From positions 1 through 44,430 of the forward strand of contig CACVAY010000010.1 in the NCBI GenBank assembly GCA_902727985.1: a DNA stretch of 44,430 nucleotides, written 5' to 3'. Below are positions 1 through 44,430 of this stretch, piece by piece (position 1 is the stretch's first letter; each line of letters begins with the position of its first letter). Position numbers and translations under genes: made by a program. This stretch comes from an uncultured Thiotrichaceae bacterium (lineage in GTDB: Bacteria; Pseudomonadota; Gammaproteobacteria; Thiotrichales; Thiotrichaceae). The notes beneath the pieces were generated by a model that worked only from the letters and a program-made list of their open reading frames with translations, did not search any database and had not been told where the DNA came from.

Positions 1-3000
1 TGGCTGAGTTTCTTATCCAGCATCAGCCATTGCACCATACCTTTGCGGCGATCATCATTGGGTCTCAATTCAGCGAGTGCGCGAAGCAAGAAAGCGTGAG
101 TATCTACAGAGTCATTGTACCAAAGCCATGAACGATCCTCAGGTGCCCAGTAGGTTCCTAACTGATCATCGTGCTTTGCGACATCCATAATGCTCTCAAA
201 TACTAGTAACGCATCTTGATTGCGACCTGCTCGGTTCAGCGTAAGTGCTAAATAACTCTTGAGTAGTGGAGAAAGTTCGCGCCAATGTTTGAACGACATG
301 TCCATGATGGTTTTGCGTTCTTGGGGGCTGAATAGGTTATTCGTCCAGCTGTTATCAGGGTATGCCGATAAAATATAATTGACGAAGGTAAGCGAGTGTA
401 GATGCTGATCATCTTTCAGTTTGTCGCCGTATTCATCATGTAAATATTTCCATGCCCGCTGAATGGGACGTTTGGGAACATCAACATCAAATTCCAGTGC
501 ACGAGAAAAGCCTTGTAGCAAATAGGCCGTCATATAGGGTGAGGGTGGGCCACCTTCCCACCACGGGAATCCACCTGATGATGTTTGCATTTTTTGCAGT
601 TTTTCTAAAGCCAATGCTTGTTGTTGAGCGGCAATTTCAGGATCAAGGATACGCAAGAGTCGATCTGATTTCTCTTCACCACCAGCGGCTTCGACCAACC
701 ACGGTGTTTCTTCCAATTGTAGTTTTCGATTGGGGTCTTCCTGATTCCACGTTGGTAATTGTGTTTTACGCGTGGCAAGTTTCTTTGCCATTGACGCGAC
801 GGTGGGGTGTTCTTTAAAGACATTATTGACGATAGATGTGGAAAGGAAACGGTTCAGTGTTTGCTCAGTACACTCATACGGATAATCAACCAAATAGGGG
901 AGCGCGTTGAGTACTGAATAGAAGAGTTGTCCATCGACCGTTACCACGAGTTGCTCATTGATGCGACTCGTGTCTGCACTGCTAGCAAGTTCTTCAAAGT
1001 GTAATGTCTTGGTGTTTTGGTTGGTGAGTGCAACAAAACGACTTTGTGTTAGATGGATACGGCTAGGCAAAATGGGCAGAGGGTGTTGTTCGCCATCGCT
1101 AAAGGTTGCGGTACTGGCTTTTGCACGGATGCCAACCATGCCGGGCAAGTTCGGTGTGTTGACTCTGAAGGTCAGCGTTGAGCTTTCCTTGGCTGCTACG
1201 GCGAAGTTTTGCTTAGGTTGATCAAGTGCAAATGCCTCCGCAAGGCTGCTTCCGCTTGCTGGGTCATAAATCTCAAATTCCAATTCGCCAGTGAGAGCCG
1301 TATCGCTAGTATTATTGACGTTGACCTGGATTTCAGCGCGATCACCTTCGCGTAAGAAACGTGGCAAATAAGGACGCACCATCAGTTCTTTACTGGTATT
1401 AACCTGTTCCTGTATTTGCCCGTGTTGCAGATTTTTGCCAATAGCCGATATCCAGACTTTCCATTCGGTGAGTGATTCGGGGACTTCGAATTCAAAGCTG
1501 ACTTCACCTTTATCATCGACTACCAAATGCGGGAAGAAGAAGGCGGTTTCATTGAAATTAGTGCGGACTGAAAATCCGTCTTGTTCAGCAGAAGGGGGGC
1601 TTTCAGACGTCGCTTGTGTTGGTTCTTCTGCGATGGCATCAGCGGCGACGTTAGCAACTGCCATACCTGCTTCAGGGGCGGATTTTTGCATCATTGTTGG
1701 TGCAGGAGCTGCCATTTCCATCATTGGCGTCGCTCCACGAGCCATTCTTCTTCCATAGTTAGCACGGAAGGTTTTCAGCTGAGTTGCTGTTGGGTTAGTC
1801 GGGTGAGTGAGTTGTTGTTGGTATTTGACACTATTCCAAGCGCTTTGTGCTAGCCCAAGACTATTTTGAATATTACGGTGACTTTGTTGGGGTCTGAAAA
1901 GGTCTTTCACGCTCGGTATTTGATGTGGTACGAAGAAATCTAAGCTTTTATCGTACATACTTGCGAGAAGTTCTATCGCATCTTTGGATAAGGCTTTTCC
2001 CTGATAATCTTTAACACTGATACGCCAGGTTTCTTTTTCTCCAGGGCGGAGTTTATCTCGGAAGCTGCTGAAACTGAGTTGTAGGTTTTTATCACTCCAC
2101 GGCACATTCACAAATTGCTTTTGTGACAAGTATTGATAGTCGCTCAATACGCTGGCCACGAAGCTTAATCCACCGCGGTATTCTTTGGTAACAGGGAATG
2201 AAAGGTGTTGGATACCATCTCTGAGAATCGTTTGCTGCAAACGTTTATTGCGATGAAATACTTCCAGTTTTACAGGGGTCGTTTGTAAGCCTGAGCCAAC
2301 CAGTAGCTCAACCGTATTACCTGTTTCTGTTTGGTTTATTTGGGTTTTTAGCAAGATGGGTAAGGCTATTTGTGAGGTGTTTTTATCAGCGACTAACAGA
2401 TTTTTATGGAGGGTAAACGGCTTCCCCCAGCGATCTTGAGTTTCATAATGTAAACGATAAATACCTGTTTGCAGGTTTTGTAGTGTGATCTCAGCTAAGC
2501 CTTTTTGGTCATGTTGGAGTGTGCCCTGTTGTAGAGGTGTACTTTCTTTCCATAACTTTACATAGGTCTCTAGATCTTTGCCCGTTTCCCAACGTGGAGC
2601 TTGTGTATCTCCTAAAGAGGCAAAAGAGCGTTGCGTTTTCGGTAATTCAACACTTAAGTCGGCAGGTAATTGGGGATGTTTGGGCTGAATAAGTTTATGT
2701 AAACGCCACGTGCCTTTGCCTTCGCGAGGTATTTGATTCAGGTCGTAGCGTTTGGCTTTGATAGCATAGCTTTCTCCAACGAAGACAAAGTTTTTATCTG
2801 AATTGAGTGAGGCTGCAATGGCGATGCTACCTAAACGGAAGGTACGTTTTGTCGAGCGAGTTTCACCGCCTTCATCGGTGACATCAGCCGAGAGATCGAA
2901 GAGATAACTGACACCTTCAGAGTCGTCACTTTCTTTTGCCTTAGGCAAGAAATTGATGGCGAACTTTCCCTCTTTATCTAATCGACTTTCGCCGGAGGCA

Positions 3001-5207
3001 ATGGTTTCAGTTGGGCTGTTTTGTGGTCTGCCATACCCGCTACCATGCCGACCATAAGGCCAATCGTAAACGGAACGACGAGTAATCCGCCAAGAGACGG
3101 TGGCAGCGGTGACAGCTCCGCCGAAATAGTAATCGGCTTTACCAGTGAGGTGTGCGGCCTGATTCAAGCGCATGCTTTCAGCGCTGTCTTCAAAGGCAAC
3201 TTTAAAGGTCGGGCGTTTGTATTCTTCAATTTGCACACGGCTATAGCCCGACCAAGAAGTATTGATTGACCAATGTCCCAGTTTTTTGCCTTCAGGAATC
3301 AAGAATGCGCCTGATGCAGAGCCATAGCTGTTGGTGGTGATTTTTTCTTCAACAATGACTTGGCCGTTACTATCACGCAGACGAATCCATCCCGCATTAT
3401 TTTTCAATAATGCGAGATCGTCTTTATGTGCCAGTCCGTTATAAGCAACGACTTTCCACTGAATACTTTGGTTGGGGCGATAAATACTTCTATCGGTGAA
3501 AATTAATGATTGTGCTCGCGCTTGTGGCTCATGATCTCGATAGTGGTAAAGATTATCGATTTGTATTTGATCGTTGCCTTTGCTGATTTTGAGGTAATAG
3601 TTGAGGTTTAGGTTAGGATGCAGGATAACCATTCCTGTGTTGTCAGTGCGGGCGCTGACAATCTTTTTGTCATCGTTCTGATGGTTTCTTTGCCATAGCT
3701 CAACGGTTGCCCCAGCAGCAAATTGCCCACTTTCTCCTTGATAGACGGTGACTTCAAATTGGTTGTCGTTCCTTTGTGTGCTGACAACTAAGCGTGAGGT
3801 TTGAAAGTTGCTGAGTTGAATGGGGGATTTTATCGCAGAGAAGTCTTGATTCGTAGAGCTCAAAACCAACCATTTTCCGAATTGATCAATCGATGGTGTT
3901 GAATAACTGTAGTGGGAACGTAAATCGTGCGTTTTTGGTAGATTCTTTGACCATGTGTAGCTGGGTTTCTGGGTGAGTAATGTACTGATTTTTTGGTCAG
4001 TATTCTGGTTTTCAGAGGCTAGAAGGTCAGCAGGGAATGCCCGGAAATACAATGTATCGATATTTTTATGGCGAATACGAATCGCGCGCTTTTTTAATCC
4101 ATCAAGCAGCATGGTTTCTGTCGAGAACTCGGGATGGGTGAGGATTTTGGCTAACTGCTGGCAGTTTTTAGTACCTTGGCTTTGTGGAAAGTGTTTTTGG
4201 CAATCTTGCGTTGTTTTCAGGGCAAGGATTAATGCATCTTGGCGAGACAGTTGGCGTTGTAAATTAGCGAGTGTCCATTGCGCCATAGTAGACCATGTAA
4301 GTTGTCTGGTTTCTGTGATGCGTTGTTCAAGGGCTTTGATAATGAATTGACGTTTCGAATCACTGGAGAAGTGGCTGGAGAGTTGCATGGAACGGGTTCG
4401 AAAAGCCTCTAAAGCCGCTTCTGGTCGTTGTGCTTGTTGATGCCAGTTTTCAAGATCTGAGAGAAGTTTTGCATAGCGCGTTAGAGGGTGTTGCTTGCCA
4501 TTGGTAATAGTCGTTGTGGGATGTTGATTACCAAGCAGTGCTTGCAAGTCTAAGCGATAGGTTTGATTGGAATGGCTGGCGCTCCAAAAGGCTTCATTCT
4601 TAAGAAAATCGGCCCATAAGTAACTAACAGTATCGCGTAAAGTACCACGAATAGGGTTCGGGTATTTACCTTGAATAAAGTATTCTTTGAGTGCATTGGG
4701 AATAGCAATATTACCTAGGGAGTTGCTGTGTTGGTAAGCCTCATTAAAGTGATGATTGATGGCGTTAACTAACTGCGCTTGCGTCATCTTCTTTAGATCA
4801 AGTTTGCTTTTGGTCTCTATCTGCTCACGTTGTTGAATTTCCCAGCTGTAGCTTGTGAGATAGACCGTTATAGCATTTGCCATGTAGAGATGTAGGATGC
4901 TTTTGGCATTTGCATCATTTGGCCATGTTTGTTCTTGAAGGAAGCGTGTCGCGGTTTCCCATTGGCCTTGTCCCACGCGTAACTCGGTAGACTTGATGAG
5001 GGCTTTTGTCCAGTTAGGTATGTCTTGTTGTTGTTTGAAAGTAGTTAATAAACGGTCTGATTTTTTTTGTGCGGATTGATATTGCTGATCATGTTCCAGT
5101 TTTTCAACGTCAGCCCAGGGGTCAGCATTTGCGATGGTTGCTAATCCGCAGATGAGGATTAGTAAGAGAACTACATAAGCGAAATGTTGTGGAAACTTCT
5201 GCAACAT
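1..5207 (-). CDS. Alpha-2-macroglobulin family protein (partial, 3' end outside window)
   Basis: I read 1735 codons on the minus strand, open to the window edge. The ATG at 5207 gives a Sec-type leader (LLLILICGLATIANA, then DPW) with no convincing lipobox, so a periplasmic soluble form is more likely than a lipoprotein. MG-type beta-sandwich sequence follows. A Met/Ala/Pro/Glu-rich low-complexity stretch at residues about 1150-1210 fits a bait region. The A2M domain start (NETAFFFPHLVVDDKGE) lies near residue 1220, and the thioester motif CTEQ at Cys1446 (codon 872-870), preceded by YPYE, is followed by FPWWEGG. Family knowledge: bacterial macroglobulins trap proteases in the periplasm through bait cleavage and thioester attachment. 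Upstream on the same strand is a YCII gene, about 300 bases away. No pbpC partner is visible, but the downstream side is outside the window. Confidence 0.93.
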   Translation of the reverse strand, partial: MLQKFPQHFAYVVLLLILICGLATIANADPWADVEKLEHDQQYQSAQKKSDRLLTTFKQQQDIPNWTKALIKSTELRVGQGQWETATRFLQEQTWPNDANAKSILHLYMANAITVYLTSYSWEIQQREQIETKSKLDLKKMTQAQLVNAINHHFNEAYQHSNSLGNIAIPNALKEYFIQGKYPNPIRGTLRDTVSYLWADFLKNEAFWSASHSNQTYRLDLQALLGNQHPTTTITNGKQHPLTRYAKLLSDLENWHQQAQRPEAALEAFRTRSMQLSSHFSSDSKRQFIIKALEQRITETRQLTWSTMAQWTLANLQRQLSRQDALILALKTTQDCQKHFPQSQGTKNCQQLAKILTHPEFSTETMLLDGLKKRAIRIRHKNIDTLYFRAFPADLLASENQNTDQKISTLLTQKPSYTWSKNLPKTHDLRSHYSYSTPSIDQFGKWLVLSSTNQDFSAIKSPIQLSNFQTSRLVVSTQRNDNQFEVTVYQGESGQFAAGATVELWQRNHQNDDKKIVSARTDNTGMVILHPNLNLNYYLKISKGNDQIQIDNLYHYRDHEPQARAQSLIFTDRSIYRPNQSIQWKVVAYNGLAHKDDLALLKNNAGWIRLRDSNGQVIVEEKITTNSYGSASGAFLIPEGKKLGHWSINTSWSGYSRVQIEEYKRPTFKVAFEDSAESMRLNQAAHLTGKADYYFGGAVTAATVSWRITRRSVYDWPYGRHGSGYGRPQNSPTETIASGESRLDKEGKFAINFLPKAKESDDSEGVSYLFDLSADVTDEGGETRSTKRTFRLGSIAIAASLNSDKNFVFVGESYAIKAKRYDLNQIPREGKGTWRLHKLIQPKHPQLPADLSVELPKTQRSFASLGDTQAPRWETGKDLETYVKLWKESTPLQQGTLQHDQKGLAEITLQNLQTGIYRLHYETQDRWGKPFTLHKNLLVADKNTSQIALPILLKTQINQTETGNTVELLVGSGLQTTPVKLEVFHRNKRLQQTILRDGIQHLSFPVTKEYRGGLSFVASVLSDYQYLSQKQFVNVPWSDKNLQLSFSSFRDKLRPGEKETWRISVKDYQGKALSKDAIELLASMYDKSLDFFVPHQIPSVKDLFRPQQSHRNIQNSLGLAQSAWNSVKYQQQLTHPTNPTATQLKTFRANYGRRMARGATPMMEMAAPAPTMMQKSAPEAGMAVANVAADAIAEEPTQATSESPPSAEQDGFSVRTNFNETAFFFPHLVVDDKGEVSFEFEVPESLTEWKVWISAIGKNLQHGQIQEQVNTSKELMVRPYLPRFLREGDRAEIQVNVNNTSDTALTGELEFEIYDPASGSSLAEAFALDQPKQNFAVAAKESSTLTFRVNTPNLPGMVGIRAKASTATFSDGEQHPLPILPSRIHLTQSRFVALTNQNTKTLHFEELASSADTSRINEQLVVTVDGQLFYSVLNALPYLVDYPYECTEQTLNRFLSTSIVNNVFKEHPTVASMAKKLATRKTQLPTWNQEDPNRKLQLEETPWLVEAAGGEEKSDRLLRILDPEIAAQQQALALEKLQKMQTSSGGFPWWEGGPPSPYMTAYLLQGFSRALEFDVDVPKRPIQRAWKYLHDEYGDKLKDDQHLHSLTFVNYILSAYPDNSWTNNLFSPQERKTIMDMSFKHWRELSPLLKSYLALTLNRAGRNQDALLVFESIMDVAKHDDQLGTYWAPEDRSWLWYNDSVDTHAFLLRALAELRPNDDRRKGMVQWLMLDKKLS

Positions 5208-5503
5208 GAGATAACCCTTTTATCATTATTTTGTGTCGAATCCTGACATCAATTTAGTATAGCTTGTTTCTTATTTTCTTAATAATGGGAAGATGAAGTA
5301 AGCGTTCTAAAACGCTACATCTTATTTGGAATATACGTGGTTTTTGAAAGGGAATCGAGTCCCGTAGGTGGGTATTTAATGGTAAAGGCAGACTCTAATC
5401 TATTCGCACATTATTTCTGAGAGGTGAGGGGATCAGAGGCTTTGAAGCAGGCAGCTTTGAATACATTCATCAAAGCTGCACGAGGTATATAGGTGGGTGA
5501 GAA
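5208..5503. other. Intergenic region with hairpin and possible A2M promoter
   Basis: I see no gene in this stretch. On the minus strand, TATACT at 5261-5256 is a plausible -10 box for the macroglobulin gene, but no good -35 is apparent. A perfect inverted repeat lies at 5451-5479 (see separate entry). Confidence 0.4.
5451..5479 (-). terminator. Stem-loop after the YCII gene
   Basis: Perfect 10-bp arms GCAGCTTTGA / TCAAAGCTGC surround a 9-nt loop, 25 bases after the stop of the minus-strand YCII gene. There is no U-run after the stem in either direction. It may be a weak or factor-assisted terminator or an mRNA 3'-end structure. Confidence 0.45.
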
Positions 5504-5824
5504 TTAGGATGTCGGCATTTGCATCAATTCAGAAACTTCAAGCGTTCCACCAATTTCAAGAAAAGGACAGCTTTTTGCGGCATCTAAAGCTTCATCCATT
5601 GATGCTAAATCAAGAATGGTATAACCCGACATAGCCGTTGTTGTTCCCTGAGTAAAAGTACCATCAGGATTGACGGTTACGGTATCTTTTAGCGGTAGTG
5701 TAGGGACGAGTATGCTCTCGCTAAGTGAGGTTAGCCATTCTGTATACTTTTCAAAGTGCTTCTGTTGTTCAGATGGTGAAGTGGGGTGTTCGCCACCAAT
5801 GTAGGCTAGAAGGTAATGGGCCAC
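5504..5824 (-). CDS. YCII/DGPF-domain small protein
   Basis: A 106-residue protein. I chose the GTG at 5824 because AGGAGA stands 6 bases upstream and the product then begins at the usual family N-terminus (AHYLLAYIGGEHP). The longer open frame to 5923 adds an unlikely polar extension. The C-terminal half (GYTILDLASMDEALDAAKSC, then CPFLEIGGTLEVSELM) matches the YCII-related ferredoxin-like fold, including the conserved Asp/Glu-Ala helix and the Cys-Pro of the DGPF-type proteins. Function within the family is poorly defined; some members are small oxidoreductase-like or accessory enzymes, so no specific activity is claimed. It is a stand-alone gene between the macroglobulin and divergent serC. 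Confidence 0.8.
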   Translation of the reverse strand: MAHYLLAYIGGEHPTSPSEQQKHFEKYTEWLTSLSESILVPTLPLKDTVTVNPDGTFTQGTTTAMSGYTILDLASMDEALDAAKSCPFLEIGGTLEVSELMQMPTS

Positions 5825-5946
5825 GAAGTTCTCCTGAGTAGTAAAAAAATAATATGCATAATGTACTACAAATGCTGAAGAGCTGCTGGAGAAGCTTTGT
5901 TGATGGCTCCTTGTATTTATCACGTTTATGTGGAAGAACTGTTGGT

Positions 5947-5976
5947 TTGAAAGTGGAATATTTTTCCCGCTATAAC
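5947..5976 (+). promoter_or_regulatory. Candidate sigma70 promoter for serC
   Basis: TTGAAA (5947-5952) and TATAAC (5971-5976) are separated by 18 bases, about 60 bases before the serC start. An alternative pair is CTGACG (5977-5982) with TATGAT (5999-6004), spacer 16. Confidence 0.5.
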
Positions 5977-6034
5977 CTGACGTTTTCCTAGTCTTTGCTA
6001 TGATAGGCCTATCAATTTTGAAAAGGAGAACCCA

Positions 6035-7117
6035 ATGACCGAAATCTATAACTTCAGCGCTGGCCCAGCGATGTTACCCAAAGCTGTCTTGGAAAAAGCA
6101 CGGGCGGAAATTTTGGACTGGCAGGGAAGTGGTATGTCGGTCATGGAAATGAGTCATCGAGGTCAAGAGTTCATGTCGATCGCCGCCCAGGCAGAAGCAG
6201 ATTTGCGTGAGGTTTTGGCGATTCCTGACAACTATAAGGTGTTGTTCTTGCAAGGTGGGGCAAGTAGTCAATTTGCAGCTATTCCTATGAATTTGATGGC
6301 TGGCAAGACAGGTAAAGCGGATTATTTGAATACGGGGGCATGGTCTAAAAAAGCTATTGCTGAAGCGAAGAAGTATGGCGAAGTGAATGTTGTTGCCAGT
6401 GCTGAAGATACTAACTTTAGCGGTATTCCAGCCTTTGATAGCTGGTCATTGAATCCCGATGCGGATTATTTCCATTACTGCCCAAACGAGACGATTGGCG
6501 GTGTAGAGTTCCACTGGGTGCCTGATGTTGGTGATGTACCTTTAGTTGCGGATATGTCATCAACAATTTTATCTCGTCCAGTTGATGTATCAAAGTTTGG
6601 ACTGATTTACGCAGGAGCGCAGAAAAACATTGGTCCAGCAGGATTAACCCTGGTGATTGTTCGCGAAGACTTAATGGGCGAAACTCTTGATCGAACACCG
6701 TCGATGTTGAACTATGAAACGATGGCAAATGCGGATTCGATGTATAACACGCCGCCGACGTATGGCTGGTACTTAGCGGGTTTGGTTTTTCAGTGGATCA
6801 AAGAAAAAGGTGGATTATCTGCCATGGCTGAAATTAATGAGCGTAAGGCGAAGACGCTTTATGACGTAATTGAGGCTTCAAGCTTCTATAGTTCACCGGT
6901 AGCGGCTGATTGTCGTTCTTGGATGAATATACCGTTTACTTTGGCTGATGCGGATAAAGATGCTGACTTTTTAGCAGGAGCAGCTGAACGCGGTTTAATC
7001 ACCTTGAAAGGTCATCGCTCAGTCGGCGGTATGCGCGCGAGTATTTATAATGCAATGCCTGAAGCGGGTGTTGATGCGTTAGTTGCTTATATGCAGGAAT
7101 TTGAAGCCGCACAATAA
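6035..7117 (+). CDS. serC: Phosphoserine aminotransferase SerC
   Basis: A 360-residue PLP-dependent class V aminotransferase. It converts 3-phosphohydroxypyruvate plus glutamate to phosphoserine and also serves pyridoxine synthesis. The start is supported by AAAAGGAGAA seven bases upstream. Visible family signatures are the N-terminal YNFSAGPAMLPKAVL, the phosphate-binding LFLQGGASSQF, the PLP lysine Lys197 in GAQKNIGPAG, and the C-terminal GHRSVGGMRASIYNAMP. Length equals the family norm. The next gene, 240 bases on, is a phosphoglycerate dehydrogenase, the enzyme immediately before SerC in the serine pathway, which supports the assignment. Confidence 0.98.
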   Translation: MTEIYNFSAGPAMLPKAVLEKARAEILDWQGSGMSVMEMSHRGQEFMSIAAQAEADLREVLAIPDNYKVLFLQGGASSQFAAIPMNLMAGKTGKADYLNTGAWSKKAIAEAKKYGEVNVVASAEDTNFSGIPAFDSWSLNPDADYFHYCPNETIGGVEFHWVPDVGDVPLVADMSSTILSRPVDVSKFGLIYAGAQKNIGPAGLTLVIVREDLMGETLDRTPSMLNYETMANADSMYNTPPTYGWYLAGLVFQWIKEKGGLSAMAEINERKAKTLYDVIEASSFYSSPVAADCRSWMNIPFTLADADKDADFLAGAAERGLITLKGHRSVGGMRASIYNAMPEAGVDALVAYMQEFEAAQ

Positions 7118-7247
7118 ATACTGCGGAGTCTTTGCTTGAGAAACCTTGCAGAGGCTTCGAGTTACTCTCTAATTTAGGCTATTTTATCCATTATTTTTTG
7201 GTATAAATGCCTCAACATGGCCATTCTAACAATAAATGTATGTCTTA

Positions 7248-7258
7248 CCCCCCCCCCC
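7248..7258. repeat. Eleven-base poly-C tract upstream of the phosphoglycerate dehydrogenase gene
   Basis: An uninterrupted run of 11 C followed by TTGGGG sits about 100 bases before the ATG at 7358, inside the serC/serA spacer. Such homopolymers can slip during replication. It is outside any reading frame, so any effect would be on transcription or leader structure. Confidence 0.9.
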
Positions 7259-7357
7259 TTGGGGAGTCTCTGTTTAAATACGGTTAGATTCAACCAGCAT
7301 AAAATAATCAGGCTTATTCAGTGATTCCTTGCACAACTCATACGCTATGGAGGATGA

Positions 7358-8524
7358 ATGAGTTTCCAAATAAAAACACTAAATAATATTTCTGGCAAAG
7401 GATTGTCGTTATTAGCCACCAATCAATATAACGTCGGCGATGATGTCGAGAGTCCTGATGCGATTCTGCTACGATCGTACAATATGCATAATATGGATAT
7501 ACCTGATTCATTAAGTGCGGTAGGGCGTGCTGGGTCAGGGGTTAACAATATTCCTCTTCATGCCATGAATGAAGCAGGTGTGGTTGTATTCAATGCACCT
7601 GGCGCTAATTCTAATGCGGTAAAAGAATTGGTGTTAGCGGCGATGTTGATTGCCTCACGGAATCTGACCATGGAAAAAGAATATGTGGATGATTTAGAGG
7701 GGGAGAATTCAGAGCTACATAAAGCCGTTGAACAAGGTAAGAAAAAATTTGCAGGTTTTGAATTGCCAGGCCGTACCTTAGGTGTGGTTGGTTTAGGTGC
7801 CATTGGTGTAAAGATTGCGAATGCTGCACGCGCTTTGGGAATGCATGTGGTGGGTTATGATCCGCGGATTCAAATTCGCTATGCGTGGGAGCTATCATCC
7901 GATGTGAAACCTGTTGATAGTGTGGATGAGTTATTGGCTCGTTCTGACTTTTTAACGTTTCATGTACCGCTCATTGAAAGTACTAAAAACCTTATTAATG
8001 CAGATAGTATTAAACATATGAAAGAGGGTGCTGTTGTGCTGAACTTTGCACGTGATGGTATTGTGAATGATGTAGATGTTTGTAATGCTATTGATGCGGG
8101 TAAATTACATGCCTATGTCTGCGATTTTCCATCCAATGAAATCAAAGGACGTAAAGGGGTAATCGCGTTCCCGCATTTAGGAGCTTCTACAACAGAGGCA
8201 GAAGAAAATTGTGCCAGAATGGTTGCTTTACAAGTAAGCGATTATCTTGAGAATGGCAATATTATCAATTCTGTGAACTTGCCAAATATCAAACTGGCGC
8301 GCAGTGGTGGATATCGCTTATCAATCATTCATCAGAATGTGCCGGATATGGTAGGGCAAATATCACACGTATTAGGTCATGCAGATGTTAATATCCAACA
8401 TATGGTCAATGATTCAAGAGGTAATCTTGCGTATACATTGATGGATGTTGAGGCGGCTGTTTCCGATGAAACCAGGCAGGCCTTGCTTGATGTTGAAGGT
8501 GTTTTGAAAGTCAGAGTGTTGTAA
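7358..8524 (+). CDS. serA: D-3-phosphoglycerate dehydrogenase, short ACT-domain type
   Basis: A 388-residue NAD-dependent 2-hydroxyacid dehydrogenase that would oxidise 3-phosphoglycerate to 3-phosphohydroxypyruvate, the first serine pathway step. GGAGG precedes the ATG. Visible parts are the substrate-domain loop VGRAGSGVNNIPL (residues about 50-60), the Rossmann motif GVVGLGAIG, the catalytic Arg in NFARDGIVND, and the catalytic His in FPHLGASTTEAEEN. A C-terminal ACT domain starts near residue 320 (YRLSIIHQNVPDMVGQISHV). The protein is shorter than the about 410-residue E. coli SerA and lacks its final length but keeps the regulatory ACT fold. It lies downstream of serC, with only 3 bases before the ubi-type gene. 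Confidence 0.93.
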   Translation: MSFQIKTLNNISGKGLSLLATNQYNVGDDVESPDAILLRSYNMHNMDIPDSLSAVGRAGSGVNNIPLHAMNEAGVVVFNAPGANSNAVKELVLAAMLIASRNLTMEKEYVDDLEGENSELHKAVEQGKKKFAGFELPGRTLGVVGLGAIGVKIANAARALGMHVVGYDPRIQIRYAWELSSDVKPVDSVDELLARSDFLTFHVPLIESTKNLINADSIKHMKEGAVVLNFARDGIVNDVDVCNAIDAGKLHAYVCDFPSNEIKGRKGVIAFPHLGASTTEAEENCARMVALQVSDYLENGNIINSVNLPNIKLARSGGYRLSIIHQNVPDMVGQISHVLGHADVNIQHMVNDSRGNLAYTLMDVEAAVSDETRQALLDVEGVLKVRVL

Positions 8525-8527
8525 ATA

Positions 8528-9703
8528 ATGAGTGATAATGTGGCGTTTGATATTGTAATTGTAGGTGGGGCAACGGTTGGCAGTTTGCTTGCCTGTTCTT
8601 TGGCTCAGCAGGATTTACGTATTGCTTTGATCGAGCCACATTATCCTGCACAAGTCTTGGATGATGCTCCTACCGAACTTCGTGTTTCAGCAATCAGTCC
8701 TTATTCGCAAGAAGCATTGGAGAATATTGGCGCGTGGCATTTGTTGCCTGAAAATCGCATTTCACCCTACGAATTCATGCATGTGTGGGATGGAACGGGA
8801 GATGGAAAAATTCATTTCTCAGCCGCTGATATGGGTATTCCCTGTCTGGGGCACATTATTGAGAATACCTTGGTGCAATCGGCACTTCATCAGCGTGTTA
8901 AGAGCTTTAATAATATCAACGTTTTTTCTACATCACTCAACAGCTATACGGTTGATGAAGATGAAGTCAGTGTATTGCTCGATAATGACGTGACCTTATC
9001 CGCGAAATTGATCATTGGTGCTGATGGCGTACGTTCAAAGGTGCGTGAATTGGCGGGTATTGATTTGCGTGTGAATCCTTATTTCCAGAAAGGTTTGGTT
9101 GCCGTGGTGGAAACTGATCTACCACATCAAGACACAGCATGGCAACGTTTCTTGCCGACGGGGCCATTGGCGTTTTTACCTCTTGCTAATGGAACATGCT
9201 CGATTGTTTGGACGTTGCCATCTGATCAGGCCGATTATTATCTGAAAATGTCGGAAGAAGACTTTAATCGGAGGCTTACAGAAGCCTTGGGTAATAAGTT
9301 GGGGAGTGTCCGTGTTAAAAGCCAACGAGCTGCTTTCCCATTATCAGGCCGACAGGCGGAAAGTATTGTGCAAAAGCGAGTGGCTTTGGTTGGAGATGCT
9401 GCGCACACTATTCATCCCTTGGCTGGACAGGGCGTGAATCTAGGTATTAAAGATGCACTAGGGTTAGTTTCTGTATTGACCGATGTTGTCCCACAAGCGC
9501 TTGGTGATTACGATGTATTACGACGTTATGAAAGGTCTCGACGTGGTGAAAACCTACTCACAGAAAAGACAATGGAAGGCTTCAAGTTGTTGTTTGGTAA
9601 CACGTTCAGCCCGATTCAGATACTACGGAATACAGGCTTGAATATGGTTGATCAGTTAGATCCCGTAAAACACAGTTTAATGCGACATGCGATGGGGCTT
9701 TAG
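8528..9703 (+). CDS. UbiH/UbiF/COQ6-family FAD-dependent ubiquinone hydroxylase
   Basis: A 391-residue flavoprotein monooxygenase. The N-terminal dinucleotide motif is DIVIVGGATVGSLLACSLA, with the ADP-ribose-binding Glu in IALIEPH. The mid-protein motif is IIGADGVRSKVRELAGI. The second FAD motif VALVGDAAHTIHPLAGQG is followed by NLGIKDA, the diagnostic signature of the UbiH/COQ6 hydroxylases. These enzymes add ring hydroxyls during aerobic ubiquinone synthesis. I cannot tell whether this is UbiH, UbiF, UbiI or a VisC-like paralogue from sequence alone. It starts 3 bases after the dehydrogenase stop and ends 6 bases before lepB, so it is probably co-transcribed. Confidence 0.9.
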   Translation: MSDNVAFDIVIVGGATVGSLLACSLAQQDLRIALIEPHYPAQVLDDAPTELRVSAISPYSQEALENIGAWHLLPENRISPYEFMHVWDGTGDGKIHFSAADMGIPCLGHIIENTLVQSALHQRVKSFNNINVFSTSLNSYTVDEDEVSVLLDNDVTLSAKLIIGADGVRSKVRELAGIDLRVNPYFQKGLVAVVETDLPHQDTAWQRFLPTGPLAFLPLANGTCSIVWTLPSDQADYYLKMSEEDFNRRLTEALGNKLGSVRVKSQRAAFPLSGRQAESIVQKRVALVGDAAHTIHPLAGQGVNLGIKDALGLVSVLTDVVPQALGDYDVLRRYERSRRGENLLTEKTMEGFKLLFGNTFSPIQILRNTGLNMVDQLDPVKHSLMRHAMGL

Positions 9704-9709
9704 CCTCGA

Positions 9710-10549
9710 ATGACTGAAGCTCATATTGCCAAGAAACGTTATGGCGTTTTGGCGCTCTTGATGAGCTTATTTTCCCCTGGCTTAGGCTTTCTGTACTCAG
9801 GAGCATGGTGGTTGGCCATCACTATCCCTTTGCTAATGATTCTATTGGTTGTTGGCTTTGCACTTTCAGAGTGGATTTTTGCACCTTATGGCATTCTAGG
9901 CTTGCTTGCTTCATTATTTCTTATTTACGTATCAAGTAGTGTGCTGGCATTTTTTTCTGCCCGTAAACGCTCCCCAAGTCGAATACATTTTTTCCAGCAC
10001 TGGGTGGTCTATCTTTTTTTTATTATTAGCTTCTTTTCTATTCAATTGATTTTTAAAGAACTAAGGCCTTCGTGGTTGGGTTATGAGGCTTTCCGGCTGC
10101 CGTCGAGATCTATGGCTCCCTCTCTTATTCCGAATGATTTTGTGGTGGCTGATACTGAGGCTTATGAGAATGATTTGCCTAAACGGGGCGATATTATTGT
10201 GTTTAGTCGTCCGGATAAGGTGGGGGTGAAATTCACAAAACGTGTCATTGCCATTGAGGGAGATACACTGAAAATTCAGCGTGGACAGATCTTGGTTAAC
10301 CAAAAAGCTGTTTTCGAGCCCTATGTAAAAGCACAATACAATCAACGATCTGGTTTGCTATCAATAGAGGCAATAAAGGTGCCCAAGGGGACAGTGTATG
10401 TATTAGGTGATAATAGAGATAACAGTTTTGATAGTCGTTATTTTGGTGTTGTTAAAGCCCATTGGCTCTATGGTCGTGTGCGAGCTTTGTGGTTCTCATA
10501 TGATAAAAAACGCGGATTTATACGATGGAAACGACTACAGCGTTTTTAA
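9710..10549 (+). CDS. lepB: Signal peptidase I with an extended N-terminal membrane domain
   Basis: A 279-residue S26A signal peptidase, which removes signal peptides on the periplasmic side of the inner membrane. The catalytic Ser134 is in PSRSMAPSL, the general-base Lys177 in KFTKRVIAIEGD, and the conserved box YVLGDNRDNSFDSRYFG is near the C-terminus. The first 120 residues are unusual: they begin with FSPGLGFLYSGAWW, resembling the PGLG-hydrophobic-Y/N-G turn of TM2-type domains, and contain about four hydrophobic segments rather than the usual one or two. It is the last gene of the serC-serA-ubi run. A strong hairpin overlaps its stop codon. A second lepB elsewhere cannot be excluded. 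Confidence 0.92.
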   Translation: MTEAHIAKKRYGVLALLMSLFSPGLGFLYSGAWWLAITIPLLMILLVVGFALSEWIFAPYGILGLLASLFLIYVSSSVLAFFSARKRSPSRIHFFQHWVVYLFFIISFFSIQLIFKELRPSWLGYEAFRLPSRSMAPSLIPNDFVVADTEAYENDLPKRGDIIVFSRPDKVGVKFTKRVIAIEGDTLKIQRGQILVNQKAVFEPYVKAQYNQRSGLLSIEAIKVPKGTVYVLGDNRDNSFDSRYFGVVKAHWLYGRVRALWFSYDKKRGFIRWKRLQRF

Positions 10550-10579
10550 CTTCGTTGCTGAAAGGAGGGCAACGAAGTT
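10548..10579. terminator. Terminator hairpin between convergent lepB and fis
   Basis: Perfect 11-bp arms AACTTCGTTGC and GCAACGAAGTT with a 10-nt loop overlap the lepB stop and precede the fis stop at 10585 on the other strand. It is placed to serve both converging transcripts. The U-run is short. Confidence 0.75.
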
Positions 10580-10584
10580 TCATC

Positions 10585-10848
10585 TTACATTAAATTATGA
10601 TGCTTGAGTTTCGTTCTTAGCGTTGCGCGATTGATACCAAGATACTCCGCTGCTTTAGATTGATTGCCAAAGGTAAATTTCATCGTTGTTGAAAATAATG
10701 TGTTTTCAATCTCATCGACGATCTTACGATAAACATTCTCAGGCTGCTTGTTGATATGGAAATGTTCAAGATAATCAATGGTTAATTGGTGAACTAATTC
10801 CTGCAATGCTGACTCATCAGCTATGCGTTTTGGTAATACTTGACTCAT
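10585..10848 (-). CDS. fis: Fis-family nucleoid/DNA-binding protein
   Basis: An 87-residue protein ending in a helix-turn-helix of Fis type: FTFGNQSKAAEYLGINRATL, then RTKLKHH. The N-terminal dimerisation segment (LHQLTIDYLEHF-like, residues about 20-35) is also recognisable. Family knowledge: Fis bends DNA and activates rRNA/tRNA and growth-phase genes. In enterobacteria and many other gammaproteobacteria fis follows dusB; here it is alone, downstream of ettA on the same strand with a 392-base spacer that probably holds its own promoter. The same helix occurs in NtrC-family C-termini, but length and isolation favour Fis. Confidence 0.9.
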   Translation of the reverse strand: MSQVLPKRIADESALQELVHQLTIDYLEHFHINKQPENVYRKIVDEIENTLFSTTMKFTFGNQSKAAEYLGINRATLRTKLKHHNLM

Positions 10849-10984
10849 TATGGAGTTTCTCTGTTGTTGTTTTTTTGTTGTTGTTAACGGGGTTTATAGT
10901 CAATATTATGACTATAGAACTTGCCAGCATAAAGGGTAAAGTTTTTTCCGAATAGCGGCATGATTCATACAAGATAGTATGAGC

Positions 10985-11003
10985 CTTAGCATAATGTGCT
11001 AAG
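10985..11003. promoter_or_regulatory. Perfect palindrome CTTAGCA-N5-TGCTAAG
   Basis: Seven-base arms with a 5-base spacer, about 140 bases upstream of the fis start. The geometry is that of a dimeric regulator operator. The regulator is unknown. Confidence 0.45.
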
Positions 11004-11179
11004 ACCTTTGCACAATATTGCTAAATATTTGTTTACCGATTAGAAAAAGCGAATTTATACGCGAAAAACCTTTATCGGATATTAATAGCGTGTAATTTGA
11101 TTAAATAATGCTCACAAAAAGGGCTTTTTGGCTAATTGGCGATCTGATTAAGTGTGCTTATTGTTCAGTTATGCTTGAT

Positions 11180-11213
11180 TTTTGCTAATTGTTGATGGCA
11201 ATAATTAGCAAAA
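11180..11213. promoter_or_regulatory. Perfect inverted repeat TTTTGCTAATT / AATTAGCAAAA
   Basis: Eleven-base arms and a 12-base spacer, 28 bases after the ettA stop. The core TTAGC half-sites are the same as in the 10985 palindrome. After the stem in the ettA direction there is an A-run, not a U-run. It could be a transcript-end hairpin for ettA or a second operator. Confidence 0.45.
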
Positions 11214-11240
11214 TTTATCCCCTTGATCTTTAACGGGCCA

Positions 11241-12905
11241 TTAGGTCTTTAACTTCTTGTATTTTATCCGTTTAGGATGAATGTCATTACCATGACGACG
11301 TTTGAAGTCCTCCTCGTAATCACTATAATTTCCTTCAAACCAAACGACATCAGAGCTACCTTCAAAAGCAAGGATATGGGTAGCAATACGATCCAGAAAC
11401 CAGCGGTCATGCGAGATAACAACGGCGCATCCAGGGAAATTAAGTAAAGCTTCTTCCAGTGCTCGTAAGGTTTCAACATCAAGGTCGTTAGTTGGCTCAT
11501 CGAGTAGCAGTAAATTACCTCCTGAACTCAATAGTTTCGCAAGATGAACGCGGTTTCGTTCACCCCCTGAAAGGTCGCCAATACGTTTTTGCTGATCAGC
11601 ACCTTTGAAGTTAAAACGTCCGACATATTTTCGTGAAGCAATTTCATGTCCATTAACTAGCATGATTTCCTGACTATCTGAGATTTCATCCCACACTGTT
11701 TTATCCGCTGCTAACGCATCACGGGATTGATCGACATAAGCAGCTTGGACGCTATCACCAGTAATAAATTCTCCAGTGTCAGGTTGTTCTTGCCCCATAA
11801 TCATCCGGAAGAGAGTCGTTTTACCTGCGCCGTTAGGTCCGATAATGCCAACAATGCCGCCACGTGGTAGATTAAAATTCAGGTTTTCATACAAAACTCG
11901 CTCACCATAAGACTTGGCAATATTCTTCGCTTCAATCACCACATCACCCAGGCGTGGGCCGGGTGGAATGTAGATTTCGTTAGTCTCTGCACGTTCTTGA
12001 TAATCGCTTGAACTTAATTCTTCAAAACGATTCATGCGCGCCTTGCTTTTGCTTTGTCTACCTTTTTGATTACTGCGTACCCATTCTAATTCTTGCTGCA
12101 TGGCTTTAATACGGGCTCGTTCTTTCTGTTTTTCCTGCATCAAGCGTTGCTCTTTTTGATCCAGCCAAGAAGAATAATTACCTTCCCACGGAATGCCTTG
12201 TCCACGGTCCAGTTCTAAAATCCAGCCTGCAACATTGTCCAAAAAGTAGCGATCGTGGGTAACGGCAACGACTGTTCCTGCGTATTCGTCTAAATAGCGT
12301 TCTAGCCACGCGATAGATTCTGCATCTAAGTGATTGGTTGGTTCATCAAGAATCAGCATGTCAGGTGATGAGAGTAACAGGCGGCAGAGGGCCACTCGAC
12401 GCTTTTCACCACCTGAGAGGTTTTCTACTTTCGCATCCCAAGGGGGTAAGCGTAGTGCATCAGCAGCAATTTCCAGTTTGTGTTCGATATTATGCGCATC
12501 AGAAGCTTGAATAATGTTTTCGAGTTTTGCTTGTTCGGCAGCAAGGGTGTCAAAATCTGCATCTGGTTCTGCATAGGCAGCATACACGGCATCGAGTTTT
12601 GCTTGTGCTTCGGTGATATGGCTTAGGCCATCTTCGACATTGCCGCGAACATCTTTATGAGGATCAAGTTGCGGTTCCTGAGCAAGATAACCAATATTGA
12701 TATCCGGTTGAGGGCGCGCTTCCCCCAGAATTTCAGTGTCAATACCTGCCATTATACGTAACAAGGTCGATTTACCAGCTCCGTTGTAGCCTAAAACGCC
12801 TATTTTTGCACCAGGGAAGAAATTTAAGTAAATATCTTTTAGAATAAATTTATTCGGCGGGACCACTTTTCCAACGCCGTTCATGGTATAAATATATTGA
12901 GCCAT
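11241..12905 (-). CDS. ettA: Energy-dependent translational throttle protein EttA (ABC-F)
   Basis: A 554-residue soluble tandem-ATPase protein. I chose the ATG at 12905 (MAQYIYTMNGVGKVVPP), which has AGGAAA upstream and matches the EttA N-terminus; the longer frame to 12971 adds unrelated residues. Walker A motifs are GYNGAGKST and GPNGAGKTT, ABC signatures LSGGEKRR and LSGGERNR, and Walker B LILDEPTNHLD and LLLDEPTNDLD. There is an intervening arm rich in charged residues. The C-terminus WFEGNYSDYEEDFKRRHG, then HPKRIKYKKL, is typical of EttA rather than Uup or ABCF3-like forms. Family knowledge: it binds the ribosomal E site and gates entry into elongation according to energy state. It is divergent from pgi. 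Confidence 0.96.
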   Translation of the reverse strand: MAQYIYTMNGVGKVVPPNKFILKDIYLNFFPGAKIGVLGYNGAGKSTLLRIMAGIDTEILGEARPQPDINIGYLAQEPQLDPHKDVRGNVEDGLSHITEAQAKLDAVYAAYAEPDADFDTLAAEQAKLENIIQASDAHNIEHKLEIAADALRLPPWDAKVENLSGGEKRRVALCRLLLSSPDMLILDEPTNHLDAESIAWLERYLDEYAGTVVAVTHDRYFLDNVAGWILELDRGQGIPWEGNYSSWLDQKEQRLMQEKQKERARIKAMQQELEWVRSNQKGRQSKSKARMNRFEELSSSDYQERAETNEIYIPPGPRLGDVVIEAKNIAKSYGERVLYENLNFNLPRGGIVGIIGPNGAGKTTLFRMIMGQEQPDTGEFITGDSVQAAYVDQSRDALAADKTVWDEISDSQEIMLVNGHEIASRKYVGRFNFKGADQQKRIGDLSGGERNRVHLAKLLSSGGNLLLLDEPTNDLDVETLRALEEALLNFPGCAVVISHDRWFLDRIATHILAFEGSSDVVWFEGNYSDYEEDFKRRHGNDIHPKRIKYKKLKT

Positions 12906-12971
12906 AAGGTTTCCTAAGGGTAGAGGGACTTGTTTGTTATCGAAGACAAAGCAAAGGCTTTCAATTATCAA

Positions 12972-12989
12972 ATATTATGGCGATAATAT
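12972..12989. promoter_or_regulatory. AT-rich palindrome in the ettA/pgi divergent promoter region
   Basis: Perfect arms ATATTAT and ATAATAT around GGCG, 67 bases upstream of the ettA start, in the 249-base divergent spacer. An imperfect direct repeat GTAGCTAT occurs at about 13063 and 13077 nearer to pgi. The function is not known; it may overlap the ettA promoter. Confidence 0.35.
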
Positions 12990-13154
12990 AAAGGGTCGAA
13001 GTTTTCTTCGGTTCATGGGCTAGCGGTATCAATTGGGGTGATGTTTTTTTACTCGTTTTAAAGTAGCTATACATAGGTAGCTATGCAATAAGTGTTCTAT
13101 GCTTATGTGCCGCATTTATACAAGGCAGTGTCAATTTTTAAGGGTATTCTTATC

Positions 13155-14831
13155 ATGCGCTCAGCACGCGTCATTTCAAATATAAAATCATCTTTAGTTC
13201 AAACTCCTGCCTGGCAGAGACTGGTTGTCCATCATAACGATATGCAGCGTGTGCATATGATGGATTTATTTAAAAAGAACCCTAATCGTTTTAATGATTT
13301 TTCCCTACAATTTGAAGGTATTCTTCTTGATTATTCGAAAAATATAATAACCAGCAAAACCATGGACCATTTGTTTTATTTTGCTCGTAAACAGCGTGTT
13401 AAAGAATGGCGACATAAAATGTTCACGGGCGGTAATGTTAATAATACTGAAGGTCGAGCCGTATTGCATACAGCGCTACGCAATCGATCAGGTCAGCCTG
13501 TTATGCATAACGGTAAAGATGTTATGCCAGATGTGTTAGCACAGCTTGACAAGATGCGAGCCTTTACAGATAACGTTCGTTCAGGCGAATGGAAGGGCTA
13601 TACTGGTAAGCCTATTACAAATATTATCAATATTGGTATCGGTGGTTCTGATTTAGGGCCCAATATGGCGTGTCGTGCCTTGTGTCCTTTTGCTGATGGG
13701 CTGCGGGTGCATTTTGTGTCGAATGTCGATGCTACCCAGCTAAGTAATCGTCTCGCAAAATGTAACCCGGAAACGACGTTGTTTATTGTCGCTTCAAAGA
13801 CATTTACCACGCAAGAAACGATTACCAATGCAGAGTCGAGTAAGAATTGGTTTCTGGCACATCCCGATGTCAAGCAGTCGGATGTTGCCAAGCACTTTGT
13901 TGCGATATCAACCAATAAAGAAAAAGTAGAAGCATTTGGTATTGATCCCGTTAATATGTTCGAGTTTTGGGACTGGGTCGGTGGACGTTATTCCCTATGG
14001 TCAACTATTGGCTTGTCGATAGCGCTTTATATCGGAATGGATCAGTTCATTGAAATGTTGGAAGGTGCGCATGCGATGGATGAACACTTCTTAAATGAAC
14101 CCTTTGATACCAATATGCCTGTTATTCTGGCAATGATTGGCATTTGGTATGGTAACTTCTTTGGTGCGGAATCCAGTGCGATTTTGCCCTATGATCATAA
14201 TTTGCGTTTGTTGCCTGCCTATCTTGAGCAGGCGGATATGGAGAGTAATGGTAAGTCGGTAGATCGAGATGGTCGCCAAACAACCTATTCCACGGGTAAA
14301 ATTATTTGGGGGGCAGAGGGGATCAATGGTCAACATGCGTTCTATCAGCTACTTCATCAAGGAACTTTGCTGATTCCTACTGACTTCATTGCCTCGGTCA
14401 ATAACAAATCCTGCAATTTGGAAAACCATGGCAATATCCTGGCTTCCAATTTTATCGCACAAACTGAAGCGTTGATGCGGGGGCGGGATGCGAAAGAAAC
14501 CCGTCTACAGCTACGTAACGCAGGGATTGATATGAAAGAAATTGAGATGCATTTGCCACATATGACATTTCAGGGGAATCAACCGAGCAATTCGATCGTA
14601 TTGGATAGTTTAACACCGCGTTCATTTGGTTCATTGATCGCCATGTATGAACACAAGATCTTTGTACAAGGTATTATCTGGAATCTGAATTCCTATGATC
14701 AATGGGGGGTGGAACTGGGCAAAAAACTAGCCCGTAATATTCTTGATGAGCTTGAAAAAGGAGAAACCTTATATGAGCATGATAGCTCTACAGAGGGTTT
14801 ACTCCAGTGGTTCTTTAATCGTCGTAAGTAA
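13155..14831 (+). CDS. pgi: Glucose-6-phosphate isomerase
   Basis: A 558-residue protein from the ATG at 13155 ([13 protein letters not shown]). I prefer this to an in-frame GTG at 13092 because alignment with the family starts at TPAWQRL and a purine-rich AAGGG lies upstream. It interconverts glucose-6-phosphate and fructose-6-phosphate. The first signature is [16 protein letters not shown], the catalytic Glu region is [11 protein letters not shown], the His region is [16 protein letters not shown], and the second signature is [13 protein letters not shown] with the catalytic Lys. Length is close to that of E. coli Pgi. It is monocistronic, divergent from ettA, with a broken glycosyltransferase convergent behind it. 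Confidence 0.97.
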
Positions 14832-14839
14832 TGGTTTTA

Positions 14840-15105
14840 TCAAGGTGCATTAGTTTGATAAGGGTTGTTTGCTAATAGTTTGTCATAGACGGCAAAGGTC
14901 TTATTTTGCATGCTCTGCACAGAGAAGTGTTCGAAGTAACGTTCGCGCCCTTTCTCGCCCATCTCTTTGCGTAGCCTTGGGTTGTCAATGAGTTGCTGCA
15001 AACTATGTTGAAGTTCTTCTTGATTGCTCGTAACAAAGCCCGTTTCTCCATCTGTGATAGCTTCCTTTACTCCACCAACATCAGAGGCAATCACCGGAAG
15101 TTTGA
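14840..15105 (-). pseudogene. C-terminal fragment of a GT4-type glycosyltransferase
   Basis: The minus strand reads LPVIASDVGGVKEAITDGET, then GFVTSNQEEL, and continues to a normal C-terminus (about 85 residues). This is the nucleotide-sugar-binding end of group 1 glycosyltransferases, whose conserved pattern is GLPVIASDVGG-x-E-x-I-x-D-G-x-T-G. The rest of the roughly 350-residue enzyme is missing. Immediately upstream of KLPVI the frame meets a TGA, and the DNA becomes IS4 transposase sequence on the opposite strand. The gene was therefore truncated by an IS insertion or IS-mediated deletion and should be inactive. There is no visible start with a ribosome-binding site. Confidence 0.85.
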
Positions 15106-15567
15106 GTACTCATTTTCACCTCTTTGCCACAAGCCGTTCTTGACACGGCAACGGCTTCCGATATCTACCGTGTAAGATGGCAGGTAGAACTGACGATCAA
15201 ACGGATGAAAAGCCTACTGAATGTCGATAAATTAAGAGCATTCAAAGGAGGTAAACTCGCCGAACTGTATCTTTACGGAAAGTTGCTCTATGCCGCCGTT
15301 GTTGAAAAAATAGCACACCGTCGATTTGCTAATGCAAACACAGGCATGACAAAGAATCGCACACTCACTCCGTGGCGGCTATGGCATTTAACGGATGACG
15401 CCATTCGTTCTGCCTTTGTTACTTGTTTTCCCTATCGAAAAGAATATCAAACTGAGGCTAAAAAAAGCATGACCGAGAGGCCCCGAAAACGAAAACTACA
15501 AACACTTCCCAAGCCTATGTTTGACTTAATTGACAGGTGTAGTAAATATCATCTTTGCCTTGTTTAG
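15106..15567 (+). mobile_element. 3' remnant of an IS4-family transposase
   Basis: The frame reads VLIFTSLP and runs to about residue 150. It contains the exact IS4-family C-terminal signature Y-x2-R-x3-E-x6-K (YRVRWQVELTIKRMK), holding the third catalytic acid Glu. It ends KYHLCLV before a TAG. The N-terminal two thirds, with the first two Asp residues, are absent, and no pair of terminal inverted repeats is visible. It is therefore a dead remnant. Its left edge coincides with the glycosyltransferase breakpoint at about 15105, pointing to a single rearrangement event. Confidence 0.85.
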
Positions 15568-15579
15568 ACTGCTAAACTG

Positions 15580-15785
15580 GCGCGTATGGTTCTATGGGGT
15601 ACCGATGAACTTCGGGTGAAATTCGCGTTATGCTGCTCGTGGTACCGTGAATGATTGCTGTGTTCTCAATCTTTATACAAGGACGACGCTAAAAAGCTGA
15701 TTGTAAAAACCTGACCATAGCGGCTCTGAATAAAGACTATTCCAGAAACCGCACACGTGCTGGCGGCCTGGAACAGTCCTCAGAT
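15580..15785 (+). mobile_element. Decayed fragment resembling IS3-family (IS2-group) OrfB
   Basis: One frame reads TDELRVKFALCC, then SWYRE, resembling the LRVTFALDCCDRE segment of IS2-type OrfB. About 80 bases on, another frame reads LIVKT followed by stops and TIPETAHVLAAWN, resembling the FVKT...P-DA-TV-L--W segment nearer the OrfB C-terminus. The intervening core is gone and several stops interrupt it. The match is from memory of family sequences and short, so the assignment is tentative. The rest of 15568-15908 holds nothing else that I recognise. Confidence 0.4.
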
Positions 15786-15908
15786 GGAACATTAGTGAAT
15801 GATTATAGGCGTCCCGTAGCAGCTTGTTCTGCTGCCGAAGGTACAAGTTTCTTCGACATTAATTGTTCATTATTCATAATAGTGTTCCTACCTATATTTA
15901 ATAGCGAA

Positions 15909-18900
15909 CTATCGCAACTCCCGCCAACCGCGAAGACCATATTCAAATGTGTCGTTAATGATCAACTGTGCATTCGGTCCGGTCTGGTTCGTTGCTGTTT
16001 GTTCTGCCAAGCCGATAGCCATGAGTTCAGTGGTTGCTGGAAGATCTGTCAACTCCAGACTCTTTGCTGTACCGAAACCTAGGCTCAATATATTGCTAAG
16101 AGCATTTTTGTCCTTGAGTTGGTAAAACCGTTTAACCGGGTATTTACCATTATCGAGTCGGTAAAAATAATAAAAGGCTGTGGCATAGCAGGCTCCACCA
16201 GTTGGCTCCACGGTTACTGGCAGGATGATACTGTCAGCAACGACGGTTGCTTCGCCTGAAAGAATCACTCCATTCGGTAACGGCTGGATATCGCCATTGG
16301 TAACTGCGGTATAATTGCCATCGTCGTTCCATTGTCCCGCGCTTTCTTCAAAAGCAGTCCATTGAGGCTTCCAGCCGTTGTTAGCATTCCATACAAATAG
16401 GCTCAGGCGGTTACTAGTCTGTGCACGTAAATAGAGACGATTATTGACACTAGACACTGATGCACCGATATACAGAACGGGGCCAGATTGTAGCGATGCC
16501 ACTGAAGCACCATTCATGTCCGTTTGAATTTCGGATGCAGAACGGAGGTCGCCATCTGCGTTTAGCAACGAAGCGGAGTAAATACTTCCGCTGTTGCTGC
16601 CCAGAAATAGTGTACCTGCTGCTGGCGCATCTGCCTTGCTTAAATCCTTGCTAACAAATGGTACCGAAGAGGCGGTAAAACCGAGCGGAATTTGCAGCAC
16701 TTTAGTATCACTGGTTAAGCTGCGGATAAACAATTGTGAGTCACCAGTCTCTGAATTAGCGACAACATAAGCGGCATACAAAAGACCATCGCCATCAGCA
16801 AAATACGCGCGTTGACCGTTAGCGGGTGAAGTATCCAGCAGGCCACTGCTAGTCATGTCATGATCTACATCCCAGACCACCTTATCTAGGCCCGAAGTCG
16901 CTGACAACTTCAACACATATTGGCCAAGCCCTTGTTTGTAACTGCCGATGACATAAGTAGCGTAAGAGCCTTTGGTGTTCTTCAGATCCATTACCTCAAT
17001 CTTGCCCTGCATATAGTGTTGACTGATAAAGGTTTCATGATTGATAAGTTCTCTGACCAGTGAACGAGGCATCCATCCCCAACCAAGGTCACCGTTATAC
17101 TGGTTGAATGCATAGACAAAACCGTCATCACTGCTGACAATCACACGGGCTGGTTTCGAGGTTGAACGATCCGTCGAGCGCAGCGCTACAGTGCTGTTGT
17201 AAAAAGAACGGTAAGCCTTATCATTCAGATAGGCGAAGGTATTGATGTCATTCCCCAGCAAAGCCATGTTGGAATCGGGTGAAATAGGACCGAGCAGGGA
17301 ATCACTTTGGCGGCCGTTCAGATAGATGCCTCGGTTGAGGGAAGGATTGAAGGTGTAACCCTTGATAGTGCGAGCGGTGGGCAAGCCGTTTGTGGCAAAA
17401 GGATTATCATCATAATTTTGATTGCCACCTATTAATCGTAGCAGTCGAAGGTTGCCATCTTTGTTGGTGCTATACAGCCGGTTTTTCCGCTTAGAGACTG
17501 TCATTTTCTCGTCGCTATCCCAACTAGCGTTTGCCTCCAGTTCGCCACTTGCATCAACAGAATAAGCTCTTACATTACCTGCGAGCGCATCATCATCAAT
17601 CTGTGAAGTAGCAAGAAAGACCTTATCACCAGCTTTCAAACGAGGGGGAGCGACTATAGCAACATTGACTTCGTCAGAAAGGCCGTCACAGGTGGTGATG
17701 CCTAGGCACGCGCTGAACTCCGAGGTATTGCCCTCTTCAGCATGACTTGCTTCACGGTTGATGGCGGTAGCGGTCAATGTGCCACCGGATAGAGATGAAT
17801 AGGGAATTATGGTGGTAAAGTTGGCATCGCCGGAGGCATCGGTGGTGACCGATAATGTAGTAATATAGTCTTCCCCTTCGCCATAAGCGGCACTCTCAGC
17901 GGAGCCGGAACTGTTGGCATTACACACCTGGTTATCATATAACTCGATATCAAACGTGGTGTTAGGTAGAGAATTTAGTGTTCCACTCAGATCGACATTG
18001 GTGGCGGTCTGCAGGGCAGAAGACAGCACGGGAAAGTTCTGCAGGCCATTGGGATGGGTGGAAGGATCGCTATCATTGGTATCATTCACGGTGACTCCTT
18101 TACGATTAAGGTTATTCCCCTGACCAAGGTCAATACCCAGACCGTCATTCGCGAAAATCGTATTTTGCGACATCCATGCCTTCGAGTCATTATCGAAGAC
18201 CTCAATGCCACTGCTGCGGTTATGACGAATGGTATTGCCAATAATGCGCGCGTTGGCACCTTTTTGCACCAGAATACCGGCATAGCCGCCTGTGGTTTCT
18301 GCAGAGTTATATGCTATCAGATTCCCTTCATCCGCAGCCAAGCCACCAACAATATGTCCAGCACCACCTTCTAGGCGAATGCCCCAGAAGCCATTACCTA
18401 GGGGTGTCGTTCCATCAGACCCGACACCGATTTTGTTGCCCTGAATAGTGGTGTTGGTCATGTCATAAAACTCTAGGCCTGAGCCATTTTCCATGCCGGA
18501 GATCACGTTGTTGCGGATAATCCAGCCATCGTGCTGTTCGGCAATAATGCCATACCATTGATCGTTGCGATCTAAAAGACCGGTAGCATCAGTGCCGATA
18601 AAGTTACCCTCGACGAGTACATTATCCACCGTACCATAAAAACCTCTGATCTCTGCACCGTTATTAGCGATAACATTATTACGGATGATTTCTCCATCTG
18701 AAACGACTCTACTTGTATCGTCGGCGAAGCTGATGCCTGCGCCGTAATAGCCACGACCATTGCCCAGCGGTGTGCTGCCGTCAGCACCAATGCCAACAAA
18801 ATTACGGTCGATAATGACATTGTCAACCGTGCCTTGGAGGAGCACGCCACTCAGATAATTGGCGCCTATTACATTGATGCCTGCAGTGGTGCCGTCCCCT

Positions 18901-20426
18901 AAGGTAGCGCCATCCACATCCGACAAAAGTACACCATTTTCGCCATTTTGCCTTATTGTTAAGCCATTAGTGTTTATGCCGATATGGTTACAGTTGAGGT
19001 TAACCGATTTGGAGTCAGTAAAAGAGAGACCATTGCCATTAAAACCGCCTACGGATAGACCCTTTATAGTGATATTCGACATCGCGCCGACCGAGAGCCC
19101 GTTTGGTAAGCCAACAAGGGCAGAGCCATCAACATGGATCTTCAGATTACGACCACTGATTGCGCCTGAGCTGGACATACTAGTGCCGCAAGACGCACCT
19201 GGTTGGGTTATGCCATCAATACTCACGCCATCGTCAGTAATGGTAGGTAGGGGCGAGCCCGAGATGGCAATGGTATGTGGTCCTGCGCCAGGTATATTGA
19301 AACGTATGGTGTCTTTGTCAGGGTCTGAATTGGCACACTCAATGGCATCGCGTAAAGAGCCCGAGTCATTAGCGGCATTGCCTGTGTCTGCAATGGTAGT
19401 AACGGTTGTTGAACAACTAGATGCGCTAACATTAGTGACTGGACAGAAGGCAATACCACTCATGTTGAAGGAAAGGGCATTGCCAGAAATACCCGGGCCG
19501 GGATTGTCATTACGCATGGTGAATTCTACATTGCTGACCGATGTCGCATTAGACCATGTGTATCTCAAGCTGTTATCTGTTCCATTGTCAGCATTTGTGG
19601 GTCGGTAATCAGCTCTTACTGTTCCCGTAGTCATATTAGCACCGGGTGTCACTGTAAGTCCCGCCGTCGGGCCTTTAGTCAGGCTTATCCCTTCAATAAT
19701 TCCGTTTGGGTTATTCCCTCCATTTGTTTTATCCTGTAAGTCACCAATCGTCAAATCGACACCTTCTACGGCAGGATTAAAAACAACCTCAATGGCATGC
19801 TCGGCATTAATAGAACTGACATTAGCCGTGGAGGCAGCGCAGTAATCGCCTGTTATAGGTGGGCATTCAGATGGGTCATTGGCAATTCTGGGGCGTTCCC
19901 AGCGAAAATCTGCATCGCTAGTGCGCCAGTTCAGAGTGATATCATGCCCACTAGCGCCAACATTTGAGTAGGTTGTAGAGGGATCCCCTGCTGTCCAGGA
20001 TACTGAACTCCAGTCCAACATAATTGGGGGGGTGCCATTCGCACAGTTAAGGGGTGGAGGAGGAGTTATTGGGGCAGCGGCAGGACAACTTACCGTTCCA
20101 TTCAATGATGATCTGCTTCCATTGCTTGCGGTTTCTTGCATGCTGAATACTGCCGAGAAGCTCCCTGGGCTGAGTCTAGTGATGTTGATCTCAGGAACAT
20201 TTCCACTGCTATCAGCAGTTTCCATGATATTTTGTGTTGTACCGTTTTGCTCTAATGAAAGAGCAAGGGTGCTGCCTGGGTTGACATTGTTGAGCGTTAT
20301 TCGAATACCAGCGCTATCGCACGATGCACTCGCTGAGAGGGCGCTGGCAGATGAGACAAAACCAGCATACGTAACCGCAAAAATGAGTATATAATTTGTT
20401 TTCATTATTATTGTTTTAGCCTTCAT
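15909..20426 (-). CDS. PilY1-like giant pilus-associated protein with right-handed beta-helix head
   Basis: 1505 residues (or 1498 from the second ATG at 20405, MKTNYILIFAVTYAGF, which begins the cleaner signal peptide ending near SASA). Order: leader; a short beta domain; a Pro-rich linker PITPPPP near residue 120; a domain to about 330; a CSLREA-like segment SGSLRDAIECANSDPDKDTI; then a parallel beta-helix (about 400-780). The helix has recurrent NxIGxxxDGxTPLGNG turns and ends in an SEFSACLG-type module. The last 570 residues are a PilY1-type propeller with SSDDGFVYAFNQYNGDLGWG and a terminal RGWRELR. No VWA domain or MIDAS is visible. It is the last gene of the minus-strand minor pilin operon, 95 bases after a paralogue. 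Inference: an alternative T4P tip adhesin. Confidence 0.85.
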   Translation of the reverse strand: MKAKTIIMKTNYILIFAVTYAGFVSSASALSASASCDSAGIRITLNNVNPGSTLALSLEQNGTTQNIMETADSSGNVPEINITRLSPGSFSAVFSMQETASNGSRSSLNGTVSCPAAAPITPPPPLNCANGTPPIMLDWSSVSWTAGDPSTTYSNVGASGHDITLNWRTSDADFRWERPRIANDPSECPPITGDYCAASTANVSSINAEHAIEVVFNPAVEGVDLTIGDLQDKTNGGNNPNGIIEGISLTKGPTAGLTVTPGANMTTGTVRADYRPTNADNGTDNSLRYTWSNATSVSNVEFTMRNDNPGPGISGNALSFNMSGIAFCPVTNVSASSCSTTVTTIADTGNAANDSGSLRDAIECANSDPDKDTIRFNIPGAGPHTIAISGSPLPTITDDGVSIDGITQPGASCGTSMSSSGAISGRNLKIHVDGSALVGLPNGLSVGAMSNITIKGLSVGGFNGNGLSFTDSKSVNLNCNHIGINTNGLTIRQNGENGVLLSDVDGATLGDGTTAGINVIGANYLSGVLLQGTVDNVIIDRNFVGIGADGSTPLGNGRGYYGAGISFADDTSRVVSDGEIIRNNVIANNGAEIRGFYGTVDNVLVEGNFIGTDATGLLDRNDQWYGIIAEQHDGWIIRNNVISGMENGSGLEFYDMTNTTIQGNKIGVGSDGTTPLGNGFWGIRLEGGAGHIVGGLAADEGNLIAYNSAETTGGYAGILVQKGANARIIGNTIRHNRSSGIEVFDNDSKAWMSQNTIFANDGLGIDLGQGNNLNRKGVTVNDTNDSDPSTHPNGLQNFPVLSSALQTATNVDLSGTLNSLPNTTFDIELYDNQVCNANSSGSAESAAYGEGEDYITTLSVTTDASGDANFTTIIPYSSLSGGTLTATAINREASHAEEGNTSEFSACLGITTCDGLSDEVNVAIVAPPRLKAGDKVFLATSQIDDDALAGNVRAYSVDASGELEANASWDSDEKMTVSKRKNRLYSTNKDGNLRLLRLIGGNQNYDDNPFATNGLPTARTIKGYTFNPSLNRGIYLNGRQSDSLLGPISPDSNMALLGNDINTFAYLNDKAYRSFYNSTVALRSTDRSTSKPARVIVSSDDGFVYAFNQYNGDLGWGWMPRSLVRELINHETFISQHYMQGKIEVMDLKNTKGSYATYVIGSYKQGLGQYVLKLSATSGLDKVVWDVDHDMTSSGLLDTSPANGQRAYFADGDGLLYAAYVVANSETGDSQLFIRSLTSDTKVLQIPLGFTASSVPFVSKDLSKADAPAAGTLFLGSNSGSIYSASLLNADGDLRSASEIQTDMNGASVASLQSGPVLYIGASVSSVNNRLYLRAQTSNRLSLFVWNANNGWKPQWTAFEESAGQWNDDGNYTAVTNGDIQPLPNGVILSGEATVVADSIILPVTVEPTGGACYATAFYYFYRLDNGKYPVKRFYQLKDKNALSNILSLGFGTAKSLELTDLPATTELMAIGLAEQTATNQTGPNAQLIINDTFEYGLRGWRELR

Positions 20427-20444
20427 TATTATTGTTTTAGCCTT
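20403..20444. repeat. 21-bp tandem duplication spanning a start codon
   Basis: CATTATTATTGTTTTAGCCTT occurs twice in tandem (20403-20423 and 20424-20444). On the minus strand each copy ends in ATG, and the unit is seven codons, so the duplication gives two in-frame starts with the same upstream context. Confidence 0.95.
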
Positions 20445-20521
20445 TATGGTTGTTGTTTTATCTCTTAAGCTTCATCGTAAAGAACTTGCCATCATGGGAA
20501 GTCTTTGCAGCATCTTATTTT

Positions 20522-23500
20522 CTAACGAATCTCGCGCCAGCTTCGAATGCTGGCTGAGAAAGGGTCATTGATATGCATGCTTTTATTAATGCCCGTGGAG
20601 TTATTGGCTCCTTGTTCAGCAATTCCCAAGCCAGAAAGTTTCTCTTTGCCTGGCATGTTCGCTAACAGTAAAGACTTGGCATCGCCATAGCCCAGCGAGA
20701 CTTCTTTGGTAATCGCCGTACTAGTGGTTGCATCATAGAAGGTGCTATTTGGGAAATAGCCATCAGTCAACTTATAGAAATAGTAATAAGCAGTGCCGAA
20801 GCAGCTATTTCCCGCTGGTGGTAGTGATACCGGCAATACAATACTATCTGCTACGATAAAAGCGCTGTCCGTGATCGTGGCATTTCCAGGAAGTGAGGTA
20901 ATGCTGCTATCGGCGGCAGGTGCACTGCTACCAGCCAACCATTTACCTGAGCCTCCCGTATAACTAGTCCAGTTAGGGCTCCATGTTTGATTGGTGGAGT
21001 TAAAGATGAAGGTTGTTAATCGATCTTCTGATTGCACCCGCAGATAGTACGATTTTCTACTGTTTGAGGCAGAGGCACCAATGAAAGTTATGGCGGAAGC
21101 CACTGACTCCATTCTGACTGTATTGGTCAGTGTGACGATTGCCCCATCAATAGTGCCAATAGCGGTGCTTCCGATATCGCCGAGGATGTCATCGGCTGAT
21201 CGTAGGATACCTTTATCATCCAGTAGACTGGCTGCATAGAACTTACCTCTAGAGTCACCGAGATAAAGAATATTGGCATCTGGTGCATTCGTATTCTTGA
21301 AGTCTCGGGTAATGAAAGGTGTTGCGGTGGCTTCATAGGAAAGCAATATCTCACGTGCATCCGTGGTATCCAGGATATTGCGAATATGCAGGGTAGAATT
21401 ACCGGAAATATCGGTAATGATGTAAATCATATAGACCGTGCCCGTACCATCAGAAAAGTAAGCGCGCTGTCCGAGGTTTGGAGCGCTATTTGAAAGCTGG
21501 TTTTGTGACTTATGGTCAATATCCCACACAATGCTTTCCAGCGATCCTGTATCACTGAGTTTAAGTACAAACTGCCCTAAACCCGAGCGGTAACTCCCGA
21601 TGACGTAACTGGCAAAACTCCCATTAGCATCAGGTAAATCTATTACATCCAACTTGCCTTTCATGAAATGACTGCTCGCAAAGTTTGAATAATCGCTTAG
21701 CTCTGCGATCAGAGAACGTGGCATCCAGCCCCATGCCAGCTCCCCATCCCGTTGACGGAAAGAATAAAGAAAACCGTCATCGCTGGTGACTAAAACCTGC
21801 TTAGGGTTATTATCACCATCGTCTTTACCCGAACGTCTGGACACGATGCGGTCATGGTAATCACGATACGTTGCACTATCCAGATAGCGCTCTATATCAA
21901 TATCATTACCGATAAGTGCTAGGCTGGCTTCTGGTGAAATTTGCCCAAGGAAAGAATCCTCCCTACGCGTTCCTAGATACTGATTGGTATCCCCCAAAGA
22001 TGGCTCCATCGTATAGTTTTTGATAGTTGCCACAGAAGGTAGACCAATATAATTAAAGGCAAGGTCATCAAGGTTCATGAACAACATCTTGCTGCCATCC
22101 GTCGACGTGGAATAAAGACGTTCCTCTCGTTCCTTCACGATCATTGTGCCATTGGCATCCCATACCTTAGTGTAGGGTAGGGCATCTGCATCCAAGGTAT
22201 ATGCCGTTAAATGGCCTTCCGAAGGAGAGAGAGTATTAGTTGCTAAAAAGATCTTTTCTCCCTCTCTCAATTGAGAAATAGGTGAGATTCCCGCGTTCAC
22301 ATCACCAGAGAAGCCCGAACAGGAAGGCGCTGCCTCAATGGTTAGCGTATAATCTTCTACTTCCCCATTATTGGCGCCACCATTCGGTGTCAAGGTCGTA
22401 TCCGTACTCAAACGGAAGCGGGCAAAGGTGATACCTTCAGTTAAACCATTTAGATTGCCCCAGACAAGATCAGATGCTGGAGCCGTCGCGCCATCCGGAA
22501 CGAAAGTATTCGTTGCTTCGCCTGGATCTAGAAAATCCCCATCACGGTTCAAGTCGATATAGGCATAAAGAATAGCGGTGGTTCCTGTGACATTACGGAG
22601 CGTGATATTACTTGCAGGAATACTGTAAGCTGTCGCATTTACATATAAAGAGGGGAATGCAGAAATACCATCTTCATCATTAAACTGATCATTATTATCT
22701 CCCAAAGCATCACTAGATGCATGGCCATCGGTATCCGTATCAGGAGCGATACTACCCAGATTGATCAGGTTGGAAATAATATGTTTAGGACCAACGGAGT
22801 CGGCACTAGTGCTACTGTTCCCTGGAATATTATCCGTGCCATAAGTATCTGGTGCATCACCAAAATCATATTCAAAGTTTGAGATGGGAGCTCGAGAACA
22901 ACGTGCTGCGTCACCATAGGAAGGTACCATGACGGTTGAATACAGGTTGGCTTTTGGATCTGGGTTTGCTGGATCAGAGAGGTCTATTTGATAGACATTA
23001 TTACCATCATTGAAGTACATATTGCCTTGCATATCGAACCAGGTGGTATTGGGGTTGATACTCAAACGAAAACCGATATCACCGATTTCAGTGACCATCC
23101 CTGTTTGTACATTCGTTTTATAGAGGATGCCTTGGTTACCAAGCCCCCAGTCACGAACCCCGATAAAGTAGAGATGGTTATCGAAAGGGTGTAGTCCAAA
23201 GTCCGCGACATGCTCGTCGGCTATCAAATTACTATACTGTACGGGACTCAGGTCGATTTTACCTAGATAGGATAAATAAGTGGGAGAGAGCGGATTGGCA
23301 TCGACTTTATAGATTTCACTGCCTCCAAAGTTTTGTGAGGCAAGGTAATAGATACCATCTGGTGAGACATCGCCAACATGGAAGCCCTCAGCGGGTAAGC
23401 CTGGCACGGTGAAAGTTTCGACAATATAGTCACTGTCAATGCGCACTACTTTTTCATTACCTAAATCATAACCCCAGATATAACCATCTTTAAGATTATA

Positions 23501-24880
23501 ACCTGTGGCATTGATATTGGTCGGGTGAAAAGATAAGCCTTCATTGGCACTTTTAGAGTCCCCATTTGCCAAGTCGATAATATTGGCAAAGGTAGGTGAG
23601 TCAGCGGCATCACTGACAAATACATAAGAGTCCGCGTTGCAAGCAAAAGGCTGCGCAGCGGATGCTGTTAAATTGTAATCCTCAACCTCGCCATCTTGTA
23701 GATATCCACTTGCAGTACTACCGTTTAGAGCTGTATCGGTGGAGATACGAAAACGTGAATAAATGATTCCTTCTGCAATATTGGAAATAATGTTCCATTC
23801 TAATTGGTAAGTTGCTGTTCCAGAGTTTGCTGGTACATCAACCCAAGTGGCTTCTGAGGATTCAAAGAAACCATTGTTGTTGAAGTCAATCCAGCCATAA
23901 AGTTTTGCTGGTTTGCCAGAATAATTTGAGGCGCTGATATCCACTTTATATTCGGTGTATCCGTCGGCCAGAGCAGGAAAAGAATGAACTCCATCTTCGT
24001 CATCGTAGTCAGATTTTTCTTTGCTATCTATATCATCCCCATCGGCATTTGCAGAATAATTGGTATCTTTTTCAAAATCGGGTGTAGCCCCCGAACCAAT
24101 GGTAACTAATGGCGTAATCGTATGGAATGCATCCCCGTAAGAAATCGGAGCATCCCCATGATCATCTCCTAAGCTTAGGCTGCTCGCATTCTCTATATCC
24201 AAGCTTATAAAATAATGTGAGTTAAAAGCTTTTTTTGTTGCTAGTCTGATGTTGAACTTTGAGGTGTTAGTCCATGTGACTGAGGCTTTACACTCGGGTA
24301 TGGCTATTGAGGTGTTCGAGTTACAGCTCTGTTGATTTCCCGAGATAAGTCCGTTGTATTCAATGCCTATGCTACTAGTGAGTTGTTTGGTTGCATCGTA
24401 TTTTACCTTGCTCTCAGGGGTGTTGCGTATGACATTAACATGGTCTTTGAGATAAACACTATCAGGGTTATTAGTCCGCCAATGATCAAGGTCGCTAAAA
24501 GTAGCGATGAGATTATCGACGTTAATTGGGGTTGTTGTTCCCTTTTTAACAACGACAACTTCAATATCAGCGAAAACATCTTTAGGGTCAGATCCACCAG
24601 AGTCAAACCTAAACGCCATAGTGCCACTATCGTATTCAATACAACCAGTCGTTTTCATAAGTTCTTGGTCGAGGATTTTTACTAAAATATCAAGTTGATC
24701 TTCTTCATAGACTGCATTCGTTCCAAAACGATATGCAGAATCTTTTTGGCACATATTATTTCCAGCGTCTTCAGCTGAAAAATTGCCATCAAGGACTATG
24801 CTGATAGCATGTGCCTGAGGCAAAACAAGAAAATAACTAAGTACTGCGGTGAGTAGTATAGACAGCGATGAATTTTTCAT
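20522..24880 (-). CDS. PilY1-like giant pilus-associated protein with two GEVED domains
   Basis: 1452 residues with a signal peptide (LVLPQAHA). Residues about 26-235 form an N-terminal domain I do not recognise. The first GEVED-type domain is at about 240-410 (DDEDGVHSFPAL, then LYGWIDFNNNGFFESSEA, then DGEVEDYNL). A six-bladed-looking DUF6923-like segment is at about 410-680 (SYVFVSDAADSPTFANI, IDLSDPANPDP). The second GEVED copy is at about 685-860 (NDEDGISAFPSLY, AYIDLNRDGDFLDPGEA, NGEVEDYTL). The C-terminal PilY1 propeller carries TSDDGFLYSFRQRDGELAWG and WGWMPRSLIAEL and ends RSWREIR. No VWA domain is present. The propeller is clearly paralogous to that of the next gene, but the heads are unrelated. 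It directly follows pilX in the operon, so export and display with the minor pilins is the likeliest role. Confidence 0.87.
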   Translation of the reverse strand: MKNSSLSILLTAVLSYFLVLPQAHAISIVLDGNFSAEDAGNNMCQKDSAYRFGTNAVYEEDQLDILVKILDQELMKTTGCIEYDSGTMAFRFDSGGSDPKDVFADIEVVVVKKGTTTPINVDNLIATFSDLDHWRTNNPDSVYLKDHVNVIRNTPESKVKYDATKQLTSSIGIEYNGLISGNQQSCNSNTSIAIPECKASVTWTNTSKFNIRLATKKAFNSHYFISLDIENASSLSLGDDHGDAPISYGDAFHTITPLVTIGSGATPDFEKDTNYSANADGDDIDSKEKSDYDDEDGVHSFPALADGYTEYKVDISASNYSGKPAKLYGWIDFNNNGFFESSEATWVDVPANSGTATYQLEWNIISNIAEGIIYSRFRISTDTALNGSTASGYLQDGEVEDYNLTASAAQPFACNADSYVFVSDAADSPTFANIIDLANGDSKSANEGLSFHPTNINATGYNLKDGYIWGYDLGNEKVVRIDSDYIVETFTVPGLPAEGFHVGDVSPDGIYYLASQNFGGSEIYKVDANPLSPTYLSYLGKIDLSPVQYSNLIADEHVADFGLHPFDNHLYFIGVRDWGLGNQGILYKTNVQTGMVTEIGDIGFRLSINPNTTWFDMQGNMYFNDGNNVYQIDLSDPANPDPKANLYSTVMVPSYGDAARCSRAPISNFEYDFGDAPDTYGTDNIPGNSSTSADSVGPKHIISNLINLGSIAPDTDTDGHASSDALGDNNDQFNDEDGISAFPSLYVNATAYSIPASNITLRNVTGTTAILYAYIDLNRDGDFLDPGEATNTFVPDGATAPASDLVWGNLNGLTEGITFARFRLSTDTTLTPNGGANNGEVEDYTLTIEAAPSCSGFSGDVNAGISPISQLREGEKIFLATNTLSPSEGHLTAYTLDADALPYTKVWDANGTMIVKEREERLYSTSTDGSKMLFMNLDDLAFNYIGLPSVATIKNYTMEPSLGDTNQYLGTRREDSFLGQISPEASLALIGNDIDIERYLDSATYRDYHDRIVSRRSGKDDGDNNPKQVLVTSDDGFLYSFRQRDGELAWGWMPRSLIAELSDYSNFASSHFMKGKLDVIDLPDANGSFASYVIGSYRSGLGQFVLKLSDTGSLESIVWDIDHKSQNQLSNSAPNLGQRAYFSDGTGTVYMIYIITDISGNSTLHIRNILDTTDAREILLSYEATATPFITRDFKNTNAPDANILYLGDSRGKFYAASLLDDKGILRSADDILGDIGSTAIGTIDGAIVTLTNTVRMESVASAITFIGASASNSRKSYYLRVQSEDRLTTFIFNSTNQTWSPNWTSYTGGSGKWLAGSSAPAADSSITSLPGNATITDSAFIVADSIVLPVSLPPAGNSCFGTAYYYFYKLTDGYFPNSTFYDATTSTAITKEVSLGYGDAKSLLLANMPGKEKLSGLGIAEQGANNSTGINKSMHINDPFSASIRSWREIR

Positions 24881-24995
24881 GGCGTTGCTTCTTTTTGTTT
24901 TTTTCAGTAATACACTTTTTATTGTGGGGTGTGTTTACAGGCTAAAATAAAAATTGGGGAAAGTATTTAGGTCTGCCTGAGTGTTTATAAAGTTG

Positions 24996-25688
24996 TTAGT
25001 ACATCTTTCTAAAGCATCCACTTCGTGGGATGGATTTTACTTCAATAAGTACACTTGAATTCTCAGAACTTCCTGTTCCAGCTGCAATTATACTTACTGG
25101 GATACAGTAATAGTTTTCAGTCCCTTTTAGTAAAATAGGCTCATGAATACCTGTAGCAAATTGTGGGGCCTTTGCTATCTTCATGGGATTTTCCATTTCG
25201 TTGCTAGATAAAAATGGCACCGATGAAACGGTTAAAGAATTGGGTAGTGATTCGTTCGTGTCTGAGTTCTCCCATTCCCAATCCTTTGAGCTAGTGATAT
25301 TGGCCCAAGTCCCACTATTTTTACTACTCTTGGTTTTATTATCTTGTGTACAGGTTGTTGCTTCTGCATTGGTTCGTAAATCGAATACGCCACTTTCTGC
25401 ACAGTTGGATACGTATTTTTTAAAGTCCAATTGGTCATTTACTTTTTTCCATGCATGGTAAATGGCTGACTCAGCAGCTAGTTTTGCCTTCTGATGTTCT
25501 GTGGAGTTGGTGGACATTTTAAGTTCAAGCGTGGATGTTTTTGATGAGTTGATGCCAACTATTGTCAAAACTACAAGGAGTACAACGACTAAACCCATGA
25601 CAGCCACGCCATCTTGGTTATTGGGGTATGTATGTTTATTTCTCATGAGCGGTGACACATCCATTCCTTTATTATTTTTAAAATACAT
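24996..25688 (-). CDS. pilX: PilX-like minor pilin (operon 1)
   Basis: 230 residues from the ATG at 25688, chosen because AGGAG precedes it closely; an internal ATG at 25646 would give a shorter leader (MRNKHTYPNNQDG). A prepilin peptidase site after Gly in NNQDG is followed by VAVMGLVVVLLVVLTIVGIN and the PilX-type TSTLELKMSTNSTEHQKAKL, then AAESA. Mature position 5 is Gly, not Glu, unlike the other pilins of the operon; this parallels GspK-type tip subunits. It is predicted to be part of the tip complex that primes T4P assembly and carries PilY1. It is flanked by pilW (25 bases) and the GEVED PilY1-like gene. Confidence 0.85.
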   Translation of the reverse strand: MYFKNNKGMDVSPLMRNKHTYPNNQDGVAVMGLVVVLLVVLTIVGINSSKTSTLELKMSTNSTEHQKAKLAAESAIYHAWKKVNDQLDFKKYVSNCAESGVFDLRTNAEATTCTQDNKTKSSKNSGTWANITSSKDWEWENSDTNESLPNSLTVSSVPFLSSNEMENPMKIAKAPQFATGIHEPILLKGTENYYCIPVSIIAAGTGSSENSSVLIEVKSIPRSGCFRKMY

Positions 25689-25713
25689 CGGCTCCTATTG
25701 TAGAGCTTGATGG

Positions 25714-26772
25714 TCATAGGTTTTTTAATGCTACATAGGTGTTAAAAACACGCCGAATACGTTTATCTGCGCCTGATGCGGGTATTGTATCTTTTTCAAA
25801 GGTAAAAGCATCTGCATCAAAGCTGTATGAGTTGTTTTCAGGTGTTATGTTGGCATTGCTACTGGACAATAGCAGACTAATACCAATGCTTTTAACGTTA
25901 GGCCATTGGCTATTAGATTCGATGCTGGCTGCTGTTTCGTAGCTATTGATTGCATCATCACCGCTGGTATCCACGCCGTAGCTGATTTGAAACCCTTCCA
26001 CATTAGCGATGATTTCTTTTTCATTCATTGCTGCGGTTTCACCATCTGCGGTAACCAGTTTTGCTTCGTAAAGAGCAGGGCGACCATTATTTCCGCTTTT
26101 CATGTAATACATAATGGACTCAAGCTTCCCCACAACGGCGTTTGTTGAATAGGAGTTATCTAAAGCTTTTGAGTTCCCAGGACTGGTGGTGGCTCCTGAG
26201 GAAAGAGTAACGGCGGTTTGGCCTGCAACTGTGGTGGTATCCGCTGAGTCAATCTGAAAGATAGATGCTTGCTCATGGTCGGCAACGACTAGTATGTCTG
26301 AGATAGTATAGTTTGTTGTTGCTGCAACAATGAGCTCATCACTTGCGACATTGCTTTCAAGATCAACCGGGTCAACCATGGTTTTTACCAAAATGACATC
26401 ATTATCTGCGTAAAATCCAGTGATGCCAGCGATGGTAGTGGTTGCAGAAACATTATCATAACCCTTGACCGGTTGAGCAATGTTCCACATTTCACTGGTT
26501 GGAGTATTAAGAGCACTTTCAACGCCATCGGAGTAACTTGAGTAAAAGCCTGAGTATCCAGAACCCTGAATGCGTGAAGTGAGACGGTTCAAGATAAAAC
26601 GCCCATTCTTTTGTGCTTCACTCATTGCTTCTTGAAGTTGATAGGTGGTTTTGTTGGAACTGTATACTTTGATTGCTCCAGCCATAACAAAAACCCCAAT
26701 AAGAGAAGCGACTAGGAGTTCTATCAGGCTGAACCCTCGGTGTTGATTAGAATGTTTAGCGAATTTGCTCAT
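25714..26772 (-). CDS. pilW: PilW-like minor pilin (operon 1)
   Basis: 352 residues with a type IV prepilin leader HSNQHRG and the N-terminal helix FSLIELLVASLIGVFVMAGA, with Glu5 present. The following SNKTTYQLQEAMSEAQKNGR, then FILNRLTSRIQGSGY, is the usual PilW pattern. The C-terminal part ends IRRVFNTYVALKNL, matching PilW ends. It overlaps pilV by 4 bases (ATGA), indicating translational coupling. Its role is a minor pilin of the initiation/tip complex at the inner membrane and pilus tip. Confidence 0.9.
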   Translation of the reverse strand: MSKFAKHSNQHRGFSLIELLVASLIGVFVMAGAIKVYSSNKTTYQLQEAMSEAQKNGRFILNRLTSRIQGSGYSGFYSSYSDGVESALNTPTSEMWNIAQPVKGYDNVSATTTIAGITGFYADNDVILVKTMVDPVDLESNVASDELIVAATTNYTISDILVVADHEQASIFQIDSADTTTVAGQTAVTLSSGATTSPGNSKALDNSYSTNAVVGKLESIMYYMKSGNNGRPALYEAKLVTADGETAAMNEKEIIANVEGFQISYGVDTSGDDAINSYETAASIESNSQWPNVKSIGISLLLSSSNANITPENNSYSFDADAFTFEKDTIPASGADKRIRRVFNTYVALKNL

Positions 26773-27281
26773 AGTTGCACCGATACAGTTTGTATGAGGG
26801 TTGCTCCATTCATGCTGCTAACACTTTTCTTACGATCAGCATTCTGGAATCTGATCCGGAGAGCACACATGCCTTCTGTATCGCAGGCGATACCTGCACT
26901 AGAATTGGGGAGTGAAGCTTCTAGATTTTTCAGCCAATAATAGGTTTTTTGGGTGGCAATGCTGTCTGTGGATGAGGGCGTTGCTGTCATATCCGCAAAA
27001 CTAACAAGGGTCGTTCCATTGCCGCTTGGTAAGTTATAGTTGCCCGCTTTAGCCGCTGAACTATCAGCTCGCAGTAAATCGACCATTTGTTGTAATGAAC
27101 TCATGGCTTGTGTGTGTGTGTAAGAGACCGATGCTGTATTAACGCTGTTTATTTGTAAGCTGGCAATGCCTAACATGCCAATGGAGGCAACGAGTGTTGC
27201 CACTAAAACTTCGACGATATTAAATCCACGCTGTGAAGAATAAGACGCTAGTGATGACGTGTTGGGTTGAACTATGGGCAT
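26769..27281 (-). CDS. pilV: PilV-like minor pilin (operon 1)
   Basis: 170 residues. The leader ends SSQRG and the mature N-terminus is FNIVEVLVATLVASIGMLGI, with Glu5. The downstream ASLQINSVNTASVSYTHTQA, then MSSLQQMVDLLRA, is characteristic of PilV (T2SS GspI relative), as is the late C-R-I-R-F strand. It overlaps the upstream fimU-like gene by 10 bases and pilW by 4 bases, so these three are tightly coupled. Confidence 0.9.
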   Translation of the reverse strand: MPIVQPNTSSLASYSSQRGFNIVEVLVATLVASIGMLGIASLQINSVNTASVSYTHTQAMSSLQQMVDLLRADSSAAKAGNYNLPSGNGTTLVSFADMTATPSSTDSIATQKTYYWLKNLEASLPNSSAGIACDTEGMCALRIRFQNADRKKSVSSMNGATLIQTVSVQL

Positions 27282-27817
27282 GAGCTAGCTCCTTCGGTGA
27301 CGATAATATTACCTGAGAGTGAAATGTTGAGAGTTCTTGCTGCCGAGACATCATTATCAGGGGGGCAAATGCGAAAACTGCTATCGGCTTCATTTCCATT
27401 CGAAGAAACAGGAACGCCCATTGCATTAAAGCTGATCCATTTTTTATAAGTATTATCAGTAGCCTTTAATGTATAGCCAGAATGCGAAAATGTATGAGTC
27501 GAAATGAGTTCTTCTGTAGTTTCTTTGACTCCATTGCTATTGGTATCTTCAAAAACATCCCAACCATTTTGCCATTCTCTTGTATCTCTAGCTTTAGGAA
27601 GAATCGTTACTGTTGAGTTGCGTTTTATGGCTTCACTTTGAGCAAGGTACATTGCTGTTCGAAAATCAGAGACGAAAGTAATGGTTTTGTTCTTTTCAAT
27701 GATTGTCATGAAAGAGGGCGTAGCCATTCCGCCCAGAATGGCTACGATTGCTACTGTGATGAGTAATTCGGTAAGGGTGAAACCTTTACCCAACAATATT
27801 TTATTTATCTTTATCAT
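27272..27817 (-). CDS. fimU: FimU/FimT-like GspH-family minor pilin (operon 1, first gene)
   Basis: 181 residues. The short leader ends LLGKG and the mature helix is FTLTELLITVAIVAILGGMA, with Glu5, then TPSFMTIIEKNKTITFVSDF, then RTAMYLAQSEAIKRN. This is the standard GspH/FimT domain. The C-terminus has the paired cysteines (FRICPPDN and EGASSCP) often seen in FimU. It is first in the minus-strand operon, so its promoter should lie in 27818-27900. FimT versus FimU cannot be separated on sequence alone; the pilV-pilW-pilX order favours FimU. Confidence 0.87.
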   Translation of the reverse strand: MIKINKILLGKGFTLTELLITVAIVAILGGMATPSFMTIIEKNKTITFVSDFRTAMYLAQSEAIKRNSTVTILPKARDTREWQNGWDVFEDTNSNGVKETTEELISTHTFSHSGYTLKATDNTYKKWISFNAMGVPVSSNGNEADSSFRICPPDNDVSAARTLNISLSGNIIVTEGASSCP

Positions 27818-27847
27818 TATTATTGATTAGAGTGTTGGATTTTTAGC

Positions 27848-27860
27848 CAGTATATTACTG
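27848..27860. promoter_or_regulatory. Palindrome CAGTA-TAT-TACTG before minor pilin operon 1
   Basis: A perfect 5-bp inverted repeat lies 31 bases upstream of the fimU start. On the minus strand it contains TATACTGG, a possible -10 box without a recognisable -35. The second minor pilin operon also has TATACTGG upstream (about 41077). This may be an activator-dependent promoter with an overlapping operator. Confidence 0.35.
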
Positions 27861-28036
27861 TAGGCTGAATAAGAACATTACCGTTAATCGGAATGAAATA
27901 TTTTTTTGATGAACAATATCACTCCGCACTAAACGTTAAGCTGAATTTACGATTTCTTCCGATAAATGGATAGAGGCTGGTAGCAAACCTGTTTTTTAGG
28001 GATAATTTCTTACACTAAGACAAAATCAGGATTTTC

Positions 28037-28846
28037 ATGCCAGAGTTACCCGAAGTAGAAACGACACGTCGAGGCATTGAGCCTCATATCAAACATGAAA
28101 CCATTTCAGCGATTGTCGTTCGTCAGCCGAAACTGCGTTGGCCCGTTCCAGAAGCGTTGCAGCAGTTGGTAGGCAGAAAAGTCGATTCTGTAGAGCGACG
28201 TGCCAAGTATTTGCGTCTGGTTACAGATGCAGGTGAAGCTATTATTCACCTGGGTATGTCAGGCAGTTTACGAGTTTGTGATGCTGATGCGCTGGTAGAA
28301 AAGCATGATCATGTGGATTTTTGCTTCGGGAATGGAGCGGTGTTGAGATTAAGAGATCCTCGGCGTTTTGGTGCGGTATTGATGAAAGATCATCGTGAAG
28401 TCTTCCCCTTATTTCGGAAATTAGGCCCTGAGCCACTAGGTGATGAATTTACTGTTGATACGCTTTTTGAAGCATCACGAAACCGTAAGGTGACAGTGAA
28501 ACAACTTATTATGGATGGATATGTTGTTGTGGGTGTTGGGAATATTTATGCCAGCGAATCACTTTTTATGTCGAAGATAAACCCTAAAACCCAGGCGAAT
28601 AAAATTTCTTATCAACGTTATGTACGATTAACAGAATCCATCAAGCAGGTTCTGGCAAGAGCCATAGAAAAGGGGGGCACAACCTTGAAAGACTTTGTAA
28701 GTGCAGATGGGCAAACGGGTTATTTTCAGATTGAATTGCAGGTTTATGGACGTGAAGGCGAACCTTGTCAGGTTTGCAAGAAACCGATCAAACAAATTAG
28801 CTTGGGGCAGAGAAGTACATTTTATTGTGGGCAATGTCAGCGATGA
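28037..28846 (+). CDS. mutM: Formamidopyrimidine-DNA glycosylase (Fpg/MutM)
   Basis: 269 residues. The N-terminus MPELPEVETTRRGIEPH contains the catalytic Pro2 and Glu3. The protein also shows HLGMSGSLRV, RDPRRFGAVL, the helix-two-turn-helix region VGVGNIYASESLF, and the C-terminal zinc finger with Cys pairs CQVC and CGQC. It excises 8-oxoguanine and related oxidised purines and nicks the abasic site. Length is normal. Its TGA overlaps the dusA start as ATGA, so the two are translationally coupled. Confidence 0.98.
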   Translation: MPELPEVETTRRGIEPHIKHETISAIVVRQPKLRWPVPEALQQLVGRKVDSVERRAKYLRLVTDAGEAIIHLGMSGSLRVCDADALVEKHDHVDFCFGNGAVLRLRDPRRFGAVLMKDHREVFPLFRKLGPEPLGDEFTVDTLFEASRNRKVTVKQLIMDGYVVVGVGNIYASESLFMSKINPKTQANKISYQRYVRLTESIKQVLARAIEKGGTTLKDFVSADGQTGYFQIELQVYGREGEPCQVCKKPIKQISLGQRSTFYCGQCQR

Positions 28847-29832
28847 ATGAAACGATTATCCCAAGCCGACGTTTTTGCGTTGCGCCAATGTTAGATTGGA
28901 CGGATCGACATGAACGGTATTTTCTACGTTTGATTAGCAAACATGCCTGGCTTTATACCGAAATGGTAACAACAGGGGCGCTTATCTATGGTGATACCGA
29001 CCGCTATTTGCGGTTTAGTGAAGAGGAGCATCCAGTAGCATTACAGCTAGGAGGAAGTGATCCTCATGATATGGCGCACTGCACGGGCTTAGCGGCTGAC
29101 TATGGCTATGATGAAGTTAATATCAATGTGGGTTGTCCCAGTGAGAGAGTACAAAAAGGCGCCTTTGGTGCTTGTCTAATGTTAGAGCCAAGTTTGATTG
29201 CAGAATGTATTCGAGCAATGCATGACAAAGCGCCTGAGATGCCGATTACCGTAAAGAACCGCATTGGTGTAGATGATCAGGATTCCTATCAGTTGTTGTG
29301 TGATTTTGTAGGGACAGTTTCGGAAGCTGGGTGTGAGACATTTATTGTGCATGCACGTAAAGCTTTGTTGAAAGGGTTAAGTCCCAAGGAGAACCGTGAA
29401 ATACCCCCGTTGAATTATGAAACGGTGCATCGTCTCAAGCAAGATTTTCCGCATGTCGAGATCATTATCAATGGTGGCTTCAAAACTTTGGAGGAGAGCC
29501 TTGCTCAACTAGACTATGTCGATGGTGTAATGATGGGGAGAGAGGCATACCACAATCCTTATATACTCTCGAATGTGGATAGAATGTTTTATAACGTAAG
29601 TGGTGTTCCTCTAAGCCGTAGTGAAATATTTGAAGAATTGTTGATATACGTTCGTAACGAATTGGCGGGTAATACGTCTTTAAAGCATATGACGCGGCAT
29701 GTTCTTGGCCTCTTTCATGGCATGCAAGGTGCAAAAGCATGGCGTCGCTACTTGTCTGAAAATGCCTATCATCGTGAGTCTGGTGTCGAGATTCTGGAAG
29801 TTGCTAGAAATTTTGTACTCCCAAAGCCTTAA
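28843..29832 (+). CDS. dusA: tRNA-dihydrouridine synthase A
   Basis: 329 residues from the ATG at 28843 (MNETIIPSRRF), chosen because it forms the ATGA overlap with mutM; in-frame ATGs at 28834 and 28825 are also possible. The FMN TIM-barrel begins FCVAPMLDWTDRHERYFLR, in the DusA style. The catalytic Cys lies in NVGCPSERVQKGAFGACLM, with phosphate-binding INGGF and MMGREAYHNPY. It reduces U20/U20a in tRNA D loops. The DusA subfamily is indicated by RVQKGAFGACLM and the C-terminal HMTRHVLGLFHGMQGAKAWR. Confidence 0.96.
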   Translation: MNETIIPSRRFCVAPMLDWTDRHERYFLRLISKHAWLYTEMVTTGALIYGDTDRYLRFSEEEHPVALQLGGSDPHDMAHCTGLAADYGYDEVNINVGCPSERVQKGAFGACLMLEPSLIAECIRAMHDKAPEMPITVKNRIGVDDQDSYQLLCDFVGTVSEAGCETFIVHARKALLKGLSPKENREIPPLNYETVHRLKQDFPHVEIIINGGFKTLEESLAQLDYVDGVMMGREAYHNPYILSNVDRMFYNVSGVPLSRSEIFEELLIYVRNELAGNTSLKHMTRHVLGLFHGMQGAKAWRRYLSENAYHRESGVEILEVARNFVLPKP

Positions 29833-29892
29833 TGTTTGATAGAATCAACAGCAGTGGCTTAGTTAAATATCAATAATCGATTACATACAAAT

Positions 29893-31179
29893 ATGAAAAA
29901 AATTTATAGTCTGATTGTTACTATTGCATCAGTGTGGCTTGTCGCCATCTGGTTCATTGGGCAAGAAACTGAAAAGTTATTGTCAGCTCAACAAGAATCA
30001 GGGGTCGAACTGCTTGAATATGAGAATGGTTTTTTTGGGGGGACTGCACGATTCAAAGTGGTTCAGAAGTTTGGAGTTCCGCAGATTGATGGCTTATTAG
30101 CAAATGCAATCATTGATGCAAACTATAAACATGGACCATTAACGTTTAGCCAGTTTGGCTTTCATATAGGGAGTTCGTTGTGGCAAATACGGGTTAATGA
30201 ACAAAGCCTGCCAAGAGAAACGCAGCGGATTTTCAATCAGTTATTCGAAAAGGGGGAGTCTATTAAGGGTGAGATTGCTTTTCATTTTAATGAGAATACA
30301 GATATCAGGTTGAACGTGCCTGAAATTATTCTCAGCGAATTTCACCATAAGATTGGTCAAGTTGAACCATCTACGATTAAAGCAAGGCTTAATCGATTAT
30401 CGCTCCAAGCTGATATAAATGCCAGTATAGGTGAGTTACAGATTCAACACCCTGATGGTGATTTGAGGATCCCTGTCATGAATGTTCAAGCCTTGTTGGA
30501 AGATTATCTCGCTCAAATACCACAAGGTGAAATACAAGTCACTTTGCATGATTTACACTTTTCATCACCTAAGCTGACCGAAGATATTTATCTGAATTTA
30601 CTGGCTGATTTTGGACAGCAAGTGAATGAAGACGATTTGCAAGGCAATTTGACGGTGCAGGTCACCGAAGCAGAAACACCTTTCCAGATGATCCAATCAA
30701 TGACTGCGAATGTGAAATATACGGGATTGGATCGTGAAATTTTTGGGGCAGAGCTTTTTAATACAACAAGCTTTTCACAGGTTCTACTACAGTCTTTAAA
30801 AGAACAATCCTCGCGAGTTGATCTTGCATTGCTCGTCAAAGGCAGTGAGGGTAAGGCTGAGCTTGATGCGAATGCTGTATTTGCTGAAAAGTCGGATAAC
30901 CCTTTAAGAGCCTTTAATGCAAACCTTGATTTCGCCGTAGATCAAATTTATCTTGATCAGTCACCTTTGTCGTTAATGCTTTTTCATTTTATCGAGACGG
31001 GTGTGATCCAGAAAGCTGATGATAAATATACGTTCGTCATGGATATGAAGCATGGGAATGTTGATTTTAATGGAAAAAAGGTCAAAGTTGATAAAATAAA
31101 CAGCTTTTTGGGGGCGGTTTATTCAGGTACTGAAAAGCCTCAAGCTTCAAAGGTAGGGACGCCCGTTAGAAGGATGTAG
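29893..31179 (+). CDS. YdgA-like DUF945 family protein
   Basis: 428 residues. An N-terminal membrane anchor or signal (KIYSLIVTIASVWLVAIWF) is followed by the YdgA/DUF945 opening pattern GQETEKLLSAQQESGVELLE, then YENGFFGGTARFKV. The rest is beta-rich and acidic with no catalytic motif that I recognise, ending with conserved hydrophobic strands (ADDKYTFVMDMKHGNVDFNG). It is probably an inner-membrane-anchored periplasmic protein; family function is unknown. It is 60 bases downstream of dusA, with tRNA-Asn behind it. Confidence 0.82.
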   Translation: MKKIYSLIVTIASVWLVAIWFIGQETEKLLSAQQESGVELLEYENGFFGGTARFKVVQKFGVPQIDGLLANAIIDANYKHGPLTFSQFGFHIGSSLWQIRVNEQSLPRETQRIFNQLFEKGESIKGEIAFHFNENTDIRLNVPEIILSEFHHKIGQVEPSTIKARLNRLSLQADINASIGELQIQHPDGDLRIPVMNVQALLEDYLAQIPQGEIQVTLHDLHFSSPKLTEDIYLNLLADFGQQVNEDDLQGNLTVQVTEAETPFQMIQSMTANVKYTGLDREIFGAELFNTTSFSQVLLQSLKEQSSRVDLALLVKGSEGKAELDANAVFAEKSDNPLRAFNANLDFAVDQIYLDQSPLSLMLFHFIETGVIQKADDKYTFVMDMKHGNVDFNGKKVKVDKINSFLGAVYSGTEKPQASKVGTPVRRM

Positions 31180-31254
31180 CATTTCTCAAAATGTAGATAA
31201 ATAACTGAAAGTCTGAGTAATATGAAATTACTCAAGAAACATGTCTAAAAGCTA

Positions 31255-31283
31255 TTGACCTGCCAATATCAAGAATGTAATAT
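31255..31283 (+). promoter_or_regulatory. Sigma70 promoter of tRNA-Asn
   Basis: TTGACC (31255-31260) and TAATAT (31278-31283) are separated by exactly 17 bases. A GC-rich discriminator (CCCGC) follows, as expected for stringently controlled tRNA promoters. The tRNA starts 30 bases after the -10 box. Confidence 0.75.
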
Positions 31284-31312
31284 TCCCGCTCTCTCAAACG
31301 AGAGTCAACTAT

Positions 31313-31388
31313 TCCTCAGTAGCTCAGTTGGTAGAGCAGTTGACTGTTAATCAATTGGTCGCAAGTTCGAGTCTTGCCTGAGGAGCCA
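31313..31388 (+). tRNA. tRNA-Asn (anticodon GTT)
   Basis: 76 nt with encoded CCA. The acceptor arms TCCTCAG / CTGAGGA pair fully, the discriminator is G, the D-arm contains AGCTCAGTTGGTAGAGC, the anticodon GTT is at 31346-31348 in the loop CTGTTAA, and the T-arm has GTTCGAGTC. The gene ends at 31388 and is followed by a rho-independent terminator. Confidence 0.98.
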
Positions 31389-31393
31389 AATTT

Positions 31394-31428
31394 AAAGGGC
31401 TGTAGCGTTTTTCGTTGCAGCCCTTTTT
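31394..31428 (+). terminator. Rho-independent terminator after tRNA-Asn
   Basis: The stem AAAGGGCTG (31394-31402) / CAGCCCTTT (31418-31426) is followed by a five-T tail ending at 31428. Confidence 0.92.
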
Positions 31429-31450
31429 CGTTGGGTTTACATAAACACAT

Positions 31451-31491
31451 AAAAAAGCCTCGACTATGCGAGTCCCCTTCAAGTGAAGGCT
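31451..31491 (-). terminator. Branched terminator-like structure for minus-strand transcripts
   Basis: On the minus strand, AGCCT (31491-31487) pairs with AGGCT (31460-31456). Between them lie two small hairpins, CTTC-ACTT-GAAG and GACT-CGCAT-AGTC, and a T6 run follows the outer stem. It would end transcripts arriving from the brnTA side and faces the tRNA terminator. Confidence 0.6.
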
Positions 31492-31721
31492 ATCAAATTA
31501 TTCATAATTCCAGATATTTAATCTACTATCTTGCTTGTCTAGCTCTGAAGAAAGACTGTAGTCAGCAGATTCTTGTTTACCCTGTTTGAGATACCAAATG
31601 TAGACTGCAATAGTTTAACATCGCCATAAGCCCACCTTTGATGCTCACCTTGAATAAATCACACTGCCAACCGTTAAGGTTTACGGTTTTTTGGGAGCTA
31701 TCCTAGACAGTGCAAACCCTT
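31492..31721. other. Non-coding stretch with a possible gene remnant
   Basis: On the minus strand, 31614-31498 is open for 39 codons (including YIWYLKQGKQESADYSL, ending IWNYE) but has no start codon with a ribosome-binding site, and an in-frame stop lies just upstream. It may be the tail of a decayed gene. A weak hairpin AACCGT/ACGGTT followed by T6 (31669-31692, plus strand) is also present. I see nothing else. Confidence 0.3.
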
Positions 31722-32015
31722 TTAGCCGTTAGCGACATCTTTTTTATCTGTTAGGTGTTCTTGCATGTATTCACGTAAAGCATGATTAATATTGCTTTGG
31801 TACTTACCACCTTGAGACTTAAACCATGCCACAACATCAGAGTCCAGTCTGATTGTTACAGGTTGTTTTGTTGGTTTGTAGAAAGGATTGCTAACGGCTT
31901 TTTCAAAGAACTCATCCGTCAATGGTGGAATATCGCTAAAATCAATATCTTCATCTGACATATTTGCCAGCGCTTCAAGGTTCTTCATTTGTTTATTTGT
32001 AAGTTTCTGATTCAT
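31722..32015 (-). CDS. brnA: BrnA-type antitoxin (ribbon-helix-helix)
   Basis: 97 residues from the ATG at 32015, chosen because AAGGA lies just upstream and the longer frame to 32105 only shadows brnT. The acidic N-terminal half (MSDEDIDFSDIPPLTDEFFE) can mask the toxin. The C-terminal half PVTIRLDSDVVAWFKSQGG, then KYQSNINHALREYM, is the BrnA ribbon-helix-helix DNA-binding segment. It overlaps brnT by 23 bases. Family knowledge: BrnA neutralises BrnT and represses the shared promoter. Confidence 0.92.
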   Translation of the reverse strand: MNQKLTNKQMKNLEALANMSDEDIDFSDIPPLTDEFFEKAVSNPFYKPTKQPVTIRLDSDVVAWFKSQGGKYQSNINHALREYMQEHLTDKKDVANG

Positions 32016-32274
32016 AATTCCTTCTTTCTTTTTTATCAGCCTTTCTCGCCGACATAATACGGATAACCTCATTATCGCTATCATCATAATTAAGGGTATG
32101 AGCAATTAGAACAACCATTATTCCGATGGTTTGCCAGCGTTCCTCTCCATTCTCTATTCTGTCTTGTGTGAATAGCGCATCAGGATCATAAAAAACAAGG
32201 CTTGCGGTATCAACATCAATATTATGTTTGTGAATATTTGAGAGGTTTTTGTCCTCATCCCATGTAAAGATCAT
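31993..32274 (-). CDS. brnT: BrnT-type toxin ribonuclease
   Basis: 93 residues. The pattern MIFTWDEDKNLSNIHKHNID, then ASLVFYDPDAL, then NGEERWQTIG and EVIRIMSARKADKKERRNYE, is the complete BrnT family (RelE-like fold RNase) signature. These segments include the N-terminal WDE-K-NxxKH and the catalytic-region R-I-x-SARKA motifs. No truncation is seen, so the module is likely functional. It is first in the operon, followed by overlapping brnA, the usual toxin-antitoxin order for this family. A palindrome sits just upstream of its start. Confidence 0.94.
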   Translation of the reverse strand: MIFTWDEDKNLSNIHKHNIDVDTASLVFYDPDALFTQDRIENGEERWQTIGIMVVLIAHTLNYDDSDNEVIRIMSARKADKKERRNYESETYK

Positions 32275-32281
32275 AGTCTAT

Positions 32282-32291
32282 TGTACGTACA
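32282..32291. promoter_or_regulatory. Palindrome TGTACGTACA, likely BrnA operator
   Basis: A perfect 10-bp palindrome ends 7 bases before the brnT start, overlapping the position of the ribosome-binding site or early promoter. Ribbon-helix-helix antitoxins typically bind such short palindromes to autoregulate. The assignment is by position and symmetry only. Confidence 0.55.
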
Positions 32292-32320
32292 TTTTTGTAA
32301 TTAAAAAAGAAACGAAATAC

Positions 32321-32452
32321 TTAACCGTTATCTTGTTTCTTAATTGGCAAAACCTTTGCTGTGTCTTTGCCACATCTTTGCTTAACTCTAGCCCAGCCGT
32401 TTTTAGGGTAAGTAATATATCCGGTAACAGTTGACCCTACAATACGGTACAT
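32321..32452 (-). CDS. Possible 43-residue small ORF or remnant upstream of brnT
   Basis: MYRIVGSTVTGYITYPKNGW continues with ARVKQRCGKDTAKVLPIKKQ and DNG, then stop. The frame stays open about 20 codons further upstream without an ATG. No ribosome-binding site precedes the ATG. The composition (many Lys/Arg, Gly, Tyr) looks protein-like. It may be the end of a decayed gene; I do not recognise a family. Confidence 0.25.
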   Translation of the reverse strand: MYRIVGSTVTGYITYPKNGWARVKQRCGKDTAKVLPIKKQDNG

Positions 32453-32676
32453 TTTGCACACACTTAACTCATCCCCAGTGATCAATCCCTGAGTTGATGG
32501 TTGCTTCCTGTGGTTAATTATTTATAGCGTGTTTAACAAGAACAATAGATGAGCTTGGTTCGTTTATCTGATGTATCAGGTCTGGAATAGGAATAGAAAT
32601 TAGTTGTGTAAGACAGAGGGGAAATAGTGTGCTGCCAGAAGGTGGGGGGGGGTATATTTCTTTGGGGAAGGTGAGT
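32453..32676. other. Intergenic sequence with a nine-G tract
   Basis: I see no gene. A run of nine G lies at 32644-32652, 25 bases before the hairpin that follows the small gene at 32718. Confidence 0.5.
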
Positions 32677-32705
32677 GAGCTATGCGAGTAAAAGCCGCAT
32701 AGCTC
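32677..32705 (-). terminator. Perfect 10-bp stem-loop after the 53-residue gene
   Basis: GAGCTATGCG and CGCATAGCTC are exact inverted copies with a 9-nt loop, 12 bases beyond the minus-strand stop at 32718. No U-run follows, so a factor-assisted terminator or mRNA-stabilising structure is possible. Confidence 0.5.
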
Positions 32706-32717
32706 TAGAAGTGCGTC

Positions 32718-32879
32718 CTACGGAGCTTTAGGCTTTGTGTACTCAACAGTCTTCTGGAATGATTTCCATTTGATGTCGTAGCCAACGAACCCTTTCTCAT
32801 TTGCTTCTTTTTGAGTCGTTGTGTAGTACTCAGTTGTGCCTTCAGGAACTTTAGGTCTAGTGCTAGGTTGTCCGCTCAT
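32718..32879 (-). CDS. 53-residue orphan small protein
   Basis: The protein begins MSGQPSTRPKVPEGTTEYYT, continues with TTQKEANEKGFVGYDIKWKS, and ends FQKTVEYTKPKAP. A textbook ribosome-binding site (GAGGAGAAG) stands about 8 bases before the ATG, and a strong hairpin follows the stop, so I believe it is a real gene although it is very short. It is hydrophilic with no membrane segment, no Cys and high Lys/Thr/Tyr content. I recognise no family. It lies between brnTA and hemL in a low-density region next to tRNA-Asn. Confidence 0.6.
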   Translation of the reverse strand: MSGQPSTRPKVPEGTTEYYTTTQKEANEKGFVGYDIKWKSFQKTVEYTKPKAP

Positions 32880-33165
32880 TATTGCTTCTCCTCAGGTTCT
32901 ATATCGAGTCGGCCACTACACCAAAACAGTAGTTACAAACTGACTCAAAAATCCGATTATGTCATTTTTTTTTCTAGAAATATATATAACCTTAGGGAGA
33001 GATATATCAAGAATAGGGGGAAGGTAGGGTTTGCAAGGAGTCTCGATGTTTACGTTGAAATATGTATCTCAACTTTTCTAAGGTTCGGGTCACGCAAAAT
33101 AAGGTTTGTAACGTAACACGAGTAGATTGAAGGAGAGTGTAATAGCGGGCTTTCCTAGGGAGAAA
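32880..33165. other. AT-rich intergenic region
   Basis: I see no gene. It contains an A/T tract (nine T at about 32962-32971, then TATATATA) and presumably the promoter of the small gene at 32879 on the minus strand. Confidence 0.5.
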
Positions 33166-33195
33166 CAGTATGCCCCACGGAACAGGAGCATACTG
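33163..33195 (-). terminator. Rho-independent terminator of hemL
   Basis: On the minus strand, CAGTATGCTCC pairs with GGGGCATACTG (one G-U) around an 8-nt loop, followed by TTTCT. It begins 11 bases beyond the hemL stop. Confidence 0.85.
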
Positions 33196-33205
33196 AGAAT
33201 GTTAG

Positions 33206-34489
33206 TTAAGCAAGGGTTGCGAATACTTTGTTGGCAGCATGTACTGTTGCTTCGATATCTGCTTCAGTGTGAGCGGTTGATACAAAACCTGCTTCGTAGG
33301 CTGATGGTGCGAGATAGACACCTTCACGCAGCATACCGTGGAAGAAGGCATTGAAGCGTTCAATGTTGCAAGCTGTCACTTGGGCGAAGTTCTCAACGGA
33401 GTCTGCATCGGTAAAAAAGAAACCAAACATTCCACCCACCTGATTCGTGGTGAAGTCGATGCCATTGTGGTCGGCAACGGTTTGTAGGCCTTCTAATAAC
33501 TGTGTGGTTTTCTGAGTAAGGCCTTCATAGAAGCCTTCTGCAGAAATAATCTCTAAGGTTGCTAGTCCAGCAGCCATGGCAACAGGGTTGCCTGAAAGCG
33601 TCCCCGCTTGGTAAACAGGGCCCGTAGGAGAGAGGTGATTCATAATATCTTTACGTCCCCCAAAAGCACCTACTGGCATGCCGCCGCCCATAATTTTACC
33701 AAGGGTGGTGATATCAGGCATAACATTGTAATGCTCTTGAGCGCCGCCTCGTGCTACACGAAAACCCGTCATTACTTCATCGAAGATGAGAACTGACTCA
33801 TGCTTAGTACATACTTCGCGTAGTGTTTCGAGGAACCCTTCAACAGGTGGAATGCAGTTCATATTGCCGGAAACAGGCTCAACGATAATACAAGCAATTT
33901 GGTCGCCAATATCAGTGAAGAGATCACGGACTTGTTGTGCATTATTGTAGTCAAGCGTGATCGTATGTTCTGCTAGTGACGCGGGTACGCCAGGTGAATT
34001 TGGTTCACCAAAAGTCAAAGCGCCTGATCCTGCTTTCACCAGTAGTGAATCGCCATGGCCATGATAGCCGCCTTCGAATTTTACAATCTTGTCACGGTTA
34101 GTGAAACCACGTGCGAGTCGGATAGCTGACATCGTAGCCTCTGTGCCAGAATTCACCATACGCACCATTTCAATCGAAGGCACGATCTCACAAATGCGTT
34201 GTGCAATGGTGATTTCGATTTCAGTCGGTGCGCCATAGCTTAAACCACGCGCTGCCGCCTCCTGAACGGCTTGAATAATATCTGGATGAGAATGTCCTGC
34301 AATCATGGGCCCCCATGAGCCAACGTAGTCAATATATTTTTTACCATCCGCATCAAATAAATAAGCATCTTTTGCGCTTTCGATGAATACAGGCGTGCCG
34401 CCTACGCTTTTAAAGGCGCGAACAGGGGAGTTAACACCACCAGGGATGCATTTTTGGGCTTTATCAAAAAGGACTTCAGATTGGGACAT
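33206..34489 (-). CDS. hemL: Glutamate-1-semialdehyde 2,1-aminomutase
   Basis: 427 residues, the usual length. This PLP enzyme converts glutamate-1-semialdehyde to 5-aminolevulinate for heme (C5 pathway). The N-terminus is [20 protein letters not shown], the PLP lysine Lys265 is in [17 protein letters not shown], and the sequence also includes [11 protein letters not shown] and [16 protein letters not shown], all diagnostic. The start ATG is at 34489. The ribosome-binding site is weak (AAGAATTC). A good terminator follows. It lies 104 bases after thiE on the same strand; hemL-thiE adjacency is common in gammaproteobacteria. Confidence 0.98.
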
Positions 34490-34593
34490 GATGAATTCTT
34501 TGTAGGCTTAAAATAAAGTGGGTAGTGTAACAATAAACCTAAATAGAGTTTAAATAATCGCGTATTTAACCCATTTAAGGTTTTTTAGATGTG

Positions 34594-35220
34594 CTAGCTG
34601 TTGAAGAGTTGTTTGAATGTGTTGCTGCTTTTTGCAATATTATCGCTTGCAAAAATGGTACTGATAACGGCAAGCATGTCGGGCTTTTCCTGGATTAACA
34701 AAGGGGCGTTTTCCAATGTAATTCCGCCAATACAGCAAATAGGGCTTTTCAGTTGGGCTTTTGCATCACGCAGGGTTTGTATTGTTGCCTGTGGTGCACT
34801 GGGTTTTGTTAGAGAAGGGAAAAAACTACCAAAAGCCACATAGTCCGCGCCGATTACCTCGGCTTTTTTTGCGAGCGCAATATCATTATAACAAGAAACA
34901 CCTATGATGCTTTCTGGTCCTAATAGGTTTCTTGCATCAAGGAATGAGCCATCTTCAGAGCCAAGGTGTACGCCGTCAGCGTGTGATGCAATAGCAAGTT
35001 GTACATCATCATTGATAATCAGTGGCACATTATACTGATGACAATACGCACATAAGGTTTTAGCTTCTGCTAAGCGTTTGTCCTTGTCGGTGCTTTTATC
35101 TCGATATTGCAGAATGCTGATGCCACCTTGCAATGCCTGTTCAACCTTGGCAAAGAGCTCATCGCCCACAGAGCCATCGGTTATCGCATATAAGCCTTTT
35201 AGGGAATAAGAATGGGACAT
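34594..35220 (-). CDS. thiE: Thiamine-phosphate synthase
   Basis: 208 residues forming a TIM barrel that joins HMP-PP and thiazole phosphate. Visible motifs are GLYAITDG, ILQYRDKSTDKDKRLAEA, INDDVQLAIASHADGVHLGS, IIGVSCYN, YVAFGSFFPSLTKPSAP, and ICCIGGITLENA, all in family order. INDDVQ differs from the usual INDRVD pattern but keeps the Asp. Its ATG overlaps the moaD stop codon by one base (TAATG), so it is coupled to the molybdopterin genes. Confidence 0.96.
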   Translation of the reverse strand: MSHSYSLKGLYAITDGSVGDELFAKVEQALQGGISILQYRDKSTDKDKRLAEAKTLCAYCHQYNVPLIINDDVQLAIASHADGVHLGSEDGSFLDARNLLGPESIIGVSCYNDIALAKKAEVIGADYVAFGSFFPSLTKPSAPQATIQTLRDAKAQLKSPICCIGGITLENAPLLIQEKPDMLAVISTIFASDNIAKSSNTFKQLFNS

Positions 35221-35456
35221 TAGCCGCCAGTGACTGGAGGGAAGAAGGCAATTTCATCGCCATCATTGATAAGGGTTTGAGCATCAATGTAGTCATGGTT
35301 CTGTGCAATGAGAATATTGTCAGGCATTGCATCCTGCTGAGTGGCGAGTTTCCACACATCACCTGCTGTAAGAGCTTGATCATCTAAATCGAGTTGATCT
35401 TCAGCACGACCAATAGTTTCTCGCAAACTAGCAAAATAACAGACTTTTATTTGCAA
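35220..35456 (-). CDS. moaD: Molybdopterin synthase sulfur carrier subunit MoaD
   Basis: 78 residues, a ubiquitin-like fold ending in the obligatory FFPPVTGG, whose terminal Gly is thiocarboxylated to deliver sulfur to precursor Z. The N-terminus IKVCYFASLRETIGRAED and the segment HDYIDAQTLINDGDEIAF match MoaD. It lies one base after moaA and shares a base with thiE. No moaE or moaC is in this window, so its synthase partner must be encoded elsewhere. Confidence 0.95.
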   Translation of the reverse strand: MQIKVCYFASLRETIGRAEDQLDLDDQALTAGDVWKLATQQDAMPDNILIAQNHDYIDAQTLINDGDEIAFFPPVTGG

Positions 35457-35457
35457 C

Positions 35458-36477
35458 TTAGCCTCCTGTCATCGACATAAATCGAATCACTTGATTTGGG
35501 TTTGAGTTAAATACATGTTTTTCGGGCTTAAGATGAATGGCTTCGGCAATGACTTCTTCAAGTCCTGCATCAGAAATACCTTGGCGTAATAAAGGGCGCA
35601 GTTCAAATTTATGTTCATCGCCCAGGCAGAGATAGAGAGAGCCATCAACGGATATCCGCACACGGTTGCATGTTTCACAAAAGTGTTGAGAAATGGGGGT
35701 GATGAAGCCAATGTGAAGGTCATTATCACGAACTTTATAGTAACGGGCGGGGCCACCGCCAGCGACAAACCCTGGAATCAGGTCAAATTCTTGAGACAGT
35801 GTTTTCTTTACTTCTTGCAAATCCAAATAGCTATCGGAGGCGTTACGGCCTGTATCCCCAACGGGCATGGTTTCAATGAAGCGCAGGGTGAATCCCATGT
35901 CGCCACAATAGTTGACGAGATCAATGAACTCATCGTCATTCACGTCTTTCATGGCAACGGTATTGATTTTTACAGGTGAAAGCCCAGCGTCTTTAGCCGC
36001 TTGTAAACCCGCTAAAACCTCAGCAAGTTTTCCGTTGCCTGTGATGGATTTGAAGCGGTCTGCACGTAAGGAATCCAGACTGACATTAATGCGAGAGATG
36101 CCTGCGTTCTTTAGTGCTTTTGCATGGCGTGTGAGTAATGCCGCATTTGTGCTTAGGGATAAGTCCTCAAGATTATCCAGTGCTGATAAGCGCGTAGCAA
36201 GCTCTGGCAGGCCCTTCCGAACCAGGGGTTCTCCACCTGTGAGACGAACACGGCTTACGCCCAAGCGTGTAAATGCAGAGATAACACGTTCAATCTCATC
36301 GAATGTTAGCCAATTATCGGGTACTTCAAAGCCTTTGAATCCTTCTGGTAAGCAATAAAAGCAGCGCATATTGCATTTGTCTGTAACCGATAGCCGTACA
36401 TATTTAATTGTGCGCCCGAAGTTGTCTTGGAGAGCAGCAGTTTGCTTGGTAGGAGATGAGCTTGGATCAGCGTCCAT
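35458..36477 (-). CDS. moaA: GTP 3',8-cyclase MoaA
   Basis: 339 residues. The radical SAM cluster is CNMRCFYC in LSVTDKCNMRCFYCLPEG, with SAM-binding RLTGGEPLVRKGL. The C-terminal second 4Fe-4S site is CETCNRVRISVDGSLYLCLG, and the protein ends in the functionally required Gly-Gly (MSMTGG). With MoaC it converts GTP to cyclic pyranopterin phosphate, the first step of molybdenum cofactor synthesis. It is first in the moaA-moaD-thiE run. Confidence 0.97.
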   Translation of the reverse strand: MDADPSSSPTKQTAALQDNFGRTIKYVRLSVTDKCNMRCFYCLPEGFKGFEVPDNWLTFDEIERVISAFTRLGVSRVRLTGGEPLVRKGLPELATRLSALDNLEDLSLSTNAALLTRHAKALKNAGISRINVSLDSLRADRFKSITGNGKLAEVLAGLQAAKDAGLSPVKINTVAMKDVNDDEFIDLVNYCGDMGFTLRFIETMPVGDTGRNASDSYLDLQEVKKTLSQEFDLIPGFVAGGGPARYYKVRDNDLHIGFITPISQHFCETCNRVRISVDGSLYLCLGDEHKFELRPLLRQGISDAGLEEVIAEAIHLKPEKHVFNSNPNQVIRFMSMTGG

Positions 36478-36619
36478 GAAAGAGTAGAAGTCAGTGGGTA
36501 ATTGTTAATAATACCTGTGTTAAGGGAGGATATCCTATATTTGTGATAATTCGTGGGGGAAATCAGTGATAATTTATCCATCCTCTGATGATTATGAGGA
36601 TAGATAACGCAGAGGTCTC

Positions 36620-37225
36620 TTAGAAGTTCATTCGAAGAGACGTGGTTAAATCGGTGTTGTCAGCGGTTGAATAACCTAAGCTACCGGAAAACTGTTTTGT
36701 GAAATGGTAGCGACCTACTGCCGAATAGTCCGTTTCAGAAAACGAAATATCATTGGCGAGGTTGTTATCTAATTCAATATCGGTGTAGTTGATAGAGGCT
36801 TCGCCTTCAAATTTTGCATTGAACATATGACGAATACCCGCATTAAGACCAAAGCCATCTGCGATATCAGCGGTAGCATAGGCTGAGCCGTTGCTTGCAT
36901 TGAAATCGTGGCTAACATAACGAACGTCACCAAAGACATCCGTTGTCTCAGCAATGGGGGTGTGGTAACCAAGACCGATGGTAAAAATACTATAGTCATA
37001 GTCATCACTGTTGATGTTGTTGTCTATCCCCATAGAAGAGTAGCTGCCAACCGCATTAATGTTAGGTGTGAAAGCGAATGAGCCATTTAAGCCGAATGCG
37101 TTGTCATAGCCGTCAAGATCATGGGTACTTATTTGACCTTCAATATATTTATAGCTGATGTCGCCTGCGAAGGCATTTGAGAATAGACACGCGAATGCAA
37201 TAGTTGCAAACCCTTGATACTTCAT
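36620..37225 (-). CDS. Small outer-membrane beta-barrel protein
   Basis: 201 residues with a signal peptide (ATIAFACLFSNAFA, then GDISYKY). The mature part alternates polar and aromatic residues in strands (INAVGSYSSMG, FTIGLGYHTPI, FGDVRYVSHDF, YSAVGRYHFTK) and ends in the terminal phenylalanine (LRMNF) typical of BAM substrates. The size fits an 8-stranded barrel of the OmpA-like/opacity type. It is isolated between moaA and the acyltransferase. The substrate or role is unknown. Confidence 0.8.
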   Translation of the reverse strand: MKYQGFATIAFACLFSNAFAGDISYKYIEGQISTHDLDGYDNAFGLNGSFAFTPNINAVGSYSSMGIDNNINSDDYDYSIFTIGLGYHTPIAETTDVFGDVRYVSHDFNASNGSAYATADIADGFGLNAGIRHMFNAKFEGEASINYTDIELDNNLANDISFSETDYSAVGRYHFTKQFSGSLGYSTADNTDLTTSLRMNF

Positions 37226-37297
37226 AGTAAACCCCTGTGGTTTGTGAAAAATCTTATTATGAATCTAAGCATACAGGGCAAGGTTAGTCAGCTTGCG

Positions 37298-38047
37298 TTA
37301 AGCTTCTGTTTTTTTGATAGAAATCAGTTTTTTTATGGTTTCTTGCGCATTTTTTGCTAATTTATCCCGAGTATATAGGGTGGGGTGGATAGATGGTGTG
37401 AAATGAATGTTGGCTATTGTGCATTTCTTCTTGAGTATGATTAGCAGGTTATCGGCTAGAGTCTGCTCGCCGATAAAGGGGAAATCTTCATCATGTTCTC
37501 CTTCTATATTGGTATAACGTAATGCAACGGCTTGCACGGGGGTTTGGGATTCAATGGCTGCTTTCAAAAGTCGGGGGTGGAATTTACGAACATCTTTACC
37601 GTTTGTGGTTGTGCCTTCAGGGAAGACTAAAACGGTTTGCTGTTGTTCCAGGCATTGAGTGAGTTGTGAAATGGCATTGTTAGCTGAACCCGTACCTCCA
37701 CGTTGAATGAATAAGGTTCCGCTTTTATCGGCTAACCAACCAATGACAGGCCACTTTCGAACTTCGGATTTTGAGAGAAACCGAGGGTTGCTGTGACTGG
37801 CCAATACGGGTATATCAGCCCAAGAAATATGATTGGCGACAAGCATAACAGGCGTATCAGCGATTTCACCGTGCACTCTGATTTTTATGCCAATAATGGT
37901 GCAAACTTGAGATAACCACCAGCGAGTCGTTCTCTTATAGTAAGGGTGTTGGGAATCGAGCCGGAAAAGTCCCGCTAATAATAGTGTTAAGAACAGGCCG
38001 AGAAACACATGAAGTGTGAGAAAGAAAAGACGAAGTGGAAGCCGCAT
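37298..38047 (-). CDS. 1-acyl-glycerol-3-phosphate acyltransferase-like (PlsC family)
   Basis: 249 residues. An N-terminal membrane segment (LRLFFLTLHVFLGLFLTLLL) precedes the acyltransferase block I motif NHISWAD (H-x4-D) at about residue 75. Block III FPEGTTTNGKDVRKFHPR follows, then AALRYTN-type downstream strands. It probably acylates lysophosphatidate or a related lysolipid at the inner membrane. The short length and FPEGTTTNG variant are those of PlsC-type lysophospholipid acyltransferases (also seen in OlsA/NlaA); the exact substrate cannot be told. Confidence 0.9.
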   Translation of the reverse strand: MRLPLRLFFLTLHVFLGLFLTLLLAGLFRLDSQHPYYKRTTRWWLSQVCTIIGIKIRVHGEIADTPVMLVANHISWADIPVLASHSNPRFLSKSEVRKWPVIGWLADKSGTLFIQRGGTGSANNAISQLTQCLEQQQTVLVFPEGTTTNGKDVRKFHPRLLKAAIESQTPVQAVALRYTNIEGEHDEDFPFIGEQTLADNLLIILKKKCTIANIHFTPSIHPTLYTRDKLAKNAQETIKKLISIKKTEA

Positions 38048-38138
38048 TGACTCATGCTATCGGTGAAAAATAATGCTTGAGCCTAGCAGAAAATACTGAA
38101 GGAATCTCTGAATATGTTAATGCGAAACATAGTGATGT

Positions 38139-38981
38139 TTAGGCGAAAAGATATTTTAGGCTGATGAGTCCAACAATACTTGCTAATGCAGCTTGCAACC
38201 AGCTCTCTTTCAATATTTGGTTGAGTTTTGGTCCAATTAAAGCGCCAATAACACCACCAATAATTAAAAAGAATAATACAGGCACGTCAATTTCAGAACC
38301 CATGCGAAGGTAGTTGGCAACGGACATCGTGCCGCTGGCAAAGATAGCTAAAGCTGCTGTTGCAGGAATGATATACATTGGCATGCCAAGCAGAGAAGCC
38401 ATAAATGGTACCAGCAAGAAACCGCCGCCGACACCAAAAATAGAGGCAACAAAGGCAATCAAGAAACCGGCAACCCAAGGTAACCATGGGTTAAATATGT
38501 ATTCATGGCCATTGTATTCAAAAGACATAGCATCGCGGGTTACTAAAATGTTTTGTACGCCGCTTTGTGCTGCTGCTTGATCTGTTTTGCCTTGTTTCTT
38601 CTCAGAATACAACTTCCAGGTAATCTGTGCTGCGATAAAGAGTGCCAAGACACCAAATAGAGGCTTGAAAGTGCTCATGTCAGACAGGTAACGGCTAGAG
38701 ATCGTACTTCCTGCAATAGCGCCGACAATACCGCCTGCGCCAAGCATTAGCCCTAAGGGAAGCACCCATGCAGAACGTTTAAAATAACCCGGGATAAAGA
38801 CGGTAGCAGTCGCAAGTGCAAGCATTTGCGCCATGGGTTTGACGCTGTTTGCATCCGTAATGCCGATAATGGATATGAGTCCGAATGAGGCTAGAATCCC
38901 CCCGGCAGCTCCAATCGATGAAAAAACGAGTCCAACAAGAACTCCCCAACTCACGAGAATAAGAATGCTTCCGAAATCCAT
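38139..38981 (-). CDS. TauE/SafE family sulfite/anion exporter
   Basis: 280 residues of mostly hydrophobic sequence with about eight membrane segments in two homologous halves: VGLVFSSIGAAGGILASFGL near the N-terminus and FVASIFGVGGGFLLVPFMAS in the second half, each with the family's G-x-G-G-G turn. A cytoplasmic loop rich in Lys/Gln (EKKQGKTDQAAAQ) separates the halves. Family members export sulfite, sulfonates or other anions. Neighbours give no pathway clue. Confidence 0.9.
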   Translation of the reverse strand: MDFGSILILVSWGVLVGLVFSSIGAAGGILASFGLISIIGITDANSVKPMAQMLALATATVFIPGYFKRSAWVLPLGLMLGAGGIVGAIAGSTISSRYLSDMSTFKPLFGVLALFIAAQITWKLYSEKKQGKTDQAAAQSGVQNILVTRDAMSFEYNGHEYIFNPWLPWVAGFLIAFVASIFGVGGGFLLVPFMASLLGMPMYIIPATAALAIFASGTMSVANYLRMGSEIDVPVLFFLIIGGVIGALIGPKLNQILKESWLQAALASIVGLISLKYLFA

Positions 38982-39255
38982 ATCAATAAATCCAAATAGG
39001 AAGTTGAGGCTGACAAATTCCGTCTGTCAGTAAACACGGTGTCACGTTGACGGGCTACATGGTAGGTGATTCTTTTAGAGAGCACAATTCGTGGAGGCTT
39101 TCATGCGACTAGAATAGCCAAATCAGGCGCTTATCGGTTCTAATAAGATAATTCTATCAATGGGGATAAAAAATCATAGGTGCTATTTCTAATAAGTGGT
39201 GGCGGGAGGGCTACAAAAAATTTGCTATCTGAAAAAGGGCGGGTATGATCTTTAC

Positions 39256-39843
39256 ATGTATAAAGAGCTGCCATTATTTCCATTGCAAAATATGCTGTTC
39301 CCTGATGGCGTTTTACCGTTACGGATTTTTGAGCCGCGTTATCTGTCAATGGTTAGTGATTGTTTAAAAAATGAAACACCGTTTGTCGTTGTACTGATCA
39401 GGCGTGGCAAAGAAGTGGGTGGGGTTTCTCGACTATATGAAGTCGGTACCAGTACCAAAATTGAAGATTTTCATACCTTGGAAGATGGGTTGTTAGGTAT
39501 TTCCTGTCGCGGCGTATCGCGAGTTCATATCAACGATTATTGGACACAAGATGACGGCCTCGTCAAAGGCCGTGTGGAGCTGTTTGAAGAAGAAATGCCG
39601 CTGACAGTGAATGATGAGCATTTACCCATGATTGAGTTCTACCGTGCTGTGATACAAGATGAGAATGCTACGACCTATCGTGAAGGTCTGATTGAAGATT
39701 GGAACAATTTGCAGTGGTTGTCTTATCGAATAGCCGAGATCTTGCCAATAACCCCCTTGAGTAAACAGGGGTTGTTGGAAATGACGACTGAGCAGCGTGT
39801 TGAGGAGCTGCGTGCCGTGATGCAGGCCAATAATCTTATCTAA
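39256..39843 (+). CDS. LON N-terminal-domain protein (ATP-independent, no protease domain)
   Basis: 195 residues from the ATG at 39256 (MYKELPLFPLQNMLFPDGVL). The longer frame to 39196 adds non-family residues. LPLFPLQ-x-x-LFPDG, LRIFEPRYLSMVSDC and the GGVSRLYEVGT/GISCRGVSRV segments are the Lon substrate-binding domain. No AAA or peptidase sequence follows. Stand-alone LON proteins are widespread in proteobacteria but poorly characterised. It is convergent with rlmG (11-base gap) and divergent from the TauE gene. Confidence 0.9.
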   Translation: MYKELPLFPLQNMLFPDGVLPLRIFEPRYLSMVSDCLKNETPFVVVLIRRGKEVGGVSRLYEVGTSTKIEDFHTLEDGLLGISCRGVSRVHINDYWTQDDGLVKGRVELFEEEMPLTVNDEHLPMIEFYRAVIQDENATTYREGLIEDWNNLQWLSYRIAEILPITPLSKQGLLEMTTEQRVEELRAVMQANNLI

Positions 39844-39853
39844 TCGTTGTCCT

Positions 39854-40990
39854 TTAAAACTTCGCGGGTTTTTTGCAGGCTAAGACTACAAATTTCTTGT
39901 TGCTGCCGATGGTTCGGCAATTCCCAAACAACTGTTTCAGCTTGACGTGATAAGCCAAATGGCGATTCGCGACCACCCAAAGCTCCCCACCTTGGGGTAA
40001 ATGCTGATAACTCTGTTTGAACATGAGCCAGGCAAGATGGTCTCCCATAGCATGCTGCTGATGGAAAGGTGGATTGCACAGTATCAGATCCACTTTTTCA
40101 TTGCAGGCAGAGAAAACATCGCTCACAAGGAAGTTTGCCGACTTGTCAGGGTGATGGGTGTGGAAATTGGCTTCAGCGGAAGCTATTGCCATATAGGATT
40201 CATCAAGAAACGTTATTTCACTATCAGGAAATGCGCGTTGCGCAACAATGCCTAGCACCCCATTTCCACAGCCCAGATCAACAATACGTTTTCCAGAAGG
40301 CAGTTTGGAGAACTGTTCGAGCATAAAACGCGCACCAATATCTAAATGTTGTTTAGCAAAAACATTCGCGTGATTGGATAAGGTGAGATCATATTCCGGT
40401 GCGCTGAATGTAATAGGATATTTAGATTTTACGGTATGGCTTTGATCTTGCTCTGCAAAGATTAAGCGCGCCTTCTTTTGAGCTAAAGAGGTCTTTGTCG
40501 TGCCAATAACCTTCTCAAACAGATCAAGGGTTGAGGTATGAATGTACTTCACCATGCCTGCACCGATGATGATAGTCTGCTTGGAAAGCAGGGGTTTCAT
40601 GATAATCAACTGCTCTTCCAGCAAAGCTAGCGTTTTTGGCGTTTTGATGAGAACTAAATCAATCTTCCCCTCAGGCGCTTCTGTGGATGGAATGTAGTTA
40701 ATATCTGGTTTCAAAGTATTATTGGCCAAGTTTTGCTGAGTGGCTAATTGGCTAAGCAAGGAGTCAGACCAATGCAGCAAAGTATGTTCGTGTAAACACG
40801 TTGCTAACGTACCAAAATCATCATTTATCAAGAGAATGCGTTTCTTACCGTCAAGTAATTGCTCATCGAGTAAGTGCTGCAATAGGTACTCATCTGCAGC
40901 ATCCCACGCACGTAGGGGTTGATTAGCTAATTCAGGAAGGCGCTTTAGTTGGTAACTGCCAATTGAAGATTCAAAGTGTGTATTGTTCAA
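39854..40990 (-). CDS. rlmG: 23S rRNA (guanine-1835-N2)-methyltransferase RlmG
   Basis: 378 residues, the same length as the E. coli enzyme. The N-terminal non-catalytic half has LRAWDAADEYLLQHL and IKTPKTLALLEEQL, then HTSTLDLFEKVIG. The C-terminal Rossmann half has VDLGCGNGVLGIVA and the catalytic NPPFHQQHAMGDHLAW, followed by VVANRHLAYHVKLKQLFGNC. These segments favour RlmG over the related RsmC. It methylates G1835 of 23S rRNA using SAM. It is divergent from the second minor pilin operon (230-base spacer). Confidence 0.96.
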   Translation of the reverse strand: MNNTHFESSIGSYQLKRLPELANQPLRAWDAADEYLLQHLLDEQLLDGKKRILLINDDFGTLATCLHEHTLLHWSDSLLSQLATQQNLANNTLKPDINYIPSTEAPEGKIDLVLIKTPKTLALLEEQLIIMKPLLSKQTIIIGAGMVKYIHTSTLDLFEKVIGTTKTSLAQKKARLIFAEQDQSHTVKSKYPITFSAPEYDLTLSNHANVFAKQHLDIGARFMLEQFSKLPSGKRIVDLGCGNGVLGIVAQRAFPDSEITFLDESYMAIASAEANFHTHHPDKSANFLVSDVFSACNEKVDLILCNPPFHQQHAMGDHLAWLMFKQSYQHLPQGGELWVVANRHLAYHVKLKQLFGNCRTIGSNKKFVVLACKKPAKF

Positions 40991-41024
40991 AGTTTATTCC
41001 AGTTGTTTTCCGCATAATAGCAGA

Positions 41025-41033
41025 CCTTTCGTC
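41025..41033 (+). promoter_or_regulatory. AlgR-like box before minor pilin operon 2 (tentative)
   Basis: CCTTTCGTC differs at one base from the Pseudomonas AlgR core CCGTTCGTC and lies about 190 bases upstream of fimU; AlgR controls the fimU operon in P. aeruginosa. A 9-mer with one mismatch can be chance. TATACT at about 41077 may be a -10 box. Confidence 0.2.
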
Positions 41034-41220
41034 AGTAAAAATACGGTAAAAAATGCATAAATCATGAACAATGCCTATACTGGTTGGGAACCGATGATAG
41101 AAATAATGAATAAATCTAAATAATTTCTCGGTGATTATCATAAACAAAAGAGTCTTACAGAACCTTTGCTTTTCTATTTTGTTGAAATCAAAAGTGATTT
41201 TATGAAGTAAGAATATAACT

Positions 41221-41772
41221 ATGTTGAAACAGAAAATACAGGGCTTCTCTCTCGTTGAAGTCATGATCACTCTCTCTATTATGGCCATAATGATTGGGTT
41301 TTCTGTGCCTGCGTTGAAAAACATGATTGAGTCAAATCGTTTGCAAAGTGCAGTGGATGATTTTCAGTTCGCATTAGTATACTCAAGGCTCAACGCCATA
41401 TCATTGCAAATGGATGTTGCGATATGCCCTAAAAAACCAGCACAAATAGCGTGTGAAGATGATGTAAACGAGCAAGACTATGCCGAAGGATGGTTGGTAT
41501 TTAGTGACTGTGATGATGATGGTGTTTTTGATAATAGCAATGTTTGTGATCGCGACCTAGATGGCAGCAACGATGCCAGTGAATTGCTCAAAATCTATGA
41601 TCTCAATAAGAAAAATGCATTGAGCATTACGGGGGATGTCAAGTATAAAGATCTCATCACGTATCAACTCACAGGAAGAACAACAGAAGGAGCTGGTGAG
41701 TTTACTTTTAGTACAAATTTAGCAACATCCAAACTGAAAGTGTCGAGAATAGGGATGATCATGCGGGAATAA
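41221..41772 (+). CDS. fimU: FimU/FimT-like GspH-family minor pilin (operon 2, first gene)
   Basis: 183 residues. The leader MLKQKIQG is cleaved before FSLVEVMITLSIMAIMIGFS, with Glu5. VPALKNMIESNRLQSAVDDF, then QFALVYSRLNAISL, is the GspH/FimT domain. The mature part has four or more Cys (AICPKKPAQIACED, CDDDG, NVCDRD) and an Asp-rich loop CDDDGVFDNSNVCDRDLDGS, calcium-binding in appearance. It is divergent in sequence from the operon 1 copy, although the gene order is the same. Confidence 0.88.
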   Translation: MLKQKIQGFSLVEVMITLSIMAIMIGFSVPALKNMIESNRLQSAVDDFQFALVYSRLNAISLQMDVAICPKKPAQIACEDDVNEQDYAEGWLVFSDCDDDGVFDNSNVCDRDLDGSNDASELLKIYDLNKKNALSITGDVKYKDLITYQLTGRTTEGAGEFTFSTNLATSKLKVSRIGMIMRE

Positions 41773-41839
41773 ATGCATCAGAGCTATTCCATTGAATCGT
41801 CGAAAATAATAAAAAAGGTATGGCGGTAGGCATCAAAAA

Positions 41840-42391
41840 ATGCATAACAATAAGAATACAAATCTAGGATTTAACCTTGTTGAAGTACTCGTAGTGAGTT
41901 TGATCATTGCGGGGAGTTTCATTGCGTTAGCGGGTTCACAGCTTAATAATATCCGCTCCACTCAGAATGCTTTCTACCAGTCACAAGCTGGTGCCATTTC
42001 ATATGGCTTACTTGAAAAAATTCGTATGAACAGAGGAGTAATCGCAAGCTATCTCACAGACTCTTCAAGCTATACGTGTCCGACATCTCCTCCTGATCCC
42101 TTTTGTTATGTCTCTACTGTTGTATCTGAGCAATGCTCGGCAGCAGAATTAGCCGCTAGCGAAATTTATGTATCAATCTGTGGTATCAGTAACTCAGGGT
42201 TGATTTCTGAAGGGGTTCAGCAGGTATTGCCTAATGGGGCACTTGATGTCCAATGTGTAGCCAGCGATGGTACATATGGAACAGATTGTTCGGAAAACCA
42301 TGTGGTGATTACGGTTCGTTGGAATGATCAGGCGCTCTTAAAATCATCGGCTTCCGCTAGTCGATCGTTAGAATTATTTGGGGCTCTGTAA
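41840..42391 (+). CDS. pilV: PilV-like minor pilin (operon 2)
   Basis: 183 residues. The leader NNKNTNLG precedes FNLVEVLVVSLIIAGSFIAL, with Glu5, and a PilV-like continuation AGSQLNNIRSTQNAFYQSQA, then GLLEKIRMNRG. Cys residues occur in SYTCPTSPPDPFCYV and EQCSAAEL, suggesting disulfides. The stop overlaps the pilW start by one base (TAATG). Identity to operon 1 PilV is confined mostly to the N-terminal helix. Confidence 0.87.
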   Translation: MHNNKNTNLGFNLVEVLVVSLIIAGSFIALAGSQLNNIRSTQNAFYQSQAGAISYGLLEKIRMNRGVIASYLTDSSSYTCPTSPPDPFCYVSTVVSEQCSAAELAASEIYVSICGISNSGLISEGVQQVLPNGALDVQCVASDGTYGTDCSENHVVITVRWNDQALLKSSASASRSLELFGAL

Positions 42392-43227
42392 TGAAAGGCA
42401 AATATAGGCAATTAGCTGGTTTTACTCTTGTCGAATTAATCGTGGTAATGGTGATTGGTTTATTCTTGATGGCGGGTATGTTCAGTTTTTTTCAAAGTAA
42501 TAAGCAGGCTAATGCCAGTCGGCACCAATTGGCTCAAATCGAAGATCTTGGGCGTAATGCTATCCATGAGTTGACACGGACTATTCAGCATGCGGGTTAT
42601 CGTGGTGAGCATGATGTCGTTTCCACCTCGAATTTTATTACGGGTTCTGTCACGGGGCAGAGCTGTTCTGGTAATGGTGTGGCAACAACGCAGACCAATG
42701 TGGCCGATGCAAGCTTATTAGGAAGTACGGTCGATGGTTTACTGGCAGCAAATGACCAAGTGGGGGTCGTCTATTCGGGAGATAGTAGTTTAAATCAGGA
42801 TTGTTCTGGTTTGAGCTTACCCAGTGATTGTGAGGTTGGTTCGGCCTTGGAAAGTGGAGCAGCACAGATTTACAGTACGTTTAGTATTGGTGATGTCTCA
42901 GGCGTCCCACATTTACAATGCGCTAGTTCTCTTTCGAGCGAGCGTATTGCCTTGGTGCCAGGGATTGAAAGAATACAATTTAACTATGGTGTTGATGCTG
43001 ATAACGATGGTGTTGTTGATCAATACCAAACAGCCTCTCAGGTTACTCAATGGGGGAGTGTATTGTCTGTCCGAGTGGCGTTACTAGCCCGCTCGCTGAA
43101 GCCTACCAAAAAGGTCGCAGAAGCAATGAGCTTTATGCTGCTGGATAACAAGATTGATGTGGCTGCTGATAGGTATCAGCGCGCAGTTTTTCAAACGACC
43201 ATTCGTTTACAGAATGTGAATATATGA
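42391..43227 (+). CDS. pilW: PilW-like minor pilin (operon 2)
   Basis: 278 residues. The leader ends QLAG and is followed by FTLVELIVVMVIGLFLMAGM, with Glu5, and then FFQSNKQANASRHQLAQIED, then ARTIQHAGYRG-type PilW sequence. The C-terminal third has VPGIERIQFNYGVDADNDGV and IQRAVFQTTIRLQNVNI, as in PilW families. It is shorter than the operon 1 PilW (352). It is 9 bases upstream of pilX. Confidence 0.9.
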   Translation: MKGKYRQLAGFTLVELIVVMVIGLFLMAGMFSFFQSNKQANASRHQLAQIEDLGRNAIHELTRTIQHAGYRGEHDVVSTSNFITGSVTGQSCSGNGVATTQTNVADASLLGSTVDGLLAANDQVGVVYSGDSSLNQDCSGLSLPSDCEVGSALESGAAQIYSTFSIGDVSGVPHLQCASSLSSERIALVPGIERIQFNYGVDADNDGVVDQYQTASQVTQWGSVLSVRVALLARSLKPTKKVAEAMSFMLLDNKIDVAADRYQRAVFQTTIRLQNVNI

Positions 43228-43236
43228 GGAATACCT

Positions 43237-43752
43237 ATGTCTGAGGCAAGTGTTAAATCCTTAAGCTTCCACCAGTCAGGCGCGACTTTGCTTTGGGCGT
43301 TGGGGGTTTTACTGGTTATGAGTATTGTGACTATTTCTGCTTCTAGATCATCTAGCTTAAGCGTACGTATTGCGCATAATGGTGTACTACAAAAATCGGC
43401 TTACCAAGGTGCTGAGTCTGCTTTGACCAAAACGCTTGAACGCTCGAAAATGCTTATCACCTCAGATACAGGGACGGCGAATACAGACGGAAATAAAGTA
43501 AAAACATTCTCTGCTACTAGTCTTGGTAATTTATCGCTACAGGGAAGCATTGAGGCATTAGGAGCCTCCGATTGTCCGCAACTATCAACAGTTGCTATGA
43601 GCACGGAACTATCACGTGACAGTGGTGGTGTGACCTGTGCTGCATATCGTGTGACGGGTGGGGCAGTAGTAAATGGCACTGCGGTAAGAGATTCACATGT
43701 AGTCGGTGTGAAAATATTCATACCATCAAAAGAAGTTGTTGAATTCAAATAA
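43237..43752 (+). CDS. pilX: PilX-like minor pilin (operon 2)
   Basis: 171 residues. The prepilin-type leader ends FHQSG and is followed by ATLLWALGVLLVMSIVTISA and a PilX-like continuation SLSVRIAHNGVLQKSAYQGA, then ESALTK. As in the operon 1 PilX, mature position 5 is not Glu (here Trp). It is shorter than the operon 1 PilX (230). The order pilW-pilX-pilY1 is the canonical T4P arrangement. Confidence 0.83.
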   Translation: MSEASVKSLSFHQSGATLLWALGVLLVMSIVTISASRSSSLSVRIAHNGVLQKSAYQGAESALTKTLERSKMLITSDTGTANTDGNKVKTFSATSLGNLSLQGSIEALGASDCPQLSTVAMSTELSRDSGGVTCAAYRVTGGAVVNGTAVRDSHVVGVKIFIPSKEVVEFK

Positions 43753-43834
43753 TTACAGCTCATAAGAATGACTCAAAATAGAAGAAAAATAACACTATAA
43801 ATCTGCGATATCCGCAGCATTCTGGGGAATGACC

Positions 43835-44430
43835 ATGAAATACCTATTGAAAACCTGTTTTCTCGCCATTTTAGGCATTACCGCGATAAATATGTCCCTC
43901 TTAGCAGATGATACGGAAGTTTTTGTAACAGAGCAGGCATCTATCCCTCCCAATCTGCTATTCGTTCTAGACAACTCTGCAAGTATGCAGACAGCAGTAC
44001 CTGGTGACACGCTGGGGAGAAATCGAATGGAGGTGTTACAAGCAACCTTCAAAGATATGTTGGACAATATGGATCCAGAAATTGAGGTTGGGGTTTCTCG
44101 ATATAGTGGTGGAGGCGCATCAACCCGTGGTATTTCGTTTCCCGTTAGTCCGCTCACTGATGATGCACCTACCATTCTAACAAGTAACCTGATCACCTCT
44201 GTAACATTACCTACAGACCTTACTGTAACTGATGATGATAATCATGATGCCATGTTCGACTTGGATGATGATCATCTGCCCAACCCTAGTCTGAGCGCTA
44301 TGACGGTCAAAGATTATCTGAAAGAAGTGGTCGATAGTTGGGTGCCATCAGGAGACACACCGATTGTTGGGCAAATGATGGAGGCAGTGCAGTATTTTAA
44401 GAGTTCATGGTCACTTTATGGCTACGGAGC
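43835..44430 (+). CDS. pilY1: PilY1 with von Willebrand factor A domain (partial, 3' end outside window)
   Basis: 198 codons are visible from the ATG at 43835, preceded by GGGG about 10 bases upstream. The signal peptide is CFLAILGITAINMSLLA. The VWA domain begins IPPNLLFVLDNSASM with a DxSxS MIDAS (DNSAS). A candidate MIDAS Thr lies in SGDTPIVGQMMEAVQYF. An Asp-rich stretch (DDDNHDAMFDLDDDH) lies between. It is the last visible gene of the second minor pilin operon and represents the canonical PilY1 head that the two operon 1 paralogues lack. The C-terminal propeller is outside the window. Confidence 0.93.
   Translation, partial: MKYLLKTCFLAILGITAINMSLLADDTEVFVTEQASIPPNLLFVLDNSASMQTAVPGDTLGRNRMEVLQATFKDMLDNMDPEIEVGVSRYSGGGASTRGISFPVSPLTDDAPTILTSNLITSVTLPTDLTVTDDDNHDAMFDLDDDHLPNPSLSAMTVKDYLKEVVDSWVPSGDTPIVGQMMEAVQYFKSSWSLYGYG

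Follow-up and report, generated by a model that had tools for sequence, protein, structure and literature searches.

Divergent PilY1-type proteins with unrelated heads in a minor pilin operon of an uncultured Thiotrichaceae bacterium: a candidate type IVa pilus tip system

A minor pilin operon with two large secreted proteins

The window, that is, the whole stretch of 44,430 nucleotides analysed here from an uncultured Thiotrichaceae bacterium, carries six minus-strand ORFs at positions 15909-27817, in the order fimU-pilV-pilW-pilX followed by two large secreted proteins, referred to here as Y_B and Y_A. This arrangement had been described in a sequence-only reading of the locus and was confirmed by ORF positions, Pfam and NCBIfam. 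The fimU-like minor pilin gene (27272..27817) matches GspH (PF12019, E=1.6e-16) and N_methyl and overlaps by 10 nt with pilV (26769..27281; TIGR02523, E=3.2e-18, above cutoff), which in turn overlaps by 4 nt with pilW (25714..26772; PF16074, E=1.4e-23). A gap of 25 nt separates pilW from pilX (24996..25688; PilX_N, E=1.8e-9), and gaps of 115 nt and 95 nt lie between pilX and Y_B and between Y_B and Y_A, respectively. Promoter and terminator scans gave counts close to the shuffled expectation. Just downstream of the 3' end of the operon, a transposase-like ORF was recognized by eye (15124-15567, plus strand), a possible trace of mobility, and two small minus-strand ORFs at 31722-32274 resemble, also by eye, a toxin-antitoxin pair of the BrnT/BrnA type.

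Y_B (20522..24880, minus strand, 1452 aa) and Y_A (15909..20426, minus strand, 1505 aa) both begin with what appears by eye to be a Sec-type signal peptide. The head of Y_B consists of an N-terminal module (24161..24805), which is 36% identical over ~250 aa to a protein of a congener (G004 C158; BLASTP E=2e-50), followed by a first GEVED domain (PF20009; 23669..23902), a DUF6923 repeat domain (PF21959, E=1.6e-17; 22898..23566) and a second GEVED domain (22340..22570), both GEVED copies being above cutoff. In Y_A the head contains a block with a right-handed beta-helix (17982..19250; PF13229 Beta_helix, E=1.6e-9). The heads of the two proteins fail to align with each other, while their C-terminal tails (20525..22324 in Y_B, 15912..17693 in Y_A) are 41% identical over ~600 aa (E=5e-148). 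The Pfam domains agree with the heads proposed earlier from sequence, and the motifs quoted for the two proteins, including the C-termini RGWRELR and RSWREIR, are correct; a CSLREA-like segment, also proposed, had no NCBIfam match at E<=1.

The propeller tails and their distribution

The tails had been called PilY1-type, which holds for their homology, although they belong to a divergent clade and not among ordinary PilY1s. The Pfam family PF05567 did not match Y_A, Y_B or six congener proteins at E<=1, a result that taken alone would speak against a PilY1 propeller, but which was overturned by profile-level tests. A profile built from 12 tails (A5) found PilY1 of P. aeruginosa (3HX6) as its sole strong PDB match (E=2.2e-10), with mostly single blades of designed or generic propellers at lower ranks. 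When compared by hhalign with a profile of 11 canonical PilY1 propellers, the divergent tails scored 98.3% (E=1.5e-14) in an alignment of 413 columns that extends through the SWRE motif at the C-terminus, against 0.5% or less for reversed and column-shuffled controls. The AlphaFold2 model of the propeller was modest (mean pLDDT 54), and its top PDB match in Foldseek was again 3hx6 (E=5.4e-9). A similarity due to chance or composition was rejected on the basis of the reversed and shuffled controls and of the lack of a match to the DUF6923-like repeats of the head, and PF05567 was rejected as the sole deciding test because it is insensitive: even the clade members in G264 and G136 match it only weakly and below cutoff (E about 5e-4). 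In the tail tree, divergent tails and canonical PilY1 are separated with a support of 100/100, and their SWRE-type C-terminal motif is common to some canonical copies. On these comparisons, the tails of Y_A and Y_B are a divergent, Pfam-invisible clade of the PilY1 superfamily.

An EF-hand-like DxDxDxxxD motif, common but not universal among PilY1s and hence not defining, was present in all seven canonical PilY1s examined and in none of the 12 divergent tails at the same blade. In the canonical copy on contig C62 of the same genome this blade is DMDRDGGIDRMYFGD, matching DNNSDGVADYAYAGD in 3HX6. PilY1 of M. xanthus binds calcium, and this binding is important for the formation of pili (PMC8833165). 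The divergent clade lost this motif and would be either calcium-independent or dependent on another Ca2+ site; as PilY1s studied so far require the motif to function, the tails might also have another role.

Whole-genome searches found the divergent tail in 6/6 genomes of the genus, in eight proteins, whereas 57 further genomes from the family gave no hit at E<=1e-8. Clear members of the clade occur in two further genera of the class sample (G264 and G136; G268), and a more distant relative, annotated PilY, lies in a minor pilin operon on a plasmid of Comamonas fluminis; together with the eight proteins of the genus, these supplied the 12 tails of profile A5. Two degenerate-pattern scans of genome contigs found no relatives, probably due to the patterns themselves, since profile searches did find some. 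The divergent gene is located directly 3' of pilX in the window, in three congeners (G001, G003 and G004), in G264 and G136 and on the Comamonas plasmid. Three of the eight proteins of the genus (G004 C158, G005 C48 and G002 C195) have no minor pilins in the stretch examined, which for G002 C195 is a contig of 5.9 kb, and most congeners have one divergent copy; some of these genomes are fragmented, so that assembly may account in part for genes that stand alone or in single copy. In G005 the divergent gene without minor pilins (L032 8606-11383, plus strand) lies beside an ORF that by eye resembles a prepilin peptidase (7410-8303, minus strand). The Comamonas plasmid (NZ_CP066782.1; operon at L037 7377-13797) is mobilizable, and T4P tip complexes may thus move by plasmid.

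The minor pilins have a matching history. In each of the PilV, PilW and PilX trees, the divergent operons of the genus form one clade (100/99), which stands apart from the PilV, PilW and PilX of canonical operons. In these operons, tails and minor pilins were thus co-inherited, whereas the heads changed. Another explanation is that the divergent tails no longer dock on pili and the proteins are released or outer-membrane-associated adhesins that retained a PilY1-derived propeller and an operon position. This would fit the loss of the Ca2+ motif in 12/12 tails, the three congener copies without nearby minor pilins and the fact that capping of a filament needs no second tip protein per operon; however, linkage to the operon is retained across genera and on the Comamonas plasmid, the minor pilin clade matches and the SWRE-type C-terminal motif persists, and we regard this explanation as improbable.

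Y_A and Y_B tails are not sisters in the tail tree of the genus (91/86), and with an identity of 41% between them a recent tandem duplication was rejected. Both could be parts of one heteromeric tip, with propellers stacked or with one propeller on each of two docking sites. Their position in one operon behind a single set of minor pilins agrees with this, and tails that are not sisters may indicate a pair long kept; nevertheless, published tip complexes contain one PilY1 (PMC13190605), most congeners have a single copy, and tandem pairs of VWA-type PilY1s occur in two other genomes (G013 and G029) without a known joint complex, all of which makes a heteromeric tip a poor candidate.

Composition and exchange of the heads

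The eight proteins of the genus combine N-terminal modules and adhesin domains in different ways, Y_A being the one with the beta-helix. The first N-module, carried by Y_B, is also found with GEVED in G004 C158. A second one is combined in G005 with SpaA_2 and in G001 with a segment resembling one in G004 C193 and with SdrD_B. A third is combined with SpaA_2 in G003, with a propeller-like segment and SpaA_2 in G004 C193, and with a segment without an assigned domain in G002. These combinations do not follow the tails. G003 and G005 have sister tails (65% identical, 100/99 in the tree) and unrelated N-modules, whereas the N-modules of G002 and G003 are 66% identical against 46% for their tails, and those of G001 and G005 are 54% identical against 41%. 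Some heads are more alike than their own tails and sister tails bear unlike heads, which together indicates that heads were exchanged.

Exchange seems to extend beyond the divergent clade. GEVED is also present in canonical PilY1s of G001 (PF05567, E=1.3e-61), where the gene adjoins its own minor pilins, and of G002 (E=2.3e-64), and the Y_B head aligns with the GEVED heads of both (E about 1e-22). This is not a class-wide feature, an option that was rejected, as GEVED and PilY1 were never on the same contig in 17 other GEVED-bearing genomes of the class sample, most of which have PilY1. The beta-helix block of Y_A recurs twice, at 54% identity, in a surface protein of 2763 aa encoded on contig C117 of the same genome, and a 708-aa protein of this genome has DUF6923 and GEVED; both are possible head donors, and the 2763-aa protein with its GEVED-bearing neighbours is a likely source pool for PilY1 heads. 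The two beta-helix blocks of the 2763-aa protein (G000 C117:31940-40231; L083, L084) are near-identical to each other; the protein also has two GEVED domains and is encoded near other GEVED-bearing giants. The structural model of the head was poor (mean pLDDT 47.8), Foldseek returned no match to it below E=1e-3, and as the only similarities were weak, generic beta-helix matches to tailspikes, lyases, an epimerase and the adhesin PfbA, no enzymatic function was assigned.

Previous work has described GEVED as a domain of CshA-type fibrillar adhesins, with domain shuffling as the stated driver of their diversity (PMC10952558). Y_B resembles these proteins in having GEVED beside other adhesin modules, but CshA-type fibrils are anchored to the cell wall, while in Y_B the C-terminal surface anchor is absent and the modules sit on a PilY1-type propeller encoded in a pilus operon. 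Our literature search found no paper joining PilY1 and GEVED. ComC of Acinetobacter (PMC10374093) is likewise a T4aP tip adhesin whose N-terminal half has diversified among members of one genus, but there the insertions are in a retained VWA, whereas here VWA is absent and the entire head differs.

The closest parallel is M. xanthus, which has three minor pilin clusters, with DUF4114 in PilY1.1 and PilY1.2 and VWA in PilY1.3; besides these two, no other conserved N-terminal domains of PilY1 have been identified, as stated in the same paper (PMC13190605). Three minor pilin/PilY1 clusters per genome, a conserved propeller, varied N-termini and non-VWA heads are common to both systems. In M. xanthus, however, each cluster has one PilY1 and the only heads described as identified are VWA and DUF4114, while here two genes are in tandem, their heads are fibrillar-adhesin and beta-helix modules, and exchange of heads between close relatives is visible. 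The modular tip system proposed for this locus stands as far as PilY1-homologous tails and exchanged heads are concerned, but the concept itself is already known, as variable N-termini in separate clusters were published for Myxococcus. New are the range of heads, their exchange among PilY1 clades and with surface adhesins, and a Pfam-invisible clade without the Ca2+ motif.

That published variation also raises the question of whether anything beyond it is present here: the heads may be spacers or stalks without specificity, with a propeller that binds and senses. Multiple PilY1s with different N-termini in separate minor pilin clusters are published for M. xanthus (PMC13190605), and in fibrillar adhesins GEVED, SdrD_B, SpaA and DUF11 frequently serve as stalk (PMC10952558). 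On the other hand, the heads include complete folded modules that giant surface proteins of this genome have as well, and their wholesale replacement between close relatives is more than the drift expected of a spacer, so that we find heads serving as spacers rather unlikely.

Canonical PilY1s of the same genome and the proposed tip system

A VWA N-terminal domain is found in about a third of published PilY1s and is not defining (PMC13190605). No VWA was detected by Pfam in the heads of the genus, and a profile of canonical VWA heads gave only noise (E=5.9). Weak matches to the same profile (E=2e-4 to 0.02, against at least 1.1 for shuffled controls) came from the clade's four members in other genera, with two pieces matching in the right order in three of the four. 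These weak matches, together with canonical PilY1s as outgroup, suggest that VWA-type heads are ancestral and were likely lost once before the radiation of the genus.

The earlier claim of a replaced VWA head holds insofar as VWA is absent from both heads, but at the level of the genome the two proteins supplement VWA-headed PilY1. A second complete minor pilin operon, absent from the sequence-only reading, lies 13 kb from the divergent one on the opposite strand (41221..44430, plus strand, continuing past the window end to 47023 on contig C10), with fimU (from 41221), pilV (41840), pilW (42391), pilX (43237) and a canonical, VWA-headed pilY1 (43829) coding for 1064 aa. A third minor pilin/PilY1 locus, also with a canonical PilY1, is on contig C62. 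The idea that the divergent operon replaced canonical PilY1 was thus rejected, since two canonical copies remain and every congener has at least one. Against these three minor pilin/PilY1 loci stand a single PilQ and four matches to the PilT family above cutoff, which suggests one machine with several possible tips.

Compared with the PilY1/PilC/ComC tip adhesins (PF05567, 3HX6), Y_A and Y_B have the homologous C-terminal propeller, the slot after fimU-pilV-pilW-pilX and secretion in common, but have no PF05567 match, no DxDxDxxxD motif and no VWA, and are in tandem with unrelated heads. We propose that the products of this operon form an alternative tip complex for type IVa pili, in which a conserved propeller carries exchangeable adhesin heads, and we put the probability of this reading at roughly two in three. 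The four dedicated minor pilins would bear either Y_B or Y_A as their tip protein, and the conserved PilY1-type propeller of each would dock on them, probably via PilX; in the modelled M. xanthus complex, PilY1 is at the top with its N-terminus at the extreme tip, and a beta-strand complementation between PilX and PilY1 is predicted (PMC13190605). The GEVED/DUF6923 array of Y_B and the right-handed beta-helix of Y_A would act as outward-facing adhesin modules with their own binding specificities and set what the pilus grips. Recombination would swap such heads from one PilY1 gene to another, and with the giant surface adhesins that these genomes encode. Tails and minor pilins that are co-inherited while heads are exchanged are what a model in which the propeller docks and the head binds predicts. 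A single T4aP machine could be fitted with several tips, from the divergent operon, from the VWA-PilY1 operon at 41 kb and from the C62 locus, and Y_A and Y_B may alternate or compete for use.

A fuller version, in which this is a combinatorial tip system of one genus with a generic PilY1 socket lacking the Ca2+ motif, fibrillar-adhesin modules traded among PilY1 clades and with giant surface proteins, and two tips per set of minor pilins, is offered tentatively, as a possibility about which we have more doubt than confidence; if true, a single pilus machine could change the target that it holds and pulls on. To the VWA and DUF4114 heads known for PilY1, these proteins add fibrillar-adhesin and beta-helix modules, and surveys based on Pfam overlook their clade. 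Near relatives whose propellers are similar but whose heads differ are natural head-swap experiments, and they open to direct test whether head or propeller determines the specificity of the pilus, and whether the propeller can do without its Ca2+ site.

Tandem PilY1 genes, in this case VWA-headed, follow pilV-pilW-pilX in a pair of genomes from a different genus of the family (L035 4096-11906, minus strand, with a pilE-like gene in the same locus, and L036 7335-15181, plus strand), a precedent for two PilY1s per operon.

Follow-up and report, generated by a model that had tools for sequence, protein, structure and literature searches.

The locus examined here raises two linked questions, namely whether a frame of only 53 codons in the genome of an uncultured Thiotrichaceae bacterium is a genuine gene and, if so, in which cellular system its product may act. 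The frame lies in a stretch of 44,430 nucleotides (the window, meaning the whole stretch of DNA that was analysed) and had been described in the initial annotation as an orphan with strong translation signals. The open reading frame, its ATG and its ribosome-binding site are indeed present on the minus strand, and the 53-residue translation is the sequence quoted in that annotation (Table 1). The ribosome-binding site, GAGGAGAAG, has GAGGAG as its core, the core ending 8 nt ahead of the ATG, and a Shine-Dalgarno-like word is found at -17 to -4 in 113 of the 123 family members. The stem-loop after the stop codon, previously given as 10 bp, has 11 pairs in the fold (61 nt, -18.5 kcal/mol, z -4.15, 0 of 200 shuffles equally stable); it contains no T run, does not appear in the terminator scan list, and is possibly a 3' end or a terminator lacking a T run.

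Table 1. Coordinates of the features discussed; positions refer to the window unless a locus (L) is named.
Feature	Position	Strand	Basis
53-aa protein-coding gene, ATG to stop	32718..32879	-	ORF list, relatives, family alignment, dN/dS
Ribosome-binding site GAGGAGAAG	32885..32893	-	read from sequence
Stem-loop 3' of the stop codon, 11 pairs, 7-nt loop	32677..32705	-	fold
Leader hairpin type B: outer stem, 4-nt 5'-side bulge (TGTA), inner stem, loop	32906..32946	-	alignment A6
tRNA-Asn	31313-31388		
int-alpA RNA	31648-31713	-	RF02996
116-aa protein	L185:6234-6581	-	
FKBP/SlyD-like isomerase	L182:7477-7980	-	
278-368 aa TPR-like protein	L182:6618-7451	-	by eye
278-368 aa TPR-like protein	L186:7113-7946	+	by eye
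278-368 aa TPR-like protein	L188:8056-9159	+	by eye
278-368 aa TPR-like protein	L200:9840-10901	-	by eye

The description as an orphan turned out to be wrong, relatives being present in Alpha-, Beta- and Gammaproteobacteria. An initial protein search of 56 other genomes recovered 11 relatives besides the window; one of them (G035, locus L012, E 0.096) was later dropped as unrelated because it lacks the positions conserved in the family. By profile search, the gene is found in 37 of 369 genomes of the window's class and in 15 of 63 genomes of the window's taxonomic family, with one copy per carrier genome among the matches listed, and 371 of 387 pattern matches in a contig collection were confirmed. 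The best 80 of these 371 (hereafter the collection loci) carry record titles that name mostly metagenome-assembled genomes of Alpha-, Beta- and Gammaproteobacteria; one title names Gemmatimonadota, and some go no further than Proteobacteria or Pseudomonadota. Two contigs (L014 and L047) bear an apr locus under the title Bordetella parapertussis, and these titles are probably wrong. Altogether, the 154 loci with a match, several of which are the same place twice, correspond to 123 distinct proteins of 52-57 aa, save one cut by a contig end (L080, 48 aa). The alignment of 122 rows, which omits L080 and repeats of identical proteins, has six invariant columns and 14 more conserved at 90% or above, and dN/dS lies between 0.05 and 0.41 in the 25 closest non-overlapping pairs, indicating that the family is under purifying selection. 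Conservation of the frame in 123 distinct proteins, together with this range of dN/dS, places it beyond chance, and it is a genuine small coding gene; a conserved frame with synonymous bias is precisely what the initial annotation had proposed to look for among relatives.

That annotation had also assigned the protein to no recognised family, and here it was right: Pfam, NCBIfam and PHROGs gave nothing. Over 122 family members NCBIfam returned no match and Pfam a single stray one (E 0.0064), and solved structures gave no homologue at E up to 1. Cysteine is absent from all 123 proteins. The AlphaFold2 model (pLDDT 75.7, pTM 0.36) contains two short strands only and is too weak for a fold search. 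Phage or plasmid cargo was rejected, as the relative at L008 had no tblastn match among phages and plasmids at E up to 0.01. No description of the protein was found in the mostly open-access literature covered. The family is widespread, without a name in the family libraries, solved structures or literature found, and extends a known system, as its neighbourhood makes clear.

Clustering of the neighbours in the 80 collection loci (best 80 of 371) reveals a recurrent order: a membrane protein of about 280 aa, AprB, AprA, a 116-aa protein, an FKBP-type isomerase of about 170 aa and the 53-aa gene, often with a Sat gene nearby. AprA and AprB form dissimilatory APS reductase, with which sulfur oxidisers convert sulfite to APS in the cytoplasm. 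Within the DNA covered, at least one gene of the apr locus lies near the 53-aa gene in 79 of these 80 loci, the exception being L089, and by profiles built from the 80 loci themselves the isomerase is present in 79, the 116-aa protein in 75, AprA in 71, AprB in 56, the AprM-like protein in 51 and Sat in 44. The apr genes are on the same strand as the 53-aa gene in 63 of the 79 loci and on the opposite strand in 16. One representative each of AprB and Sat scores above the NCBIfam cut-offs, and AprA was identified by TIGR02061 in the genome searches. Within the window's taxonomic family, apr genes lie beside the 53-aa gene in 7 of 15 stretches, and in the other 8, the window included, no apr gene was found within the stretch examined. 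Linkage to the apr locus, as a property of the family, is close to certain in our judgement.

The membrane protein between Sat and AprB is probably AprM, since the order in L081 (Allochromatium humboldtianum; Sat, a membrane-like protein of 280 aa, AprB, AprA) matches the sat-aprMBA order of A. vinosum in the accessible part of PMC3779200. Curated models gave no AprM match for it, with QmoC and TcuB far below cut-off, and one member shows four hydrophobic stretches as against the five helices reported for AprM. The AprB sequences inspected read RCDGCG or close to it, and, compared by eye with the accessible text of PMC2211403, they lack the KGXD/EK/R loop after Cys13 given there for lineage II AprB. 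Absence of this loop points to lineage I for the apr loci around the 53-aa gene, in distinction from the lineage II APS reductase with QmoABC, which is the same enzyme with the same reaction. The accessible descriptions of the A. vinosum locus contain Sat, AprM, AprB and AprA only, so that the 116-aa, isomerase and 53-aa genes are additional here; one table of PMC11267869 lists Alvin_1122 merely as a conserved hypothetical protein.

Some further features of these loci deserve mention. The 116-aa protein and its homologues adjoin aprA and have no Pfam or NCBIfam match, the isomerase and its homologues match SlyD-type NCBIfam models below cut-off, and in 10 of 20 stretches a protein of 278-368 aa, repeat-rich and TPR-like by eye, is encoded between the genes for the isomerase and the 53-aa protein.

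The association extends to whole genomes. AprA (TIGR02061, E up to 1e-20) is present in 111 of the 369 genomes of the class and falls into two score groups, of which the high-scoring one (37 genomes) was defined as above 1060 bits, a line drawn after the scores had been seen. Of the 37 class genomes that carry the 53-aa gene, 28 have a full-length high-scoring AprA and three more a partial one. In three genomes (G078, G218 and G272) the apr locus ends at a contig edge beside the gene. The 116-aa protein, present in 54 of the 369 genomes, among them every one of the 37 with high-scoring AprA, is found in 35 of the 37 carriers vs 19 of 332 non-carriers (Fisher p 8.5e-33, the genomes not being independent), the two exceptions among the carriers being G122 and the window's genome. 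In the window's taxonomic family, AprA or fragments of the apr locus are present in 14 of 15 carriers. Since the gene is absent from 9 of the 37 class genomes with high-scoring AprA, and from 12 more such genomes of the window's taxonomic family, it is dispensable for APS reductase in many lineages. In an AprA tree of 50 rows (the 30 best loci of the class and the 20 best of the window's taxonomic family, out of more AprA found), the gene accompanies 27 of 30 rows of one clade and 4 of 20 of the other, and its presence requires 6 changes vs a shuffled mean of 15.6 (0 of 500 as low). Presence of the gene therefore tracks the AprA phylogeny, imperfectly.

The window's own genome stands against a simple apr story, as it keeps the gene and its leader with no apr locus found. 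In this assembly (99.39% complete), AprA was not found at E 1e-20, nor AprB or the 116-aa protein at E 1e-5, and the only FKBP match is a generic one of 60 bits. It does have dsrA (582 bits, cut-off 393), and its Dsr system presumably runs oxidatively. The window copy departs from the family at four positions where at least 85% of rows agree, a number exceeded (five) in only 1 of 122 rows, and its divergence from the nearest relative, G001, is dN 0.24 and dS 1.07. The apr genes may be missing from the assembly, or may have been lost, or the 53-aa protein may serve another partner as well.

In many members the sequence upstream of the gene is conserved as well. A bulged hairpin (type B) precedes it in 21 members, mostly Gammaproteobacteria, and 13 of its 15 consensus pairs, read from alignment A6, are formed in the window. 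These 21 rows were picked by eye from upstream stretches, so covariation was counted on a chosen set: 87.5% of cells are paired, 12 of 15 pairs changed on both sides, cells with both-side changes number 35 vs 14.8 in shuffles, and the score is 0.464 vs 0.327 (0 of 500 as high). Among the 11 rows outside the window's taxonomic family the covariation is weaker, with both-side changes in 8 pairs and 11 cells (6.1 in shuffles), a score reached by 3 of 500 shuffles and pair types by 115 of 500. Because the rows had been chosen by eye, a model from these 11 rows (R2) was run beside one from all 21 rows, window copy included (R1). R1 recovers its own training copy in the window (32903-32949, 40.5 bits), and R2 scores 20.1 bits there (E 0.0059); R2 matches 11 of the 15 stretches from the window's taxonomic family, in each case upstream of the 53-aa gene, and nothing further at E up to 1 in the 203 kb searched; it does not find the leader in L188, L192, L193 and L194. 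Taken alone, the window hairpin folds only modestly better than shuffles (z -1.17) and the wider stretch around it worse (z +1.23).

Across the 369 genomes, R1 gives 10 matches at E < 1e-5, all of them training sequences or copies of these and all just upstream of the 53-aa gene; in the ten genomes where this distance was measured, the modelled leader ends 20-23 nt short of the start codon. Eleven further genomes match at E 0.0026-0.1 only, and the seven weaker matches inspected precede unrelated frames or no listed frame. In 96 further loci, R1 has no match upstream of other apr-locus genes at E up to 1; seven of its eight matches are known leaders of the 53-aa gene, of which L158 and L160 are the copies from G253 and G352. 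A riboswitch serving many genes is accordingly not supported, matches at E < 1e-5 occurring at this gene only. The leader shares with the cis-regulatory RNAs of Rfam a short structured 5' region near the start codon, and a known RNA family was rejected: in 20 loci searched at E up to 1, none exceeded its gathering score at the leader, the lone match there being Thr_leader in L117 (E 0.49, 27.6 vs a cut-off of 55 bits), on the gene's strand and overlapping both leader and gene. The inverted repeat, which lies near the presumed start of transcription and occurs at the 53-aa gene only, could also be a protein-binding DNA operator. Operators usually conserve sequence, however, whereas here the stem sequence varies while pairing stays, G-U pairs included, and the 4-nt bulge is one-sided, making an operator a very improbable explanation.

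Another conserved leader (type A) was observed upstream of the gene in L095, L096, L104-L107, L113, L196, L197 and L200, reading GTCAG...GGGAGG...CTGAC...CCTCCC followed by an AGGAG site, with a possible pseudoknot. An H-type pseudoknot can form in 10 of 11 picked type A leaders, and in 13 of 123 upstream stretches vs 2-3 in five rounds of crude shuffling, with few compensatory changes and a stem that MAFFT aligns poorly. The evidence for a type A pseudoknot leader is no more than suggestive.

The immediate setting in the window admits other readings of the gene. The initial annotation had placed it in an accessory patch with brnTA and tRNA-Asn, and these neighbours were confirmed: BrnA and BrnT are above the Pfam cut-off, a tRNA-Asn is present, and brnT lies about 440 bp from the 53-aa gene on the same strand. 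The patch is nevertheless incidental to the gene's function, because other family members sit elsewhere. An int-alpA RNA (41.3 bits, gathering score 35.8) between tRNA-Asn and brnA suggests the remnant of an integrated element, and no direct repeats of at least 14 nt were found in 31250-33300. From the proximity of brnT on the same strand the frame might be taken for a third part of the toxin-antitoxin module, or else for a chance frame, but the family is conserved at other sites, brnTA is not among its commonest neighbours and the gene is under purifying selection, so that both ideas were rejected and their probability is negligible; nor did Pfam, NCBIfam or PHROGs give any match linking the protein to BrnT or BrnA. 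The same surroundings would suit a recent remnant of an apr locus since lost, decaying and kept near an integrated element beside tRNA-Asn, and the lack of detected apr genes in this genome, the four departures from well-conserved positions and the nearby int-alpA RNA and brnTA all favour it. Against decay, the frame, start, ribosome-binding site and leader are all intact, and dN is far below dS in the comparison with G001; we consider a relic improbable.

Somewhat less improbable, though still unlikely, is a broader role in sulfur oxidation, for instance in sulfite handling or as a regulator, with the gene merely co-selected with apr and its product working with dsr in the window's genome. 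The presence of dsrA beside undetected apr genes in that genome, the frequent separation of the gene from apr under a leader of its own, and its opposite orientation in 16 of 79 loci are consistent with such a role. It is opposed by the near-exclusive co-occurrence with the 116-aa protein of the apr locus (35 of 37) and by the distribution of dsrA, found in 47 of 63 genomes of the window's taxonomic family, far more than the 15 of 63 with the 53-aa gene. The reading we lean towards, with moderate confidence, is that the 53-aa protein would assist the AprM-type (lineage I) APS reductase as an accessory or assembly protein, expressed from its own leader. Its small size, lack of cysteine and two short strands at moderate confidence suit a peptide that folds on a partner, and a neighbour resembling peptidyl-prolyl isomerases fits enzyme assembly or maturation, which together favour an accessory or assembly role.

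According to this proposal for an APS reductase accessory protein, the protein would often be translated from a separate mRNA that carries a structured leader, whose hairpin may set the stability or translation of that mRNA. The product, most likely an extended peptide folding on its partner, would bind AprBA or AprBA-AprM and may aid assembly, stability or membrane docking of the enzyme. More speculatively, and with a low probability, it may be a new small subunit of the AprM-type enzyme or a factor dedicated to its assembly. Two or more unrelated leader RNAs, each specific to this gene, would then control its expression, namely the bulged hairpin and, in other families of Gammaproteobacteria, a possible H-type pseudoknot, the CCTCCC strand of which could in addition cover the ribosome-binding site; the protein might bind its own leader, or a metabolite of sulfur oxidation might be sensed. 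As aprAB mutants of A. vinosum oxidise sulfite at wild-type rates, according to the accessible part of PMC3368242, a phenotype of the 53-aa gene may be hard to see.

Oxidation of sulfite by APS reductase is a main exit of sulfur oxidation. The 53-aa, 116-aa and FKBP-type isomerase genes are concrete candidates for study of the assembly of the AprM-type enzyme and of its electron transfer to the membrane, and the covarying leader would count as a new RNA element dedicated to a single small gene.
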